Shown here in pieces: positions 1 to 64,000 of a stretch of DNA of 64,000 nt. Made by a program: the position numbers and the translations under genes. A model generated the notes under the pieces. That model made no database searches and was not told where the DNA came from. It worked only from the letters and a program-made list of their open reading frames with translations. Within the stretch, counting starts at the first letter, position 1; each line of letters begins with the position of its first letter. The DNA comes from Sycon ciliatum (lineage: Eukaryota > Porifera > Calcarea > Leucosolenida > Sycettidae): contig NC_088655.1 in assembly GCF_964019385.1 (NCBI RefSeq), positions 7,630,833-7,694,832 on the forward strand. Reading direction: 5' to 3'.

Positions 1-946
1 CGTAGGGCCCTGAGCTTCCAAGCTCTCTCGTTTGGTGTTTGTTTGTTTGTTTTGTTTTGTTTGTTGGTGTGTTTGTGTCACGCCTGGAGCTATCCCCTAT
101 CTGTCCCGTATCTGTCCCGTATCTGTGACTACAAAGGCTCTACAGGATTGTACATAACAGCTGGCCACATTATTTGCTGGCTCCCGTATCTGTCCGGTAC
201 CGTCCCGTACAAACAGCTGGCCACAATATTCGTCGTATTCTGTATACGACTCCCTGATGTAGAGGGAGATTTGGTAAGAAATAGGGAGACGATGAGGAAA
301 TGAATTTAGAATGGACGTTAGTTGCCGAATAGATGATAGGATGGGTCAGCAAAAACATACTTTGGAAGAGAGATCCCGTCGTCTCCAAAATAAGCGTGAA
401 CGAGCGATTCAGCGCCGGTCACAGGAAACGTCGGAATAGAGATCCTGTCGACTGTAGAACGCCCGTGATCGGCAGAGTCGGCGCCGGTCCCAGGAAACGT
501 CAAGACAGACATCCCGTCGAGTCCAGAACGCCCGTGATCGGCAGAGTCAGCGCCGGTCCAAGGAAACATCAGGACAGACATCCCGTCGAGTCCAGAACGC
601 CTGTGATTGGCAGAGTTAGCGTTGGGCCCAGGAAACGTCAGGACAGACATCCCTTTCGACGCGCAGAAAAACTACATCTGCAGCCTCTTTTGCCGTCGGA
701 CAGGATACGTATGTTAGGAGACTGTAAAGTTATGTAATGTGCTCCACAGGCAATCATGCATCCGGCCGTCTTCATTGGCTCAACAGGTCAATGTAATACA
801 ACAAAAAGGCCAGAGAATCCGATTACTGTATTAAAATCAACTAATTTTTGCTGGCGATTTAATTTCGCTGATTTCGCCACTTGGTACCAACCGGCCAAAG
901 TAAATCGCAGGCCAAAGTTTGTCATAGAGGCAAATGATGGGGTTTA
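1..946. repeat. Dispersed repeat family A, copy 1
   Basis: Closely matches 22902-24025 on the same strand, including a GTTT-rich start, repeated CCCGTATCTGTCC motifs, a 66-bp tandem block at about 415-650 and a shared 3' section. It carries the Helitron-like reading frame described separately. Positions 1-28 recur exactly at 1526-1553. No intact gene is seen outside the tandem block. Confidence 0.75.
311..619 (+). pseudogene. Helitron-like Arg/Gln-rich repeat protein relic
   Basis: One frame reads as repeats of about 22 residues rich in Arg, Gln and Glu, with cores such as RRLQNKRERAIQRRSQETS and QNARDRQS. This style of repeat is familiar from the N-termini of Helitron Rep/helicase proteins and some other transposon proteins, so the assignment rests on style rather than on a catalytic domain. 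In-frame stops lie at 437-439 and 455-457, and the frame ends at 617-619. The second copy at 23176-23499 is open. No Rep or helicase motif is found near either copy. Confidence 0.4.
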
Positions 947-1226
947 GCAAGACGAAATTCGCGTTCGCGTTCGCTTTCCAAGGAAAGTCGAACTCAGTAA
1001 CGGAATTCGCGTTATGAGAAGGATTAGCAAACAGAATTCACACATGCATGACGTTGACACAACGTACATTGTGTACAGACAGTACAGCGTGGTAAATTTA
1101 TGACTGCCCTGACACGAATCCGCGATTCGTGTTCCGACTACTTTTCCGAACGAAAAATGCGAAAGTTCGCAATTCAGTTCGCGAACTGAAAAATGTTTGC
1201 GAACGCGAACACGAATTTCGTCTTGC
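947..1226. mobile_element. 280-bp TA-flanked MITE
   Basis: Imperfect terminal inverted repeats of about 28 bp (947-974 begins GCAAGACGAAATTCG; 1199-1226 is its inverse) are flanked on both sides by TA (945-946 and 1227-1228). TA duplication fits the Tc1/mariner group. There is no coding capacity. Copy 2 at 23827 keeps the left end only. Confidence 0.65.
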
Positions 1227-1553
1227 TAATCCTCCGTAATGACGGAGAAAAGTTTCGTTTCTCATCGGCCAAAATTTCCCATCGGCCAAAATGTGTTGAT
1301 TTACAGTATAAGGAGATAAAAAGAAAAGAAGAAGCAAACCAAAAGTGGATGAAATTAGAGAAATAACAATCCGCACTAAATTCGGCAAATACTTTTGCCT
1401 AACTCATATTCAAACTGATTGAAACGTTTTTGCAATACAATGATGTGGCCATTCAGCGGAAAAAAACATTTCCATCAGTTCTTATAACATGTACGATGAG
1501 CTAGGCAAAAAAGCATAAAGCATAGCGTAGGGCCCTGAGCTTCCAAGCTCTCT
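1227..1553. other. Non-coding, ends in 28-bp direct repeat
   Basis: No gene is seen here. The stretch ends at 1526-1553 with an exact copy of positions 1-28, so the two copies bracket about 1.5 kb. The 3' copy runs on into sequence related to the element leader at 62820-63000. Confidence 0.6.
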
Positions 1554-1555
1554 AG

Positions 1556-1915
1556 TTTATCCGCGATCTTTTTTCATTTTCTAGTATCATTTTTCTAGTA
1601 TTATTGTGAGTGCGTACGATGACGTAGGTTGCCATTATGTCCATGTCATCTGGGTGCGCGAGCCTTGATCCTTCTTCTCCAGCTCTTTTAGTTTTAGCTC
1701 TTTTTGTGCAAAAACAAGTAATTGGTCCAATGTCGAGTGGGCTGTGAGTGTTTGCAAATATTGTCCGTTTCTCCATGACAGGCAGGGACCTGAAGGTGTA
1801 TGAATGCCTTGATAGGATCCGGGCACTGCGATCAGCAACCGGCACCAGAGTTGGTGCAGTGTCCGCAGCTGCCACCTTTGGGCAAGGCTGTGTTGCCCAG
1901 CATCATACCCACTCT
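1556..1915 (+). mobile_element. LTR-retrotransposon leader and gag fragment
   Basis: Matches 62865-63175: the same run of TTTTCTAGTATTATT, TTTTAGTTTTAG and TTGGTCCAATGTC motifs, then the coding start around MAGKDLKVYECL. Here the frame is shifted and stops almost at once, and the match ends near 1915. It is a truncated relic of the family seen at the right edge of the window. Confidence 0.65.
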
Positions 1916-1918
1916 GCT

Positions 1919-2150
1919 ATATGACGGCTTTGAGCAGCAAAGCCAAGTTAGCCGGCCCACGCATGCACGTGTTTTGTCACGGTTCGTCACTCGGCACATG
2001 AATAAAAAATATTTTTTCCGAAAATGGTGGATGAAAAAATAAATCTTGCGTGGCCGCTTTGCCCTGCCTCGTGTCAGCAAAGCAACTTCCTTGTCAACAA
2101 TTTCTGTCATCCAGTTAGCCAAAGTGACTCAAGGTTGTGTTTTCTCCGTT
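1919..2150. repeat. 225-bp dispersed repeat, copy 1
   Basis: Nearly identical to 5220-5441, from ATGACGGCTTTGAGCAGC to GGTTGTGTTTTCTCC. Short ORFs across it are not conserved proteins. It sits directly after a truncated LTR element here and directly after the satellite block in the other copy. Confidence 0.75.
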
Positions 2151-2856
2151 TTCTCCTTTGTCTCTCCGCCAAGCTGTACAAGAGTATTAGTTGTGCTAGT
2201 CTGCGTAGACAAGCGCTGACTCATGTGAGCTGGAAGCGCTTGAAAATTCACAACTTCAAACAGCGATCGATCGCGCTTGGTTGAAATATTTATTTGTTGC
2301 GTGGGCAGATAGAGTAGCTCATGGTCGCAGTAGTGAATTTCCTGGAGTTCATGAGACCAAGCAAGAACTACTCGAAGCAGAGGACCAGTTATTTAGGCCT
2401 CGACATGGTGAGTGGCGTTGACGCCAACTCAGAAATGGCCGCGTGTGTGATTACCTGTCAAAAAATCTAGCCAAAGAAGTAGACAAGGAGCAGAGGCATT
2501 TACATGGACAACGTACGATGGTGGTTTGCAACATGCTACTACTGCTGGAGCGACGTTGAGTGCAGGGACGATCGTTGATCATCTACGTATCAGGTGTGGT
2601 TGTCAAACGCTTGTGGCCTTTGATGTGGATATGAAGATTTTATGCCCACTGTGCGTTCGTTATGCACCACATCTGCTGTGCACGTGGCATTACCCTATCT
2701 CAGGGAGAAATCATCAACCCAGTCATTCTGTGTAAAACTATTCCTGATAGCTGTGCAGGCCAGCACAAGAACCAGTACGCTGCACTTAACAAGGTGCTTA
2801 TGTTCGTGTGCTTGATGGTCAATGGAATGAGTTCAACTGAAAGCAACGGTTCCACA
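2151..2856. other. Unassigned, no recognised gene
   Basis: Only short frames are present and none is recognised. It lies between the 225-bp repeat and the DIRS relic and may be a decayed upstream part of that element. Confidence 0.4.
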
Positions 2857-2857
2857 G

Positions 2858-3830
2858 GTCTTCGACAACCTCAGCAAGGTGGTCGGCCCATCAACAGTGG
2901 TGACGGTACTTGGCATAGAAGTCGACAGCGAGGACCAGGTGATGCGGCTACCTGACAAGAAGTTATTTGCCTTTCTAGCGGCTTTGAGGGAGTAGTCCAC
3001 GCGCACTAGCTACACAACGCGGGAACTGCTGTCGCTGATCGGAACCTTGTCCTTGCCGCAAAGGTGGTTCCTCCTGGCAGGACCTTCATCCGTCAACTCC
3101 TGTATCTTAGCTGGACAACTCTCTCAGTCTCTTCAGTCAGTAGTCAACATCAACACAAAAGCTCACTTGGACATCGAATGGTCGCGCTCCTTTGCCGCAA
3201 ACTGGAATGGCCAATCCTTCTTCTACGATGTCGAGTTTTCAAAGTCCCCTGACCTTGAGCTATTCACGGATGCCTCTGATGTTGGCTTCTGCGGTTTCTA
3301 TCAAGGACAATCGTTTTTGGGGCAACGGGCCGCTGAGATGCAGCATGAACCTATTGTGATTACTCGCTTCCGAGAACTGGCTTCCACAGCCAACCAGTGC
3401 CTGGTGCCAACTCCTCCGCTGAACTCGCCGCTCTGATTGCTGCCAGCAATGATCTCATGAGCGACTCAGACCTTTAAGCCCGGTATTTGCGCATACATAA
3501 TCTGATGTACCCAGTTTCGGCTATGGCCGAGTTCCGGTCCCTGACCGCTACTGCCGGCAGCTCACGGCCAGTGTTTGTGCTCGTCGACGGCGGCTACTTC
3601 TCCCGGGTTTTCTCGACTAGGATCCTCAACTGCAACCGGGTGAGCTCCCATTCTGTGCGCATTGGCGGGGCCACACTCATGGCTCACCGGAGTACAAGTG
3701 TCTGTGAAGCAGCCATATGCTGTGCAGGCTGCTGGCGAAGTGCAGCATCCGATCACTATGTCAGGCGTGCAGCCGGTATACCCTCTGTGCAATGGCTAGC
3801 AGCAAAGACTGGAACAGCCCACGCCCATGT
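2858..3830 (+). pseudogene. DIRS-type RT/RNase H and tyrosine recombinase relic
   Basis: The frame from 2858 reads a DIRS-style RT end (VTVLGIEVDSEDQVMRLPDK), has a stop near 2992, then resumes at about 3047 with an RNase H motif (DLELFTDASDVGFCGF). After a frameshift near 3436, the frame at 3487-4110 holds a recombinase end with SSHSVRIGGATLMA, the H-x-x-R part of the tyrosine-recombinase active site. DIRS elements integrate with such a recombinase instead of a DDE integrase. The relic is too broken to function and differs in sequence from DIRS-1 and DIRS-2, so it is a separate lineage or an old copy. Confidence 0.65.
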
Positions 3831-4020
3831 GGTGTTGAGAACAGAAGTGAGGTACATTTGTAGTGTTGTACAGTGGTGTGCCTTCCGCTTGTTGTGCAGT
3901 CCTTGTGCCGGTGTGGCTCTGTGGGTATCACTTAGGGGTTTGCCATGGTTACTTGCAGGAAGTTATGCTAATGAGCGATGCCGTGAGAAATGCTTGGGCG
4001 TAAACACTGGTTTTTGGGAG

Positions 4021-5219
4021 GGTCAAATGCATTTGCCTCTCAGTGTTGTGCTGTACTGTCTCAGTGTTGTGACACCTGTATGTTGTTGTGTGGTTGACCC
4101 GCCGGTTTGAGGCATGGGTGGTCAACTGTGTATGTTGTATCGGTGTGTTCCCGTTTGAAGTTGCCGGGCCACCATGTGGTTGACCCGCCGAAAATGGAGG
4201 CATGGGTGGTCAACTGTGTCTATTGTATCGGTGTGTTCCCGTTTGAAGTTGCCGGGCCACCATGTGGTTGACCCGCCGATAATGGAGGCATGGGTGGTCA
4301 ACTGTGTCTATTGTATCGGTGTGTTCCCGTTTGAAGTTGCCGGGCCACCATGTGGTTGACCCGCCGATAATGGAGGCATGGGTGGTCAACTGTGTATGTT
4401 GTATCGGTGTGTTCCCGTTTGAAGTTGCCGGGCCACCATGTGGTTGACCGTTTGACCCGCCGGTTTGAGGCATGGGTGGTCAACTGTGTATGTTGTATCG
4501 GTGTGTTCCCGTTTGAAGTTGCCGGGCCACCATGTGGTTGACCCGCCGAAAATGGAGGCATGGGTGGTCAACTGTGTCTATTGTATCGGTGTGTTCCCGT
4601 TTGAAGTTGCCGGGCCACCATGTGGTTGACCCGCCGATAATGGAGGCATGGGTGGTCAACTGTGTCTATTGTATCGGTGTGTTCCCGTTTGAAGTTGCCG
4701 GGCCACCATGTGGTTGACCAGCCGATAATGGAGGCATGGGTGGTCAACTGTGTATGTTGTATCGGTGTGTTCCCGTTTGAAGTTGCCGGGCCACCATGTG
4801 GTTGACCCGCCGAAAATGGAGGCATGGGTGGTCAACCGTGTATGTGTATCATTGAAGTTGCAATACGTACATTGCTGTGACTCGCCCGATTGCTGTTGCC
4901 GGGCACCTACGCATTTATTTGCCTACTTCTGAAGAAATATCTCTTCTGGTTTATTGCATAATTCTTGGCTCAATGTTATCCACGGTGTCGCTCGATGCAA
5001 AGTCTCGTAAATATTTATCAGACAAAATTGAAAAAAAAAACTATGGCAAACCCCACTTCCTTGTATTCTATCTGCTTGGTGTACACGTGTCCACGTTTTG
5101 TACGTTTGGCACGCACATGCGTGCGTGTGTATGTGAGAGCGTGTCTGGATAAATGTGCATATTGATGTTTTGGTTGTTTTAAGTTTTATTGTGTGTATGC
5201 GTGCATGCATGTGGGTTAA
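4021..5219. repeat. 1.2-kb block with 88-bp satellite, copy 1
   Basis: Positions about 4091-4843 hold roughly 8.5 tandem 88-bp units. Each unit contains GTTGACC and, about 30 nt later, GGTCAAC, so every unit can form a hairpin. One unit carries a duplicated GTTGACC. The rest (4844-5219) is unique-looking, AT-rich, with an A9 run. The whole block recurs at 5518-6717 with very few changes. ORFs across the satellite are artefacts of the 88-bp period. Confidence 0.9.
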
Positions 5220-5441
5220 ATGACGGCTTTGAGCAGCAAAGCCAAGTTAGCCCACGCATGCACGTGTTTTGTCACGGTTCGTCACTCGGCACATGAATAA
5301 AAAATATTTTTTCCGAAAATGGTGGATGAAAAAATAAATCTTGCGTGGCCGCTTTGCCCTGCCTCGTGTCAGCAAAGCAACTTCCTTGTCAACAATTTCT
5401 GTCATCCAGTTAGCCAAAGTGACTCAAGGTTGTGTTTTCTC
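5220..5441. repeat. 225-bp dispersed repeat, copy 2
   Basis: Copy of 1919-2150. It sits between the two satellite blocks and is followed by a 76-bp spacer (5442-5517) containing a CCCTCCCTCCCTCCC tract. Confidence 0.75.
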
Positions 5442-5517
5442 CCCTCCCTCCCTCCCTTTAGACATGACACGTCGGTATCTTGTGCCACATGACGAGGCCC
5501 CAAGGAGGGCGGCTCAG

Positions 5518-6717
5518 GGTCAAATGCATTTGCCTCTCAGTGTTGTGCTGTACTGTCTCAGTGTTGTGACACCTGTATGTTGTTGTGTGGTTGACCCGCC
5601 GGTTTGAGGCATGGGTGGTCAACTGTGTATGTTGTATCGGTGTGTTCCCGTTTGAAGTTGTCGGGCCACCATGTGGTTGACCCGCCGAAAATGGAGGCAT
5701 GGGTGGTCAACTGTGTCTATTGTATCGGTGTGTTCCCGTTTGAAGTTGCCGGGCCACCATGTGGTTGACCCGCCGATAATGGAGGCATGGGTGGTCAACT
5801 GTGTCTATTGTATCGGTGTGTTCCCGTTTGAAGTTGCCGGGCCACCATGTGGTTGACCCGCCGATAATGGAGGCATGGGTGGTCAACTGTGTATGTTGTA
5901 TCGGTGTGTTCCCGTTTGAAGTTGCCGGGCCACCATGTGGTTGACCGGTTGACCCGCCGGTTTGAGGCATGGGTGGTCAACTGTGTATGTTGTATCGGTG
6001 TGTTCCCGTTTGAAGTTGCCGGGCCACCATGTGGTTGACCCGCCGAAAATGGAGGCATGGGTGGTCAACTGTGTCTATTGTATCGGTGTGTTCCCGTTTG
6101 AAGTTGCCGGGCCACCATGTGGTTGACCCGCCGATAATGGAGGCATGGGTGGTCAACTGTGTCTAGTGTATCGGTGTGTTCCCGTTTGAAGTTGCCGGGC
6201 CACCATGTGGTTGACCAGCCGATAATGGAGGCATGGGTGGTCAACTGTGTATGTTGTATCGAAGTGTTCCCGTTTGAAGTTGCCGGGCCACCATGTGGTT
6301 GACCCGCCGAAAATGGAGGCATGGGTGGTCAACCGTGTATGTGTATCATTGAAGTTGCAATACGTACATTGCTGTGACTCGCCCGATTGCTGTTGCCGGG
6401 CACCTACGCATTTGTTTGCCTACTTCTGAAGAAATATCTCTTCTGGTTTATTGCATAATTCTTGGCTCAATGTTATCCACGGTGTCGCTCGATGCAAAGT
6501 CTCGTAAATATTTATCAGACAAAATTGAAAAAAAAAACTATGGCAAACCCCACTTCCTTGTAGTCTATCTGCTTGGTGTACACGTGTCCACGTTTTGTAC
6601 GTTTGGCACGCACATGCGTGCGTGTGTATGTGAGAGCGTGTCTGGATAAATGTGCATATTGATGTTTTGGTTGTTTTAAGTTTTATTGTGTGTATGCGTG
6701 CATGCATGTGGGTTAAT
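5518..6717. repeat. 1.2-kb block with 88-bp satellite, copy 2
   Basis: Repeats 4021-5219 unit for unit, including the variant unit with the duplicated GTTGACC, so the block was copied as a whole rather than expanded independently. It ends at GTGGGTTAAT and is joined directly to a gypsy integrase frame. Confidence 0.9.
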
Positions 6718-7531
6718 GGTAACTTTCCTGTGCCGGATCAGCGTTTTGATTCCATCCACATTGATCTCGTTGGTCCTCTTCCTTCATGCAAGGGAAATTG
6801 TAATCTCTTGACGTGCATCGATCGATTCACCCGATGGCCTGAGGCTTTCCAATCTCTGATGCCACTGCATCCACTGTTGCGTCTGCCTTAGTGTCTGGCT
6901 GGATTGCCCGGTTTGGTGTACCCTCTTCTCTCGTCACAGATCGTGGTGCTGAATTTGAGTTGGCCCTCTGGAACAGTTTGATGAAGCTACTGGGATGCAA
7001 GCGCAAGCGCACCACCGCCTACCATCTCCAATTCAATGGTTTAATTGAGCGATTCCATCGGCATGTAAAGTCATCACTGCGGACTCTCTCTCTGACTCAA
7101 ATCACTAGCTGGAAGCGATACCGCTTATTCTACTCAGCATCCGGACATCGACCAAGGCTGATAGCAACTGTTCACCGTCCAAACCGGTTTACGGTACAAC
7201 GCTGCGCCTTCCTGGTGAATTCTTCCCGTCTAGTTCCTTGACTCCTGCCAGTGACCGCAGTGATTACGCATCTCGTCTGTCTACCTTCCGGCGGCAGATC
7301 CGTCCTCTTCCTGTCAGTACTAGCATGAATCCTGTCTATCTGCCCCGCGATTTGGACACAGCCGCTAAAGTGTATTTGCGCCATCACGCAGTTCGGCTAC
7401 CACTCCAACTGCCGTATGATGGTCCGTTCCCCGTGGTCAAGCGCAGTCCCAAGAACTTCACTCTGCGTATCAATGGTAAGGACCAGACTGTCTCTGTTGA
7501 TCGTGTTAAGCCTGCGCATTTGCTTGATTGA
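6718..7531 (+). pseudogene. Ty3/gypsy integrase, frameshifted
   Basis: The integrase core is readable: FDSIHIDLVGPLP (first catalytic Asp), LVTDRGAEFELALW (second Asp) and FNGLIERFHRHVKSSLR (catalytic Glu). It is followed by the C-terminal section (KPVYGTTLRLPGEFF) and a chromodomain-less tail (FTLRINGKDQTVSVDRVKPAHLLD) ending at 7531. Frame changes are needed near 6860 and 7115. The start of pol is missing because the frame is fused to the satellite block at 6717. The D-D-E triad is visible but the gene is not translatable as one frame. Confidence 0.85.
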
Positions 7532-7979
7532 CTTGCTGCGCTGCGCATCATCCGCTTTCCGCTACTAGTGTTCCATACTGGACTTCTTTCCTGTAGTTTT
7601 TGATTTCTTATCGTTCACTTGATTGTTCCCCGCACTCGTTCTCTTGATGTTAATACTGCGGCAGTATGACTCTAGACTCGGACATGAAATCGCATCAGCA
7701 ACTTTCATTTCCCATTTCTATATTCATCATGCAGGTTTCTTATTCGTCATGGCATACATTTCATTTGTGTCCTATCCTGTATTATGTTATCCTTTCATCC
7801 ATCCACGGCATAGTACTCCCCTGTCTGTCGCCATGTATACACGGTACGTGACCTCGCACTACCCCGTGCTACGCATGATACCATGCTTTGCTGGGCATGG
7901 CCTCCCTGACTCTTCACTATATCTACACTCATCTGTCTGTAAAAGAAACCACTTCCTTATGTCAGTACATGACACAACA
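7532..7979 (+). mobile_element. Probable gypsy 3' end and LTR
   Basis: Lies between the integrase stop at 7531 and a primer-binding-like site at 7980, so it should hold the polypurine tract and LTR. The inferred LTR ends CATGACACAACA. The 5' LTR boundary cannot be fixed because no second copy is present in the window. The ORFs of 121 and 61 aa here are not recognised as proteins. Confidence 0.5.
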
Positions 7980-7992
7980 TGGTGTTAGAAGT
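7980..7992 (+). promoter_or_regulatory. Putative tRNA primer-binding site
   Basis: TGGTGTTAGAAGT begins with the TGG expected to pair with a tRNA CCA end, lies just after a CA-ending LTR-like sequence and precedes the gag ATG by about 30 nt. Confidence 0.55.
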
Positions 7993-8022
7993 TAGTCAAC
8001 CAGGTCTACACTTCGAGTAGAA

Positions 8023-8655
8023 ATGGCCAAGCTCACGCCACCTGCAGACTTTGATTTCTCCATTCCAGTTGCCTGGCCGGCTTGGAAGCGCTGGTTTGCG
8101 GGATATCGCCTCGCCTCAGAGCTCAACGCGAAAGACGAGAAAGTACAAAACTCTACGTTGCTCTACTGGCTAGCCCCAGAGGCCGAAACTGACCTCGATC
8201 GACTGGCATTCGACGCCGTTGGAGACGAGGACAAGCATGACAAGGTCATGACGAAGCTGGACGCTTACTTTAAGCCAGCACTGAACACGTTTCATCAGAT
8301 GACCATTTTCCAACAGTGCGACCATCTTCCAGGAGAATCCGTGGAAGAATTTGTTCGGAAACTTCACGCCATAGCTAAATTCTGTGACTTTGGTGACCAA
8401 AAGGACAACAGAGTTCGAGATCGCCTCGTGGCTCACATTCTGGATCGTCAAGTCGCGAAAGAGCTGCAGCAGATTGAGCCCGCAAAACTCACCCTCACGG
8501 GCGCAGTTCTCAGGGCCAGGCAGGCCGAGAAAATCTCCGGAGACGTTGCAGCGCAAGCCGCCAGGCCGCAAGTCAATGCTGTATCCCGCTTTGGAGGAAA
8601 GCAGCAAGATGCAAGGAGTCGTCTCCAGTGCAGCGGCATTCCATCGAAGCCTGCA
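8023..8655 (+). pseudogene. Ty3/gypsy Gag (capsid part)
   Basis: Starts ATGGCCAAG at 8023, 43 nt after the primer-binding site. The N-terminal 200 residues match invertebrate gypsy Gag in style (NSTLLYWLAPEAETDLDRL; ESVEEFVRKLHAIAKFCDFG; VRDRLVAHILDRQVAKELQQ). A frameshift near 8640-8660 moves the reading into another frame, and the original frame ends at 8775 with unrelated residues. Gag builds the cytoplasmic virus-like particle. Confidence 0.85.
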
Positions 8656-9150
8656 CCAACGCCCGTCCATGCAGAGGAAGAGTGGCACTACAGCTTCAAC
8701 AAGTCCGTGGTGTTGCCACGCTGGTTCGCACAAGAGCAACCGTTCTGCGTGTCCTGCGTTTGGTCGCAAGTGTAATTCATGCGGCAAGAAAGGCCACTTC
8801 GCCGCCGTCTGTCTTTCCACTCCAGCAACCACGCGTGGTGCCAGAGCTGTCGGAAATGAATCGCTCGCGTCCCCGTCGCCACTCATGGGTGTTGTGGCAG
8901 AGCTGTCATCCAACACCAGTCCTTCCCAGTCAACTGACTCCTGGTCAGTAAGTCGGCCTGTTTGCTCAACAAATTTGATATTCAAGATCGACACAGGTGC
9001 CGATGTATCGTGTATCATGCACTCCACTAACAGAATCTCGTACAACGCCCTGTACTCACACCATCCAGTACCAAACTCCTTGGTCCATTCGGTGCACATC
9101 TATCCATCAAGGGTCAGTTCACTGCAGACACCATGCATAAGAGTGAACTG
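8656..9150 (+). pseudogene. Ty3/gypsy Gag zinc knuckle and protease
   Basis: Continues the gypsy element in a second frame: CNSCGKKGHFAAVC is a CCHC knuckle, followed by an aspartic protease active site (IFKIDTGADVSCIM). The knuckle binds RNA and the protease matures Gag-Pol. Another frameshift follows at about 9130-9150, where the RT frame begins. Confidence 0.8.
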
Positions 9151-9949
9151 TTCTCTATGGAGATGGTAGTTATTGATGGTCCTGGATCTACCAACCTGTT
9201 GAGTCGCAGAGGCTGCCTCCGACTTCGCCTGATCCAGCGTTTAGATGCAGCAGAATCATGTGCCAGCGAGCCAGCACAGCCCATCGGTTGTATGGTTGGG
9301 CCTCCAGCTGACATCAATCTCGTCAACGACGCCACGCCGTACCACTGTGGTGTTGCCCGCCATGTGCCTCTGCCTCTACATGACAATGTCACAGAAGAGC
9401 TCGCGCGTATGGAGGAAATGGGCATTATCGTCCGGGAAACGGGTCCTGACTGGTGCCGGTACGTAAACCTAATGGTTGCGTACGGATATGCGTAGACCTA
9501 AAGAAGCGGAACGGCAATGTGAAGCGCGAGCACTTTCCTCTTCCGACAGTTGAGGACACCCTGGCTAGGCTCGCCGGCACTACTGTCTTTTGCACACTGG
9601 ATGCCAACAGCGGCTTCCCCTCATGGAGTCTGCATCCAAGCTGACCACGTTCATCACGCCTGTGGGTCGGTTCCAAATCCTCCGGATGCCATTCGGTATT
9701 ACCTCTGCACTGGAGATCTTCCAGCGACGTCTGCAGGATTTCTTGTCCCACGTGAAAGGTTCTGAGGTATTCATGAACGATTTTCTGGTCCACGCCACTA
9801 ACGAAGCTGAACACGACCACCGGCTGGACACAACGCGCGAGGTCCTTGCCGACGCAGGCATCACTCTAAATCCCGACAAATGCTGCGTCAAGCAGTCGTC
9901 AGTCAAGTACCTGGGACACAGCGTCAGCGGGTCCGGTGTGAAACCCGAC
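9133..9949 (+). pseudogene. Ty3/gypsy reverse transcriptase, catalytic site mutated
   Basis: RT motifs appear in order: NVTEELARMEEMGIIVRETG, then MPVRKPNGCVRICVDLKKRN after a frame change near 9460, LDANSGF, LPRMPFGI-type FQILRMPFGITSALEIFQ, and the catalytic region. There the expected Y/F-x-D-D reads FMNDFLVHA, so the first Asp is Asn. The frame ends abruptly at 9949 where a BEL LTR begins, so RNase H and integrase are absent from this copy. Confidence 0.85.
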
Positions 9950-11232
9950 TGTTACAGCCGTCGTGTTACAGACACTTGCACGTGAATTCACAATTATTGT
10001 ATTTGCTCGTTCGAATTAATTTGTATTTTGTTTCTCTCACCTTTCACTTTTCCCGTGGTTGATCACGTACCTGCGTGCTCCACTCTGCTGCAGTTAGAGG
10101 CAGCTACTCTACATGCAGTCGAGTCGATTCTATTGTGTATCTGCATGTCTCCTTGACAATATCTGTCCAGCTCTAAGTAATAAGAATTAAATTCCTTCTC
10201 TTTTCTCTCTCTCTTCTTCTCTTCGATTTATTTATTTTCACTTCTCTCAGTTATTTTGTTTTTGTTTGTATTTTATACTAGTTTCGGTACGCTATCGCTC
10301 TATCTGCATGATGTGATGTCGTCGCTTCTTAGGGCGCCGTGTCTGCATCTTTGGGGCACAGTGCACCGGATGCGCAGTGACCTCTACGATGTACGCCAGA
10401 GCTAGGCATCTCTTTTGCCTTCATGTTTCCTTTTGCGGTGCCAGCTTTTCTGCTCGAGGCTACATGTAGAGGAGACGGCTCGATACCGGGACGTTTTGAC
10501 AGCCAAATTTGTATAGACCCAAACCGATCATCAGCGTTGATTTTTCACTCGAAATATGTTTGTGGAAGGAAACTGGCATATTGAAGTTTGCTCTGGGGCC
10601 AGAGTCAATCGAACTGAGCCACTCCTTTGTGTTGACCCATTGCCTCCAAGTTGCCCAATTTTTCGCTTCAAAAAAGTTCAAATCAGAGGTGGCTCCAAAC
10701 CGGACACGTTTTAGAGTGCACGTCAAATTCACTCTGGGTCTGAAATTAGGTAATTGCTATCGCTCCACGACGGCCAGTATAGAGTAACAATGAGCCTTGT
10801 GTGTGCTTCCATTAGTTTTGATTGGTATGTGGTGCTTTATTGGCGAGAGGCGAGCCGCTGTTTACCTGCGACAAGAAGTTGATTTTTCGAAAGTCGTAAA
10901 ACTCAAGTCGCAGTGCGAAGCAACACGTCAAAAACTCACCTGCTTGATATGGCGCTTCTGGTCATCGCAGAGCCATCAAATTTTGGCTCGGAGTATAACA
11001 CATAGTAGTCTCACTGTGACATATGTTTTCTAATCAAAATACCAAGAGAGAAAGTGAATATTGAGTCCGTTCCGGTTTGCAACCGGTGTCCTATTTGAAA
11101 CCGTCCCCTCTACACGTGTCGATCTTTGCTTTTCAGGACTCTTTCGGATTCAGTTTTTTTCCATTTGGTAAAGAACAAGAACAAGTAATGCTTGGAAGGA
11201 AATCTTGTCTACCACAACCAGAGGGCCGCAAC
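9950..11232 (+). mobile_element. BEL-3 5' LTR (about 1.28 kb)
   Basis: Starts TGTTACAGCC exactly where gypsy pol is interrupted and ends CCGCAACA just before a BEL-type primer-binding site, giving TG...CA ends. No second LTR lies in the window. It holds an imperfect inverted repeat (around 10464-10484 and 11099-11119, ATGTAGAGGAGACGG-like) that may mark a nested MITE. ORFs here (90-92 aa) are not recognised. Confidence 0.6.
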
Positions 11233-11246
11233 ATGGTCCTTCGAGC
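11233..11246 (+). promoter_or_regulatory. BEL-3 primer-binding site
   Basis: TGGTCCTTCGAGCC follows the CA end of the LTR. Sites of this form are common in BEL/Pao elements. Confidence 0.7.
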
Positions 11247-11373
11247 CTTACCTTGAATTATCCTAGCATGAATACATTCTTCGTCGTATTGTTAAATTTT
11301 GTTTCCGTTGTCAGCCTAGTTTCCGTAGTGCAGTGCTGACAGTGTTCGTAGGTTCTTTGGAAGTGTCGTGACA

Positions 11374-11526
11374 ATGTCCGACCACCAGCAGCGTCGCAGC
11401 AGCAGAGCGAACCTGGGTGTCCCCCCAGACAGACTGGAAGAGTGGACAGGCACCCCGCCATTGACTACTACGAGTGTGGCCAGTGCTGCAGGGTCCACGA
11501 GAAGTCTAGGCCGTCAGGCGAAATAG
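11374..11526 (+). pseudogene. BEL-3 Gag N-terminus (5' part)
   Basis: ATG at 11374 opens a frame beginning MSDHQQRRSSRANLGVPPDR that runs to a stop at 11524-11526. The stop lies inside the presumed insertion 11513-12453, after which the Gag coiled coil resumes at 12454. The first segment therefore looks like the broken 5' part of one gag gene. Confidence 0.6.
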
Positions 11527-12453
11527 CACGTCATAGTACATTCGAGATCAGCGGGAAGAAGATGACGACGTCCACTAATTTAGTATCTGTGCACACGAAT
11601 CTGCTTTGTGTGTTACTCTGTGTGTCAGCTATGGCATCATCGCCTGAGGTTTCATGCCTAGCATGTACGTCTGAACCATCCTGCAAAGTTTGAATGACGT
11701 AGGTTGAGCGCTCTCTCCGCGAAACATACTTTTTGAAATTCTCTTCATAGTATATCTTCCTCCACTGAAATTTCGAATTTCTTCGATTTATTTGCTGAGA
11801 GGGGTGGCTTGCAACCTCGATATGGCTTGTTCCAGGCATGCTTTGGAGCCATCGCCTGTTGAAACAGTGGCGGGAAGCTGCCCTGCAACTGCTCCAACAG
11901 GAAATTAATCGTTCCGAGAAAGCACGAGTCCGCGAATCTCGGTTGAATATTGAGTATTTCAAGCCTTTTCACGACAAAGATGGAGTTCTTTTTGGAGATG
12001 GACGTCGCAGCAAAGGAGATGGTGTCCGACTTCTGGCGTCTGGTGAAGCCAGGGATCATTTGTCCAGTCAGGTCGGCAGCCTAACCGTCGGTAAGCTTGT
12101 GTTTGGATCCCGTTCTGCTCGATGTGGTAGATCACAAACAATTTGATATCGCACAAATTTTATATTCAGAAAATCCCAAAGTGTCTCTATGTGGCCGTCC
12201 TATGCCACGAGAAACTCCAATCAGGCTCCTATGTCCTTTGCCTTCATGATTGAATGTCCACTTCGTTTGAACAACGAACACAACAATCGAGGACGGCTTT
12301 GCAATGAAAAATACAGCTACACTGGAGCTGAAAAAAAGAAGAAAAAAACGTGCTCAGGATGAGACTCGAGTACACGCATACTCTCCCAGCAGGTGAAACG
12401 CAAAATTTTTGTGAAAAATGCGTGTCGCCGACTGACCAGTAATTTCGCCTGAC
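11513..12453. mobile_element. Candidate 0.94-kb TIR element inside BEL-3 gag
   Basis: The perfect 12-bp inverted ends GTCAGGCGAAAT (11513-11524) and ATTTCGCCTGAC (12442-12453) bracket a segment that splits the BEL-3 gag frame. I see no clear target-site duplication and no recognised transposase. The ORFs inside (102-143 aa) match nothing I know. Confidence 0.4.
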
Positions 12454-12739
12454 GACTTCGTCAACCTCGTCTTCTCGCACACGACTGCTCAAGGCACGAG
12501 CTGAGCTTGAAGCAGCCAAGAATCTGCAGGCGTTGGAGCAGCAGGAGCTGGCTCAGAAGAAAAACTTTATTGATTTAGAGCTGAAACCTGCTCGTGCTGA
12601 GATTGACGACGGCAGCAGCAAAGGCAGCGAATCGGTCCACAGTGGTTTTATCAGTATTGTAGAACTACAGCCTCCCCTTGCAGCTGCAGTGGTTAACAGC
12701 AGTAAGGTGGCTCGCTTGGAGGAGTGGGTGAGGACCCAG
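12454..12739 (+). pseudogene. BEL-3 Gag coiled-coil segment
   Basis: Downstream of the insertion, the frame reads a charged helix typical of BEL/Pao Gag N-termini (RLLKARAELEAAKNLQALEQ, then LAQKKNFIDLELKPARAEID). It ends with VARLEEWVRTQ at the start of a BEL-2 LTR at 12740, which truncates the element. Confidence 0.65.
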
Positions 12740-13109
12740 TGTCGTGCAACCACTATTGAGTGTGAAAGTCTTTGAATATCTGTAGATGAACAATCTCACA
12801 TTCCTGTTACTTTGTTATTGTTTCTGTTCGAAGAATTCTGTTTCTACGTTGTGCAATTATTTGATGTGTGCATGCTGTTCGAGTGTCACGTTGGGATCGA
12901 GGCGCGGCGCTGTGTCGCCGTGGAGTTGTTTTTTTGTCATACATATGTACGCGGTACGAGAGACAGTTCTGTACTGGCAATTCGTAGTACCAGCGCGTAC
13001 TTGACTGGAGGTTTTCCATGTTTTCCATTCATATAATTATTTTGTGTTTCGGAAATAAATAAATTCACTTTTGGTTTGGGAAAGACAATGCTGCAGCCGT
13101 TCCCAAACA
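12740..13109 (+). mobile_element. BEL-2 LTR, copy a
   Basis: A 370-bp unit from TGTCGTGCAACC to TTCCCAAACA. It is closely matched by 30385-30740 and in pieces by 24026-24067, 24940-25102 and 25218-25301. TG...CA ends and the position after the BEL-1 stop at 30364 support the LTR assignment. Confidence 0.75.
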
Positions 13110-13658
13110 CCCAGAGTGCTGCGCAGCCATGTGCACCTGACACACAAACTAGACCTGGGTCTGACCCACAGCATAGTGCGCCCCCTCAGAGTGAGCTGTT
13201 TGCGAAGCACGGTCTACCCGTTTCGACTTTGCATGCGTCCGGCCCGTATACATGCTGCTCAGCCCGCCGTTCTAACTTTGGATAGTGTGTCGTCTACGCA
13301 CGAGCTGTTTGCACAGCGCCAAACGCCGGCAGCAGGCCAATTCCAGCACCCTGTCACGCACCAGGTGACCTTCTCGGCTGCAGAGCAGTTTGTGCCACCA
13401 GCAAGAAATGGTCCAATGCCAGGGCGGACAGTCCAGCTAAATGCGACAGCAGCCCCGTTCGTAGCGACGCCGGCTACATCTGTGCTGACCCACAGTGACA
13501 CACCATCTCCCCGTGAACTGTTCCTGCAACAGCAGCTGGAACGTGTGCGTTCCGAGCTGGCCATGACAGAGCAGGCGCTCCAGACATTGAGTGAGGGTCC
13601 TCCTCAGGCCACCCAACTGAAGGTGCGCCCTCCACCACCAGCACCTCCGAAACCATAA
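13110..13658 (+). pseudogene. BEL-2 Gag N-terminal region, copy a
   Basis: A Pro/Thr/Gln-rich frame with repeated (S/H)ELFAQ-type motifs and a short helix (FLQQQLERVRSELAMTEQAL), ending at a stop after PPPPAPPKP. Copy b at 30741-31310 is parallel. A frame change near 13660 separates it from the capsid-like part at 13695. No primer-binding site is seen between the LTR end and this frame. Confidence 0.6.
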
Positions 13659-13694
13659 TCCCGGACCACCAACCGCTTCCTGGCTCGGCAGACG

Positions 13695-14584
13695 ATGGCA
13701 AAGGATCTACCACTCTTTTCCGGAGCCCCGGAGGAGTGGCCTTTGTTCAGCCACTTTTACAAGGCCACCACAACGGAGTGTGGGTTCTCAAATGCCGATA
13801 ATCTCGTGCGCCTTCAGAAATGTCTGCGGGGAAAGGCCAAGGACGCTGTGTCTGGACTGCGAGCAGTACCAGACAACATCAACGAAGTGTTTCGTACTCT
13901 TGAACACCATTTCGGCAGGCCTGATCTTGTGATCGGCGAAGTGATCCAGAGAGCCAGGAACTTCAGCACCATCAGAAGTGACGATTTTGACGGCATAATG
14001 GCTTTCACTACGTCCGTCCAGACACTCGTCGGCACAATGAGTCTGCTGAACAGTGTCGGGCACTTATATAACCCGCAACTCCGCCAGGAGCTTGTCTCCA
14101 AGCTACCCGCAAGTCTGCGGCTGCAGTGGGGGGAAGTGATGCAGTCGTCAACGTCGGGTGACATCAGTATCGCTCTATTTTCCAAATGGTTATTGAAAAT
14201 AGCAGAAGCCGCCGCACATGTGTACGTACCACATACCGGAACTCAAGTGCCGTACAAGACAGGTCGTCGTCCAGAGGTGAACTACACAATCACCAGGGAT
14301 CCAGCTGATGCCAAGCCGTCAAGCAAACGCGATGGCACGAAATCCTGTGATGGCTGTGGAACAGGCGAGCACGACAACTGCAAGTGCTCGGAGTTTGGTG
14401 GCAAGCCTATCCGTCAGCTGTGGAAGATCTGTAGAGAGAACCGCCCCTGCTATGCCTGCCTAAACCGCGGCCACGTGATGAAAGACTGCTCTCGCAGCAA
14501 AAAGTGTGAGGTAGATGGCTGTCAGGAGCCACACCACCCTCTGCTTCATCACGCCCCCCAGTCAGACGTGATGAATGACACCCA
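13695..14584 (+). pseudogene. BEL-2 Gag capsid and zinc knuckle, copy a
   Basis: Reads MAKDLPLFSGAPEEWPLFSH, the usual start of the BEL/Pao Gag domain. The core follows (NLVRLQKCLRGKAKDAVSGL; LVSKLPASLRLQWGEVMQ), and then a CCHC-like region CYACLNRGHVMKDC ... CQEPHHPLLH. At about 14584 the frame runs into DIRS-1 sequence (GLVGW then stop), so protease and pol are missing. Copy b (31328-32951) continues properly into protease, which locates the breakpoint. Confidence 0.85.
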
Positions 14585-14935
14585 TGGCTTGGTCGGCTGG
14601 TGATAGACCGGAGTGCGACAGGAAGCCCTGGATTGCATGGAGGTGTTGCACTAGTTGCGGGCGATACCATGGAGCAGCAGGTCCAGTTGCCCCTCCTGGA
14701 ACGGGGACAACGACAGGTGGTTGACCACGAAGTAATGCCGGAGGCCATGGAGGTAGACCTTGATAGTTGCCAGCCGGCACTCGGATGGCATGTATGCTAG
14801 GAAATCCATTAGGCGGGTGGCCTGAATGGAGTATGGCGCGACACGGTGCAGGCTGGCGTACCTCTCGTATGCTGTCACGCCGGCAGCATACGGCCGGGCG
14901 GTACTTGTTGTCACTCCCGCAAGGATAAGGCCCAT
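14585..14935 (-). pseudogene. DIRS-1 tyrosine recombinase, N-terminal part
   Basis: Minus-strand frame 14651-14935 (MGLILAGVTTSTARPYAAGV; RLMDFLAYMPSECRLATIKV) is the SAM-like, DNA-binding part of a DIRS recombinase. Compared with DIRS-2 (38760-39605), the catalytic half is missing: the copy stops at about 14585 at a junction with BEL-2 gag. Shared bases CCATG at the join suggest microhomology. Confidence 0.75.
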
Positions 14936-15530
14936 GGTGTGGTCAGTAGGCGTGTCAGCTGCTGGACTTCTAGCGACATGGGGACAGGAGACGCCTGGGG
15001 ATGTAGCTTCCGGAAGCTCTCGACCTGCAGCCGGGACAAACGGTCAGCAAGAACGTTGTCAACACCACGTATGTGTGCTAAAAACACAACCATGTCATGC
15101 TTGGCAGCCGCTAGCAATGCAATCCTGACAAGTGCCATGATTTCTGGGCACCTTGAGATTCCTGTGCGCCAGATTGTGCAGACCATTTCGTTGTCACATT
15201 GAACTAATAGTCGACGATTGCACAGTCGTTTGGCTAGTGTCACACAGATAAGGGCGATGGGAAACAATTCGCGCCATTCTAAGGACAGATCCTTATGGAG
15301 TGCCTCCCACTGGCCATACGCCCATTCTTTGCTACAGACCAAGCCATAGCCATGGTCAGAAGTATCCGTGAACAGCTGCATCTCAGTGGGTTTGCACCAG
15401 GATGGGTCTAGCAGTAATGATCGGCCGTTCCATGAATCAATGCAAGCGTGCCACCAGGGTTATATCGTTTGGAGCCTCTTGGTTCCGGCGCTGGGTCCTG
15501 TCAAGAGACATGAACTGGCTGGCCTCGTCG
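14911..15530 (-). pseudogene. DIRS-1 RNase H region
   Basis: Minus-strand frame with MQLFTDTSDHGYGLVCSKEW, the DIRS RNase H start, then LLVQCDNEMVCTIWRTGISR and ADRLSRLQ. In DIRS, RNase H follows RT and precedes the recombinase. LINE-1 interrupts the region just upstream at 15536-17396. Confidence 0.8.
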
Positions 15531-15535
15531 AAGAG

Positions 15536-17270
15536 AAAGGAAATGCCAGCTTTGAACCATGATGGCAGGAAGCTCACATCGAACTTAGAGCAGGCAGAAG
15601 CATTCAACAGCTTCTTCATTTCAGAAAGCAAGAAGTCCGTCTCAGTTGACAACGAGCCAGTCCCCGACATCCTTCTACCAACATCCGGCGAGAGAGAGCT
15701 TGCCCAAATCACCACCACATCCGCCGAGGTAGAACAGCTCCTAGGAGCCCTTAATCCTTGCAAAGCCCCTGGGTTTGACGACATCCCAACAAGACTCCTC
15801 AAGACCACGGCGCGTGAGCTGTCGCCGTCACTCTCCCGACTTTTCAATGAGTCATTTCGGAGAGGTGAACAACCACAGGACTGGCGTGATGCCACTGTGA
15901 GCCCACTATACAAGAAAGCCGAAAGGTCATTGGTAACAAACTACAGGCCTATATCACTTCTCAGCGTTATCAGTAAAGTGCAGGAGAGGATCGTCCACAA
16001 GCGACTCTACAAGCACGTCACACCCTTCCTCCCAGTGGATCAATCCGGTTTTCGTGCCAATGATAGCACCGAACTCCAGCTCGCCAGACTCGTGCACGAG
16101 GTTTCCGAGAGCCGAGATAAAGGTCTTTCCGTCACAGCTTGCTTTTTCGATCTCTCGAAGGCTTTCGACAGAGTCTGGCACGCCGGTCTCCTCAAGAAAC
16201 TGCAACACCTCGGCCTGAAAGATACCGCCCTGCAATGGATGGTCAGCTACCTCACCCATCGCCGTCAACGTGTTCGTGTCGGCGACGCCTTCAGTGAGTG
16301 GCAAGCCATACCAGCAGGGGTGCCCCAAGGATCCGTTCTAGGCCCCCTGCTGTTCTTGATCTACACCATTGACCTGCCCTCTGCCTGCACCAACTCGAAC
16401 ACAAAGTGCAGCCAATTTGCAGATGACACGGCGCTCATCGCAACACACCAGAGCCGTTTGACATCGGAGTTGTCCCTGCAGTCAGCCGTTTCAGCTGCCG
16501 AAACCTGGCTGCGCAGATGGCACCTCCTCGTCAATGCCTCAAAGACCGTTACCTTGTCGTTCACACCAAACCACCAACTCAACATCGCTCTTAATGGCAC
16601 ACCCCTAAAGCAAGTCAAAGAACACCGTCACCTTGGAATCATACTACAAAACAACCTCCAATGGAACTCACATGTCACGCACATAATAAACAAATCCAAA
16701 AAACTCCTTCACCAACTTCGTAAAACACGAGGCCAACTTAACACCCCCAGTCTGCTCGTAATCTACACCGCCTACATTCGCCCGGTTATGGAGTACGGCA
16801 GTCTCGTGTTATCCAACACCACCCGCACACAGAAGGACCAATTAGAACGCGTTCAGCGACGAGCAGCCCGTATCTGCCTGCGGATCCCCCTTTTTGCACC
16901 AGTCCATCACAGCTCACTTCTTCATCATCTCCAACTCCCCACATTAGTCTCCCGGCAACTCTTACGACAGGTTACTCTTGCCCACAACATCAAGTACATC
17001 CGCGCTCCCCTTCACCTGCAACAGCCTCACCTTGCACGACCAATCACAGAGCAGCCATATGCACTACGACACATGAGAACATACACATTGAGAACATCAC
17101 ACACATACCGACACACCAACTCACCCATCAACCTATCCCTTCACAATTTCAACCAACTACCCCCCGACCTGCGTGAAACAAATAGCAAGCATGCGTTTAA
17201 ATCAATGGCGTCTAGCCTCATTCTATCATCCATATGCTCCTGTAGTAGCTCACACTGTACCCCATCGTGA
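15536..17270 (+). CDS. LINE-1 reverse transcriptase (partial ORF2)
   Basis: Open frame of about 577 residues within the element. RT motifs in order: NPCKAPGFDDIPTRLLK, YKKAERSLVTNYRPISLLSV, FRANDSTELQL, CFFDLSKAFDRVWH, AGVPQGSVLGPLLFLIY and the catalytic FADDTAL, followed by the RT thumb/C-terminus with YIRPVMEYGSLVL and LERVQRRAARIC. The order and FADD box fit the CR1/Jockey group. No stop or frameshift is seen, so this is the youngest coding sequence among the retroelements. The open frame extends upstream into antisense DIRS sequence; those residues are not part of the protein. Confidence 0.85.
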
Positions 17271-17396
17271 TCCCATCCCCCTGCAATGTGTTGATTTCCT
17301 TACTTGCTAGACTGATTTTATATGATTCTGGACTGATTTGAATCATATTATCTTCCTTATTGGCCATGGGCCATCGTGGAAATAAAGAATAATAAT
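15536..17396 (+). mobile_element. LINE-1, 5'-truncated non-LTR retrotransposon
   Basis: Inserted in DIRS-1. The empty site at 40198-40208 reads TCGAAGAGCCG, and here AAGAG occurs on both sides (15531-15535, 17397-17401), a 5-bp duplication. The 3' end is AATAAAGAATAATAAT, a short-repeat tail rather than poly(A). It lies opposite to DIRS-1 and lacks the endonuclease, so it is a dead-on-arrival copy. Confidence 0.9.
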
Positions 17397-18195
17397 AAGA
17401 GCCGGCGGCAAAAAGTGCGCCCGGGCGGTACTATTTTGTCAGCAAATGACAAAGAGCCTGCCAACGAGAGCAATTCCCGTTTGGTGCACTGTACTCAGTG
17501 TACCCAGGAGTCAAGGGTGTTCTTTAGTTCTGACAGATTTGAGGCTGGCAGTCGCATCTCCCATGCTTGGGAAACTAACTCTATGCCCAAAAATGTGACT
17601 TTTGTGGACAGCGCGCACACCTTGTCAGTCAGGGCCCTCGGCTAACGGGACATGCAGGTGCTCCATGACTGCTAGTAACGTGTGAAACTGCTGACGAGCA
17701 TAGTTTGGCGGCTCTGGAGGTTGAACTGTGAGGACATCATCGAGGTAGTGCAGCAGGTCGTGCACATTGAATCTATTCGTGGCTACCCAGCAAAAGGGCA
17801 TCGGCAAGCCTGTTATACAAAAATGGAGAGGACTGCAGGCCAAAGGGGAGGAATTTGTCAACGCAGAATGCGTTGTCCAAGTGAATGCCCAGCAATGGCC
17901 AGCCCGACGGGGCCACGGGACATAGTCGGAATGCATTGCGTAGCTCGACTTAGGATAACAGGGCCCCCTTGCCATGCCGGTGCAGCAGCCGAACCGCATA
18001 TTCAACAGTCATTGAGTGCAGCGAAAATTCGTCTTGCCTGATACCGTCAGTAATGCTAGTGCCCTCAGGTGCAGATAATTGCATAATCAAGCGAAGTTTT
18101 CCCGATTTCTTGGGGACCACACCTACACCAGAGCAGCGCAGATCTGCATGAGGTAAGTGGTTGTGGGCCAGCCATACGACCCTCGGTGCATTCAT
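17397..18195 (-). pseudogene. DIRS-1 reverse transcriptase
   Basis: Minus-strand RT: VPKKSGKLRLIMQLSAPEG (frame 17950-18195), then across a frame change the catalytic LLHYLDDVLTVQPPEP (frame 17625-18005). YLDD is intact. It continues into 14911-15530 on the other side of LINE-1. Compared with DIRS-2 there are several small changes, and at least one frameshift breaks the RT. Confidence 0.8.
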
Positions 18196-18244
18196 TAGAC
18201 TAAATTGGGAGCAACAAAATGAGAGCGATCACCGGAGTAACCGA

Positions 18245-18935
18245 TTACAACACCGTCACGCATGTCATGCATAAGGGAGTTAACGAATGCGCGGTCAGGG
18301 TGCCTGGCCAGAGCCGACGCAAGCCGATCCAAGTGAACGGGCGTCCAGGGGGACTGTTGGCGCAACGGAACGCCTGCCGGCTAGTTGCCCTGTGCGACAC
18401 TCTCGTGCGCTGTGTCCAGAGACGTTGCAGGTGCTGCATTGGTGAGCGTACGGACAGGGGTTTCGATGACACAAGCCCCGGTTGTACAGTCGACACTGCT
18501 CGGTTGACGAGCGTGCGGCGCCGGGGGCTACCGCGGAGCTGGGCCGAAAGGGCCACACAGCACGGGCATCGAACACGGTAGTGTACAGTGTTTGTGGTGT
18601 CCCAACGACGTGACAGCTGGGACGCGATGCTGTGGCGGAAGGTGCAGTCATACTCCGCAACAGCGGAAAACGTGAATTTCTTGATGGCGTTCAGAATATG
18701 GTGCTGATACGCCAACAGTTCTGCTGCTCTGCGCGGATGCGCATCTAGATGGACGGCTGCGAATATTTTTGATGTCCGAAATGCGCCGGGACATGCGTGG
18801 CTGGGAGGACAGCGTGAATTTTCCGGGTGCATCCTCGCCCAACACCAGAGCGTGGGGGCTTGGCACGTCCGTAACGGTCAGTGGCAGCAGTTGTTGTAAG
18901 TCAACAAATTGGTGCGTTATGGTTTTGTCGATCAC
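18245..18935 (-). pseudogene. DIRS-1 Gag-like protein with zinc-binding region
   Basis: The frame reads the typical DIRS Gag core (AVHLDAHPRRAAELLAYQHH; VAEYDCTFRHSIASQLSRRW) and then, in a second frame, CRLYNRGLCHRNPCPYAHQC followed by CSTCNVSGHSARECR, a C-x5-x-G-x-C/CCHC zinc-binding segment usual in DIRS Gag. An 18-bp gap near 18762, relative to 56902-56925, removes residues before the core. Confidence 0.7.
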
Positions 18936-18956
18936 GCTCTGGGGTGCGCTTGATTT

Positions 18957-19385
18957 TTACAGGCCCATAATCATGGAGCATGAACTAGACGAATGCAAAG
19001 TGGACGTACCTAGGGCTGAGGTTGCTGTTTGCGCTGCACCTGCCAGACGGTCCAGTCGGTCCATAAACGGTTTCATGACGGTCGCGATTGCGGCGAACAC
19101 GGGGGCAACAGGTATAGTAGGTTCGTGGGTGTCCCTGTCCTCGACATTTTGTCGCGCAGCCACCGCGGGGGTCTCAGAGAACTCCGCGTGGGGTCCGAAT
19201 TCGGATTGCATCAATCCGGATCGCATCAACCGCATCAACCGAGAAAGCAGCTCAACGACAGCGCTACGGGTAGATATGGAATGCAGTGTGAAGTAGCTAT
19301 GGGTAAATGTGGAGTGCTTTGTGCAGTAAACGCAGGCGGCCATGCGCTGAGAGATCGTTACGTGTGTGTTAACTACAGTTAACAC
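18957..19385 (-). pseudogene. DIRS-1 Gag N-terminus
   Basis: A 142-residue minus-strand frame starting upstream of the zinc region; the stretch EPTIPVAPVFAAIATVMKPF recurs in DIRS-2 (57126-57332). Its function is not recognised. It is taken as the start of DIRS Gag because of its position and conservation. Confidence 0.5.
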
Positions 19386-19424
19386 GCGCTGAGAGATCGT
19401 TACGTGCGTGTTAACTACAGTTAA
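19343..19424. repeat. 39-bp tandem repeat at DIRS-1 5' end
   Basis: Two copies of GCGCTGAGAGATCGTTACGT followed by GTTAACTACAGTTAA. Also present, slightly altered, at 57522-57602. GTTAACTACAGTTAAC is itself partly palindromic. Likely part of the DIRS terminal repeat. Confidence 0.65.
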
Positions 19425-20370
19425 TGCTACGCCTCAACTGAGATTTTTAAAACTTATTGGTTGTGATTCGGCTGGCAACCCTCTAGAGGTTACCCTGCGT
19501 ACGTGCCTGGAAGGTGGAGAAGATGATGTCACCATCCACCATTGTGATCAGACATGCCAATGATGCAGAGTAAGTGGTCAACATTGACCTTATGAAGCTA
19601 GACTCAGCTCCTGTATTACCGGACACTGCGGATGTCCACAGCGCTCAGCCGAGCCCTGCCGAGAGTGACAGTGAGAGTGACACTAGTGAAAGTGGAGCCT
19701 GGGGCCTGAAATTTGACGGCGGAGGCAGTGACTCAGTACCAATGCGATATTGTTCTGGAGTATTGGCGTCTGGAGGGAGAGTTGTAATAGATCGACTAAG
19801 TAACTGTCGACGCCACCTCATCTATCTATCTATCTCTCTCTCTCTCTCTCTATCTATCTCTATCTCTCTGTCTATTCCTTTCTTTATATCAAACACCTTT
19901 ACTGTTGATCACTACGTACCAATTATTGTTAGGCTTTGTATTATTAATTCGCGCTGTGGCCGTGACGTTCTTCCTTTTTCCAGTATTATTGTGCGTGCAC
20001 ATGATGATGTAGGTCGCCATTGTGTCCGTGTCATGTTGTTTCGCAAGCCTTTATCCTTTTTCTCTAGCTCTTTTAGTTTTATATATTGAGGCCGAGTTTT
20101 CCGCATCCGTAAGAACGCCACCACCCTTCAAGGATCAAGGCGCAGATGCAGCTGCGAAGATGCAGATGCAGACGCAAACCGTGAATTTTTTTTAATTTTT
20201 TAAAAGTTTTATTTCTTCTTGTGCAAAACCAAGTAACTAGTCCAATGTCGAGTGGGCAGTGAGTGTTGCATGTTGGCCAGTGTAGACAGGGTAGTTGACA
20301 ACAACACCAACCATAATGACATTGCTCTTGTATGTGCATGACTGCTTACTTTCACTTTCTTTTTTGTGGT
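19425..20370. repeat. Duplicated non-coding sequence with TC microsatellite
   Basis: Matches 57603-58545. It contains a short conserved frame (19574-19800; motif SPAESDSESDTSESGAWGLK, not recognised), a (TCTA/TC)n tract around 19820-19870, and a stretch related to the LTR leader at 62770-63000. No supported gene. Confidence 0.6.
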
Positions 20371-20374
20371 GCCA

Positions 20375-20710
20375 TCCATGCAACGTCAACATATTTGTTT
20401 GCTTCTAGACCATGCAGACACAGTGGGTTGGTCAAAGACCATGATTGAGATACGAGAGGTACCTGGTTCAAGTCCCGCCTGGGAGCGGTTTTTCCAGCCG
20501 TGCTGCTACCCACAGTCAACTGGGAACTTGTGGCCAAGCACAAGGGGTACATGGATGCAGCTAATAGGGTCGTTCTCGGCACTTGTGCCAGTGGTTGTGA
20601 GACTTATCCACTCACCCCCACCGTTAGGCGCTGCATCTGCCGCTAGGGTTTATCGGGTGTAAGCGGCTGTCGTGAGTTCCCTTCGGGAACGGATACGATA
20701 ATTTACTTCT
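20375..20710 (+). repeat. Possible tRNA-related SINE
   Basis: GGTTCAAGTCCCGCC at 20466-20480 resembles a Pol III B box, and TGGGTTGGTCAAAG upstream could be a decayed A box. It does not fold as a tRNA. The segment recurs at 58560-58875, but inside the larger duplication, so independent mobility is not shown. Confidence 0.3.
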
Positions 20711-21239
20711 TCTTTTTCATGCTAGGTTTTACACTCCATTTCTCTAATAAAATCATCTTCCATACGGTAGATTGGGAAGTTTAGCTCTGCTCTTTCTAAC
20801 CGGCATTGGCTTCACTTGTTCCCGCTCATTACAAGTCAGCTATGGCTCCTCATAAGCCAGCTGCTGTCCATTGCTTGGTATTTCACTTCACAACTATTGT
20901 AAGTGTGTTGCGGGGATTCCCGAGCTAGTTCCAGGCAGCAGTGTGGCGTTGCTTTCAAGCTTGTTGAACATTTGCATGGCAATTCAAGTTACTCAAAGCA
21001 GCACACTATCTCCCCAAAAGGTCGTTATTGTCTGTGATAAGCTCGAAGGCATTAGCGGTAGGGCAAGAACTTGCTACCTCCGGTAAGCTTCGTTGCGTTT
21101 TTAGTGTTCTTGTCATGATATTTCTGTCGGTATTAGACATACATGTCAGTGATCTATCCCCTACATAGGGTAGCCGAGTTGTCGTCCATTGTTCTGACAG
21201 GCTTTTGAACCTCCAAAAAGCGTGGAGTCCTTTGAAAAA

Positions 21240-21870
21240 ATCGGCGAAGCAGAACCGTTTCTCGACAGGATGTCACCAGAACACAACCCCAGGCGTGCGC
21301 GCATGACACCAAAGTACGAAAGTGAGAAACAGTTTGAAATACCGCTGGCTCGAAGAAGTATCCAGGAGCCGGCCAGCGGTCAGGCACTGCTGTACTAGCA
21401 CGAGTCGATGGTGCGCATCCACACACAACCATAATCAATGCACTTTTGTTTGCAGCGCAGGGGAAATCAAAAATGTTCGACATTCATGTTGTCATGCAGT
21501 CGGCGCAAAATCCTGATCTCAACCTCGACGACTTGGCGTTCTTCCACAGCCTGTAGACAGCCGTATCACTCGTGGCTAAGGAAACCTAAAAGGAGCTTCT
21601 GCAGGGTGTGGAAACGTTCTGGCACGAATACACCCCTGCGAAGATGGGGAGCGTTTGTTTGGGTCTGTGTGGCTCCTTCCATGGCGTTCCGGAGAGTGGC
21701 CACAACTACCAGCGCCACCGTGGAGGTCATCAAGCTCACAGTTCGAGCGAAGAACTTGGCGATCTCCACGATCAAATCGTGTCTTGGCAATTTGTAAATG
21801 CTGCGGTACAAAAGCTGGCAGCGCTGGAGGTGAAAGTCAGTGAGGCTCCAGACTCGATGTCATCAGTGAG
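21240..21870 (+). pseudogene. Tc1/mariner-type DDE transposase relic
   Basis: One frame from about 21383 reads AVLARVDGAHPHTTIINALL and then QNPDLNLDDLAFFHSL, matching the second Asp block (D-G-A-x-P-H) and the third Asp block (N-P-D-L-N-x-x-D-L-x-F-F) of DDE_3-type transposases. Stops follow HSL and KET, after which the same frame continues (GVETFWHEYTPAKMG...). The copy at 59575-60046 is parallel. The first Asp and the DNA-binding domain are not found. Confidence 0.6.
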
Positions 21871-22039
21871 TGTAAGTCGTCATCGAAGAGTGAAGCTGGA
21901 CGGCTTTGAAATGAGCTGTTTTTCATCTGAAATTATATATCTTTCATATGCTGCTTTTTTCCACTTTGCAAAGCGTGTTCGTAGCCATAGAATGATTTGG
22001 ACTGAACTGTAAAAATGCAACGAAGTTTTGCTTAACGGA

Positions 22040-22087
22040 GGAAACATGACCATTCAATGCTGCAAAGTGTAATGGTGTGTTACCATT
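22040..22087 (-). pseudogene. Partial ankyrin-repeat exon, copy 1
   Basis: The minus strand reads NGNTPLHFAALNGHVSS straight after a CTTCTAG acceptor, the same exon boundary as at 61922-62020. The 3' half and splice donor are lost at the junction with the duplicated transposase sequence near 22040. Confidence 0.6.
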
Positions 22088-22104
22088 CTAGAAGTAGTAT
22101 TGTT

Positions 22105-22705
22105 AATGAATACAAACCACGTACACACAAATACACATAAACATACACAAATACACACACACACATGACGATTCACAAACACATAAAAATACGCATATGC
22201 ATGAACACACACACAAACACATACACACACACACATACACATGCACACATAGACACACACACACAAATACACAACCATGCACACAACCATGCATGCGCAA
22301 AAACACACACAGGAACAAACAAACACAGCTAATGAGTAAAGGTAACACCGGCAATGGCATAGGGAGTTCTGGATCAATATCAATTAAGATTTCTTTGGGA
22401 ATTGATGAACAATTTCCTTGGACACAAGAATACAATTTTCACTAGTATACTTTCATGCCTGATCATCAGGTGAATACAGGCAAAATCCAATGAACATGGC
22501 ATGGCACATGTTGTGTGTGAGTGTGTGTGCTCGTGCATGTCCACGAATGTTGAGCACACACACGCAGGCGTACACACGTGTGTGCGCGCATTAGAGCATG
22601 CCGTTTACTTTGCATAAATGTATGTAACTGCAGGTTTGTGTAGTTGACGTATTTGTGTGAGCAAGGGGTACTTGTTTGTGAGTGTCAGTATGTCTCTCTC
22701 TCTCA

Positions 22706-22754
<49 letters not shown>

Positions 22755-22880
22755 TATTCCTTTCTTGATATCGAACCTATTTACTATTGATCACTACGTT
22801 TCAATTCTTGTTGAGCTTTGTAGTATTCCCATAGCTATGCAGAAGACGTTACTTCCGTAACGTCTGGCGCTAGCCAGGGT
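22105..22880. repeat. CA and TC microsatellites, no gene
   Basis: An ACACAC/ATACAC tract lies at about 22122-22310 and a CTCTCT tract at about 22690-22755. The stretch parallels 62040-62830. ORFs here are repeat translations. Confidence 0.8.
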
Positions 22881-22901
22881 CCGCACAGCTTTAATTTGGT
22901 A

Positions 22902-24025
22902 TTTGTTTGTTTGTGTGTGTGTTCATTTGTTTGTGTGTTTGTGTCACGCCTGGAGCTATCCCCTATCTGTCCCGTATCTGTCCTGTATCTGTGACTACAA
23001 AGGCTCTACAGGATTGTACATAACAGCTGGCCACAATATTTGCTGGCTCCCGTATCTGTCCGGTACCGTCCGTACAAACAGCTGGCCACAATATTTGTCG
23101 TATTCTGTATACGACTCCATGATGTAGAGGGAGATTTGGTAAGAAATAGGGAGACGATGAGGAAATGAATTTAGAATGGACGTTAGTTGCCGAATAGATG
23201 ATAGGATGCGTCAGCAAAAACATACAAGAAGAGAAGATCCCGTCGTCGAGAGATCCCGTCGTCTCCAAAATAAGCGTGAACGAGCGATCCAGCGCCGGTC
23301 ACAGGAAACGTCGGAAGAGAGATCCCGTCGACTCCAGAACGCCCGTGATCGGCAGAGTCTGTGCCGGTCCCAGGAAACGTCAGGACAGACATCCTGTCGA
23401 GTCCAGATAGCCCGTGATCGTTTGAGTCAGCGCCGGTCCAAGGAAACATCAGGACAGACATCCCGTCGACTCCAGAACGCCTGTGATCGGCAGAGTTAGC
23501 GTTGGGCCCAGGAAACGTCAGGACAGACATCCCTTTCGACGCGCAGAAAAACTACATCTGCAGCCTCTTTTGCCGTCGGACAGGATACGTATTTTAGGAG
23601 ACTGTAAAGTTATGTAATGTGCTCCACAGGCAACCATGCATCCGGCCGTCTTCATTGGCTCGACAGGTCAATGTAATACTACAAAAAGGCCAGAAAATCC
23701 GATTACTGAATTAAAATCAACTAATTTTCGCTGGCAATTTAATTTCGCTGATTTCGCCACTTGGTACCAACCGGCCAAAGTAAATCGCACGCCAAAGTTT
23801 GTCATAGAGGCAAATGATGGGGTTTAGCAAGACGAAATTCACGTTCGTGTTCGCTCTCCAAGGAAAGTCGAACTCAGTGACGGAATTCGCGGTATGAGAA
23901 GGATAAGTAACCAGAATCTGCACATGCATGACGTTGACACAACGTACATTGTGTACAGACAGTACAGTGTGGTAAATTTATGACTGTCCTGACACGAATC
24001 CGCGATTCGTGTTCCGACTACTTTT
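22902..24025. repeat. Dispersed repeat family A, copy 2
   Basis: Copy of 43-1147. It stops abruptly at 24025, inside the MITE (left TIR at 23827), where a fragment of BEL-2 LTR begins. Confidence 0.75.
23176..23499 (+). CDS. Helitron-like Arg/Gln-rich repeat ORF
   Basis: Open frame of 107 residues corresponding to the broken one at 311-619: RRLQNKRERAIQRRSQETS followed by three further 22-residue repeats, ending QNACDRQS. No helicase or Rep domain follows. It is probably a fragment rather than a full gene. Confidence 0.4.
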   Translation: MDVSCRIDDRMRQQKHTRREDPVVERSRRLQNKRERAIQRRSQETSEERSRRLQNARDRQSLCRSQETSGQTSCRVQIARDRLSQRRSKETSGQTSRRLQNACDRQS

Positions 24026-25102
24026 GGAGTTGTTTTTTGTCATGCAGATGTACGCGGTACGAGAGACTGTTCTTGTTGTGACCTTGAACTCGTCATTCTC
24101 TGAACTGATTTTATTGTAAAGAAGACACGGACTTATAGAGTGTGAATAAGAGTATAGCAGATAGAGAGCGGTGGAAGGAGAGCGGTGGAAGGAGAGCCAC
24201 TGGACAGAGAGAGTGGAAGGGCGGTGGAAGGAGAGCGGTGGAAGGAGAGCGGTGGAAGGAGAGCCACTGGACAGAGAGAGTGGAAGGGCGGTGGAAGGAG
24301 AGCGGTGGAAGTAGAGCGGTGGAAGGAGAGCCACTGGACAGAGAGAGAGTGGAAGTGCGGTGGAAGGGGAGCGGTGGAAGGGGAGCGGTGGAAGGAGAGC
24401 GGTGGAAGGAGAGCCACTGGACAGAGAGAGTGGAAGGGCAGTGGAAGGAGAGCGGTGGAAGGAGAGCGGTGGAAGGAGAGCGGTGGAAGGAGAGCCACTG
24501 GACAGAGAGAGTGGAAGGGCGGTGGAAGGAGAGCGGTGGAAGGAGAGCGGTGGAAGGAGAGCGGTGGAAGGAGAGTGGAAGGGCGGTGGAAGGAGAGCGG
24601 TGGAAGGAGAGCGGTGGAAGGAGAGCGGTGGAAGGAGAGTGGAAGGGCGGTCGAAGGAGAGCGGTGGAAGGAGAGTGGAAGGGCGGTGGAAGGAGAGCGG
24701 TGGAAGGAGAGCGGTGGAAGGAGAGTGGAAGGGCGGTGGAAGGAGAGCGGTGGAAGGAGAGCCACTGGACAGCTGGATAGTGTATCAATAAGCGCACGAG
24801 GGGAAGGCTGGACAGTATGTCTCTAGACATCAATAGGTATTGTACGAAAGGCCAGTCAATAGTACTAAAGAGTTAAGTCAACCACAACACAGACAATAGC
24901 TTCAGACAATCATGACAGGCATGATACGGATGATATAACAGTTCTGTACTGGCAATTCGTAGTAGCAGCGCGTACTTGACTGGAGGTTTTTCATGTTTTT
25001 ACATTCATATAATTTGTGTTTCGGAAATAAATAAATTCACTTTTGGTTTGGGGAAGACAATGCTCGATGGCGTAGTGAAGTTGCTGCAGCCGTTCCCAAA
25101 CA
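24026..25102 (+). mobile_element. BEL-2 LTR fragment split by an 872-bp insertion
   Basis: LTR sequence runs 24026-24067 (GGAGTTGTTTTTTGTCATGC...GAGAGAC) and resumes at 24940 (AGTTCTGTACTGGC) to 25102. Comparison with 12920-13109 shows the intervening 24068-24939 is inserted. The 5' part of the LTR is missing. Confidence 0.7.
24068..24939. mobile_element. Insertion carrying a 14-bp minisatellite
   Basis: Begins TGTTCTTGTTGTG and ends near GATGATATAACA. Only a 2-bp AC is shared by the two flanks, so an LTR-type origin is possible but unproven. About 24162-24776 is an array of 14-bp GGTGGAAGGAGAGC units mixed with a longer GAGCCACTGGACAGAGAGAG variant. All long ORFs (to 240 aa) are translations of the array. 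Confidence 0.6.
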
Positions 25103-25301
25103 CCCAGAGTGCTGCGCAGCCATGTGCACCTGACACACAAACTAGACCCGTGTCTGACCCACAGCATAGTGCGCCCCCTCAGCATGAGCTATTTGCGCAG
25201 CACGGTCTACCCGTTTCGGAAATAAATAAATAAATTCACTTTTGGTTTGGGAAAGACAATGCTCGATGGTGTTGTGAAGTTGCTGCAGCCGTTCCCAAAC
25301 A
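25103..25301 (+). mobile_element. BEL-2 leader stub fused to LTR 3' end
   Basis: 25103-25217 is BEL-2 Gag leader (PNTQSAAQPCAPDTQTRP). At 25217 it switches, through shared TTTCGGAAATAAATA-like bases, to the last 85 bp of the same LTR (25218-25301, ending TTCCCAAACA), which then leads into BEL-1. Confidence 0.65.
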
Positions 25302-25319
25302 TTTGGCAACCACGCCAGG
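25302..25319 (+). promoter_or_regulatory. BEL-1 putative primer-binding site
   Basis: TTTGGCAACCACGCCAGG follows the LTR end directly and contains TGG near its start. The same LTR is followed by a different sequence (CCCAGAGTGCTG) in BEL-2. Confidence 0.5.
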
Positions 25320-25331
25320 ATACAGCCAGGA

Positions 25332-26864
25332 ATGGGGGATTCCGGAGTGAACTCCAAATTGGAGCCAGTCGCAGCAGAGTTAGATGTTGTCCAGTCTGCT
25401 GTGGCGGTCCGCGAGCAGGATTTTATCGCCATTGGCAAAGTCTATGGTAAATCGGGCGACGATTTGCTGGCGTTTGTGGAAGGGCGTCTGGAGCAATGGG
25501 AATGTCAGGAGGCCCAGAGCGCGGAGCGCAAAGCTTGCGTTCAGGAACGACGCCACCAGATGCAGATTCAGGAGCTAGAATTGAAGAGCGCCGAACAGGA
25601 GCGGATCGGGCAAGAGTGCGAGCGTCGCGCGTTGAAAGGCGAGCGGGGCGGCGAGTCTCGGTTCGATGACGACGGCGACAGGCTCGGAGGAGCAGCCAGG
25701 ATGGCCGTGCCAAAGTTCGAAGATAGCCACGAAGTGGCAACGTATCTCGATCTGTTTGAGGCAGTCATGGTTCAAAACCGAGCGCCCGAAAAAACCTGGC
25801 CGATGCGACTGCGAGCGGTGGTGATCAACACCAAACTGGCAGGATCCGTCTGTATGGAGGACTTTGACAGTTTCGCCGACATCAAGCCGGAACTGCTCCT
25901 GGCGTTTGGGCGCACACCAGCCACCGCATGGAGAGAACTGATGAGCTCCAAGCAGCGCCCCCTGGAGATGTTCTGCCAGTACAGCCTGCGTGTCTCCAGA
26001 TGGGTGAAGTGGTGGTTGAAGTTGGTCAGCCGAGCCAATGAGGACCCGTCTTCTCCGGAAGAGGTGGTGGCTGCGCTTGTACAGCAGTTGGTACTTGAAG
26101 CGGTGCCACCGGCGCTGAGTGCATTCATCTTGCGCACTCGCGGGGAGGACCGGTCCCTGGAGATGTTAGCGGAGATTGGCACCACCTACCAGTCCTCGTT
26201 CGCCACCACCTCGACACCGGACAAGCCCAGCGTTCCGCCCAAGGGGACCTGTGCGGAAATGTCTAGCACCGCGCAGTGTTTCAGCGCCAGCACGGAGGAC
26301 GCTGTGAAGAGGCTCCGCAGCATGACCCCTCCAGACCGCCGAGCCCACGCCATGCAAGCCAAGCTCTGCTTCAACTGCCTGAAGACGGGTCACATGGTAG
26401 CGCAATGTCGCGATAATCCGCAGTGCGACCAGTGCCCCGGACGGCATCACCCGATGCTGCATGCGCGCGGCAAGCCGGGCGGTTGCGGTATCGTGTCGTA
26501 CAGCTGCCAGACGGACAGCCAACGGCCCCCGGTGCGCCTGATGACGGCTGTGGGCGAGGTGCAAGGTGAAACCCTGCGAGCGAAGGTGCGTGTCTTCGTC
26601 GACCTCGGCAGCCAAACGGCCTTAGTGTCATCGGCGCTGGTCCGCGCTGTCTGCCCGCCGAAGGTGGGCTGCCACCGGATGACGGTGCGGTCGTTCGACG
26701 GCACGGAAGTCGAGGCCGAGTTCGGGCTGTACCAAATCTGCGTGACTGGGTTGGGCGGCAGGACGCATGTTGCCCGAGGGTACGAGAAGCCGGACCTCGA
26801 TTTGCATATCGAGCCATTCCCGGCACGTGTGTCCAGCGGTGGCAGAGTCGTGGCGTCACGCTGA
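25332..26864 (+). CDS. BEL-1 Gag-protease (510 aa)
   Basis: ATG at 25332, 30 nt after the LTR. Order: an N-terminal charged coiled coil (about residues 60-100), a SCAN/retroviral-capsid-like helical region (KFEDSHEVATYLDLFEAVMV, TWPMRLRAVVINTKLAGS, about 120-260), zinc-binding CFNCLKTGHMVAQC ... CDQCPGRHHPMLH (about 350-385), then a protease with VFVDLGSQTALVSSALV (about 425). The active site reads D-L-G-S where D-S/T-G is usual. A frameshift near 26845 breaks the link to pol, so the last 20 residues are out of frame. Confidence 0.8.
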   Translation: MGDSGVNSKLEPVAAELDVVQSAVAVREQDFIAIGKVYGKSGDDLLAFVEGRLEQWECQEAQSAERKACVQERRHQMQIQELELKSAEQERIGQECERRALKGERGGESRFDDDGDRLGGAARMAVPKFEDSHEVATYLDLFEAVMVQNRAPEKTWPMRLRAVVINTKLAGSVCMEDFDSFADIKPELLLAFGRTPATAWRELMSSKQRPLEMFCQYSLRVSRWVKWWLKLVSRANEDPSSPEEVVAALVQQLVLEAVPPALSAFILRTRGEDRSLEMLAEIGTTYQSSFATTSTPDKPSVPPKGTCAEMSSTAQCFSASTEDAVKRLRSMTPPDRRAHAMQAKLCFNCLKTGHMVAQCRDNPQCDQCPGRHHPMLHARGKPGGCGIVSYSCQTDSQRPPVRLMTAVGEVQGETLRAKVRVFVDLGSQTALVSSALVRAVCPPKVGCHRMTVRSFDGTEVEAEFGLYQICVTGLGGRTHVARGYEKPDLDLHIEPFPARVSSGGRVVASR

Positions 26865-27850
26865 GCGACCAGGAGACCGACCAGGTGCCGATCGAGCCGC
26901 ACTTGCTGGTGGGCGACGACGCAACGAACAGCCTCATTACGCAGAAGTGCCAGTTTGAAGGAGAGTTTGTGTGGAAATCGGAGCTGGGATGGGTGTTGTC
27001 TGGCCCTGGTCACCAGCTCGAGTCGCCCGCACCCGGCGGCTCGGCGAGTTGGCCCGCGATTTCGGTCAGCCTGGTGCAGTCGTCGGCCGTGGAGATGCTG
27101 TGGGAGATGGAGGAGGCAGCCTACAAGTCGGTGCCTTTGCCAGCATATCCTATCGCACGGAATGAAACAGCACTACAAAGTCGGCCTGCTCTGAAAGTCG
27201 GCGGAGCGTCCAGTCGACAACTATGAGCAGGCCATGGCAACGGCGTCGCGACTTATGGCAAGGCTCGACCGCAACGGCCGGCGTGTGCTGCATGACGTTG
27301 TCCTTCTGCGCGAGTACGGTGAGCTGGGCGCAATCGAGCTTGAGCCGGACAGGTCGACGGCGGTGTACTACATGCCGCATCATGCAGTATTCAAGGCCGA
27401 ATCCACGACGACGAAGACGCTCGTCGTTTTCAATGCGTCCGCGTCACAGGCCGGCTGTGAGTCGTTGAACGCTCTGCTGGACCCGGGCCAGTTGTTACGA
27501 CCGAGCTTGGCAGGCTTGCTGATTCGGTTCCGGGAACAGCCGGTTGCCGTGCAAGCCGACATCAGGAAGGCCTTCTTTATGATCGGTATAAAGGAGGCCG
27601 ACCGGCGCTATCTCTGATTCCTGTGGAGCGATGCGTCAGGCAAGATGCAGGTCTGGCGACTGGCGAGGATGCCGTTCGGGGTGAATTTTTCACCGTTTCT
27701 GCTCACAGCATTGCTGCGGACACACCTGGAGTCCGCGCTGGAGCATGCCACGCCGACCGAGGCAGACGTCTCACGTCGGTTGCGCGACAGTCTGTACGTC
27801 ATTGACTGCATCGCCAGCGTGCCAACGAATGACAAAGCAGCCAGTTCAAG
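26847..27850 (+). pseudogene. BEL-1 reverse transcriptase, N-terminal half
   Basis: Continues as RGVTLSDQETD...VPIEPHLLVGDD, then in another frame QHYKVGLL-stop-KSAERPVDNYEQA, VLREYGELGAIEL-like text, TLVVFNASASQAGCESLN, QADIRKAFFMIGIKEADRRYL-stop-FLW and MPFGVNFSPFLL. The catalytic box reads YVID where YVDD is expected. Two TGA codons (near 27191 and 27615) replace conserved Trp and Arg positions, and a further frameshift lies near 27840. Confidence 0.8.
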
Positions 27851-27883
27851 AAGATCGGGACCGCGTGCCTGGAGACAACGGGC

Positions 27884-28723
27884 ATGGATTTGCGGAAGTG
27901 GAAGCGCAATGTTCCGCTTGGAAATGACGAGGTACAGTCGAGCGGCAAAGTGCTCGGTCTCTGCTGGAATGGCGAAGAGGATTCGCTGCGCATTCCGGTG
28001 CCTCCAGACTGTGACGATCCGACAACGAAGCGCCAGCTGCTGCACTGCAGGGTCAGCCTGTACAACCCTCTCGGGTTCGCGTCGCCGTACGTCCTGCAGG
28101 GAAAGCTGTTCCTAAAGGAGCTATGGCAGGAGGCCGTCGCGTGGGACGACCAGGTGCCTGCAGCCATGCAGGTGTTGATCCGGCGATGGTGGGGAGAGAG
28201 GACAGCTCTGCAGCACCAGCCACTGCCGCGCTACCTCGGCTGTAGCGCCGAAGCAGTGATACATCTGTTTGTCGACGCCTCTGAGAGAGGGTTTGGCTGC
28301 TGTATCTACGCCACGTGGCCCAGCGTCAGAGTGCTGATCTTCAGCAAGGCCAAGGTCGCTCCGATGAAGCAGCAGACCCTGGCACTGATGGAGCTGCAGG
28401 CAGCATTTGTCGGCAGTCGTTGGCTGCAGTTCGTCGCAGGAGAGGTGCGCCTGCCTATCAAGGAGACGCACGCTTGGTCGGATTCGATGACGATGCTACA
28501 GTGGATCGCCGGCCAGCCCCATCTCTCGCAAACGTACGTCGCCAACCGGGTCAGCGAAATCCAGGAGGTATTCAACGGCCGCGGAATAGAGTGGCATCAC
28601 TGTCCAGGCAGCGACAACCCGGCCGACCTGGCAAGTTGTGGTGCAACGCTGAAGGAGCTGCATCAATCGAGCTGGCAGCATGGTCCCGAGTGGTTGTCTG
28701 AGAAGGTCGCCTGGCCAATGTGA
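27884..28723 (+). pseudogene. BEL-1 RT C-terminus and RNase H
   Basis: A 279-residue open frame: KVLGLCWNGEEDSLRIPVP, then LYNPLGFASPYVLQGKLFLK (the BEL/Pao pol-specific segment), RNase H with VIHLFVDASERGFGCCIYA, ELQAAFVGSR, AWSDSMTMLQWI and CPGSDNPADLASCG. This is the best-preserved part of BEL-1 pol. It cannot be made as part of a polyprotein because both neighbours are in other frames. Confidence 0.85.
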
Positions 28724-28927
28724 CGAACAGTATAGTGCACCGAAGAAGAGTCGCTACCAGCGAAGGTGAATGTCGTCACTGCCAGCTTGGAGCCCGAGCT
28801 GCTCTGGTGGTCACGCTTATCGAGGTGGCCACGCTTGCTGGGAGTCGCCAAGCGTCTACTGAGCTGGCGTCCCCAGAGCCGCCCACCGTTGTCGACTCAA
28901 GATCTGGAGAGATGAACCAGGGCACTC

Positions 28928-30364
28928 GTGTTCCAGAAGGTGCAGCTGGAGCTCTTCCCGGAGAAAGTCAAACGGCTGTTGGCAGGGGAACCGGTGCTGA
29001 AGGAGTCGAAGCTCTTCCAGTACCAGCCGCTCATCGACGACGACGGCGTGATGCGAGTTGGCGGCCGGCTGGCGTCAGGCGACTTGACGTACGGCGCTAA
29101 GCATTCGGTCCTGCTCGCTAAACACCACGTCGCCGAGATGTTGTTGCGCCATCTCCTGAAGTCGCTACATCAGGGTGTCAAGAGTGTGCTAGCTCTCGCG
29201 CGGCAGCAGTATTGGATCATTGGCGATCGACGCGCGTTGCGCAGCGTGAAGAGCAAATGCGTTATCTGTCGTCGGCAGGATGCGCGAGCAGCGGATGAAG
29301 TTTCCGCACCGCTACCACGAGACCGCGTGGTGCACCAGCGTCCCTTTGGATTATGCGGAGTGGATTATGCCGGCCCTCTCTATGTCAAGGATGGCGGCAA
29401 GGCATGGATCGCGCTGTTCGAGTGTGGCACCACCAGAGCTGTCCACATCGACCTGGCGGAGCTTGGAGAAGAGAGAGTTTCTCCTGGCGTACCGGCGGTT
29501 CTGAGCACGGTGGGGAGAGCCGGCCCGCATCCGTTCAGACAATGGCACAACGTTCCGAGCAGCGGCAAAGACGTTGTCGGTGGAGTGGCTGTTCAACCCA
29601 CAAGCGACACCGTGATTCGGCGGGTTTTTAGAGCGGCTCGTTGGCGCCGTGAAGCGCCCGCTAGTCAAAGTGCTTGGCAACGCGTCGGTGAAGGAGTGCG
29701 AGTTGCGCGCCCTGCTGTGCGAGATCGAGGCTGCTGTCAAGGACCGTCCACGGACACACCTTGGCGGTTTGGACTCCGAGCCGCCTCTCTCGCCCGCGAT
29801 GCTGTGTGGGAAGCCCTGGCCCGGCGCGGCGAGGGCATCGAGCAGCACGTAACGGCCGAGCAGTTGGGTCGGCGTCAGAAGTACGTCACTGCTTTGACGG
29901 GACACCTGACGAGCCGGTGGCAAGATGAGGATCTGGTCACCTTGAATGCGTACCATGCTGGGCGCTCGTCGCCGATCGTGGTTGATGATGGCGTCCTCAT
30001 CATTGCTGACAAGCAGCACCAGCGCTGGCGGATGGGCAGAGTCGTCAAGCTCTTTCCTTGGCGTGACGGGCAAGTCAGAGTGGCTGAGGTCTGTGTCATG
30101 AAGGAAAATGGAGAGTGCTCTTCTGTGCCGAGACCGATTCGGCGCTTGGTTCCTTTGGAGCTGGTCGCCTCAGGCGATCGTGACCCGGTGCACGTGGTCG
30201 AGGAGCAGCCTGCGAACGAGCCCATGCTAGTTGCCGACACCGGTCTCACGTCAGTTACGGTACCACGGCCAGAGGCTCCACAGTCATCAGAGCCAGCGCC
30301 AGCGGTTCCGCCTGCAAGATCGACCCGTACGCGCACAATTCGGCCTCCAGCTCGCTACGCCTGA
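28928..30364 (+). pseudogene. BEL-1 integrase
   Basis: The frame carries the zinc-binding part (MLLRHLLKSLHQGVKSVLAL ... SKCVICRRQDA), the first catalytic block (PFGLCGVDYAGPLYVKDGGK, Asp present) and the C-terminal DUF-type tail (VDDGVLIIADKQHQRWRMGR). Between about 29470 and 29830 the frame is wrong: the second Asp block is readable only in another frame, so compensating indels have scrambled the core. It ends at 30364, 20 nt before the 3' LTR. Confidence 0.8.
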
Positions 30365-30384
30365 GGAGACTTTGGTGGGGAGGA

Positions 30385-30740
30385 TGTCGCGCAACCACTA
30401 TTGAGTGTGAAAGTCTTTGAATATCTGTAGATGAACAATCTTACATTCCTGTTACTTTGCTATTGTTTCTGTTCGAAGATTTCTGTTTCTACGTTGTGCA
30501 TTTATTTGATGTGTGCATGCTGTTCGCTTGTCACGTTAGGATCGAGTTGTTTTTTGTCATGCATATGTAGGCGGTACGAGAGACAGTTCTGTACTGGCAA
30601 TTTGTAGTACGTACTTGACTGGAGGTTTTCCATGTTTTCCATTCATATAATTTGTGTTTCGGAAATACATAAATTCACTTTTGGTTTGGAAAAGACAATG
30701 CTCGATGGCGTTATGAAGTTGCTGCAGACGTTCCCTAACA
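30385..30740 (+). mobile_element. LTR shared by BEL-1 (3' end) and BEL-2 copy b
   Basis: 356 bp, TGTCGCGCAACC to TTCCCTAACA, close to 12740-13109. It is preceded by a purine-rich tract (GGTGGGGAGGA, 30374-30384) after the BEL-1 stop and followed by BEL-2 Gag leader. Confidence 0.75.
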
Positions 30741-31310
30741 CCCAGAGTGCTGTGCAGCCAAGTGCACCTGACACACAAACTAGACCCGTATCTGACCCAC
30801 AGCATAGTGCGCCCCCTCAGCGTGAGCTGTTTGCGCAGCACGGTCTACCCGTTTCGACTTTGCATGCGTCCGGCACGTATACATGCTGCTCAGCCCGCCG
30901 TTCTAACTTTAGATAGTGTGTCGTCTACGCACGAGCTGTTTGCACAGCGCCAAACGCCGGCAGCAGGCCAATTCCAGCACCCTGTCACATACCAGCTGAC
31001 CTTCTCGGCTGCAGGGCAGTTTGTGCCACCAGCAAGAAATGGTCCAGTGCCAGGGCGGACAGTCCAGCTAAATGCGACAGCAGCCCCGTTCGTAGCGACG
31101 CCGGCTACACCTGTGCTGACCCACAGTGACACACCATCTCCCCGGGAACTGTTCCTGCAACAGCAGCTGGAACGCGTGCATTCCGAGCTGGCCATGACGG
31201 AGCAGGCGCTCCACCAGACATCGAGTGAGGGTCCTCCTCAGGCCACCCAACTGAAGGTGCCCCTCCACCACCAGCACCTCCGGAACCACAATTCAGGACC
31301 ACCAACTGCT
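30741..31310 (+). pseudogene. BEL-2 Gag N-terminal region, copy b
   Basis: Parallel to 13110-13658 with a few substitutions and small indels (for example PLSVSCLRSTVYPF). The frame shifts before the capsid part at 31328. Confidence 0.6.
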
Positions 31311-31327
31311 TCCTGGCTCGGCAGACG

Positions 31328-32951
31328 ATGGCAAAGGATCTACCACTCTTTTCCAGAGCCCCAGAGGAGTGGCCTTTGTTCAGCCACTTTTACAAGGCCA
31401 CCACAACGGAGTGTGAGTTCTCAAATGCCGGTAATCTCGTGCGCCTTCAGAAATGTCTGCGGGGAAAGGCCAAGGACGCTGTGTCTGGACTGCAAGCAGT
31501 ACCAGACAACATCAACGAAGTGTTTCGTACTCTTGAACACCGTTTCGGCAGGCCTGATCTTGTGATCGGCGCCCTGATCCAGAGAGCCAGGAACTTCAGC
31601 ACCATCAGAAGTGACGATTTTGACGGCATAATGGCTTTCACTACGTCCGTCCAGACACTCGTCGGCACAATGAGTCTGCTGAACAGTGTCGGGCACTTAT
31701 ATAACCCGCAACTCCGCCAGGAGCTTGTCTCCAAGCTACCCGCAAGTCTGCGGCTGCAGTGGGGGGAAGTGATGCAGTCGTCAACGTCGGGTGACATCAG
31801 TATCGCTCTATTTTCCAAATGGTTATTGGAAATAGCAGAAGCTGCCGCACATGTGTACGCACCACGTACCGGAACTCAAGTGCCGGACAAGACAGGTCGT
31901 CGTCCAGAGGTGAACTACACAATCACCAGGGATCCAGCTGTTGCCAAGCCGTCAAGCAAACGCGATGTCAAGAAATCCTGTGATGGCTGTGGAACAGGCG
32001 AGCACGACATCCGCAAGTGCTTGGAGTTTGGTGGCAAGCCTATCCGTCAGCTGTGGAAGATCTGTAGAGAGAACCGCCTCTGCTATGCCTGCCTAAACCG
32101 CGGCCACGTGCTGAAAGACTGCTCTCGCAGCAAAAAGTGTGAGGTAGATGGCTGTCAGGAGCCACACCACCCTCTGCTTCATCACGCCCCCAGGTCAGAC
32201 GTGATGAATGCCACCCATGATATATCCGCTGACGAAGCGCCGACCGATGCAACAGAGTCAACCGATGCGGCGGAATCTGTCAGCTCAACGGCCACACGGA
32301 ATCATGTATTGCTCCGTGTCATGCCGGTCACACTGGACGGACCCAGTGGAACAGTTGAGACCTCAGCACTGTTCGACGAGGCGTCCACAGTGACATTGAT
32401 CAACGCAGACCTGACACGACGCCTAGGCGCTACTGGGCCCAGTGATCTTCTGTCCCTGAAGTGGACCAACGGCATCACACAGCAGGACAAAGCGAGTGAG
32501 AGAGTCAACCTCACTATCCGTACTAGCAGCTCTGAATCTTTCGTCCTCACCAATGTGCGGACTAGGCAAGACCTAACTCTAGCAGCGCAACCGGTCGATC
32601 TGGACAAGGTCAAGAGCAAGTGGGGCCACTTGCACGGTATTGACCTGTCAAAGTGTAAAGGCTCACGACCGCAACTGCTGATTGGTCAGGACCACGGCCA
32701 CCTGACTGTGGCACGGGAAGTTATTGAGGGACCGCCCAATGCTCCCATGGCATCCCGGACCAAACTTGGCTGGGTCATCCATGGCAGCCTCTGCGGACAG
32801 CTTCGCAACCGAGTGGACCCACACATCACGCGTACTATGTGGGAGAAGTCCGACCATGACACTCTGCACCAGTTGGTCCAGGACAGATTCACAGTAGAGA
32901 ACTTTGGGGTAAAGCTGTGCGCAGAAACGCTGAAGTCGCCAGCGATCAAAA
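31328..32951 (+). CDS. BEL-2 Gag-protease-RT start, copy b
   Basis: Open from MAKDLPLFSRAPEEWPLFSH. Order: BEL Gag core (residues 1-190), zinc region CYACLNRGHVLKDC...CQEPHHPLLH (about 250-285), protease with SALFDEASTVTLINADL (about 340), then LLIGQDHGHLTVAREVIEGP and SRTKLGWVIHGSL, the linker leading to RT. The true sequence ends at about 32951, where the terminal repeat of an unrelated DNA transposon takes over; the open frame runs on to 33043 by chance. Confidence 0.85.
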
Positions 32952-32988
32952 GTCAAACTGCGACAATTTCGATGACGGGGATGAAGTA
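32952..32988. mobile_element. Solitary TIR of the 60047-61065 transposon family
   Basis: GTCAAACTGCGACAATTTCG at 32952 continues to GATGAAG (32986) and is followed by TA. It matches the right terminal repeat at 61031-61065 with about three mismatches. The rest of the element is missing. Confidence 0.75.
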
Positions 32989-33892
32989 CATGATACTAAA
33001 TATTATAAGGAGAGACAGTACATTAGAAGGAGGGGAAAGATAAGACAGAGAGTGTTAGGAGGAGAAGGAGAGAAAAGAAGTAAACACGTTATTGGGAGGA
33101 GTACTTGGAGCAGGATTTGAAAATCATGGGGTGAGGCAGATATGATGCTGATACTCAGAGATGATCATGTGCCCACAATCAGTCGTTGGTCTTCAAACAG
33201 GGGTGGCTGCAACCATGAAACGTTGTAAGTTATTGATGCAAAATGGACCAGAGAAGACTCCGGCGAGCAGCTGGTTTCAGACGGGGAAAATTGCGCGAGG
33301 GTAGGCTCGACACAGGTTGTTTCGGGAAGGGACTGGAAGTTCATTTGCCAGTTGGTGTGCGTGGGTGTTACATCTTCGAAACGTACTACGGGTGGAGTGG
33401 TCTTTTTGGGATTGGGGCTGTGGGGTGGCAACATCATCTGTAGAAGGCGATGTGCATCTGGACAATGCATATTGTACAGGAGGCAAAGGTAGGGTCCCTC
33501 ACCGATTAGGCGATGGCCATCCTGTCCGATGAGGCGAGCCGGAGTGGTTTGTGCCCGGGCGGACAAAGCGCTTGTAGATCACACAATGGCACCTGGAGTC
33601 CAGCACTCGAGATGGATTCCGGAGGAAGTCGAGATACTGTGATCCTCAAATAGCCAACTTGGAAACATATACCAGATCTCTTCAAGACATTGGACTTACG
33701 AGCACGTTTGAGGTGACACAAGTAACTCATTATCGTTTTCCAGGCTAATGAAGCTAAGGAAAAATGTTGATAGGACAAACCTCCGGCTCTTCAACAACAT
33801 TCTCAAAACTAATGATTTCGCGACTAAACTTCCGTACCTTCTCCTCAGGTGATATACAAGCAAGAGCAAACAAGAGCAAATACAATGAATTA
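32989..33892. other. Unassigned, no recognised gene
   Basis: Contains a 133-aa minus-strand ORF (33165-33566) that I do not recognise, with no neighbouring support. Around 33660-33760 it resembles 61650-61745, a weak old duplication that in both places lies on the 5' side of an ankyrin exon. Confidence 0.4.
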
Positions 33893-34107
33893 TGAACTCG
33901 GATGGTGAGCCAATTAAATTATGGTGAAAAAGGAGAAGGACAAAATGTTACGAGTTATGACTAACTGTCCACCAACCACCTTTTTGTCGCACTCGTTGAC
34001 TGTATAATATCTGGTTACGTTGGTGGACAGTTAGTCATAACTCGTAACATGTTGTCCTTCTCCTTTTTCACCATAATTTAATTTAATTGGCTCACCATCG
34101 GAGTTCA
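33893..34107. mobile_element. 215-bp foldback element
   Basis: Arms 33893-33976 and 34019-34107 are inverted copies (GTTACGAGTTATGACTAACT and its reverse) differing by a 5-bp ATTTA gap and few mismatches, around a loop of about 42 nt. A related half copy lies at 36870-36968. Confidence 0.8.
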
Positions 34108-34689
34108 ACTTTGCACACCGTATGAGCCGCCATTACCTATTCGGCAAAACGTACGTCATGTGGAACAACTTGTTGTTGCACATAACTAGTCTATCATATT
34201 AACATGATACAGTGTGGTGAAGTTCAGTAGAATGTTGACGTTTCGGTTTGTCACAATTCGTCTTCGCTTAGCTTCCCCTTTCTTTGTTTACTACATAAAC
34301 TTGAGCCGCCCAAGTTGGGTGGTTTGTTACGTCGTCGAGTTGTAGTAAGGCCGGTATGTCCAATAGTCTTACTAGTTCCGTCATCATCCAGTAACTTTTG
34401 GCATTTTTTGTTGCCGTGGTGCGGAGCTCGTGCTCTTCTTCATTGCGCTTTCCTTCCCCTCTTGGACCTTTTCGAACCTGAGTCTTCCAAGTTGGGAGGT
34501 TGTTGATTTGTGCGCCTTGGAGAAGTGTTGGAGCTAGGAGTCAGATCAACGAATGTCTCAGTACTCCTTGTCCGTTTTGTGCCATTTTTGCCGCAACTGT
34601 GCTGTGATAGTTGCTAGGACTTCAATGTACATAACCAAGGGTGGCTCCACAGTCGCAAAACAACTAGAGGTGTCGAGCATGCAGAGGAC
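34108..34689. other. Unassigned, no recognised gene
   Basis: Contains two related phrases (GAGCCGCCCAAGTTGGGTGG near 34302; TTCCAAGTTGGGAGG near 34486). No gene seen. Confidence 0.4.
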
Positions 34690-35230
34690 ATGTGCTACAT
34701 GCACGGTGTTGAACAGCTAGTGGACCAACCACCGCACGGCTGCAACACACTGGACCTGATTATATCCGACCTACCCGTAGAATCATTGGTTTCTGTCTTG
34801 CCGCCCAAATCTGACCACGCCTGTCTACTTGCTGACTTCCAGATCCGTGTATCACGCGAGCTTCCCATATCAAGAACTGTATGGAGGTATCAGCATGCTG
34901 ATTTGGCCAGGCTCCGTCACTTCCTCAGAACCACCAATTGGGCAGCTATTGCTCGAATTGATCCAGACCTGTCATGCACTGGCATCTCAGAGAGGATCCT
35001 GGCGGGAATGAAGAGATTCATCCCCTCTAAAACCCTGAAAACCCGTGCATTCTATCCTCCATGGTGGACCCTGAGTGCACTGCTGCCACAGTGAGGAAAT
35101 GACGTCAATGGAGATGCCTGAAAGATGAACCGTCTGACGACGATCGGCAGTCAGCTTACCAAGATGCTAGGCTCTCAACAGTTGCCTGTCTCTTTCATGG
35201 CGAAACTGAGACAGACAATGACCTCAAAGT
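34690..35230 (+). pseudogene. LINE-2 endonuclease end and linker
   Basis: A frame ending the APE-type endonuclease of a LINE: GVEQLVDQPPHGCNTLDLII then SDHACLLADFQI (the conserved SDH box). A stop lies near 35092, and the linker continues to about 35230 in changing frames before another element is inserted. Confidence 0.75.
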
Positions 35231-35448
35231 ACTGCTATTTCCGTTATTTTCTTCCTATGCAAGTCGCAACTCCTGTTTTGAGTTGTTTTTCTTCTCTTTT
35301 TTTCTTTCCCTACTAGTTGCTGTTACCCTCACTGATCCTTACGCACATATACGCATCATTTCCCCACTAGTGGGGCCATTGTTATTAGACTAGGGTCTGT
35401 TTTGGACTTTCCACTCTAAATAAAGAATACAAATAACAAACAAACAAA
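35231..35448 (+). mobile_element. Short LINE 3' tail inserted in LINE-2
   Basis: Ends AATAAAGAATACAAATAACAAACAAACAAA, the A-rich tail of a non-LTR element, after which the LINE-2 frame resumes. CAAA occurs on both sides. No coding sequence. Confidence 0.55.
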
Positions 35449-36870
35449 GCAGCTACCACCCAGTGACTGGTGGCAAACCGTCAAGTGTGCCTCTGCCAAT
35501 GGGTGTAGTCAAACTGTTCCGACAATACGTGATCCCGATGGACGTGAGTACACAGCCAGCGCAGACAAAGGAGAATGCATGGCCCGCTATTTTGCAAGCA
35601 AATGCAGTCTTGGTCAGGATGACCTGTCAGCCCCATTCCCATATGTCAAGCCTCGAAATTAACAGGCTCTTTCGGATGTCCGTTTCTGTGTGGCTGTTGT
35701 CGAGCGCACCCTTCGGCAGTTCAACCCATCAAAGACAACCGGGCCGGATGGGATACCGGCACGAGTGTTGAAAACCTGTTCTGCTGGACTGGCGCAACCT
35801 ATTTCTACACTGTTCACACGATGCTTCCAAAGTGGGATACAGCCCAAGACATGGAATATTGCAAACATAGTCCCTATATTCAAGCGGAAATCAAAGTTTC
35901 TACCCTCCAATTACTGTTCAGTTTTGCTCTTGTGTATTCTGTCCAAAGTGATGGAGACAATCATCAACAGAACAATAACTAATTTCCTCGAGTCGAAGAA
36001 CGTCTTCTCCAAAAAACAGTTTGGATTTCGCCATGGCCATCGTGTAGCCGACCTCCTTTCCAGCCTCCACCATCGGTGGCTGCATACAGCCAGGGAGAAA
36101 GGCGCAGCACGCATACTCGCCATTGACATAGCCGGCGCGTTTGATCGCGTATCACACCCCGGTGTGCTACACAAGTCCAACGTTTACAGCCTACGTGGGC
36201 AACTGCACCAGTGGCTCAGCAGCTACCTCAGTGAATGCTACCATCAAATGGTCATTTGTGGCCAGACATCTTCAAGGCTCCCAATTCAGGCTGGAGTCCC
36301 CCAGTGCAGTATTCTTGGTCCGAATCTCTTCCTCATATACGTGAACGACTGCGAGGACCACCTACCAGCCGGTGCTGACCTAGCCTCATTCGCAGACGAC
36401 ACTACACTGCATGCCAACATTACCCCCACCATCCAACAAGATACCACCCAAGTCCTCCAGCTAGCAGTCAACACCATCTCCCTCTGGCGTCAAGAATGGA
36501 AGATAGATATTTGAACCAGCCAAATCCCAAGCACTGACTGTCAGCGTCCACCGCACCCAATGGAACAAGTGGAGCTCAAAATCTTGGGCGTCAGTTTTGA
36601 TGGTCAGCTTACCTTCCGGCGCCACCTTTGTACCGTAGCCCTCCCGGCAACACAGCGACTCGGCGTTTTGTGTTAGGCTTTCCACCTTTTAGAGGCGCCC
36701 GGTTGCATCCAAGCCTACAATGCTTTTGTGCGCCCAGTGATGGAGTACTGCCCCATCATCTGGATGTAAGAAGCCCGATCCCATCTTGCAAGACTCGACC
36801 GTGTGCAAGCCCACTATTCATTTTTTTTGCCTTTGCCTGTGAGCTGTGTTCATTGTAAATAAAAAAAAAA
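35449..36870 (+). pseudogene. LINE-2 reverse transcriptase
   Basis: Main frame 35690-36514: NPSKTTGPDGIPARVLKTC, PIFKRKSKFLPSNYCSV, FSKKQFGFRHGHRVADLL, LAIDIAGAFDRVSH, AGVPQCSILGPNLFLIYVND and catalytic SFADDTTLHAN. After a stop at 36512-36514 the thumb continues in other frames (FVRPVMEYCPIIWM near 36727). The RT box is intact but several frameshifts disable the gene. It is a different lineage from LINE-1. The element ends in AAATAAAAAAAAA at about 36870. Confidence 0.8.
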
Positions 36871-36968
36871 TTGTCACACTCGCTGACTGTATAAGGTCTG
36901 GTTACGTTGGCGGACAGTTGGTCATAACTCGGAACATTTTGTCCTACGCTATTTTCACAATGAATTAT
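36870..36968. repeat. Half copy of the foldback element
   Basis: Matches 33984-34080 (TTGTCACACTCGCTGACTGTAT, GGTTACGTTGGCGGACAGTT split by few mismatches). Only one arm is present. Confidence 0.65.
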
Positions 36969-37254
36969 GATCAGCAATGTAGTGACAAAACCGGGTCAAA
37001 GCAGAATAGCTAAAAACAACGATGATTAATACGTGACCAATATACATCATGCATATACATACGTCATTGTTCTTGCTCTCATTTGCTTGTGCCGCTATAA
37101 TATCTTGTTGATGTGGAAGGAGACATTGTACGGGAGAAGGTATGTCACAACCTGAAGAGAAGGCACGGAAGTTTACTCGCAAAAAAGTATTTACCTGCGT
37201 AATTCTTCTTTCTGCTCATAAAAACGAGCATGCATCATGGATAATCTGACTTAC

Positions 37255-37353
37255 ATTATTCTTTGGTTCCAACGAATGTCCGGAAGTGAGAAGACATTCT
37301 ACTACGGAAACATGACCTTCCCGTGCTGCATCATGTAATGGTGTGTCACCACC
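37255..37353 (-). CDS. Ankyrin-repeat exon, copy 2
   Basis: A 99-nt minus-strand exon coding one 33-residue ankyrin repeat (GGDTPLHDAAREGHVSVVEC, then LLTSGHSLEPKNN). It has a CTTCCAG acceptor at 37354-37360 and a GTAAGT donor at 37249-37254, both phase 0. Ankyrin repeats mediate protein binding; the rest of the gene is not identified. Flanking introns hold a CA microsatellite. Confidence 0.75.
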
Positions 37354-37461
37354 CTGGAAGTAGCAGCAAATTAAAGACAAGACATGTACACACATACCCA
37401 CAGCCATACACATGTTGATGCACACGCACACATGCATGCACAAAAAACACTCATGCATGCA

Positions 37462-37462
37462 T

Positions 37463-37540
<78 letters not shown>
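37462..37540. repeat. CA microsatellite
   Basis: About 39 uninterrupted CA units, then imperfect CA to 37600. Cys/Val- and Thr/His-rich ORFs across it are artefacts. Confidence 0.95.
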
Positions 37541-37541
<1 letters not shown>

Positions 37542-37600
37542 TCCAAAAACACACACATAAACACACACACCAACACACACACATACACACATACACACAC

Positions 37601-38765
37601 ATTAACTACAACACGCAGCAACTTGTGGTACGGGGAGTGCTGGCCATCGGAGGGAGAGGCTACGGAGAGTAATGCGTAGACACGGGCGAAGCAGAATGTT
37701 GGCGGAGCCAAGTATGTACGAGAGAGGATTCAGGGTCAGCCGGGTTGACACTGCCAGAGCAGAAAGTTGGCGGAGCGAAGCTTCTACAAGAGTCTGCGGC
37801 CGAGGGACGGCCCTGAGTAGCTGGAAATGAGCGTGGGCAACACCCCATTAACCCTTTCACTGCTGGCCTAGTTTCATCAGGTTATTTCCTTTAACATGCC
37901 TAAATATGCATGGAGCAATAAATCTTCGGCCAGCATTTTAAGGTTATGCTAACTCTCTGGTCTCAAAAGTCCATTTATTGCAGGGCATCATTTTTAGGCA
38001 AACTCCGAAGATTATGCCAGCATGATCTGCCAAGGGCTACCTGTGGCTCTTTAAACAAGGGTTAACATCCCATTGCACACACAATATTGAAGACAAGGTT
38101 TAGGCTAGACTGAAATTCATGTGGGGAAATGTGGTAAGGCTTACACCCAGGCCACCACATGATAGGACGAATGTGGAGGGGACCGCTAACAAGGTTAGGC
38201 TTACACCGCACTTCCACATGGTAGAACAGATGCGTAAGTAGGCTGCTAACGGGGTTACGCTTACACCCGAACATCTGCATGGTAGGGTGAATGCAGAGGG
38301 GCTGGTAACTTAGAGTTGGGTGTCAGCTCAAAGGCTTACGGGGTGCTTTGCAGCCACCCACTCCATGTGAATGCCACCCAAAAATGAAATTGCTGGGGGA
38401 GGCGTGAGCCCCAATCTAGCTGACCTTAACATGGAAACTACATGAAAGTGTACAGCGATGTTCAAGGACAAAACTTCGAGTCTACAACAGTTAGTGTCAA
38501 GAGGGCAGGTGCCATCAACTATGCAGAGAGCAGCACGGGAGAGCAAGAGCACTCGTGCAGAGAGGAGTGCAATGAGTGCAGTGCAGACGCTCCTGCTGCC
38601 AGCAGTGCTTATGGGGGCAGTGTGGTCACCACGACCTATAGCGAGTAGTGTTAGGGGGAAGTGCTGTCACTCATACAGCAGATAGTGTCAAGAGGGCATT
38701 GCTGTCACTCAGGAAGCTGATAGTGCTAGGAAGGCGGTGCATGTACTCACGCGGTCACCAGTGCC
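37601..38765. repeat. Non-coding with short tandem repeats
   Basis: A repeat of about 62 bp occurs three times between 38136 and 38310 (GGCTTACACC...CATGGTAG...AGGGG). Looser repeats of GTGCTGTCACTCA lie at 38660-38720. No supported gene. Confidence 0.6.
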
Positions 38766-39605
38766 TTCGCGATTGGCTCCATGTCCGATTCTGACAGACG
38801 GATGTATCAGAGGTCAGCGTTGCTCCACCATCGGCCGGCCCTTTGGATGACGTAAGGTGGCAGGCCATTCCTTCCGGCGGCAGTGGCTTCACCGATACGC
38901 AGGCTATGGCTGGAGATCTTCTGGCCAGGGAGAGCTCGGCGGAGTAAGTCGTTCATGTCCGAGGGGCGAAGCGGCTGGCGAGACTGGTAGCGGAAATAGG
39001 CTCCCGGTACTTGGGGGCGCAGCTGTGCGTACTTCCCTAATGCGGCTACCGGGCGGGTGTTATTGTTGGTGGCGCTGACCGTCACATTGCTGCTCTCTCC
39101 CAGTTGCATTGTTTTGGAGAATGGGACAGCCAGCCTCACTGTGTTCTCCCGGATGCAGACGCGTTCCTGCGTCAACATCTTCTGCGGGTCGGTAGATGCG
39201 TACTCGCTGTCTCGCATGAATGCGTAGTAGTGAGTGTGATAGCGCTCCAGAGCATGGCTTGGTCGGCTGGTGATAGACCGGAGTGCGACAGGAAGCCCTG
39301 GATTGCATGGAGGTGTTGCACTAGTTGCGGGCGATACCCTGGAGCAGCAGGTCCAGTTGCCCCTCCTGGAACGGGGACAACGACAGGTGGTTGACCACGA
39401 AGTAATGTCGGAGGCCATGGAGGTAGACCTTGATAGTTGCAAGCCGGCACTCGGATGGCATGTATGCTAGGAAATCCATTAGGCGGGTGGCCTGAATGGG
39501 GTATGGCGCGACACGGTGCAGGCTGGCGTACCTCTCGTATGCTGTCACGCCGGCAGCATACGGCCGGGCGGTACTTGTTGTCACTCCCGCAAGGATAAGG
39601 CCCAT
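38760..39605 (-). pseudogene. DIRS-2 tyrosine recombinase
   Basis: The minus strand shows the whole enzyme over two frames: the SAM-like part (39321-39605), then FMRDSEYA (catalytic Arg), SSHSLRIGEATAAG (His-x-x-Arg), RAGRWWSNADL and YIRL with the catalytic Tyr. A TGA stop lies directly before the Tyr codon, and a frame change near 39350 joins the halves. The enzyme would recombine a circular cDNA into the genome, but this copy is dead. Confidence 0.85.
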
Positions 39606-40174
39606 GGTGTGGTCAGTAGGCGTGTCAGCTGCTGGACTTCTAGCGACATGGGGACAGGAGACGCCTGGGGATGTAGCTTCCGGAAGCTCTCGACCTGCAG
39701 CCGGGACAAACGGTCAGCAAGAACGTTGTCAACACCACGTATGTGTGCTAAAAACACAACCATGTCATGCTTGGCAGCCGCTAGCAACGCAATCCTGACA
39801 AGTGCCATGATTTCTGGGCACCTTGAGATTCCTGTGCGCCAGATTGTGCAGACCATTTCGTTATCACATTGAACTAATAGTCGACGATTGCACAGTCGTT
39901 TGCCTAGCGTCACACAGATAAGGGCGATGGGAAACAATTCGCGCCATTCTAAGGACAGATCCTTGTGGAGTGCCTCCCACTGGCCATACGCCCATTCTTT
40001 GCTACAGACCAAGCCATAGCCATGGTCAGAAGCATCCGTGAACAGCTGCATCTCAGTGGGTTTGCACCAGGATGGGTCTAGCAGTAATGATCGGCCGTTC
40101 CATGAATCAATGCAAGCGTGCCACCAGGGGTGTATCGTTTGGAGCCTCATGGTTCCGGCGCTGGGTCCTGTCAA
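39581..40174 (-). CDS. DIRS-2 RNase H region
   Basis: A 197-residue open minus-strand frame with MQLFTDASDHGYGLVCSKEW, LLVQCDNEMVCTIWRTGISR and VLADRLSRLQ. Compared with DIRS-1 the usual TDASD is kept (TDTSD there). It lies between RT and recombinase as in other DIRS elements. Confidence 0.8.
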   Translation of the reverse strand: MTGPSAGTMRLQTIHPWWHACIDSWNGRSLLLDPSWCKPTEMQLFTDASDHGYGLVCSKEWAYGQWEALHKDLSLEWRELFPIALICVTLGKRLCNRRLLVQCDNEMVCTIWRTGISRCPEIMALVRIALLAAAKHDMVVFLAHIRGVDNVLADRLSRLQVESFRKLHPQASPVPMSLEVQQLTRLLTTPWALSLRE

Positions 40175-40189
40175 GAGACATGAACTGGC

Positions 40190-40998
40190 TGGCCTCGTCG
40201 AAGAGCCGGCGGCAAAAAGTGCGCCCGGGCGGTACTATTTTGTCAGCAAATGACAAAGAGCCTGCCAACGAGAGCAATTCCCGTTTGGTGCACTGTACTC
40301 AGTGTACCCAGGAGTCAAGGGTGTTCTTTAGTTCTGACAGATTTGAGGCTGGCAGTCGCATCTCCCATGCTTGGGAAACTAACTCTATGCCCAAAAATGT
40401 GACAATTGTGGACGGCGGGCACACCTTGTCAGTCAGGGCCCTCGGCTAACGGGACATGCAGGTGCTCCATGACTGCTAGTAATGTGTGAAACTGCTGACG
40501 AGCATAGTTTGGCGGCTCTGGAGGTTGAACTGTGAGGACATCATCGAGGTAGTGCAGCAGGTCATGCACATTGAATCTATTCGTGGCTACCCAGCAAAGT
40601 GCATCGGCAAGCCTGTTATACAAAAATGGAGAGGACTGCAGGCCAAAGGGGAGGAATTTGTCAACGTAGAATGCGTTGTCCCAGTGACTGCCCAGCAATG
40701 GTCAGCCTGACGGGGCCACGGGACATAGTCGGAATGCATTGCGTAGCTCGACTTAGGATAACAGGGCCCCCTTGCCATGCCGGTGCAGCAGCCGAACCGC
40801 ATATTCAACAGTCATTAAGTGCAGCGAAAATTCGTCTTGCCTGATACCGTCAGTAATGCTAGTGCCCTCAGGCGCAGATAAATGCATAATCAAGCGAAGT
40901 TTTCCCGACTTCTTGGGGACCACACCTACACCAGAGCAGTGCAGATCTGCATGAGGTAAGTGGGTGTGGGCCAGCCATACGACCCTCGGTGCATTCAT
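40190..40998 (-). pseudogene. DIRS-2 reverse transcriptase
   Basis: VPKKSGKLRLIMHLSAPEG (40753-40998), then in other frames the palm with KFLPFGLQSSPFLYNRLADA and LLHYLDDVLTVQPP (40429-40698). It contains the unoccupied LINE-1 site at 40201-40205. A frameshift near 40720 separates the two RT parts. Confidence 0.8.
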
Positions 40999-41047
40999 TA
41001 GACTAAATTGGGAGCAACAAAATGAGAGCGATCACCGGAGTAACCGA

Positions 41048-41460
41048 TTACAACACCGTCACGCATGTCATGCATAAGGGAGTTAACGAATGCGCGGTCA
41101 GGGTGCCTGGCCAGAGCCGACGCAAGCCGATCCAAGTGAACGGGCGTCCAGGGGGACTGTTGGCGCAACGGAACGCCTGCCGGCTGGTTGCCCTGTACGA
41201 CACTCTCGTGCGCTGTGTCCAGAGACAGTGCAGGTGCTGCATTGGTGAGCGTACGGACAGGGGTTTCGATGACACAAGCCCCGGTTGTACAGTCGACACT
41301 GCTCGGTTGACGAGCGTGCGGCGCCGGGGGCTACCGCGGAGCTGGGCCGAAAGTGCCACACAGCACGTGCATCGAACACGGTAGTGTACAGTGTTTGTGG
41401 TGTCCCAACGACGTGACAGCTGGGACGCGATGCTGTGGCGGAAGGTGCAGTCATACTCCG
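41048..41460 (-). pseudogene. DIRS-2 Gag zinc region
   Basis: Parallel to 18245-18660, with CRLYNRGLCHRNPCPYAHQC and CSTCTVSGHSARECR. It is cut at 41470 by the palindromic element; the N-terminal part of the same gene resumes at 56807. Confidence 0.75.
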
Positions 41461-41464
41461 CAAC

Positions 41465-41470
41465 AGCGGA
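41465..41470. repeat. 6-bp target-site duplication, left
   Basis: AGCGGA. The same six bases follow the element at 56801-56806. The uninterrupted copy at 18659-18675 reads CAACAGCGGAAAACGTG with a single AGCGGA. Confidence 0.95.
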
Positions 41471-41931
41471 AGTAGTAAGTGCGGGGCGGGTTCTGGCCCA
41501 CTTTTTGACCTTTGACCTTTGGGCCAAATAAGGCACACTGTGTCGGTCGTGCTTGGTCTGGCCCCGGGACCCCCCCAGAGTTTGACCTTTGACCCCTGGC
41601 ATGCCATAAATGTGCCATAAAGGTTCTTTTCCGTGGCGAACGTGCACTTGTGCACGTTCGGTGCATTCGCACCGGGGAGTAGTAAAATACGTACTATTCC
41701 CTGATTCGCACATCATAGATGTGCATTGCATGCAGCGAATGACATATTGCGCATGCGCGCATACGCACGCGGAGCATGTGACCTTCAGTGGCCCTGCGGA
41801 AAAGACGCAGTGCATCACAAGGTGTACTAGTACACGTGTCATTATACTACTCCCTGATTCGCACTTCGTAGATGTGCAGCAAACAAGTTCACGTTCCGTG
41901 CATTCGTTTTATTCGCACATCGTAGATGTGC
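41471..41931. promoter_or_regulatory. Left terminal region: DR1 motifs and hairpins
   Basis: Two TGACCTTTGACC(T/C) sequences (41506-41518, 41583-41595) are inverse matches to AGGTCAAAGGTCA, the DR1 site of RXR/HNF4/COUP-type nuclear receptors. A GAACGTGCAC-TT-GTGCACGTTC hairpin lies at 41638-41659. Three GCACNTCNTAGATGTGC hairpins follow at 41708-41724, 41861-41877 and 41915-41931, two of them after a repeated CT(A/C)(T/C)TCCCTGATTC phrase. All recur inverted at 56340-56800. Confidence 0.6.
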
Positions 41932-43116
41932 ACTGATTGACAAGTTGCCCATACAGAGCATGCCTAATCGGCTTTTCGATCGAGAATGTTCAAATTCGGC
42001 CATATTATGAGTCCCAAGATCAGAATACGGCTCAACGTAGTACTTGAAGTCACCGTTTCCATTACGTCATGTACATTTACACACACTCTGTTGAAGCACT
42101 GAAACATCGATTTTCGGCGAATTCAACAAGCGAAATTTGAAAATTCGGCGAAAAGATGGGTGATTTCTTCAAAACCACTTTCTTCGGCGAATTTTTCGGC
42201 CGGCCGATTTGGGAAATGCCTACTGTCCATGCAGGTGCATTAGATGCATATTTCTATTTTGATCGGGATACAGTTAGAATCAACCGGCTACGCCCGGAGT
42301 ATCATGCATCAAAAAAGACCATAGGTCTGTGGGAAACACCCTAGTAAAATAAATAAAATAATAATAATAATAATAATAAAACAATTATTGAAGGGGTATC
42401 ACAGTGAAGCAGTGTTGCTACGCACCACAAATCCCCTCTGCACTGTACCGAATTTATACTGGAGAATCCAGAGTGGCCAGCAAAGAGTCACAACCCGCGG
42501 GTATCCAGTCACACTAAGGCATGACCACCATTCCCCACATATTCACTGTAACAAAACACAATACTGTTTACTATAATACACTTTTATTTAAATTGACTTG
42601 GATGAGTCTGTAGAAGAGAACACAATGCACGCACACGCACGCATGCGCAGACACACACACGCACACACGCACACACACACATCTAGGTTATATTGCTATA
42701 CACGTATCTAGGGTTTAGGAAGCACGAGAATATGTCGAAGCACCCACACATACCCCTTCATGCAGTGTACTTCAGTAGCCCAACACATTACGACTGCTCA
42801 GGACCATCACAAAATACATTACGACTGCTATAGCACAGGACCATCACAAAACACTACACACTGTTACTACACTACACACACAGTTACTACACTACGCCTG
42901 TTACAAGTACTTACAAATTATTTTGAAACAAATGGCACATCCTGAAGGCGGCAGCCCCAGACCTTCATACATCATCATCTGTGAAACCAAACATGAGCGC
43001 ACACAAACACTATTAGTGTCACGAACACGAAAGCAGGGTAAGACAAGAGGATACGAAACAAGTAAGTATCGCTATAACGAGGGGGTAAGTATACATGTAA
43101 ACAGAGCAGTGCTTAC
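41932..43116. other. Left arm, unassigned
   Basis: Holds a 62-aa ORF (42156-42344, not recognised), then GGTCTGTGGGAAACACC followed by TAGTAAAATAAATAAAATAA and an (AAT)n run at 42318-42390, resembling the tail of a truncated LINE and repeated at 46614-46660. A CA-rich tract is at 42630-42690. Mirrored at 55155-56339. Confidence 0.4.
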
Positions 43117-43429
43117 TTACAGGGTCCTAATACGCTCTACGGCGTCCTGGAATTCGGACTGCAACAGCAGTCCGACTTGCCGACCCTCCCAGTAACGGGT
43201 TAGATGGGCCGTACCCGTGAGGTGGGCGACCACGGCTGGGCCTCCCACCAGCCTTTCTCCACTGTAAAAACGAAAGAAACCGCAGAAAGCAGAGTGTCTT
43301 AGAGCTCTTTTGTTGGGGGAGAGAGCTAGGAGCACTGCACACTTACCATTTGTCACAATATATGATGAGAAAGAGGCGGCGCTTGACGCACCGCCTCAGG
43401 TGCTGGAATAGGGGTATTACCCCTGACAT
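43117..43429 (-). CDS. Spliced small C2H2 zinc-finger gene, left copy
   Basis: Mirror of 54842-55154. Exon 1 is 43347-43429, the intron 43262-43346, exon 2 43117-43261. Splicing joins one reading frame of 75 codons from ATG to TAA and completes the second Cys codon of a C-x2-C-x12-H-x5-H finger. See the right copy for details. Confidence 0.6.
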
Positions 43430-43721
43430 TCGAACGCTACAGTGACAAGTGAAAGCCATTTGGACTGTAATGATACTGAAGTGAAGGTGTGAACCGCAAA
43501 GCAAGACCTATACCTTCTTCCTGTCGAATTCGCTCCCCAGCTGCATACCGACATCATCCGCTAAAATCCAATCATACCAAGTAACGCAAAGGTCATCTGT
43601 TGACCTTTTGGACTTTTCAACTCTTATCCAAAACCACCAAGAGGAAAAAACCAGGATGAAGAAGACGTCAGTTGTAGAAGCGTTTGTGGAGGAGTTGTTA
43701 CATTATTCTCAGTAAATAGAT

Positions 43722-44774
43722 ATGGCTGATACATTCGGTGTAGACTTGGACGACCGGTCGTGGTCTCTCACCACGGGTCCTTTACTAATAGAAAGGCGGA
43801 CGCCAATAAGAACAGTTGTGGAGTTGGCAGATCAAAACGCGCAGCAAGAAATTTGGCACGTCGATGGTAGACTCCATCGGGAGGACGGACCAGCTCTTGT
43901 TGATAGTAGGGGAGTGTCCGCCTGGTGCTATGGAGGTCGCCTTCATCGCGTTAATGAACCGGCTTGGATAGGACGGGGTAGCATAGAGTACTACCTCAAC
44001 GGCGCCCGTCATAGAGCCGGCGGTCCTGCAGTCAGTTATTATGACGCCACATGCGGTATTCTACGGTGGTATCACCACGGAAGACTCCACAGGTATGATG
44101 GCCCTGCAGTGGAAACATTTTCAGACCTTGGTGAAGACTCTGAGGGGTTCTACCGACACCGCGAAGAGTGGTATTGGAATGGCGTCAGACAAAGGATCGG
44201 CGACGGCCCTGCTCTGACGGAGAGATTTGATGGCGCCTATTTGCTGGAAGCCTGGTATGTCCAAGGGCGTCTACACAGAGTAGACGGACCAGCCAGGATC
44301 ACTCGGAGTGATGATGGTATCACCATCCAGTGGTATTATCACGACCGGCTCCACAGGGAGAATGCGCCAGCCGTGATACGCAGGGAAGGTAACAACCGTG
44401 TACGGGAGTGGTACCGATACAACCTTCGGCATAGGGAAGATGGGCCTGCTTTCATCTCTCAGGAGGAGGAGGGTATCTATCAGTGGTACCTCAACGGGGT
44501 GTATTACGGTGACCACCATCAAGACCAGGCAATACACCCCATGGAGCTGCAGTACATCAATGTAGTGCCTACTAAGGTAGACTCGTCAGCAACAAGTCAT
44601 GAGTCCATTTGTGTGATTTGTCAGGATACCCTGGACCGTCCTCTATCCAAGTTGGAGTGTGGTCATGAATTTCACTTCCACTGTATCAAGGAGTGGATCA
44701 GTTCTGCCCCCAGCCCAACTTGCCCAACCTGCCGCTACTCCATGACTGCTGAGGACTTGGTTGAGTTCTTGTAG
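43722..44774 (+). CDS. LHREDGPA-repeat protein with RING-H2 finger, left copy
   Basis: 350 residues from ATG at 43722. Residues about 40-260 are nine repeats of W-Y-x-x-G-x-L-H-R-x-x-G-P-A (IWHVDGRLHREDGPALVD, RWYHHGRLHRYDGPAVET, AWYVQGRLHRVDGPARIT, EWYRYNLRHREDGPAFIS), a MORN-like repeat common in large DNA viruses of protists and in bacterial YwqK-type proteins. Residues about 295-340 form a RING-H2: CVIC, then CGHEFHFHC and CPTC, with all eight zinc ligands in place. RING-H2 proteins are usually E3 ubiquitin ligases; the repeats would choose the target. That is inference. The right copy differs by one residue (Thr/Ile). Confidence 0.85.
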   Translation: MADTFGVDLDDRSWSLTTGPLLIERRTPIRTVVELADQNAQQEIWHVDGRLHREDGPALVDSRGVSAWCYGGRLHRVNEPAWIGRGSIEYYLNGARHRAGGPAVSYYDATCGILRWYHHGRLHRYDGPAVETFSDLGEDSEGFYRHREEWYWNGVRQRIGDGPALTERFDGAYLLEAWYVQGRLHRVDGPARITRSDDGITIQWYYHDRLHRENAPAVIRREGNNRVREWYRYNLRHREDGPAFISQEEEGIYQWYLNGVYYGDHHQDQAIHPMELQYINVVPTKVDSSATSHESICVICQDTLDRPLSKLECGHEFHFHCIKEWISSAPSPTCPTCRYSMTAEDLVEFL

Positions 44775-44860
44775 TAATACATCACACAGTTGCATGTAGG
44801 CGACTACGAATGACCAGTCATGTGCTACAGACGGACACGGATATGCCACCCTAAGTAGCC

Positions 44861-45085
44861 ATGAGCGGCTATTTGGACAAGGGCAACAAAGCACCCCGTG
44901 GGCGGCCAAGGTTGACACTAGCCACAAGTCTGGTCGCTCAGTTGAATAAGCTGGGTGTGCCCATGAAGACCATGGAAGACCTTTCCAGGTGTTGGCAACA
45001 AGCAGAGGACAAGACAGACTGGAAGAAACTGTGCAGCTCGACACTCGAGGACAAATCAGTATCGGCAGCTACTACACCTTGCTGA
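44861..45085 (+). CDS. Small LINE-derived-looking ORF, left copy
   Basis: 74 codons from ATG, 87 nt after the RING gene. The text RGRPRLTLATSLVAQLNKLG followed by a D-x3-W-x-K-L end resembles the C-terminal tail of some non-LTR retrotransposon ORF2 proteins. It may be a captured fragment rather than a gene. The mirror at 53186-53410 is the same length. Confidence 0.35.
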   Translation: MSGYLDKGNKAPRGRPRLTLATSLVAQLNKLGVPMKTMEDLSRCWQQAEDKTDWKKLCSSTLEDKSVSAATTPC

Positions 45086-45230
45086 TGATGCTCACAAGAC
45101 AGAAGTGGGAAAAACACTGAATTTCTTTATTTAATGCTCAACTACACGAAATGTGTTATTATTATTATACATATTCAACTGTACTCAGTCTGGCTGACTG
45201 CCATTCTCTACCACACATTACCGGACACTG

Positions 45231-46412
45231 TTGTGGGTGTTGTCGTTATCGTCGTCGTTGTTGATGTTGTTGTTGTTGGTTGTTGTCGTCGTTATCGTCG
45301 TCGTTGCTGATTTTGTTGTTGGCTGTTGTTGTCGGTTGTTGTCGGTTGTTGTCGTCGTTTGTTGTTGGATGTTGCTGGTTATTGTTGGTTGTTGTTGGTT
45401 GTTGTTGGGTGTTGTTGTTGGTTGTTGTTGGCTGTTGTCGGTTGTTGTCAGGTGTTGTTGGTTGTTGTTGGTTGTTGTTGTTGTCGGTTGTTGTCGGTTG
45501 TTGGGTGTTGTTGTCGGTTGTTGGGTGTTCTTGTTGGTTGGTGTTGGTTGTTGTTGGTTGTTGTCGGTTGTTGTCCGTTGTTGTCGGCTGTTGCTGGTTG
45601 TTGTTGGTTGTTGTTGTTGGCTGTTGTTGGTTGTTGTTGGATGTTGTTGTCGTTTGTTGTCGGTTGCTAGTTGTTGGTTGTAGTTGGTTGTTGTCGGTTG
45701 TTGTTGGTTGTTGTTGGTTGTTTTCGGCTGTTGTCGGTTGTTGTTGTTTATTGTTGGCTGTTGTTGGTTGTTGTTGGCTGTTGTTTGGTATTGTTGTCGG
45801 TTGTTGCCGGTTGTTGTTTGCTGTTGTTGGTTGTTGTTGCCGGTTGTTGTCGGTTGTTGGGTGTTGTTGTCGGTTGTTGGGTGTTGTTGTTGGTTGGTGT
45901 TGGTTGTTGTTGGTTGTTGTTGGTTGTTGTCCGTTGTTGTCGGTTGTTGTTGGTTGTTGTTGGTTGTTGTTGGCTGTTGTTGGTTGTTGTTGGTTGTTGT
46001 TGTCGGCTGTTGTCGGTTGTTGGTTGTTGTTGTTGGTTGTTGTTGGCTGTAGTTGGTTGTTATCGGTTGTTGTTGGTTGTTGGATGTTGTTGTCGGTTGT
46101 TGTCGGTTGTTGTTGGTTGTTGTTGGTTGTTGTTGGTTGTTGTTGGTTGTTGTTGGCTGTTGTTGGCTGTTGTTGGTTGTTGTCGGTTGTTGTCGGTTGT
46201 TGGGTGTTGTTGTTGGTTGTTGTTGGTTGTTGTTGGTTGTTGTTGGTTGTTGTTGGCTGTTGTTGGCTGTTGTTGGTTGTTGTCGGTTGTTGTCGGTTGT
46301 TGGGTGTTGTTGTTGGTTGTTATTGGTGGTTGTCGGTTGTTGTCGTGGGGTTGGGTGTTGTTGTTGGTTGTTGTTGGTTGTTGTCGGTTGTTGTCGGTTA
46401 TTGTGTTTTAAT
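45231..46412. repeat. GTT-rich minisatellite, left arm
   Basis: About 1.2 kb of GTTGTTGTTG(G/C)(T/C)TGTTGTCGG-type units, with no A-rich interruption. Every frame is open, giving ORFs up to 407 aa made of V, C, G and L that are not proteins. The mirror at 51859-53040 shows no length difference, which is unusual for a repeat of this kind. Confidence 0.95.
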
Positions 46413-46630
46413 CATTATTTTGTTCATTATCCAGGAGGATGTTGCTATGATCCAATACTATTTTTTCGCATATATGAGACAAGTTTGTGTAGCGTTAGTG
46501 TGACGTGGGGTATGCTGATTGGATGTGAGGTGGTGAGAGTATGCTGATTGACCGATAACAATTAGTGGAAGGGATAAAGTAATGCACTGCTTGTGCAGCG
46601 TAACCAAACACATGGTCTGTGGGAAACACC

Positions 46631-46792
46631 TTAGTAAAATAAATAAAATAATAATAACATGAATTGCCACCGGCACTTGAGAGACTCGAGTCTCGCCGCC
46701 TTGTTCAAATCGGACTTGGTAGCTTCGTACTGGAACTTAATCTTCTTCTTTTTGAGGTATGACCGTACAAAAACGCGCTTGGATTTTTTCAT
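46631..46792 (-). CDS. Short basic protein, left copy
   Basis: Mirror of 51479-51640: 53 codons, lysine-rich N-terminal half. Confidence 0.4.
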   Translation of the reverse strand: MKKSKRVFVRSYLKKKKIKFQYEATKSDLNKAARLESLKCRWQFMLLLFYLFY

Positions 46793-46797
46793 TTATT

Positions 46798-47172
46798 TTA
46801 TTTTATTTTTTTCATTGCAACATTTTTAGCAGATGTCCACTCGTGAAACAAAGGTGAATCTGGAACGAATAAATGGGCCATGTCAAAGGCATGACGAGTC
46901 TCGAAGTCTTCACATTCACGATGGAACCTTGTCATGATTGACGCATTCCTTGATGGTGCGCACATGAAATCACCCTGGCTCATCTTTTCCAACTCCATTC
47001 TTTTCACATCCTGCAACCCATACCCTACTAGTATCAGTGGGGACGCTAGAATCAGAAGAGGCAAGGCAGCACTCTTCCGTGGATGTATTACTCGACACAA
47101 CACCACCCATACTTGTTTTCTAGAAGTTTTGACTATAATGATATATTGCAGCAGGAAGTAGTATACAGTCAA
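46798..47172 (-). CDS. Putative small membrane protein, left copy
   Basis: Mirror of 51099-51473. The frame lacks an early ATG; see the right copy. Confidence 0.4.
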   Translation of the reverse strand: MTVYYFLLQYIIIVKTSRKQVWVVLCRVIHPRKSAALPLLILASPLILVGYGLQDVKRMELEKMSQGDFMCAPSRNASIMTRFHRECEDFETRHAFDMAHLFVPDSPLFHEWTSAKNVAMKKIK

Positions 47173-47232
47173 ATAGGATAGGATAAGAATGAATGATCAA
47201 CTGTCTGATAAAGAATGCAGTTCATTAAGGAC

Positions 47233-48003
47233 TTATTGGAAGGTCTCTACCAGCTGATCGTCATGTTGGACGGCGACACTGCATAATGATATGAAGCTCT
47301 CAGTTAGCTGTTTCAGTTCCGTGGTAGAAAGTGTCATGTGTGCGTCCAAAGAACGATGAAAACATCTGGGGTCCACGTTGATGCAGACGATTGGAGCAAC
47401 AGCAAGACGTACCTTCAACGCTTGCTCGTCAATGTCGAGGGAGACTGCCCCGGGGTAGATGAAAACATCTTGTTCCACATCCAGTTCGAACCAACTGGTC
47501 GGGACTAGCTTGCTTTCACCGTTGATGTACACCCGACATTGACCGTAGGACGAACATGATGGGTAGAAGTTGGTCTTGATCTTCTCCACACGTCCTCTTC
47601 GGAGAGTGTCACGGAGCGATGGACAAGTCTTGATCAAGTTCGTAATGATGAACTCAGTGGACTCATTCAGTTCGATGTAAACCTGTCCTTGAGCATCTTT
47701 GCGAGCTGTTGCCGTACTACCACAGGCTGGTAGAGCTCCTGAAGGGAAGTACATCTTATAACCAGGCTTGTAGAAGGATCTACCTGATGACTTGTAGGAC
47801 AGTTGCATGTCCTCCTGAAACCCATCTACCACAATCTGTTTGTGGAGCTTGGTAGGAGCAGGTGACACATAGCGACGCTTAGCGGGTACTGCCTTCGAAG
47901 AGAGCACAACTTGAGGAGGGTCAGCAGGAAGAGCGGAATTCTTCCTCACCCGCCGCTCGTATAGGTTATCCATCTTCCAGGAAGCGAAGGGAGAACAACT
48001 CAT
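47233..48003 (-). CDS. 256-aa protein of unknown fold, left copy
   Basis: Mirror of 50268-51038, apparently identical in sequence, with ATG at 48003 and a TATAAATA box at 48053-48060. See the right copy. Confidence 0.75.
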   Translation of the reverse strand: MSCSPFASWKMDNLYERRVRKNSALPADPPQVVLSSKAVPAKRRYVSPAPTKLHKQIVVDGFQEDMQLSYKSSGRSFYKPGYKMYFPSGALPACGSTATARKDAQGQVYIELNESTEFIITNLIKTCPSLRDTLRRGRVEKIKTNFYPSCSSYGQCRVYINGESKLVPTSWFELDVEQDVFIYPGAVSLDIDEQALKVRLAVAPIVCINVDPRCFHRSLDAHMTLSTTELKQLTESFISLCSVAVQHDDQLVETFQ

Positions 48004-48107
48004 CAGCACTGTATTCGATGAACGAATGACTCGACTACAGGACAACCACCCGTATTTATACAAGGCAGAGACGGAGGCGGGTTGAAGTGATAAAATATGT
48101 GTCAGCT

Positions 48108-48238
48108 AGGTCAACCAATCACCATCAAGCCCGCCAAAAACATTTGACCACTCAGCATTGAGCCCACCAAAAACATTTGACCAACCAGCATCAAACCCAC
48201 CAAAAGCATTTTGTCCAATCAGCGGCATGCCCACCAAA
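48108..48238. promoter_or_regulatory. Tandem CCAAT-type repeats, left copy
   Basis: Mirror of 50033-50163: four imperfect copies of a 41-43-bp unit upstream of the 256-aa gene, with CCAATC/CCAACC cores on this strand. Confidence 0.55.
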
Positions 48239-48246
48239 ATCATATC

Positions 48247-49025
48247 TCATCTTAAAGATTCCTTACATGATACCGCCACTTTAGTGAACTGATACAGTAT
48301 GGAAATAAGATCAGAGTCAAACGTGTGCAAGTTCTGAATCACGTGATCAAGTGAATAGGTTTCCCAACAATAGGCATCAATCAATGATACCATAAGAGAT
48401 GTATCAGATGGAGATAAAATCAGCAAATTCGTACGCAACGTGGACAGTTGAGAAGAAGACACCATCCTGGTCGACTCCATGAGACGCAGTACATATAGGA
48501 GTGGAAAATGCTGAGGAAGAGGTTTCATGATTCGACTGAACCTCAACCATGATACATTGCTACGAGGTAAGTAGGAACGCAGTTTACGTAGTACATCCAC
48601 ATTCGTATCGTATACTATGCAGGATAATGCTATAGCATAGTTTATACTCTTGTACAAACAGGATTTTTTCATCGCAAGTATCTGCTCCCGAAGAGTGTGT
48701 ACGCAAAGCTGATCGGATAAGAGTTCAGTTTTCGAAAGAAAATGCAAAAGATGACGATCCACACCGCTTAACCGCTCATGTACCGCGTAAGGCTTCTTCA
48801 TCAAACTACATCTCCTATGCACATCATCTTCAGGGAAGTAAATCACCGCCATGACAAGTCCACACGAAGAACACACGTATCTTCCTTCATGTAAAACATG
48901 ATCAAGATGTTGACACTGTTTTTCCTCCCCGTATTGCTCTTCTTCTTCTTCTTCTTCTTCTTCATCCTTCTCATGAAGTCTCCTGTCACGACATAAGCAG
49001 GTAAGATCTTAAATTCAGAATCCAT
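48247..49025 (-). pseudogene. TFIIB-like gene, left copy, frameshifted
   Basis: Same gene as 49233-50024, but one base is missing between 48990 and 48991, so the frame is lost after about codon 12, before the zinc ribbon. The acidic tract has eight GAA codons here against twelve. An open frame of about 209 residues (48247-48876) keeps most of the rest, with Ile in place of one Thr. Only the right arm can make the full protein. Confidence 0.75.
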
Positions 49026-49078
49026 CTTCACTCCTCACCAACATCCTCATTATGACACTATATCCAGCATGATATCTA

Positions 49079-49180
49079 CTTTATATAACCAATCCTATCC
49101 CGTGTCGGAGAGGGTATGAGGTCCTCTACCCCAATGGTTGTACCTGATAATTGCCCTGGATAGGATTGGTTATATAAAGT
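49079..49180. promoter_or_regulatory. Central spacer with divergent TATA boxes
   Basis: The arms end at 49100 and 49158. Just inside each lies TATATAAAG (49079-49087 on the minus strand, 49171-49179 on the plus strand), about 62 nt before the TFIIB-like ATG in each arm. The 57-bp spacer between them is the only single-copy DNA in the element and contains a small GGGTA...TACCC stem. It looks like a two-way promoter, and possibly the turn of a hairpin replication intermediate. Confidence 0.6.
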
Positions 49181-49232
49181 AGATATCATGCTGGATATAG
49201 TGTCATAATGAGGATGTTGGTGAAGAGTGAAG

Positions 49233-50024
49233 ATGGATTCTGAATTTAAGATCTTACCTGCTTATGTACGTGACAGGAGACTTCATGAGAAGGATGAAGA
49301 AGAAGAAGAAGAAGAAGAAGAAGAAGAAGAAGAGCAATACGGGGAGGAAAAACAGTGTCAACATCTTGATCATGTTTTACATGAAGGAAGATACGTGTGT
49401 TCTTCGTGTGGACTTGTCATGGCGGTGATTTACTTCCCTGAAGATGATGTGCATAGGAGATGTAGTTTGATGAAGAAGCCTTACGCGGTACATGAGCGGT
49501 TAAGCGGTGTGGATCGTCATCTTTTGCATTTTCTTTCGAAAACTGAACTCTTATCCGATCAGCTTTGCGTACACACTCTTCGGGAGCAGATACTTGCGAT
49601 GAAAAAATCCTGTTTGTACAAGAGTATAAACTATGCTACAGCATTATCCTGCATAGTATACGATACGAATGTGGATGTACTACGTAAACTGCGTTCCTAC
49701 TTACCTCGTAGCAATGTATCATGGTTGAGGTTCAGTCGAATCATGAAACCTCTTCCTCAGCATTTTCCACTCCTATATGTACTGCGTCTCATGGAGTCGA
49801 CCAGGATGGTGTCTTCTTCTCAACTGTCCACGTTGCGTACGAATTTGCTGATTTTATCTCCATCTGATACATCTCTTATGGTATCATTGATTGATGCCTA
49901 TTGTTGGGAAACCTATTCACTTGATCACGTGATTCAGAACTTGCACACGTTTGACTCTGATCTTATTTCCATACTGTATCAGTTCACTAAAGTGGCGGTA
50001 TCATGTAAGGAATCTTTAAGATGA
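49233..50024 (+). CDS. TFIIB-like zinc-ribbon protein, right copy (intact)
   Basis: 263 residues from ATG at 49233 (MDSEFKILPAY). Residues about 20-35 are an acidic run coded by (GAA)12. A TFIIB-like zinc ribbon follows: C-x-H-x2-H ... YVCSSCGLVMAVIY (about 40-65). The remainder is helical, with SINYATALSCIVYDTNVDVL and WLRFSRIMKPL resembling a cyclin-type fold. TFIIB recruits RNA polymerase to promoters, and large DNA viruses encode their own versions. The ribbon is visible; the cyclin part and the role in transcribing this element are inferred. A short upstream frame starts at 49208. It faces the left copy across the central promoter. Confidence 0.65.
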   Translation: MDSEFKILPAYVRDRRLHEKDEEEEEEEEEEEEEQYGEEKQCQHLDHVLHEGRYVCSSCGLVMAVIYFPEDDVHRRCSLMKKPYAVHERLSGVDRHLLHFLSKTELLSDQLCVHTLREQILAMKKSCLYKSINYATALSCIVYDTNVDVLRKLRSYLPRSNVSWLRFSRIMKPLPQHFPLLYVLRLMESTRMVSSSQLSTLRTNLLILSPSDTSLMVSLIDAYCWETYSLDHVIQNLHTFDSDLISILYQFTKVAVSCKESLR

Positions 50025-50032
50025 GATATGAT

Positions 50033-50163
50033 TTTGGTGGGCATGCCGCTGATTGGACAAAATGCTTTTGGTGGGTTTGATGCTGGTTGGTCAAATGTTT
50101 TTGGTGGGCTCAATGCTGAGTGGTCAAATGTTTTTGGCGGGCTTGATGGTGATTGGTTGACCT
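50033..50163. promoter_or_regulatory. Tandem CCAAT-type repeats, right copy
   Basis: Four imperfect 41-43-bp units (TTTTTGGTGGGCTCAATGCT, then GAGTGGTCAAATG), each with an ATTGG or GTTGG core, the inverse of CCAAT. They end about 48 nt before the TATA box of the 256-aa gene. Confidence 0.6.
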
Positions 50164-50210
50164 AGCTGACACATATTTTATCACTTCAACCCGCCTCCGT
50201 CTCTGCCTTG

Positions 50211-50249
50211 TATAAATACGGGTGGTTGTCCTGTAGTCGAGTCATTCGT
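50211..50249 (+). promoter_or_regulatory. TATA box and initiator of the 256-aa gene
   Basis: TATAAATA at 50211-50218 and TCATTC at 50242-50247, placing a start about 31-33 nt downstream of TATA and about 25 nt before the ATG at 50268. A clear RNA polymerase II core promoter layout. Confidence 0.7.
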
Positions 50250-50267
50250 TCATCGAATACAGTGCTG

Positions 50268-51038
50268 ATGAGTTGTTCTCCCTTCGCTTCCTGGAAGATG
50301 GATAACCTATACGAGCGGCGGGTGAGGAAGAATTCCGCTCTTCCTGCTGACCCTCCTCAAGTTGTGCTCTCTTCGAAGGCAGTACCCGCTAAGCGTCGCT
50401 ATGTGTCACCTGCTCCTACCAAGCTCCACAAACAGATTGTGGTAGATGGGTTTCAGGAGGACATGCAACTGTCCTACAAGTCATCAGGTAGATCCTTCTA
50501 CAAGCCTGGTTATAAGATGTACTTCCCTTCAGGAGCTCTACCAGCCTGTGGTAGTACGGCAACAGCTCGCAAAGATGCTCAAGGACAGGTTTACATCGAA
50601 CTGAATGAGTCCACTGAGTTCATCATTACGAACTTGATCAAGACTTGTCCATCGCTCCGTGACACTCTCCGAAGAGGACGTGTGGAGAAGATCAAGACCA
50701 ACTTCTACCCATCATGTTCGTCCTACGGTCAATGTCGGGTGTACATCAACGGTGAAAGCAAGCTAGTCCCGACCAGTTGGTTCGAACTGGATGTGGAACA
50801 AGATGTTTTCATCTACCCCGGGGCAGTCTCCCTCGACATTGACGAGCAAGCGTTGAAGGTACGTCTTGCTGTTGCTCCAATCGTCTGCATCAACGTGGAC
50901 CCCAGATGTTTTCATCGTTCTTTGGACGCACACATGACACTTTCTACCACGGAACTGAAACAGCTAACTGAGAGCTTCATATCATTATGCAGTGTCGCCG
51001 TCCAACATGACGATCAGCTGGTAGAGACCTTCCAATAA
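50268..51038 (+). CDS. 256-aa protein of unknown fold, right copy (intact)
   Basis: ATG at 50268 (MSCSPFASWKMDNLYERRVR) chosen because it follows the TATA/initiator pair; a second ATG is 10 codons later. The first 60 residues are basic and proline-rich, without a signal peptide or membrane segment. From residue 70 the text is beta-rich (FYKPGYKMYFPSGALPACGS; GQVYIELNESTEFIITNLIK; TSWFELDVEQDVFIYPGAVS) with scattered Cys. I do not recognise the family. Its strong promoter and identical preservation in both arms suggest an abundant product such as a structural or DNA-binding protein; this is inference only. Confidence 0.75.
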   Translation: MSCSPFASWKMDNLYERRVRKNSALPADPPQVVLSSKAVPAKRRYVSPAPTKLHKQIVVDGFQEDMQLSYKSSGRSFYKPGYKMYFPSGALPACGSTATARKDAQGQVYIELNESTEFIITNLIKTCPSLRDTLRRGRVEKIKTNFYPSCSSYGQCRVYINGESKLVPTSWFELDVEQDVFIYPGAVSLDIDEQALKVRLAVAPIVCINVDPRCFHRSLDAHMTLSTTELKQLTESFISLCSVAVQHDDQLVETFQ

Positions 51039-51098
51039 GTCCTTAATGAACTGCATTCTTTATCAGACAGTTGATCATTCATTCTTATCCTATCCTAT

Positions 51099-51473
51099 TT
51101 GACTGTATACTACTTCCTGCTGCAATATATCATTATAGTCAAAACTTCTAGAAAACAAGTATGGGTGGTGTTGTGTCGAGTAATACATCCACGGAAGAGT
51201 GCTGCCTTGCCTCTTCTGATTCTAGCGTCCCCACTGATACTAGTAGGGTATGGGTTGCAGGATGTGAAAAGAATGGAGTTGGAAAAGATGAGCCAGGGTG
51301 ATTTCATGTGCGCACCATCAAGGAATGCGTCAATCATGACAAGGTTCCATCGTGAATGTGAAGACTTCGAGACTCGTCATGCCTTTGACATGGCCCATTT
51401 ATTCGTTCCAGATTCACCTTTGTTTCACGAGTGGACATCTGCTAAAAATGTTGCAATGAAAAAAATAAAATAA
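51099..51473 (+). CDS. Putative small membrane protein, right copy
   Basis: Frame of up to 124 codons without an early ATG (first in-frame ATG at 51273). It holds one long hydrophobic stretch, SAALPLLILASPLILVGYGL, then a polar tail rich in His, Phe and Asp. The start may come from an upstream exon, as an acceptor-like ACTTCTAG occurs at 51144-51151. A competing frame starts at ATG 51160. Identical in the left arm. Confidence 0.4.
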   Translation: MTVYYFLLQYIIIVKTSRKQVWVVLCRVIHPRKSAALPLLILASPLILVGYGLQDVKRMELEKMSQGDFMCAPSRNASIMTRFHRECEDFETRHAFDMAHLFVPDSPLFHEWTSAKNVAMKKIK

Positions 51474-51478
51474 AATAA

Positions 51479-51640
51479 ATGAAAAAATCCAAGCGCGTTT
51501 TTGTACGGTCATACCTCAAAAAGAAGAAGATTAAGTTCCAGTACGAAGCTACCAAGTCCGATTTGAACAAGGCGGCGAGACTCGAGTCTCTCAAGTGCCG
51601 GTGGCAATTCATGTTATTATTATTTTATTTATTTTACTAA
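51479..51640 (+). CDS. Short basic protein, right copy
   Basis: ATG 51479, five bases after the previous stop, then 53 codons. The N-terminus is MKKSKRVFVRSYLKKKKIKF, strongly basic; the last residues are hydrophobic and come from the TTATT-rich tail shared with 42340-42390. Not recognised. Confidence 0.4.
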   Translation: MKKSKRVFVRSYLKKKKIKFQYEATKSDLNKAARLESLKCRWQFMLLLFYLFY

Positions 51641-51858
51641 GGTGTTTCCCACAGACCATGTGTTTGGTTACGCTGCACAAGCAGTGCATTACTTTATCCC
51701 TTCCACTAATTGTTATCGGTCAATCAGCATACTCTCACCACCTCACATCCAATCAGCATACCCCACGTCACACTAACGCTACACAAACTTGTCTCATATA
51801 TGCGAAAAAATAGTATTGGATCATAGCAACATCCTCCTGGATAATGAACAAAATAATG

Positions 51859-53040
51859 ATTAAAACACAATAACCGACAACAACCGACAACAACCAACAA
51901 CAACCAACAACAACACCCAACCCCACGACAACAACCGACAACCACCAATAACAACCAACAACAACACCCAACAACCGACAACAACCGACAACAACCAACA
52001 ACAGCCAACAACAGCCAACAACAACCAACAACAACCAACAACAACCAACAACAACCAACAACAACACCCAACAACCGACAACAACCGACAACAACCAACA
52101 ACAGCCAACAACAGCCAACAACAACCAACAACAACCAACAACAACCAACAACAACCAACAACAACCGACAACAACCGACAACAACATCCAACAACCAACA
52201 ACAACCGATAACAACCAACTACAGCCAACAACAACCAACAACAACAACCAACAACCGACAACAGCCGACAACAACAACCAACAACAACCAACAACAGCCA
52301 ACAACAACCAACAACAACCAACAACAACCGACAACAACGGACAACAACCAACAACAACCAACAACAACCAACACCAACCAACAACAACACCCAACAACCG
52401 ACAACAACACCCAACAACCGACAACAACCGGCAACAACAACCAACAACAGCAAACAACAACCGGCAACAACCGACAACAATACCAAACAACAGCCAACAA
52501 CAACCAACAACAGCCAACAATAAACAACAACAACCGACAACAGCCGAAAACAACCAACAACAACCAACAACAACCGACAACAACCAACTACAACCAACAA
52601 CTAGCAACCGACAACAAACGACAACAACATCCAACAACAACCAACAACAGCCAACAACAACAACCAACAACAACCAGCAACAGCCGACAACAACGGACAA
52701 CAACCGACAACAACCAACAACAACCAACACCAACCAACAAGAACACCCAACAACCGACAACAACACCCAACAACCGACAACAACCGACAACAACAACAAC
52801 CAACAACAACCAACAACACCTGACAACAACCGACAACAGCCAACAACAACCAACAACAACACCCAACAACAACCAACAACAACCAACAATAACCAGCAAC
52901 ATCCAACAACAAACGACGACAACAACCGACAACAACCGACAACAACAGCCAACAACAAAATCAGCAACGACGACGATAACGACGACAACAACCAACAACA
53001 ACAACATCAACAACGACGACGATAACGACAACACCCACAA
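51859..53040. repeat. GTT-rich minisatellite, right arm
   Basis: Inverse of 45231-46412 (reads CAACAACAACCAACAACAACC here). Confidence 0.95.
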
Positions 53041-53185
53041 CAGTGTCCGGTAATGTGTGGTAGAGAATGGCAGTCAGCCAGACTGAGTACAGTTGAATAT
53101 GTATAATAATAATAACACATTTCGTGTAGTTGAGCATTAAATAAAGAAATTCAGTGTTTTTCCCACTTCTGTCTTGTGAGCATCA

Positions 53186-53410
53186 TCAGCAAGGTGTAGT
53201 AGCTGCCGATACTGATTTGTCCTCGAGTGTCGAGCTGCACAGTTTCTTCCAGTCTGTCTTGTCCTCTGCTTGTTGCCAACACCTGGAAAGGTCTTCCATG
53301 GTCTTCATGGGCACACCCAGCTTATTCAACTGAGCGACCAGACTTGTGGCTAGTGTCAACCTTGGCCGCCCACGGGGTGCTTTGTTGCCCTTGTCCAAAT
53401 AGCCGCTCAT
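53186..53410 (-). CDS. Small LINE-derived-looking ORF, right copy
   Basis: Mirror of 44861-45085. One substitution lies just upstream of the ATG (53429 versus 44842). Confidence 0.35.
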   Translation of the reverse strand: MSGYLDKGNKAPRGRPRLTLATSLVAQLNKLGVPMKTMEDLSRCWQQAEDKTDWKKLCSSTLEDKSVSAATTPC

Positions 53411-53496
53411 GGCTACTTAGGGTGGCATGTCCGTGTCCGTCTGTAGCACATGACTGGTCATTCGTAGTCGCCTACATGCAACTGTGTGATGTATTA

Positions 53497-54549
53497 CTAC
53501 AAGAACTCAACCAAGTCCTCAGCAGTCATGGAGTAGCGGCAGGTTGGGCAAGTTGGGCTGGGGGCAGAACTGATCCACTCCTTGATACAGTGGAAGTGAA
53601 ATTCATGACCACACTCCAACTTGGATAGAGGACGGTCCAGGGTATCCTGACAAATCACACAAATGGACTCATGACTTATTGCTGACGAGTCTACCTTAGT
53701 AGGCACTACATTGATGTACTGCAGCTCCATGGGGTGTATTGCCTGGTCTTGATGGTGGTCACCGTAATACACCCCGTTGAGGTACCACTGATAGATACCC
53801 TCCTCCTCCTGAGAGATGAAAGCAGGCCCATCTTCCCTATGCCGAAGGTTGTATCGGTACCACTCCCGTACACGGTTGTTACCTTCCCTGCGTATCACGG
53901 CTGGCGCATTCTCCCTGTGGAGCCGGTCGTGATAATACCACTGGATGGTGATACCATCATCACTCCGAGTGATCCTGGCTGGTCCGTCTACTCTGTGTAG
54001 ACGCCCTTGGACATACCAGGCTTCCAGCAAATAGGCGCCATCAAATCTCTCCGTCAGAGCAGGGCCGTCGCCGATCCTTTGTCTGACGCCATTCCAATAC
54101 CACTCTTCGCGGTGTCGGTAGAACCCCTCAGAGTCTTCACCAAGGTCTGAAAATGTTTCCACTGCAGGGCCATCATACCTGTGGAGTCTTCCGTGGTGAT
54201 ACCACCGTAGAATACCGCATGTGGCGTCATAATAACTGACTGCAGGACCGCCGGCTCTATGACGGGCGCCGTTGAGGTAGTACTCTATGCTACCCCGTCC
54301 TATCCAAGCCGGTTCATTAACGCGATGAAGGCGACCTCCATAGCACCAGGCGGACACTCCCCTACTATCAACAAGAGCTGGTCCGTCCTCCCGATGGAGT
54401 CTACCATCGACGTGCCAAATTTCTTGCTGCGCGTTTTGATCTGCCAACTCCACAACTGTTCTTATTGGCGTCCGCCTTTCTATTAGTAAAGGACCCGTGG
54501 TGAGAGACCACGACCGGTCGTCCAAGTCTACACCGAATGTATCAGCCAT
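53497..54549 (-). CDS. LHREDGPA-repeat protein with RING-H2 finger, right copy
   Basis: Mirror of 43722-44774, fully open, with Ile instead of Thr just before the RING (53678). Domain layout as in the left copy. Confidence 0.85.
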   Translation of the reverse strand: MADTFGVDLDDRSWSLTTGPLLIERRTPIRTVVELADQNAQQEIWHVDGRLHREDGPALVDSRGVSAWCYGGRLHRVNEPAWIGRGSIEYYLNGARHRAGGPAVSYYDATCGILRWYHHGRLHRYDGPAVETFSDLGEDSEGFYRHREEWYWNGVRQRIGDGPALTERFDGAYLLEAWYVQGRLHRVDGPARITRSDDGITIQWYYHDRLHRENAPAVIRREGNNRVREWYRYNLRHREDGPAFISQEEEGIYQWYLNGVYYGDHHQDQAIHPMELQYINVVPTKVDSSAISHESICVICQDTLDRPLSKLECGHEFHFHCIKEWISSAPSPTCPTCRYSMTAEDLVEFL

Positions 54550-54841
54550 ATCTATTTACTGAGAATAATGTAACAACTCCTCCACAAACGCTTCTACAAC
54601 TGACGTCTTCTTCATCCTGGTTTTTTCCTCTTGGTGGTTTTGGATAAGAGTTGAAAAGTCCAAAAGGTCAACAGATGACCTTTGCGTTACTTGGTATGAT
54701 TGGATTTTAGCGGATGATGTCGGTATGCAGCTGGGGAGCGAATTCGACAGGAAGAAGGTATAGGTCTTGCTTTGCGGTTCACACCTTCACTTCAGTATCA
54801 TTACAGTCCAAATGGCTTTCACTTGTCACTGTAGCGTTCGA

Positions 54842-55154
54842 ATGTCAGGGGTAATACCCCTATTCCAGCACCTGAGGCGGTGCGTCAAGCGCCGCCTCTT
54901 TCTCATCATATATTGTGACAAATGGTAAGTGTGCAGTGCTCCTAGCTCTCTCCCCCAACAAAAGAGCTCTAAGACACTCTGCTTTCTGCGGTTTCTTTCG
55001 TTTTTACAGTGGAGAAAGGCTGGTGGGAGGCCCAGCCGTGGTCGCCCACCTCACGGGTACGGCCCATCTAACCCGTTACTGGGAGGGTCGGCAAGTCGGA
55101 CTGCTGTTGCAGTCCGAATTCCAGGACGCCGTAGAGCGTATTAGGACCCTGTAA
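54842..55154 (+). CDS. Spliced small C2H2 zinc-finger gene, right copy
   Basis: Exon 1 is 54842-54924 and ends at a GTAAGT donor. The intron 54925-55009 (85 nt) ends GTTTCTTTCGTTTTTACAG. Exon 2 is 55010-55154. The joined frame runs 75 codons from ATG to TAA. The junction completes a C-x2-C-x12-H-x5-H finger whose last part reads AHLTGTAHL, close to the HLxGxxH signature of U1/matrin-type RNA- or DNA-binding fingers. A second GTAAGT donor overlaps the stop, so a further exon is possible, though the nearest acceptor also gives an immediate stop. The fit of splice sites, frame and finger is the evidence; no RNA data are available. Confidence 0.6.
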
Positions 55155-56339
55155 GTAAGCACTGCTCTGTTTACATGTATACTTACCCCCTCGTTATAGC
55201 GATACTTACTTGTTTCGTATCCTCTTGTCTTACCCTGCTTTCGTGTTCGTGACACTAATAGTGTTTGTGTGCGCTCATGTTTGGTTTCACAGATGATGAT
55301 GTATGAAGGTCTGGGGCTGCCGCCTTCAGGATGTGCCATTTGTTTCAAAATTATTTGTAAGTACTTGTAACAGGCGTAGTGTAGTAACTGTGTGTGTAGT
55401 GTAGTAACAGTGTGTAGTGTTTTGTGATGGTCCTGTGCTATAGCAGTCGTAATGTATTTTGTGATGGTCCTGAGCAGTCGTAATGTGTTGGGCTACTGAA
55501 GTACACTGCATGAAGGGGTATGTGTGGGTGCTTCGACATATTCTCGTGCTTCCTAAACCCTAGATACGTGTATAGCAATATAACCTAGATGTGTGTGTGT
55601 GCGTGTGTGCGTGTGTGTGTCTGCGCATGCGTGCGTGTGCGTGCATTGTGTTCTCTTCTACAGACTCATCCAAGTCAATTTAAATAAAAGTGTATTATAG
55701 TAAACAGTATTGTGTTTTGTTACAGTGAATATGTGGGGAATGGTGGTCATGCCTTAGTGTGACTGGATACCCGCGGGTTGTGACTCTTTGCTGGCCACTC
55801 TGGATTCTCCAGTATAAATTCGGTACAGTGCAGAGGGGATTTGTGGTGCGTAGCAACACTGCTTCACTGTGATACCCCTTCAATAATTGTTTTATTATTA
55901 TTATTATTATTATTTTATTTATTTTACTAGGGTGTTTCCCACAGACCTATGGTCTTTTTTGATGCATGATACTCCGGGCGTAGCCGGTTGATTCTAACTG
56001 TATCCCGATCAAAATAGAAATATGCATCTAATGCACCTGCATGGACAGTAGGCATTTCCCAAATCGGCCGGCCGAAAAATTCGCCGAAGAAAGTGGTTTT
56101 GAAGAAATCACCCATCTTTTCGCCGAATTTTCAAATTTCGCTTGTTGAATTCGCCGAAAATCGATGTTTCAGTGCTTCAACAGAGTGTGTGTAAATGTAC
56201 ATGACGTAATGGAAACGGTGACTTCAAGTACTACGTTGAGCCGTATTCTGATCTTGGGACTCATAATATGGCCGAATTTGAACATTCTCGATCGAAAAGC
56301 CGATTAGGCATGCTCTGTATGGGCAACTTGTCAATCAGT
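55155..56339. other. Right arm, unassigned
   Basis: Mirror of 41932-43116. Contains an acceptor-like TTTGGTTTCACAG near 55280-55292, a GT-rich tract near 55590-55645 and the (TTA)n run at 55893-55917. No recognised gene. Confidence 0.4.
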
Positions 56340-56800
56340 GCACATCTACGATGTGCGAATAAAACGAATGCACGGAACGTGAACTTGTTTGCTGCACATC
56401 TACGAAGTGCGAATCAGGGAGTAGTATAATGACACGTGTACTAGTACACCTTGTGATGCACTGCGTCTTTTCCGCAGGGCCACTGAAGGTCACATGCTCC
56501 GCGTGCGTATGCGCGCATGCGCAATATGTCATTCGCTGCATGCAATGCACATCTATGATGTGCGAATCAGGGAATAGTACGTATTTTACTACTCCCCGGT
56601 GCGAATGCACCGAACGTGCACAAGTGCACGTTCGCCACGGAAAAGAACCTTTATGGCACATTTATGGCATGCCAGGGGTCAAAGGTCAAACTCTGGGGGG
56701 GTCCCGGGGCCAGACCAAGCACGACCGACACAGTGTGCCTTATTTGGCCCAAAGGTCAAAGGTCAAAAAGTGGGCCAGAACCCGCCCCGCACTTACTACT
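56340..56800. promoter_or_regulatory. Right terminal region: DR1 motifs and hairpins
   Basis: Inverse of 41471-41931. AGGTCAAAGGTCA lies at 56753-56765 and GGGTCAAAGGTCA at 56676-56688. The three short hairpins lie at 56340-56356, 56394-56410 and 56547-56563. Confidence 0.6.
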
Positions 56801-56806
56801 AGCGGA
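56801..56806. repeat. 6-bp target-site duplication, right
   Basis: AGCGGA, continuing into DIRS-2 sequence AAACGTGAATTTC. Confidence 0.95.
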
Positions 56807-57332
56807 AAACGTGAATTTCTTGCTGGCGTTCAGAATATGGTGCTGATACGCCAACAGTTCTGCTGCTCTGCGCGGATGCGCATCTAGATGGACGGCTGCG
56901 AATATTGTCCATGCTTCCGGCAAATTTTTGATGTCCGAAATGCGCCGGGACATGCGTGGCTGGGAGGACAGCGTGAATTTTCCGGGTGCCTCCTCGCCCA
57001 ACACCAGAGCGCGGGGGCTTGGCACGTCCGTAACGGTCAGTGGCAACAGTTGTTGTAAGTCAACAAATTGGTGCGTTATGATTTTGTCGATCGCGCTCTG
57101 GGGTGCGCTTGATTTTTACAGGCCCTTAATCATGCAGCATGGCGCAGGAAACACTAGACGAATGCAAAGTGGACGTACCTAGGGCTGAGGTTGCTGTTTG
57201 CGCTGCACCTGCCAGACGGTCCAGTCGGTCCATAAACGGTTTCATGACGGTCGCGATTGCGGCGAACACGGGGGCAACAGGTATAGTAGGTTCGTGGGTG
57301 TCCCTGTCCTCGACATTTTGTCGCGCAGCCAC
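56807..57332 (-). pseudogene. DIRS-2 Gag N-terminal part
   Basis: Minus-strand frames holding FAAVHLDAHPRRAAELLAYQ (56756-57046) and EPTIPVAPVFAAIATVMKPF (57126-57332). It retains the 18 bases missing from DIRS-1. Separated from the zinc region by the 15.3-kb insertion. Confidence 0.7.
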
Positions 57333-57333
57333 C

Positions 57334-57353
57334 GGGGGGGGGGGGGGGGGGGG
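57334..57353. repeat. G20 homopolymer
   Basis: Twenty consecutive G where DIRS-1 has GCGGGGG. Breaks the DIRS-2 Gag frame. Confidence 0.95.
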
Positions 57354-57521
57354 TCTCAGAGAACTCTGCGTGGGGTCCGAATTCGGATTGCATCAATTCG
57401 GATCGCATCAACCGCATCAACCGGGAAAGCAGCAACGACAGCGCTACGGGTAGATATGGAATGCAGTGTGAAGTAGCTACGGGTAAATGTGGAGTGCTAT
57501 GTGCAGTAAACGCAGGCGGCC

Positions 57522-58900
57522 ACGCGCTGAGAGCGTTACGTGCGTGTTAACTACAGTTAACACACGCTGAGAGATCGTTAGGTGCGTGTTAACTACAGTT
57601 AATGCTACGCCTCAACTGAGATTTTTAAAACTTATTGGTTGTGATTCGGCTGGCAACCCTCTAGAGGTTACCCTGCGTACGTGCCTGGAAGGTGGAGAAG
57701 ATGATGTCACCATCAACCATTGTGATCAGACATGCCAATGATGCAGAGTAAGTGGTCAACATTGACCTTATGAAGCTAGACTCAGCTCCTGTATTACCAG
57801 ACACTGCGGATGTCCACAGCGCTCAGCCGAGCCCTGTCGAGAGTGACAGTGAGAGTGACACTAGTGATAGTGGAGCCTGGGGCCTGAAATTTGACGGCGG
57901 AGGCAGTGACTCAGTACCAATGAGATATTGTTCTGGAGTATTGGCGTCTGGAGGGAGAGTTGTAATAGATTGACTAAGTAACTGTCGACGCCACCTCATC
58001 TATCTATCTCTCTCTCTATCTATCTATCTCTATCTCTCTGTCTATTCCTTTCTTAATATCAAACACATTTACTGTTGATCACTACATACCAATTATTGTT
58101 AGGCTTTGTATTATTAATTCGCGCTGTGGTCGTGACGTTCTTCCTTTTTCCAGTATTATTGTGCGTGCACATGATGATGTAGGTCGCCATTGTGTCCGTG
58201 TCATGTTGGTTCGCAAGCCTTTATCCTTTTTCTCTAGCTCTTTTAGTTTTATATATTATAGAGGCCGAGTTTTCCGCATCCGTAAGAACGCCACCACCCT
58301 TCAAGGATCAAGGCGCAGATGCAGCTGCGAAGATGCAGATGCAGACGCAAACCGTGAATTTTTATAATTTTTTAAAAGTTTAATTTCTTCTTGTGCAAAA
58401 CCAAGTAACTAGCCCAATGTCGAGTGGGCAGTGAGTGTTGCATGTTGGCCAGTGTAGACAGGGTAGTTGACAACAACACCAACCATATTGACATTGCTCT
58501 TTTATGTGCATGACTGCTTGCTTTCACTTTCTTTTTTGTGGTACAATCCATGCAACGTCAACATATTTGTTTGCTTCTAGACCAGGCAGGCACAGTGGGT
58601 TGGTCAAAGACCATGATTGAGATACGAGAGGTACCTGGTTCAAGTCCTGCCTGGGAGCGGTTTTTCCAGCCGTGCTGCTACCCACAGTCAACTGGGAACT
58701 TGTGGCCAGGCACAAGAGGTACATGGATGCAGCTAATAGGGTCGTTCTCGGCACTTGTGCCAGTGGTTGTGAGACTTATCCACTCACCCCCACTGTTAGG
58801 CGCTGCATCTGCCGCTAGGGTTTATCGGGTGTTAGCGGCCGTCGTGAGTTCCCTTCGGGAACGGATACGATAATTTACTTCTTTGTTTTCATGCTAGGTT
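57522..58900. repeat. Duplicated sequence, copy of 19343-20730
   Basis: Includes the 39-bp tandem repeat (57522-57602), the short conserved frame at 57752-57973, a TC/TCTA tract near 58000-58040, and the B-box-like GGTTCAAGTCCTGCC at 58639. No supported gene. Confidence 0.7.
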
Positions 58901-59574
58901 TTACACTCCATTTCTCTAATAAAATCGTCATTCATTCGGTAGATTGGGAAGTTTAGCTCTGCTCTTTCTAACCGGCATTGGCTTCACTTGTTCCCGCTCA
59001 TTACAAGTCAGCTATGGCTCCTCATTAGCCAGCTGCTGTCCATTGCTTGGTATTTCACTTCACAACTATTGTAAGTGTATTGCGGGTATTCGCGAGCTAG
59101 TTCCAGGCAGCAGTGTGGCGTTGCATTCAAGCTTGTTGAACATTTGCATGGCAATACAAGTTACTCAAAGCAGCACACTATTTCCCCAAAAGGGCGTGTT
59201 TGTCTGTGATAAGCTCGAAGGCATTAGGGATAGGGTAAGAACTTACTACCTCCGCTAAGCTTCGTTGCGTTTTTAGTGTTCTTGTCATGATATTTCTGTC
59301 GGCATTAGACATACATGTCAGTGATCTATCCCCTACGTAGGGTAGCCGAGTTGTCGTCCATTGTTCTGACAGGCTTTTGAACCTCCAAAAAGCGCGGAGT
59401 CCTTTAAAAAAATCGGCGAAGCAGAACCGTTTCTCGACAGGATGTCACCAGAACACAACCCCAGGCGTGCGCGCATGACACCAAAGTGCGAAAGTGATAA
59501 ACAGTTTGAAAGACCGCTGGCTCGAAGAAGTATCCAGGAGCCTGCCAGCGCTCAGGCACTGCTGTACTAGCACG

Positions 59575-60046
59575 AGTCGATGGTGCGCATCCGCACACAA
59601 CCAAAATCAATGCACTTTTGTTTGCAGCGCAGGAGAAATCAAAAATGTTCTACATTCATGTTGTCATGCAGTCGGCGCAAAATCCTGATCTCAACGTCGA
59701 CGACTTGGCGTTCTTCCACAGCCTGTAGACAGCGGTGTCACTCGTGGCGAAGGAAACCTAAAAGGAGCTTCTGCAGGGTGTGGAAACGTTCTGGCACGAC
59801 TACACCCCTGCGAAGATGGGGAGCGTTTGTTTGGGTCTGTATGGCTCCTTCCATGGCGTTCTGGAGAGTGGCCCCAGCTACCAGCGCCACCGTAGAGGTC
59901 GTCAAGCTCACAGTTCGAGCAAAGAACTACGCGATCTCCATGATCAAATTGTGTCTTGGCAATTTGTAAATGCTGCGGTACAAACGCTGGCAGCGCTGGA
60001 GGCGAAAGTCAGTGAGGATCCAGACTCGATGTCATCAGTGAGTGTA
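59575..60046 (+). pseudogene. Tc1/mariner-type transposase relic, copy 2
   Basis: Parallel to 21400-21870: the D-G-A-H-P-H block near 59579 and NPDL-DDLAFFHSL-stop near 59684-59727, then the frame from 59780 (METFWHDYTPAKMGSVCLGL). Interrupted at 60046 by a younger TA-flanked element. Confidence 0.6.
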
Positions 60047-61065
60047 CTTCCTCCGCGTCATCGAAATTGTCGCAGTTTGACTTTTGATATAAAACGGGGT
60101 ATTTACTCACCAGCACTCGTACCGGAGGCAGGGAATGGGATATAGGTGATAGTCATCAGTATAGGGTGACGGTAAAGTTCTATTTTCTGTTATTGGAAGC
60201 TGGAATTTTTGAACTAGACGCACTTTCTTCGCTGATGTCGCTGCGATGGTAATTTCGACTCGCTGAGATCAGTCAGGCGTTCCAGCCTGCACATTTCTCG
60301 TGCTTATGGCAATTTACTCAAGCCTCATCACTGTTTTACCTTAGCTGGGGTGAGAATGACTTCGTGGAACAAGTGGCAGCGCTTGGAGAAACATCGAGGG
60401 GTCAGCAAACTAAATGCCTGCAACAGCGATAAAATTTGTCGCTCTGGCTGAGACACTCAGTACATGATTGTACCTGCAAGAGCCGTGTAGACTCTACACG
60501 TAGTGCTAGTGATGCACGCGCAGGTGCCGTACCATGGTACACCAGTGATGCTGAAAAACAGGGCGCGCTGGACGCGATAGTACACTTACCTGAACTGCAT
60601 GAGCTGTGACCAAACAGCTAAAATAAATGGGCATGCCACGGCTAAAATAAGTTCATTTCAAGATCGAGGTGATTCCGCCGACGGTAATCAACAGACCTCG
60701 CAACGATCGTGTATTCTTACTTGGCTTCGTTGGTGGTGAAGTAGAAATCATCCAGAGCTAGCAGACGACAAGCCCAGCAGCTCTTGTCCTGTGGAGAAAG
60801 TCAAAGCGTTTGAGATGAGGCGCGACCAACTTTCAACCTTCCTTGAAATATTTCGGAACGATATTTTTGCGTCCATTGACATCAGCGACGACGAGGACTT
60901 CATCTCTGCATGAAAACCCTCAGTCCAAACTGTTCTGGAACGTTACTCTAGTCTTCAGACTATCATACTGTGTAATAAGTTTTGAATGGCTTAGCTTATG
61001 GAGTTGTCAGTAACAAGTGACAAGCCACTAGTCAAACTGCGACAATTTCGATGACGCGGAGGAAG
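60047..61065. mobile_element. 1019-bp TA-flanked DNA transposon
   Basis: Perfect 35-bp terminal inverted repeats at 60047-60081 (starting CTTCCTCCGCGTCATCGAAA) and 61031-61065, with TA at 60045-60046 and 61066-61067. The empty site survives in the other copy (GTGAGTGTAAGTCG near 21866), with a single TA. No transposase is encoded, so it is a non-autonomous Tc1/mariner-type element. Confidence 0.9.
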
Positions 61066-61921
61066 TAAGTCGTCATCAGATTCAGACGAAGAGCGAAGCC
61101 GGACGGCTTAGAAACGAGCTGTGTGTCATCTGTGATTATATATCTTTCATATGCTGCCGTTTTCCACTTTGCAAAGCGTGTTTGTAGCCATAGAATGATT
61201 TGGACTGAACTGTAAAAACGCTATGAAGTTTTTCTTAACGTAGGAAGCAATATGAAAGAAGCCTCCAAAATACGCCCAATCCTCTGCTGCCAACGAGAGG
61301 CAATTCAAAAGCACAGCACGGATGCCTGCAATGAACAAAAAACTGGTGCAACATTGGCATACCTGAGTGTTCTCCCCATGTGGGTTGGTAGATTGGTTTT
61401 GTTCAGGACAAGAAAGTACCCCACTGGAAATTGAACCAATCAAGTTTGGCTGAGACTTCTTCATGCAAATTTAGAGAAACCACCATTATTGTACGGGTTA
61501 CGCACAAAGACATGACTGATTATGCTGTTCAACTATCTTACCTGCCACTGGAAGTGTAACATTGTGCAGGTGTACAAAATACCAAATAATTCCAATCTAG
61601 TAGCTGGTTGCTTTGCAGAACCATAATTGTGTTCAGTGCGATTTCACATGAAAACATACACCAAATCTCATCAAGACACTGGACTTATAAGTATTTTTGA
61701 GGTGACCCAAGGTACTCAATAGTGTTGTCTAGGCTGTTGAAGATAGTGAAAACTGTTGTTCTCCTTTGAAAAGGTTTTCCAATTGTGCATGTATTATTGT
61801 GCGTACAACAAATGAGCATGAGACCTGGCACACATGCACCGGACCGGACTATGTACAACCGTATAATCTTTCTTTTCTGTTCATACACTAACAAGGATGC
61901 ACCAGGGATATCCTGACTTAC
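61066..61921. other. Duplicated edge, then unassigned
   Basis: 61068-61250 matches 21870-22040 and ends the shared block. 61250-61921 has a 105-aa minus-strand ORF that I do not recognise, and at 61650-61745 it weakly matches 33660-33760. Confidence 0.45.
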
Positions 61922-62020
61922 ATTATCCTTTGAGTCCAACGAATGTCCAGAATTAAGTAGATATTCTGCTACGGAAACATGACCATTCCATGCTGCTTGG
62001 TGTAATGGTGTTCTACCATT
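61922..62020 (-). CDS. Ankyrin-repeat exon, copy 3 (best preserved)
   Basis: A 99-nt minus-strand exon coding one 33-residue ankyrin repeat (NGRTPLHQAAWNGHVSVAEY then LLNSGHSLDSKDN), with CTTCCAG at 62021-62027 and a GTAAGT donor at 61916-61921, both phase 0. A one-repeat exon with phase-0 borders is the usual unit of ankyrin-gene growth. No partner exon was found nearby. Confidence 0.75.
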
Positions 62021-62039
62021 CTGGAAGTAGCATTGTTAA

Positions 62040-62136
62040 TGAATACAAACCACGTACACACAAACACACATAAACATACACAAATACACACATACACATG
62101 CCGATTCCCAAACACATAAAAATACGCATATGCATG

Positions 62137-62204
<68 letters not shown>

Positions 62205-62212
62205 TACACACA

Positions 62213-62250
<38 letters not shown>

Positions 62251-62695
62251 CACATGCACACATAGACACACACACATACATACACACACAACCATGCATG
62301 CGCAAAACACACAACCACACAAACAAACAAACACAGTTAATGAGTAAAGGTAACACCGACAATGGCATAGGGATTTCTGGATCATTATCAATGAAGATTT
62401 CTTTGGGAATTAATGAACACTTTCTTTGGACACAAGAATGCAATTTTCACTAGTATACTTTCATGCCTGATCATCAGGTGAAATACAGGCAAAATCTAAT
62501 GAACATGGCATGGCTCATGTTGTGTGTGATGGTGTGCGCTTGTGCATGTCCACGAATGTTGAGCACACACACGCAGGTGTACACATGTGTGTGCGCGCAT
62601 GAGAGCATGACGTTTACTTTGCATATGCATGCTACTGCAGGTGTGGTTATGTGACGTATTTGTGTGGGCAAGGGGTACTTGTTTGTGAGTGTGAT

Positions 62696-62740
<45 letters not shown>

Positions 62741-62830
62741 CTCTCTCTCAATCTCTCTCTCTATTACTTTCTTGATATCGAACGTATTTACTATTGATCA
62801 CTACACATCAATTCTTGTTGAGCTTTGTAT
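62040..62830. repeat. CA and TC microsatellites, no gene
   Basis: CA tract about 62137-62290, TC tract about 62698-62762, with the intervening part matching 22320-22690. The ORFs are repeat translations. Confidence 0.85.
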
Positions 62831-63035
62831 TATTTATCCGCGCTCTTCTCGTGACGTCCATCCATTTTCCAGTATTATTTTTCTAGTATTGTTGTGAGTG
62901 CACACGATGACGTAGGTCGCCATTTTGTCCATGTGATCTTGGTGCGCGAGCCATGATCTTTTTTCTCTTGCTCTTTTAGTTTTAGTTCTTTTTGTGCAAA
63001 AGCAAGTAATTGGTCCAATGTCTAGTGGGATGTGA
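62831..63035 (+). mobile_element. LTR-retrotransposon leader
   Basis: Shared with 1556-1790 and 19970-20070. TTGGTCCAATGTCTAGTGGG at 63010 could be the primer-binding site, but the preceding bases do not end in CA, so the LTR edge is uncertain. Confidence 0.45.
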
Positions 63036-63389
63036 GTGTTGGCACATTATTTCCGTTTGTCCATGGCAGGCAAGGACCTGAAGGTGTATGAATGCCTTGC
63101 TAGGATCCGGGCACTGCGAACAGCAACCGACACCAGAGTTGGTGCAGTGTCCGCAGCTGCCACATTTGTGCAAGACAGTGTTGCCACGCCATCACCGCAG
63201 CTTTGTTACCATTGTGGAGAACCGGGCCACTTCAAAAGGCATTGCCCGAAGTTATCCCTAGCAGGGAATGGTACAAAACAAGAGCACCGGCGCAAGGACC
63301 TGTTCTGCCACTTCTGTGACAAGAAAGGGCATGTCAAGAAGGACTGCGTGCTGAGACAAAAGTGGCTGGATACACATGGTAGCTGCTAA
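63036..63389 (+). CDS. LTR-retrotransposon Gag with two zinc knuckles
   Basis: Frame ending in a TAA at 63387-63389. The likely start is the ATG at 63063 (MAGKDLKVYECLARIRALRT). Two knuckles are clear: CYHCGEPGHFKRHC (about residue 50) and CFCDKKGHVKKDC-like FCHFCDKKGHVKKDC (about 85). The part before the knuckles is short compared with a full Gag, so a capsid region may be missing or upstream. Confidence 0.75.
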   Translation: MLAHYFRLSMAGKDLKVYECLARIRALRTATDTRVGAVSAAATFVQDSVATPSPQLCYHCGEPGHFKRHCPKLSLAGNGTKQEHRRKDLFCHFCDKKGHVKKDCVLRQKWLDTHGSC

Positions 63390-64000
63390 GCTGATGGGGC
63401 CTCAGTCTACTCCAAGGGCGTGTGCCTCCTGGCATCTGCATCATCATCGTGCCCGAAGCTACCTCGTGTTTTTGTTGAATGTGCTGGTCCTACCGCGAGT
63501 GACAGTGAGTGTGCTGCAGCAGTGATAGACACTGGCTCCACCCGGACGTTAGTAACAGAAGCCCTGCTGCATTGCCTTGGTCTCGATGTGACGCCACTGA
63601 CGAATAGTGACAGTATTGTAACGCTGGATGGCAACACCTTGCAGACGTGTGGTACAGTGACCCTCACGTTTTGGAGGCATGACGGATCAGTGAGTATACA
63701 TGAAGTGGTATTGAATGCTGTCGTTGTGCCTGATCTGTATGTAGTGGCCGCCGGCGTACTGATTGGCATTGACCTGGTGACTTTGTGTGGGCGCCTGTCT
63801 GTAGAGTATGCGAATGATCAGCTTGTGCGTGTCGTAATTCGGCCCGGTCCAGCCCACGCAAATAGTAGCCCGCCAGTGCAATTCGCATCAGTAGCTGTGG
63901 CGCCTCCTGAACAGTCTACACGATTGCTAGTGTATGAGGATCAACTGACCGACGGTATGGCCCCTAGTGCTAACAACGAAGTTCTCCAGCCAGTCGCCGA
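63390..64000 (+). CDS. Aspartic protease of the same element (runs off window)
   Basis: Follows the Gag stop in the same frame with no ATG: after TAA the frame stays open to the window edge. The protease core reads AAVIDTGSTRTLVTEALLHC, with LNAVVVPDLYVVAAGVLIGI as the second half. Expression would need read-through of the TAA, or the stop is a mutation. RT should lie beyond 64000. Confidence 0.7.

What the first reader, a model, noticed from the sequence alone, without database searches (positions are those of the whole stretch)
41471..56800. A 15.3-kb element that is almost wholly one palindrome, integrated like a Polinton
The 7.63/7.64-kb arms, 57-bp centre, AG...CT ends and exact 6-bp AGCGGA duplication are read directly from the sequence, and the duplicate locus at 18659-18675 is the empty site. 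Polintons are 15-20 kb with 6-bp duplications, but their inverted repeats are normally hundreds of bp and they carry polymerase B and integrase. Here the inverted repeats are the element, and no replication or packaging gene is recognised. It could be a satellite moved by an autonomous Polinton, or a new palindromic virus-like element, perhaps made by head-to-head joining during protein-primed or hairpin replication.
Basis: partly seen in the sequence, partly recalled or inferred. Interest (0 to 1): 0.97.

Follow-up and report, generated by a model that had tools for sequence, protein, structure and literature searches.

The report
Self-palindromic satellite of sponge Polintons
A 15-kb mobile DNA that is one long palindrome turns out to be one of many such copies in an animal genome, probably a passenger that borrows the machinery of virus-like Polinton elements and whose DNA can fold back on itself completely.

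Summary
Confirmed: window 41471-56800 is a 15,330-bp inverted repeat (arms 7,630/7,643 bp, 57-bp centre; 99.55% identical to its own reverse complement), flanked by AGCGGA, with a paralogous empty site at 18662. It is no one-off: inverted gene pairs mark 80 such loci in the 538-Mb host genome and 3 more were found directly; 16 of 16 checked have exact 6-bp duplications. Conventional Polintons of lineage A (integrase, Bcl-2, protease-like genes) share nearly the same ends but are not palindromic. The inner arm matches the left end of a non-palindromic lineage C Polinton down to the axis. So this is a chimeric, non-autonomous, folded-back Polinton derivative. 16 of 25 centres share one axis, so the palindrome is inherited; yet the two arms of a copy are each other's closest relative in 6 of 6 copies, so they evolve in concert. 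Inferred mechanism: Polinton proteins act in trans, and the displaced strand snaps into a full-length hairpin that regenerates the terminal origin. Host: probably the calcareous sponge Sycon ciliatum or a relative.

The parts
41465..41470 (.). left target-site duplication AGCGGA
56801..56806 (.). right target-site duplication AGCGGA
18662..18667 (.). single AGCGGA at the paralogous empty site in the duplicated flank
41471..49100 (+). left arm of the palindrome (7,630 bp)
49101..49157 (.). 57-bp unpaired centre, read as an asymmetric derivative of the family's common axis; a 57-bp centre with the same break points and one base different occurs in another copy (L039, contig C12)
49158..56800 (-). 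right arm of the palindrome (7,643 bp)
41471..41954 (+). outer end shared with lineage A Polintons (first 124 bp 95-98% identical at 9 of 10 conventional ends compared, the tenth 87% over 373 bp; stretches of arm 34-484 at 87-90%); mirrored at about 56317-56800
43722..44774 (+). 350-aa protein with MORN-like WHVDGRLHREDGPA repeats (recalled motif) and a C-terminal RING-H2 finger; mirrored at 53497-54549 (-)
45260..46404 (.). GTT-rich tandem repeat; mirrored at 51867-53011
46116..46585 (+). stretch matching one end of each of the five conventional elements (86-90%) except where an insertion shifts it; in L013 (902-1343) it ends about where the TF gene begins; mirrored at about 51686-52155
46798..47172 (-). 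orf4, 124 aa, relative in lineage C (66% over 67 aa); mirrored at 51099-51473 (+)
47233..48063 (-). p276, 276 aa, unknown fold; its relatives P0005/P0015 match a frame next to TF in lineage B; mirrored at 50208-51038 (+)
48247..48876 (-). TFIIB-like zinc-ribbon protein (TF), left-arm copy, reading frame interrupted near its 5' end
49233..50024 (+). TFIIB-like zinc-ribbon protein (TF), right-arm copy, open over 263 aa
48196..49100 (-). inner arm homologous to the left end of lineage C Polinton (L071 5289 to 4344, 79-90% nt in pieces); mirrored at about 49158-50075

Best explanation
It is an integrated copy of a non-autonomous palindromic satellite lineage of Polintons (Mavericks). SHOWN: a multicopy family with Polinton-type ends and 6-bp duplications; no match in the arms to lineage A's integrase, polymerase-like, ATPase-like or presumed capsid genes; outer ends like lineage A; inner arm like the left end of lineage C; palindrome axis about 134 bp inside C's left terminal repeat; one axis shared by most centres compared; arms evolving in concert. 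INFERRED: a recombinant that had lost one terminal repeat folded back at the broken end and thereby gained two identical outer ends. It is now copied in trans by proteins of autonomous Polintons (most likely lineage A) from either end. The displaced strand is self-complementary and snaps into one hairpin whose open end is again a replication origin, so second-strand synthesis needs only one end. Mismatches between the arms are erased in the hairpin or by copying round the tip. The full-length duplex is integrated with a 6-bp duplication by the helper's integrase, and is perhaps packaged in its capsid: palindromes (median 14.6 kb, n = 12) are about as long as lineage A elements (median 15.6 kb, n = 11).
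For:: 5 of 10 fetched end-pairs are palindromes and 5 conventional; 10 of 10 have exact TSDs; 10 of 10 further palindromes have exact TSDs. Of 32 end-pairs picked from the listed places, 12 hold an inverted p276 pair, 2 a single p276, 11 a lineage A integrase, 6 neither (two of those are palindromes), and 1 of 30.8 kb holds both, which I read as two neighbouring elements; 80 loci with inverted RING and/or p276 pairs; one search adds 3; 0 inverted pairs among 30 lineage A integrases, 69 lineage B TF, 42 lineage B integrases and 12 C-like TF, against 24 among 61 palindrome TF hits (TF hits sorted by eye); homology to lineage C down to the axis (innermost 66 nt score 53, best of 300 shuffles 29, lineage A left end 19-20); 16 of 25 centres on one axis; arms sister in 6 of 6 copies (0-0.18% within, 0.13-2.36% to the nearest other copy); equal arm scores in 41 of 56 and 35 of 50 pairs; shuffles average 1.9 and 2.3, maxima 7 and 10; of the lineage A proteins tested only TF matches either arm.
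Against: No extrachromosomal, virion or replication data. Lineage A as helper rests on shared ends alone; B and C have related but different ends. The polymerase-like genes of A and B lack profile support, and the lineage C copy looked at shows no match to them. Concerted evolution could also arise by arm-to-arm gene conversion after integration. Large one-armed changes persist in some copies (a loss in L011, an interruption in L025), so homogenisation is not complete. The arms cannot be traced to one parent: RING has no match in the A, B or C pieces searched, and p276 none in the lineage C copy. Selection on the arm genes is only moderate among recent copies (pN/pS 0.30, 0.53, 0.68, and 1.06 for the RING repeat part).
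Confidence: 0.72

Rival explanations
1. Each palindrome is an independent dead-end copy-back defective genome of a Polinton, integrated by chance, and does not propagate as a palindrome.
For: Fold-back defects are a known by-product of linear DNA viruses (recalled). Two of 25 centres (L029, L030) have a different axis with shorter but still symmetric arms, so new fold-backs or tip losses do happen.
Against: 16 of 25 centres have the same axis and 6 more look like asymmetric deletions at it (sorted by eye; copies chosen for varied spacing). The window's 57-bp centre recurs, with one base different, at another locus (L039). The arms carry RING, p276 and orf4, which match none of the lineage A proteins. 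No single-armed precursor was seen in the 4 of 28 unpaired p276 loci sampled.
Confidence: 0.08
2. An inherited palindrome whose arms are kept identical by host gene conversion after integration, like ampliconic palindromes on sex chromosomes; replication plays no special part.
For: Within-copy arm divergence is 0-0.18% against 0.13-2.36% to the nearest other copy, which conversion would also give.
Against: One-armed losses and interruptions persist (L011, L025; L074-L076). The 417-442-bp terminal repeats of four of five conventional copies are also 97-99.8% identical, without long arms. Copies look recent (many intact frames), so arms may simply have had no time to diverge since insertion.
Confidence: 0.2
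3. Assembly artefact: missed-adapter hairpin reads or a collapsed repeat create false palindromes.
For: Hairpin reads are a known artefact of long-read libraries (recalled).
Against: At least 83 loci; different flanks on the two sides with exact 6-bp TSDs in 16 of 16; arms differ by substitutions; the conventional Polinton genes compared give 0 inverted pairs.
Confidence: 0.02
4. A foldback-type DNA transposon unrelated to Polintons that captured Polinton ends.
For: Very long inverted repeats and few genes.
Against: TF and orf4 have homologues in lineage C, TF also in A and B, and relatives of p276 match lineage B. The ends and TSD length are those of Polintons.
Confidence: 0.02

Closest known systems
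Polinton/Maverick elements (including animal adintovirus-like elements; the latter name recalled)
   Same: AGTAGT...ends, 6-bp target duplication, about 15 kb, TFIIB-like gene, homologous ends in the same genome
   Different: No match in the arms to the lineage A integrase, polymerase-like, ATPase-like or presumed capsid genes; the inverted repeat is the whole element instead of about 0.42 kb as in lineage A
Palindromic defective adenovirus genomes of incomplete particles (Daniell 1976; seen only as a reference entry, content recalled)
   Same: Linear genome with two copies of one end in inverted orientation, derived from a helper genome
   Different: Here a heritable lineage of at least 83 insertions in the host assembly, with its own genes and an axis shared by most centres compared
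Rolling-hairpin and self-complementary genomes (AAV; recalled, search listing only)
   Same: Strand can fold to a full-length duplex; hairpin tip as turn-round point
   Different: Larger, Polinton ends, 6-bp duplication; no Rep match among the Pfam hits of the arm ORFs
Virophages and Polinton-like viruses as satellites (search listings)
   Same: Presumed dependence on a larger or related DNA virus, integration in host genome
   Different: Virophages carry their own capsid and packaging genes (recalled); none is recognised here

Membership tests
Polinton/Maverick (autonomous) | 6-bp target-site duplication | tested here: met
   window, plus 5 of 5 and 10 of 10 other palindromes
Polinton/Maverick (autonomous) | terminal inverted repeats with Polinton ends | tested here: met
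   first 124 bp 95-98% identical to 9 of 10 ends of the five conventional elements compared; integrase lies in all five
Polinton/Maverick (autonomous) | length 15-20 kb (PMC4028283, passage read) | tested here: met
   15,330 bp here; 12 palindromes with an inverted p276 pair have median 14,616, slightly short
Polinton/Maverick (autonomous) | RVE integrase | tested here: not met
   no match of lineage A integrase in the arms, no rve among Pfam hits of the arm ORFs scanned
Polinton/Maverick (autonomous) | protein-primed DNA polymerase B | tested here: not met
   no match of lineage A polymerase-like exons in the arms; caveat: those exons themselves have no profile support
Polinton/Maverick (autonomous) | FtsK-like ATPase, cysteine protease, capsid proteins | tested here: not met
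   lineage A ATPase-like, protease/integrase and presumed capsid ORFs have no match in the arms
Non-autonomous Polinton derivative | same ends and TSD as an integrase-bearing element in the same genome, lacking its enzymes | tested here: met
Non-autonomous Polinton derivative | mobilised in trans by that element | not testable with these tools
   inferred from shared ends and TSD
Self-complementary (snap-back) genome | whole strand self-complementary around one axis | tested here: met
Self-complementary (snap-back) genome | hairpin replication intermediates | not testable with these tools
   no extrachromosomal DNA data
Palindromic defective (copy-back) virus genome | arms colinear with one end of the helper genome | tested here: inconclusive
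   outer parts = lineage A end, inner part = lineage C left end inverted, RING region unplaced

The most novel reading that the evidence does not exclude
A stable lineage of self-complementary satellite viruses: the whole genome is its own panhandle, so one Polinton-type end suffices for replication. Its genes are carried twice and homogenised each cycle, it is packaged and integrated by Polinton relatives, and with its RING/MORN and TFIIB-like proteins it may interfere with those helpers in a sponge germline.
Probability: 0.4. Interest if true: 0.93.

Novelty: new variant of a known kind. Interest (0 to 1): 0.86.

Why it matters
Polintons are candidate ancestors of several DNA virus groups (recalled), yet none of the titles and abstracts listed by my searches describes a parasite of a Polinton with this design (lists capped). 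A palindrome inherited across at least 83 loci, with the two arms sister in every copy put on a tree (6 of 6), may be a natural record of hairpin or panhandle replication. It makes testable how linear protein-primed replicons cope with losing one end, and whether fold-back defective genomes can become heritable parasites of their parents.

Tried and rejected
Assembly artefact: rejected. Independent fold-backs: rejected as the main source. Structure prediction of p276 failed (pLDDT 34). That of TF was poor (pLDDT 53), and its Foldseek search gave nothing at E <= 0.001. Five viral-contig scans with RING, p276, TF, polymerase-like and integrase queries found no relative. Rfam and tRNA scans of the window were empty. 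PHROGs and NCBIfam did not help, and the PDB sequence search did not identify the polymerase-like exon. PF03175 could not be searched in the host genome: every attempt returned busy. Loop orientation (the same apex seen in both senses) was considered as flip-flop evidence and dropped: a palindrome has no other orientation mark, so random insertion gives the same result.
Full report
OBSERVATION. The window element is real and as described: 15,330 bp, arms 7,630 and 7,643 bp, 57-bp centre, AG...CT ends, TSD AGCGGA on both sides and a single AGCGGA at a duplicated empty locus. Between the arms I count five substitutions and two length differences outside the centre.

A FAMILY. The 16-base end occurs 103 times forward and 108 times reverse in the host assembly (538 Mb, 313 contigs; reversed control pattern 0) (only the first places, on contigs C1-C8, were listed). 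I fetched both halves of 10 end-pairs. Five are palindromes (L009/10, L011/12, L023/24, L025/26, L027/28) and five are conventional. In four of those five BLAST shows terminal repeats of 417-442 bp (97-99.8%); L015/16 shows a shorter 90.9% match. 10 of 10 have exact 6-bp TSDs (read by eye). Ten more palindromes, chosen because an inverted p276 pair lies inside their end-pair, also have exact TSDs, 10 of 10. All these were chosen by having intact 16-base ends, so the sample favours well-kept copies.

CENSUS. p276 as query gave 140 scored hits of 459 candidates: 56 head-to-head pairs, 0 tail-to-tail, 28 unpaired. The RING protein gave 116 genes used, one hit per gene from the listed part: 50 inverted pairs, 0 in the opposite sense, 16 unpaired. 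Merged, they mark 80 distinct loci. Three palindromes are not among them, so at least 83. Most of these are inferred from the gene pairs alone and were not read through. Counts are lower bounds because the tool scores only the best candidates. Four of the 28 unpaired p276 loci were looked at, 800 bases each. Three still carry an inverted remnant of the second arm; the fourth (L077) is unclear; none runs into a lineage C terminal repeat within that stretch.

CONVENTIONAL POLINTONS. Lineage A (L013/14 and others) encodes one ORF with RVE integrase (E 1e-10), a chromo-like match (E 2e-4, below its cut-off) and an adenovirus-protease-like stretch (E 4.5e-4, just below its cut-off). It also has a Bcl-2 homologue (E 3e-15), a P-loop protein (weak matches only) and a TFIIB-like zinc ribbon (E 0.08, weak). 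Large ORFs that I take for capsid proteins, and minus-strand exons that I take for polymerase B (motifs recalled), have no profile support, and the one exon tried has no PDB match; all have homologues in lineage B pieces. The lineage A integrase search listed 140 matches; 30 are full length at 98-100% identity, so A was active recently. I used those 30 and 42 lineage B hits in the pairing control and dropped partial, intermediate and N-terminal pieces. The 144 TF matches were sorted by eye into 69 lineage B, 61 palindrome and 12 C-like, two N-terminal pieces dropped; of the C-like ones only L071 was read. The controls give 0 inverted pairs (30, 42, 69 and 12 hits), while the 61 palindrome TF hits form 24 head-to-head pairs.

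ANATOMY AND ORIGIN. From outside to inside each arm reads: a lineage-A-type end (first 124 bp 95-98% identical at 9 of 10 conventional ends), a stretch without long ORFs, the RING/MORN-like gene, a GTT-rich repeat, and a stretch ending about where lineage A's TF gene begins; then orf4, p276 and TF reading outward. TF is 79% identical at protein level and 90% at DNA level (768 bp) to TF of lineage C (L071/L072), orf4 66% over 67 aa; p276 has no match in that copy. The homology to C's left end goes down to the axis: in a copy with the common centre (L041) the innermost 66 nt score 53 against a best of 29 in 300 shuffles. In C this sequence is not palindromic (by eye), and C's terminal repeat starts about 134 bp further out. 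C has its own ends (AGTAGTATAG...) and a 6-bp TSD CAGTGG, read by eye. In lineage B, TF is followed by a frame that matches the p276 relatives P0015 (30% over 241 aa, E 1e-27) and P0005 (26%, E 1e-17), the same gene order; the window's own p276 gave no match there at E <= 1e-4. The element therefore looks like a chimera of A-like and C-like left ends plus a RING gene of unknown source, folded back at the C-like end.

INHERITED CENTRE. Of 25 centres compared (20 fetched, chosen for varied spacing, plus the window, L009, L023, L025, L027), 16 share one axis: an 8-nt apex between CTCTCC and GGAGAG, or a perfect zero-loop form in 5 copies, or small variants. Six, including the window, look like asymmetric losses at that axis. 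Two (L029, L030) have a new axis further out with symmetric arms, and one (L031) gave none. This sorting is by eye. The window's 57-bp form recurs with one base different in L039 on another contig. The palindrome was thus formed once, in the main, and moved as such; fresh fold-back or tip loss also seems to happen.

CONCERTED ARMS. In a tree of 12 arms from 6 copies (some segments missing for some arms), the two arms of each copy are sisters in 6 of 6 (support 87-100; the L009 pair sits at the basal split). Within-copy divergence is 0-0.18%, nearest other copy 0.13-2.36%. Per segment the within-copy values are 0-0.58% and the between-copy means 2.0-3.3%. Arm scores are equal in 41 of 56 p276 pairs (shuffle mean 1.9, max 7) and 35 of 50 RING pairs (mean 2.3, max 10). 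Arms separated since one ancestral palindrome should not pair this way unless homogenised at or after each move. Two routes remain: in the replicating form (snap-back heteroduplex or copying round the tip) or by host gene conversion later. One-armed losses and interruptions that persist, and similarly well-matched short repeats in four of five conventional copies, lean to the first; this is not proof.

HOW IT PROBABLY WORKS. Protein-primed linear replicons displace one strand; terminal repeats let that strand form a panhandle whose duplex end is an origin again (established for adenovirus; recalled). Here the panhandle stem is the entire element, so any displaced strand becomes a hairpin with a working end. 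No polymerase or integrase was recognised in the arms, so these presumably come from elsewhere; lineage A is the best candidate because its ends are nearly identical. Palindromes with an inverted p276 pair and lineage A elements, both taken from the 32 end-pairs and insertions included, have similar total lengths (median 14,616 bp, n = 12, against 15,557 bp, n = 11), as a packaging limit would give, though other causes are possible.

GENES. Among six recent copies pN/pS is 0.30 (RING end), 0.53 (p276), 0.68 (TF) and 1.06 (first RING repeats). p276 relatives at 50-52% identity occur in a JGI contig and in an NCBI contig filed as a Bacteroidota MAG, probably sponge-associated material (the last point is inference). 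A EukProt entry (scpid42763) is 98% identical to p276 over 63% of it. scpid numbers are used for Sycon ciliatum transcriptome sequences in PMC6526912 (passages). So the host is probably that calcareous sponge or a near relative, and p276 is probably transcribed.

LITERATURE. Ten searches of open PMC papers showed no palindromic Polinton in the titles and abstracts listed; the lists were capped (for example 25 of 44, 15 of 63, 12 of 34). Passages were seen in PMC12090768, PMC5033970, PMC4028283 and PMC6526912; everything else was seen as listing only. Most papers of subscription journals, and bioRxiv, are not held.

Noticed in passing
host contig C12:15713184-15731329: Locus with three RING genes (two +, one -) and three p276 genes (two -, one +): an extra arm in tandem with a palindrome, perhaps a rearranged or multimeric insertion.
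   Followed up: no
L013:8112-9581: In lineage A the adenovirus-protease-like stretch and the RVE integrase lie in one open frame; lineage B matches come in the same two blocks within 499-aa frames.
   Followed up: partly
L014:3453-4022: Lineage A Polinton carries a Bcl-2 homologue (E 3e-15).
   Followed up: no
L071/L072: Lineage C copy with capsid-like, ATPase-like and integrase genes shows no match to the polymerase-like exons of lineage A; the integrase is followed within about 200 bp by the terminal repeat.
   Followed up: no
window 43722-44774 and relatives: RING/MORN-like gene differs in repeat number between copies (about 264 or 350 aa open frames).
   Followed up: no
centres L025, L032, L033, L036, L046: Perfect zero-loop palindrome centres, unusual for long-lived chromosomal DNA.
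   Followed up: partly
window 15402-17270 and 25332-33043: A reverse-transcriptase ORF, and a stretch of BEL/Pao-like ORFs (Pao peptidase, DUF1759, DUF5641, integrase zinc finger just below its cut-off).
   Followed up: no
window 4019-5219 and 5516-6716: 1.2-kb direct duplication (99.4%), each copy holding an 88-bp tandem repeat of about 8.6 units.
   Followed up: no
P0015: p276 relative filed under a Bacteroidota MAG on a 2.3-kb contig, probably eukaryotic or viral contamination of the bin.
   Followed up: no
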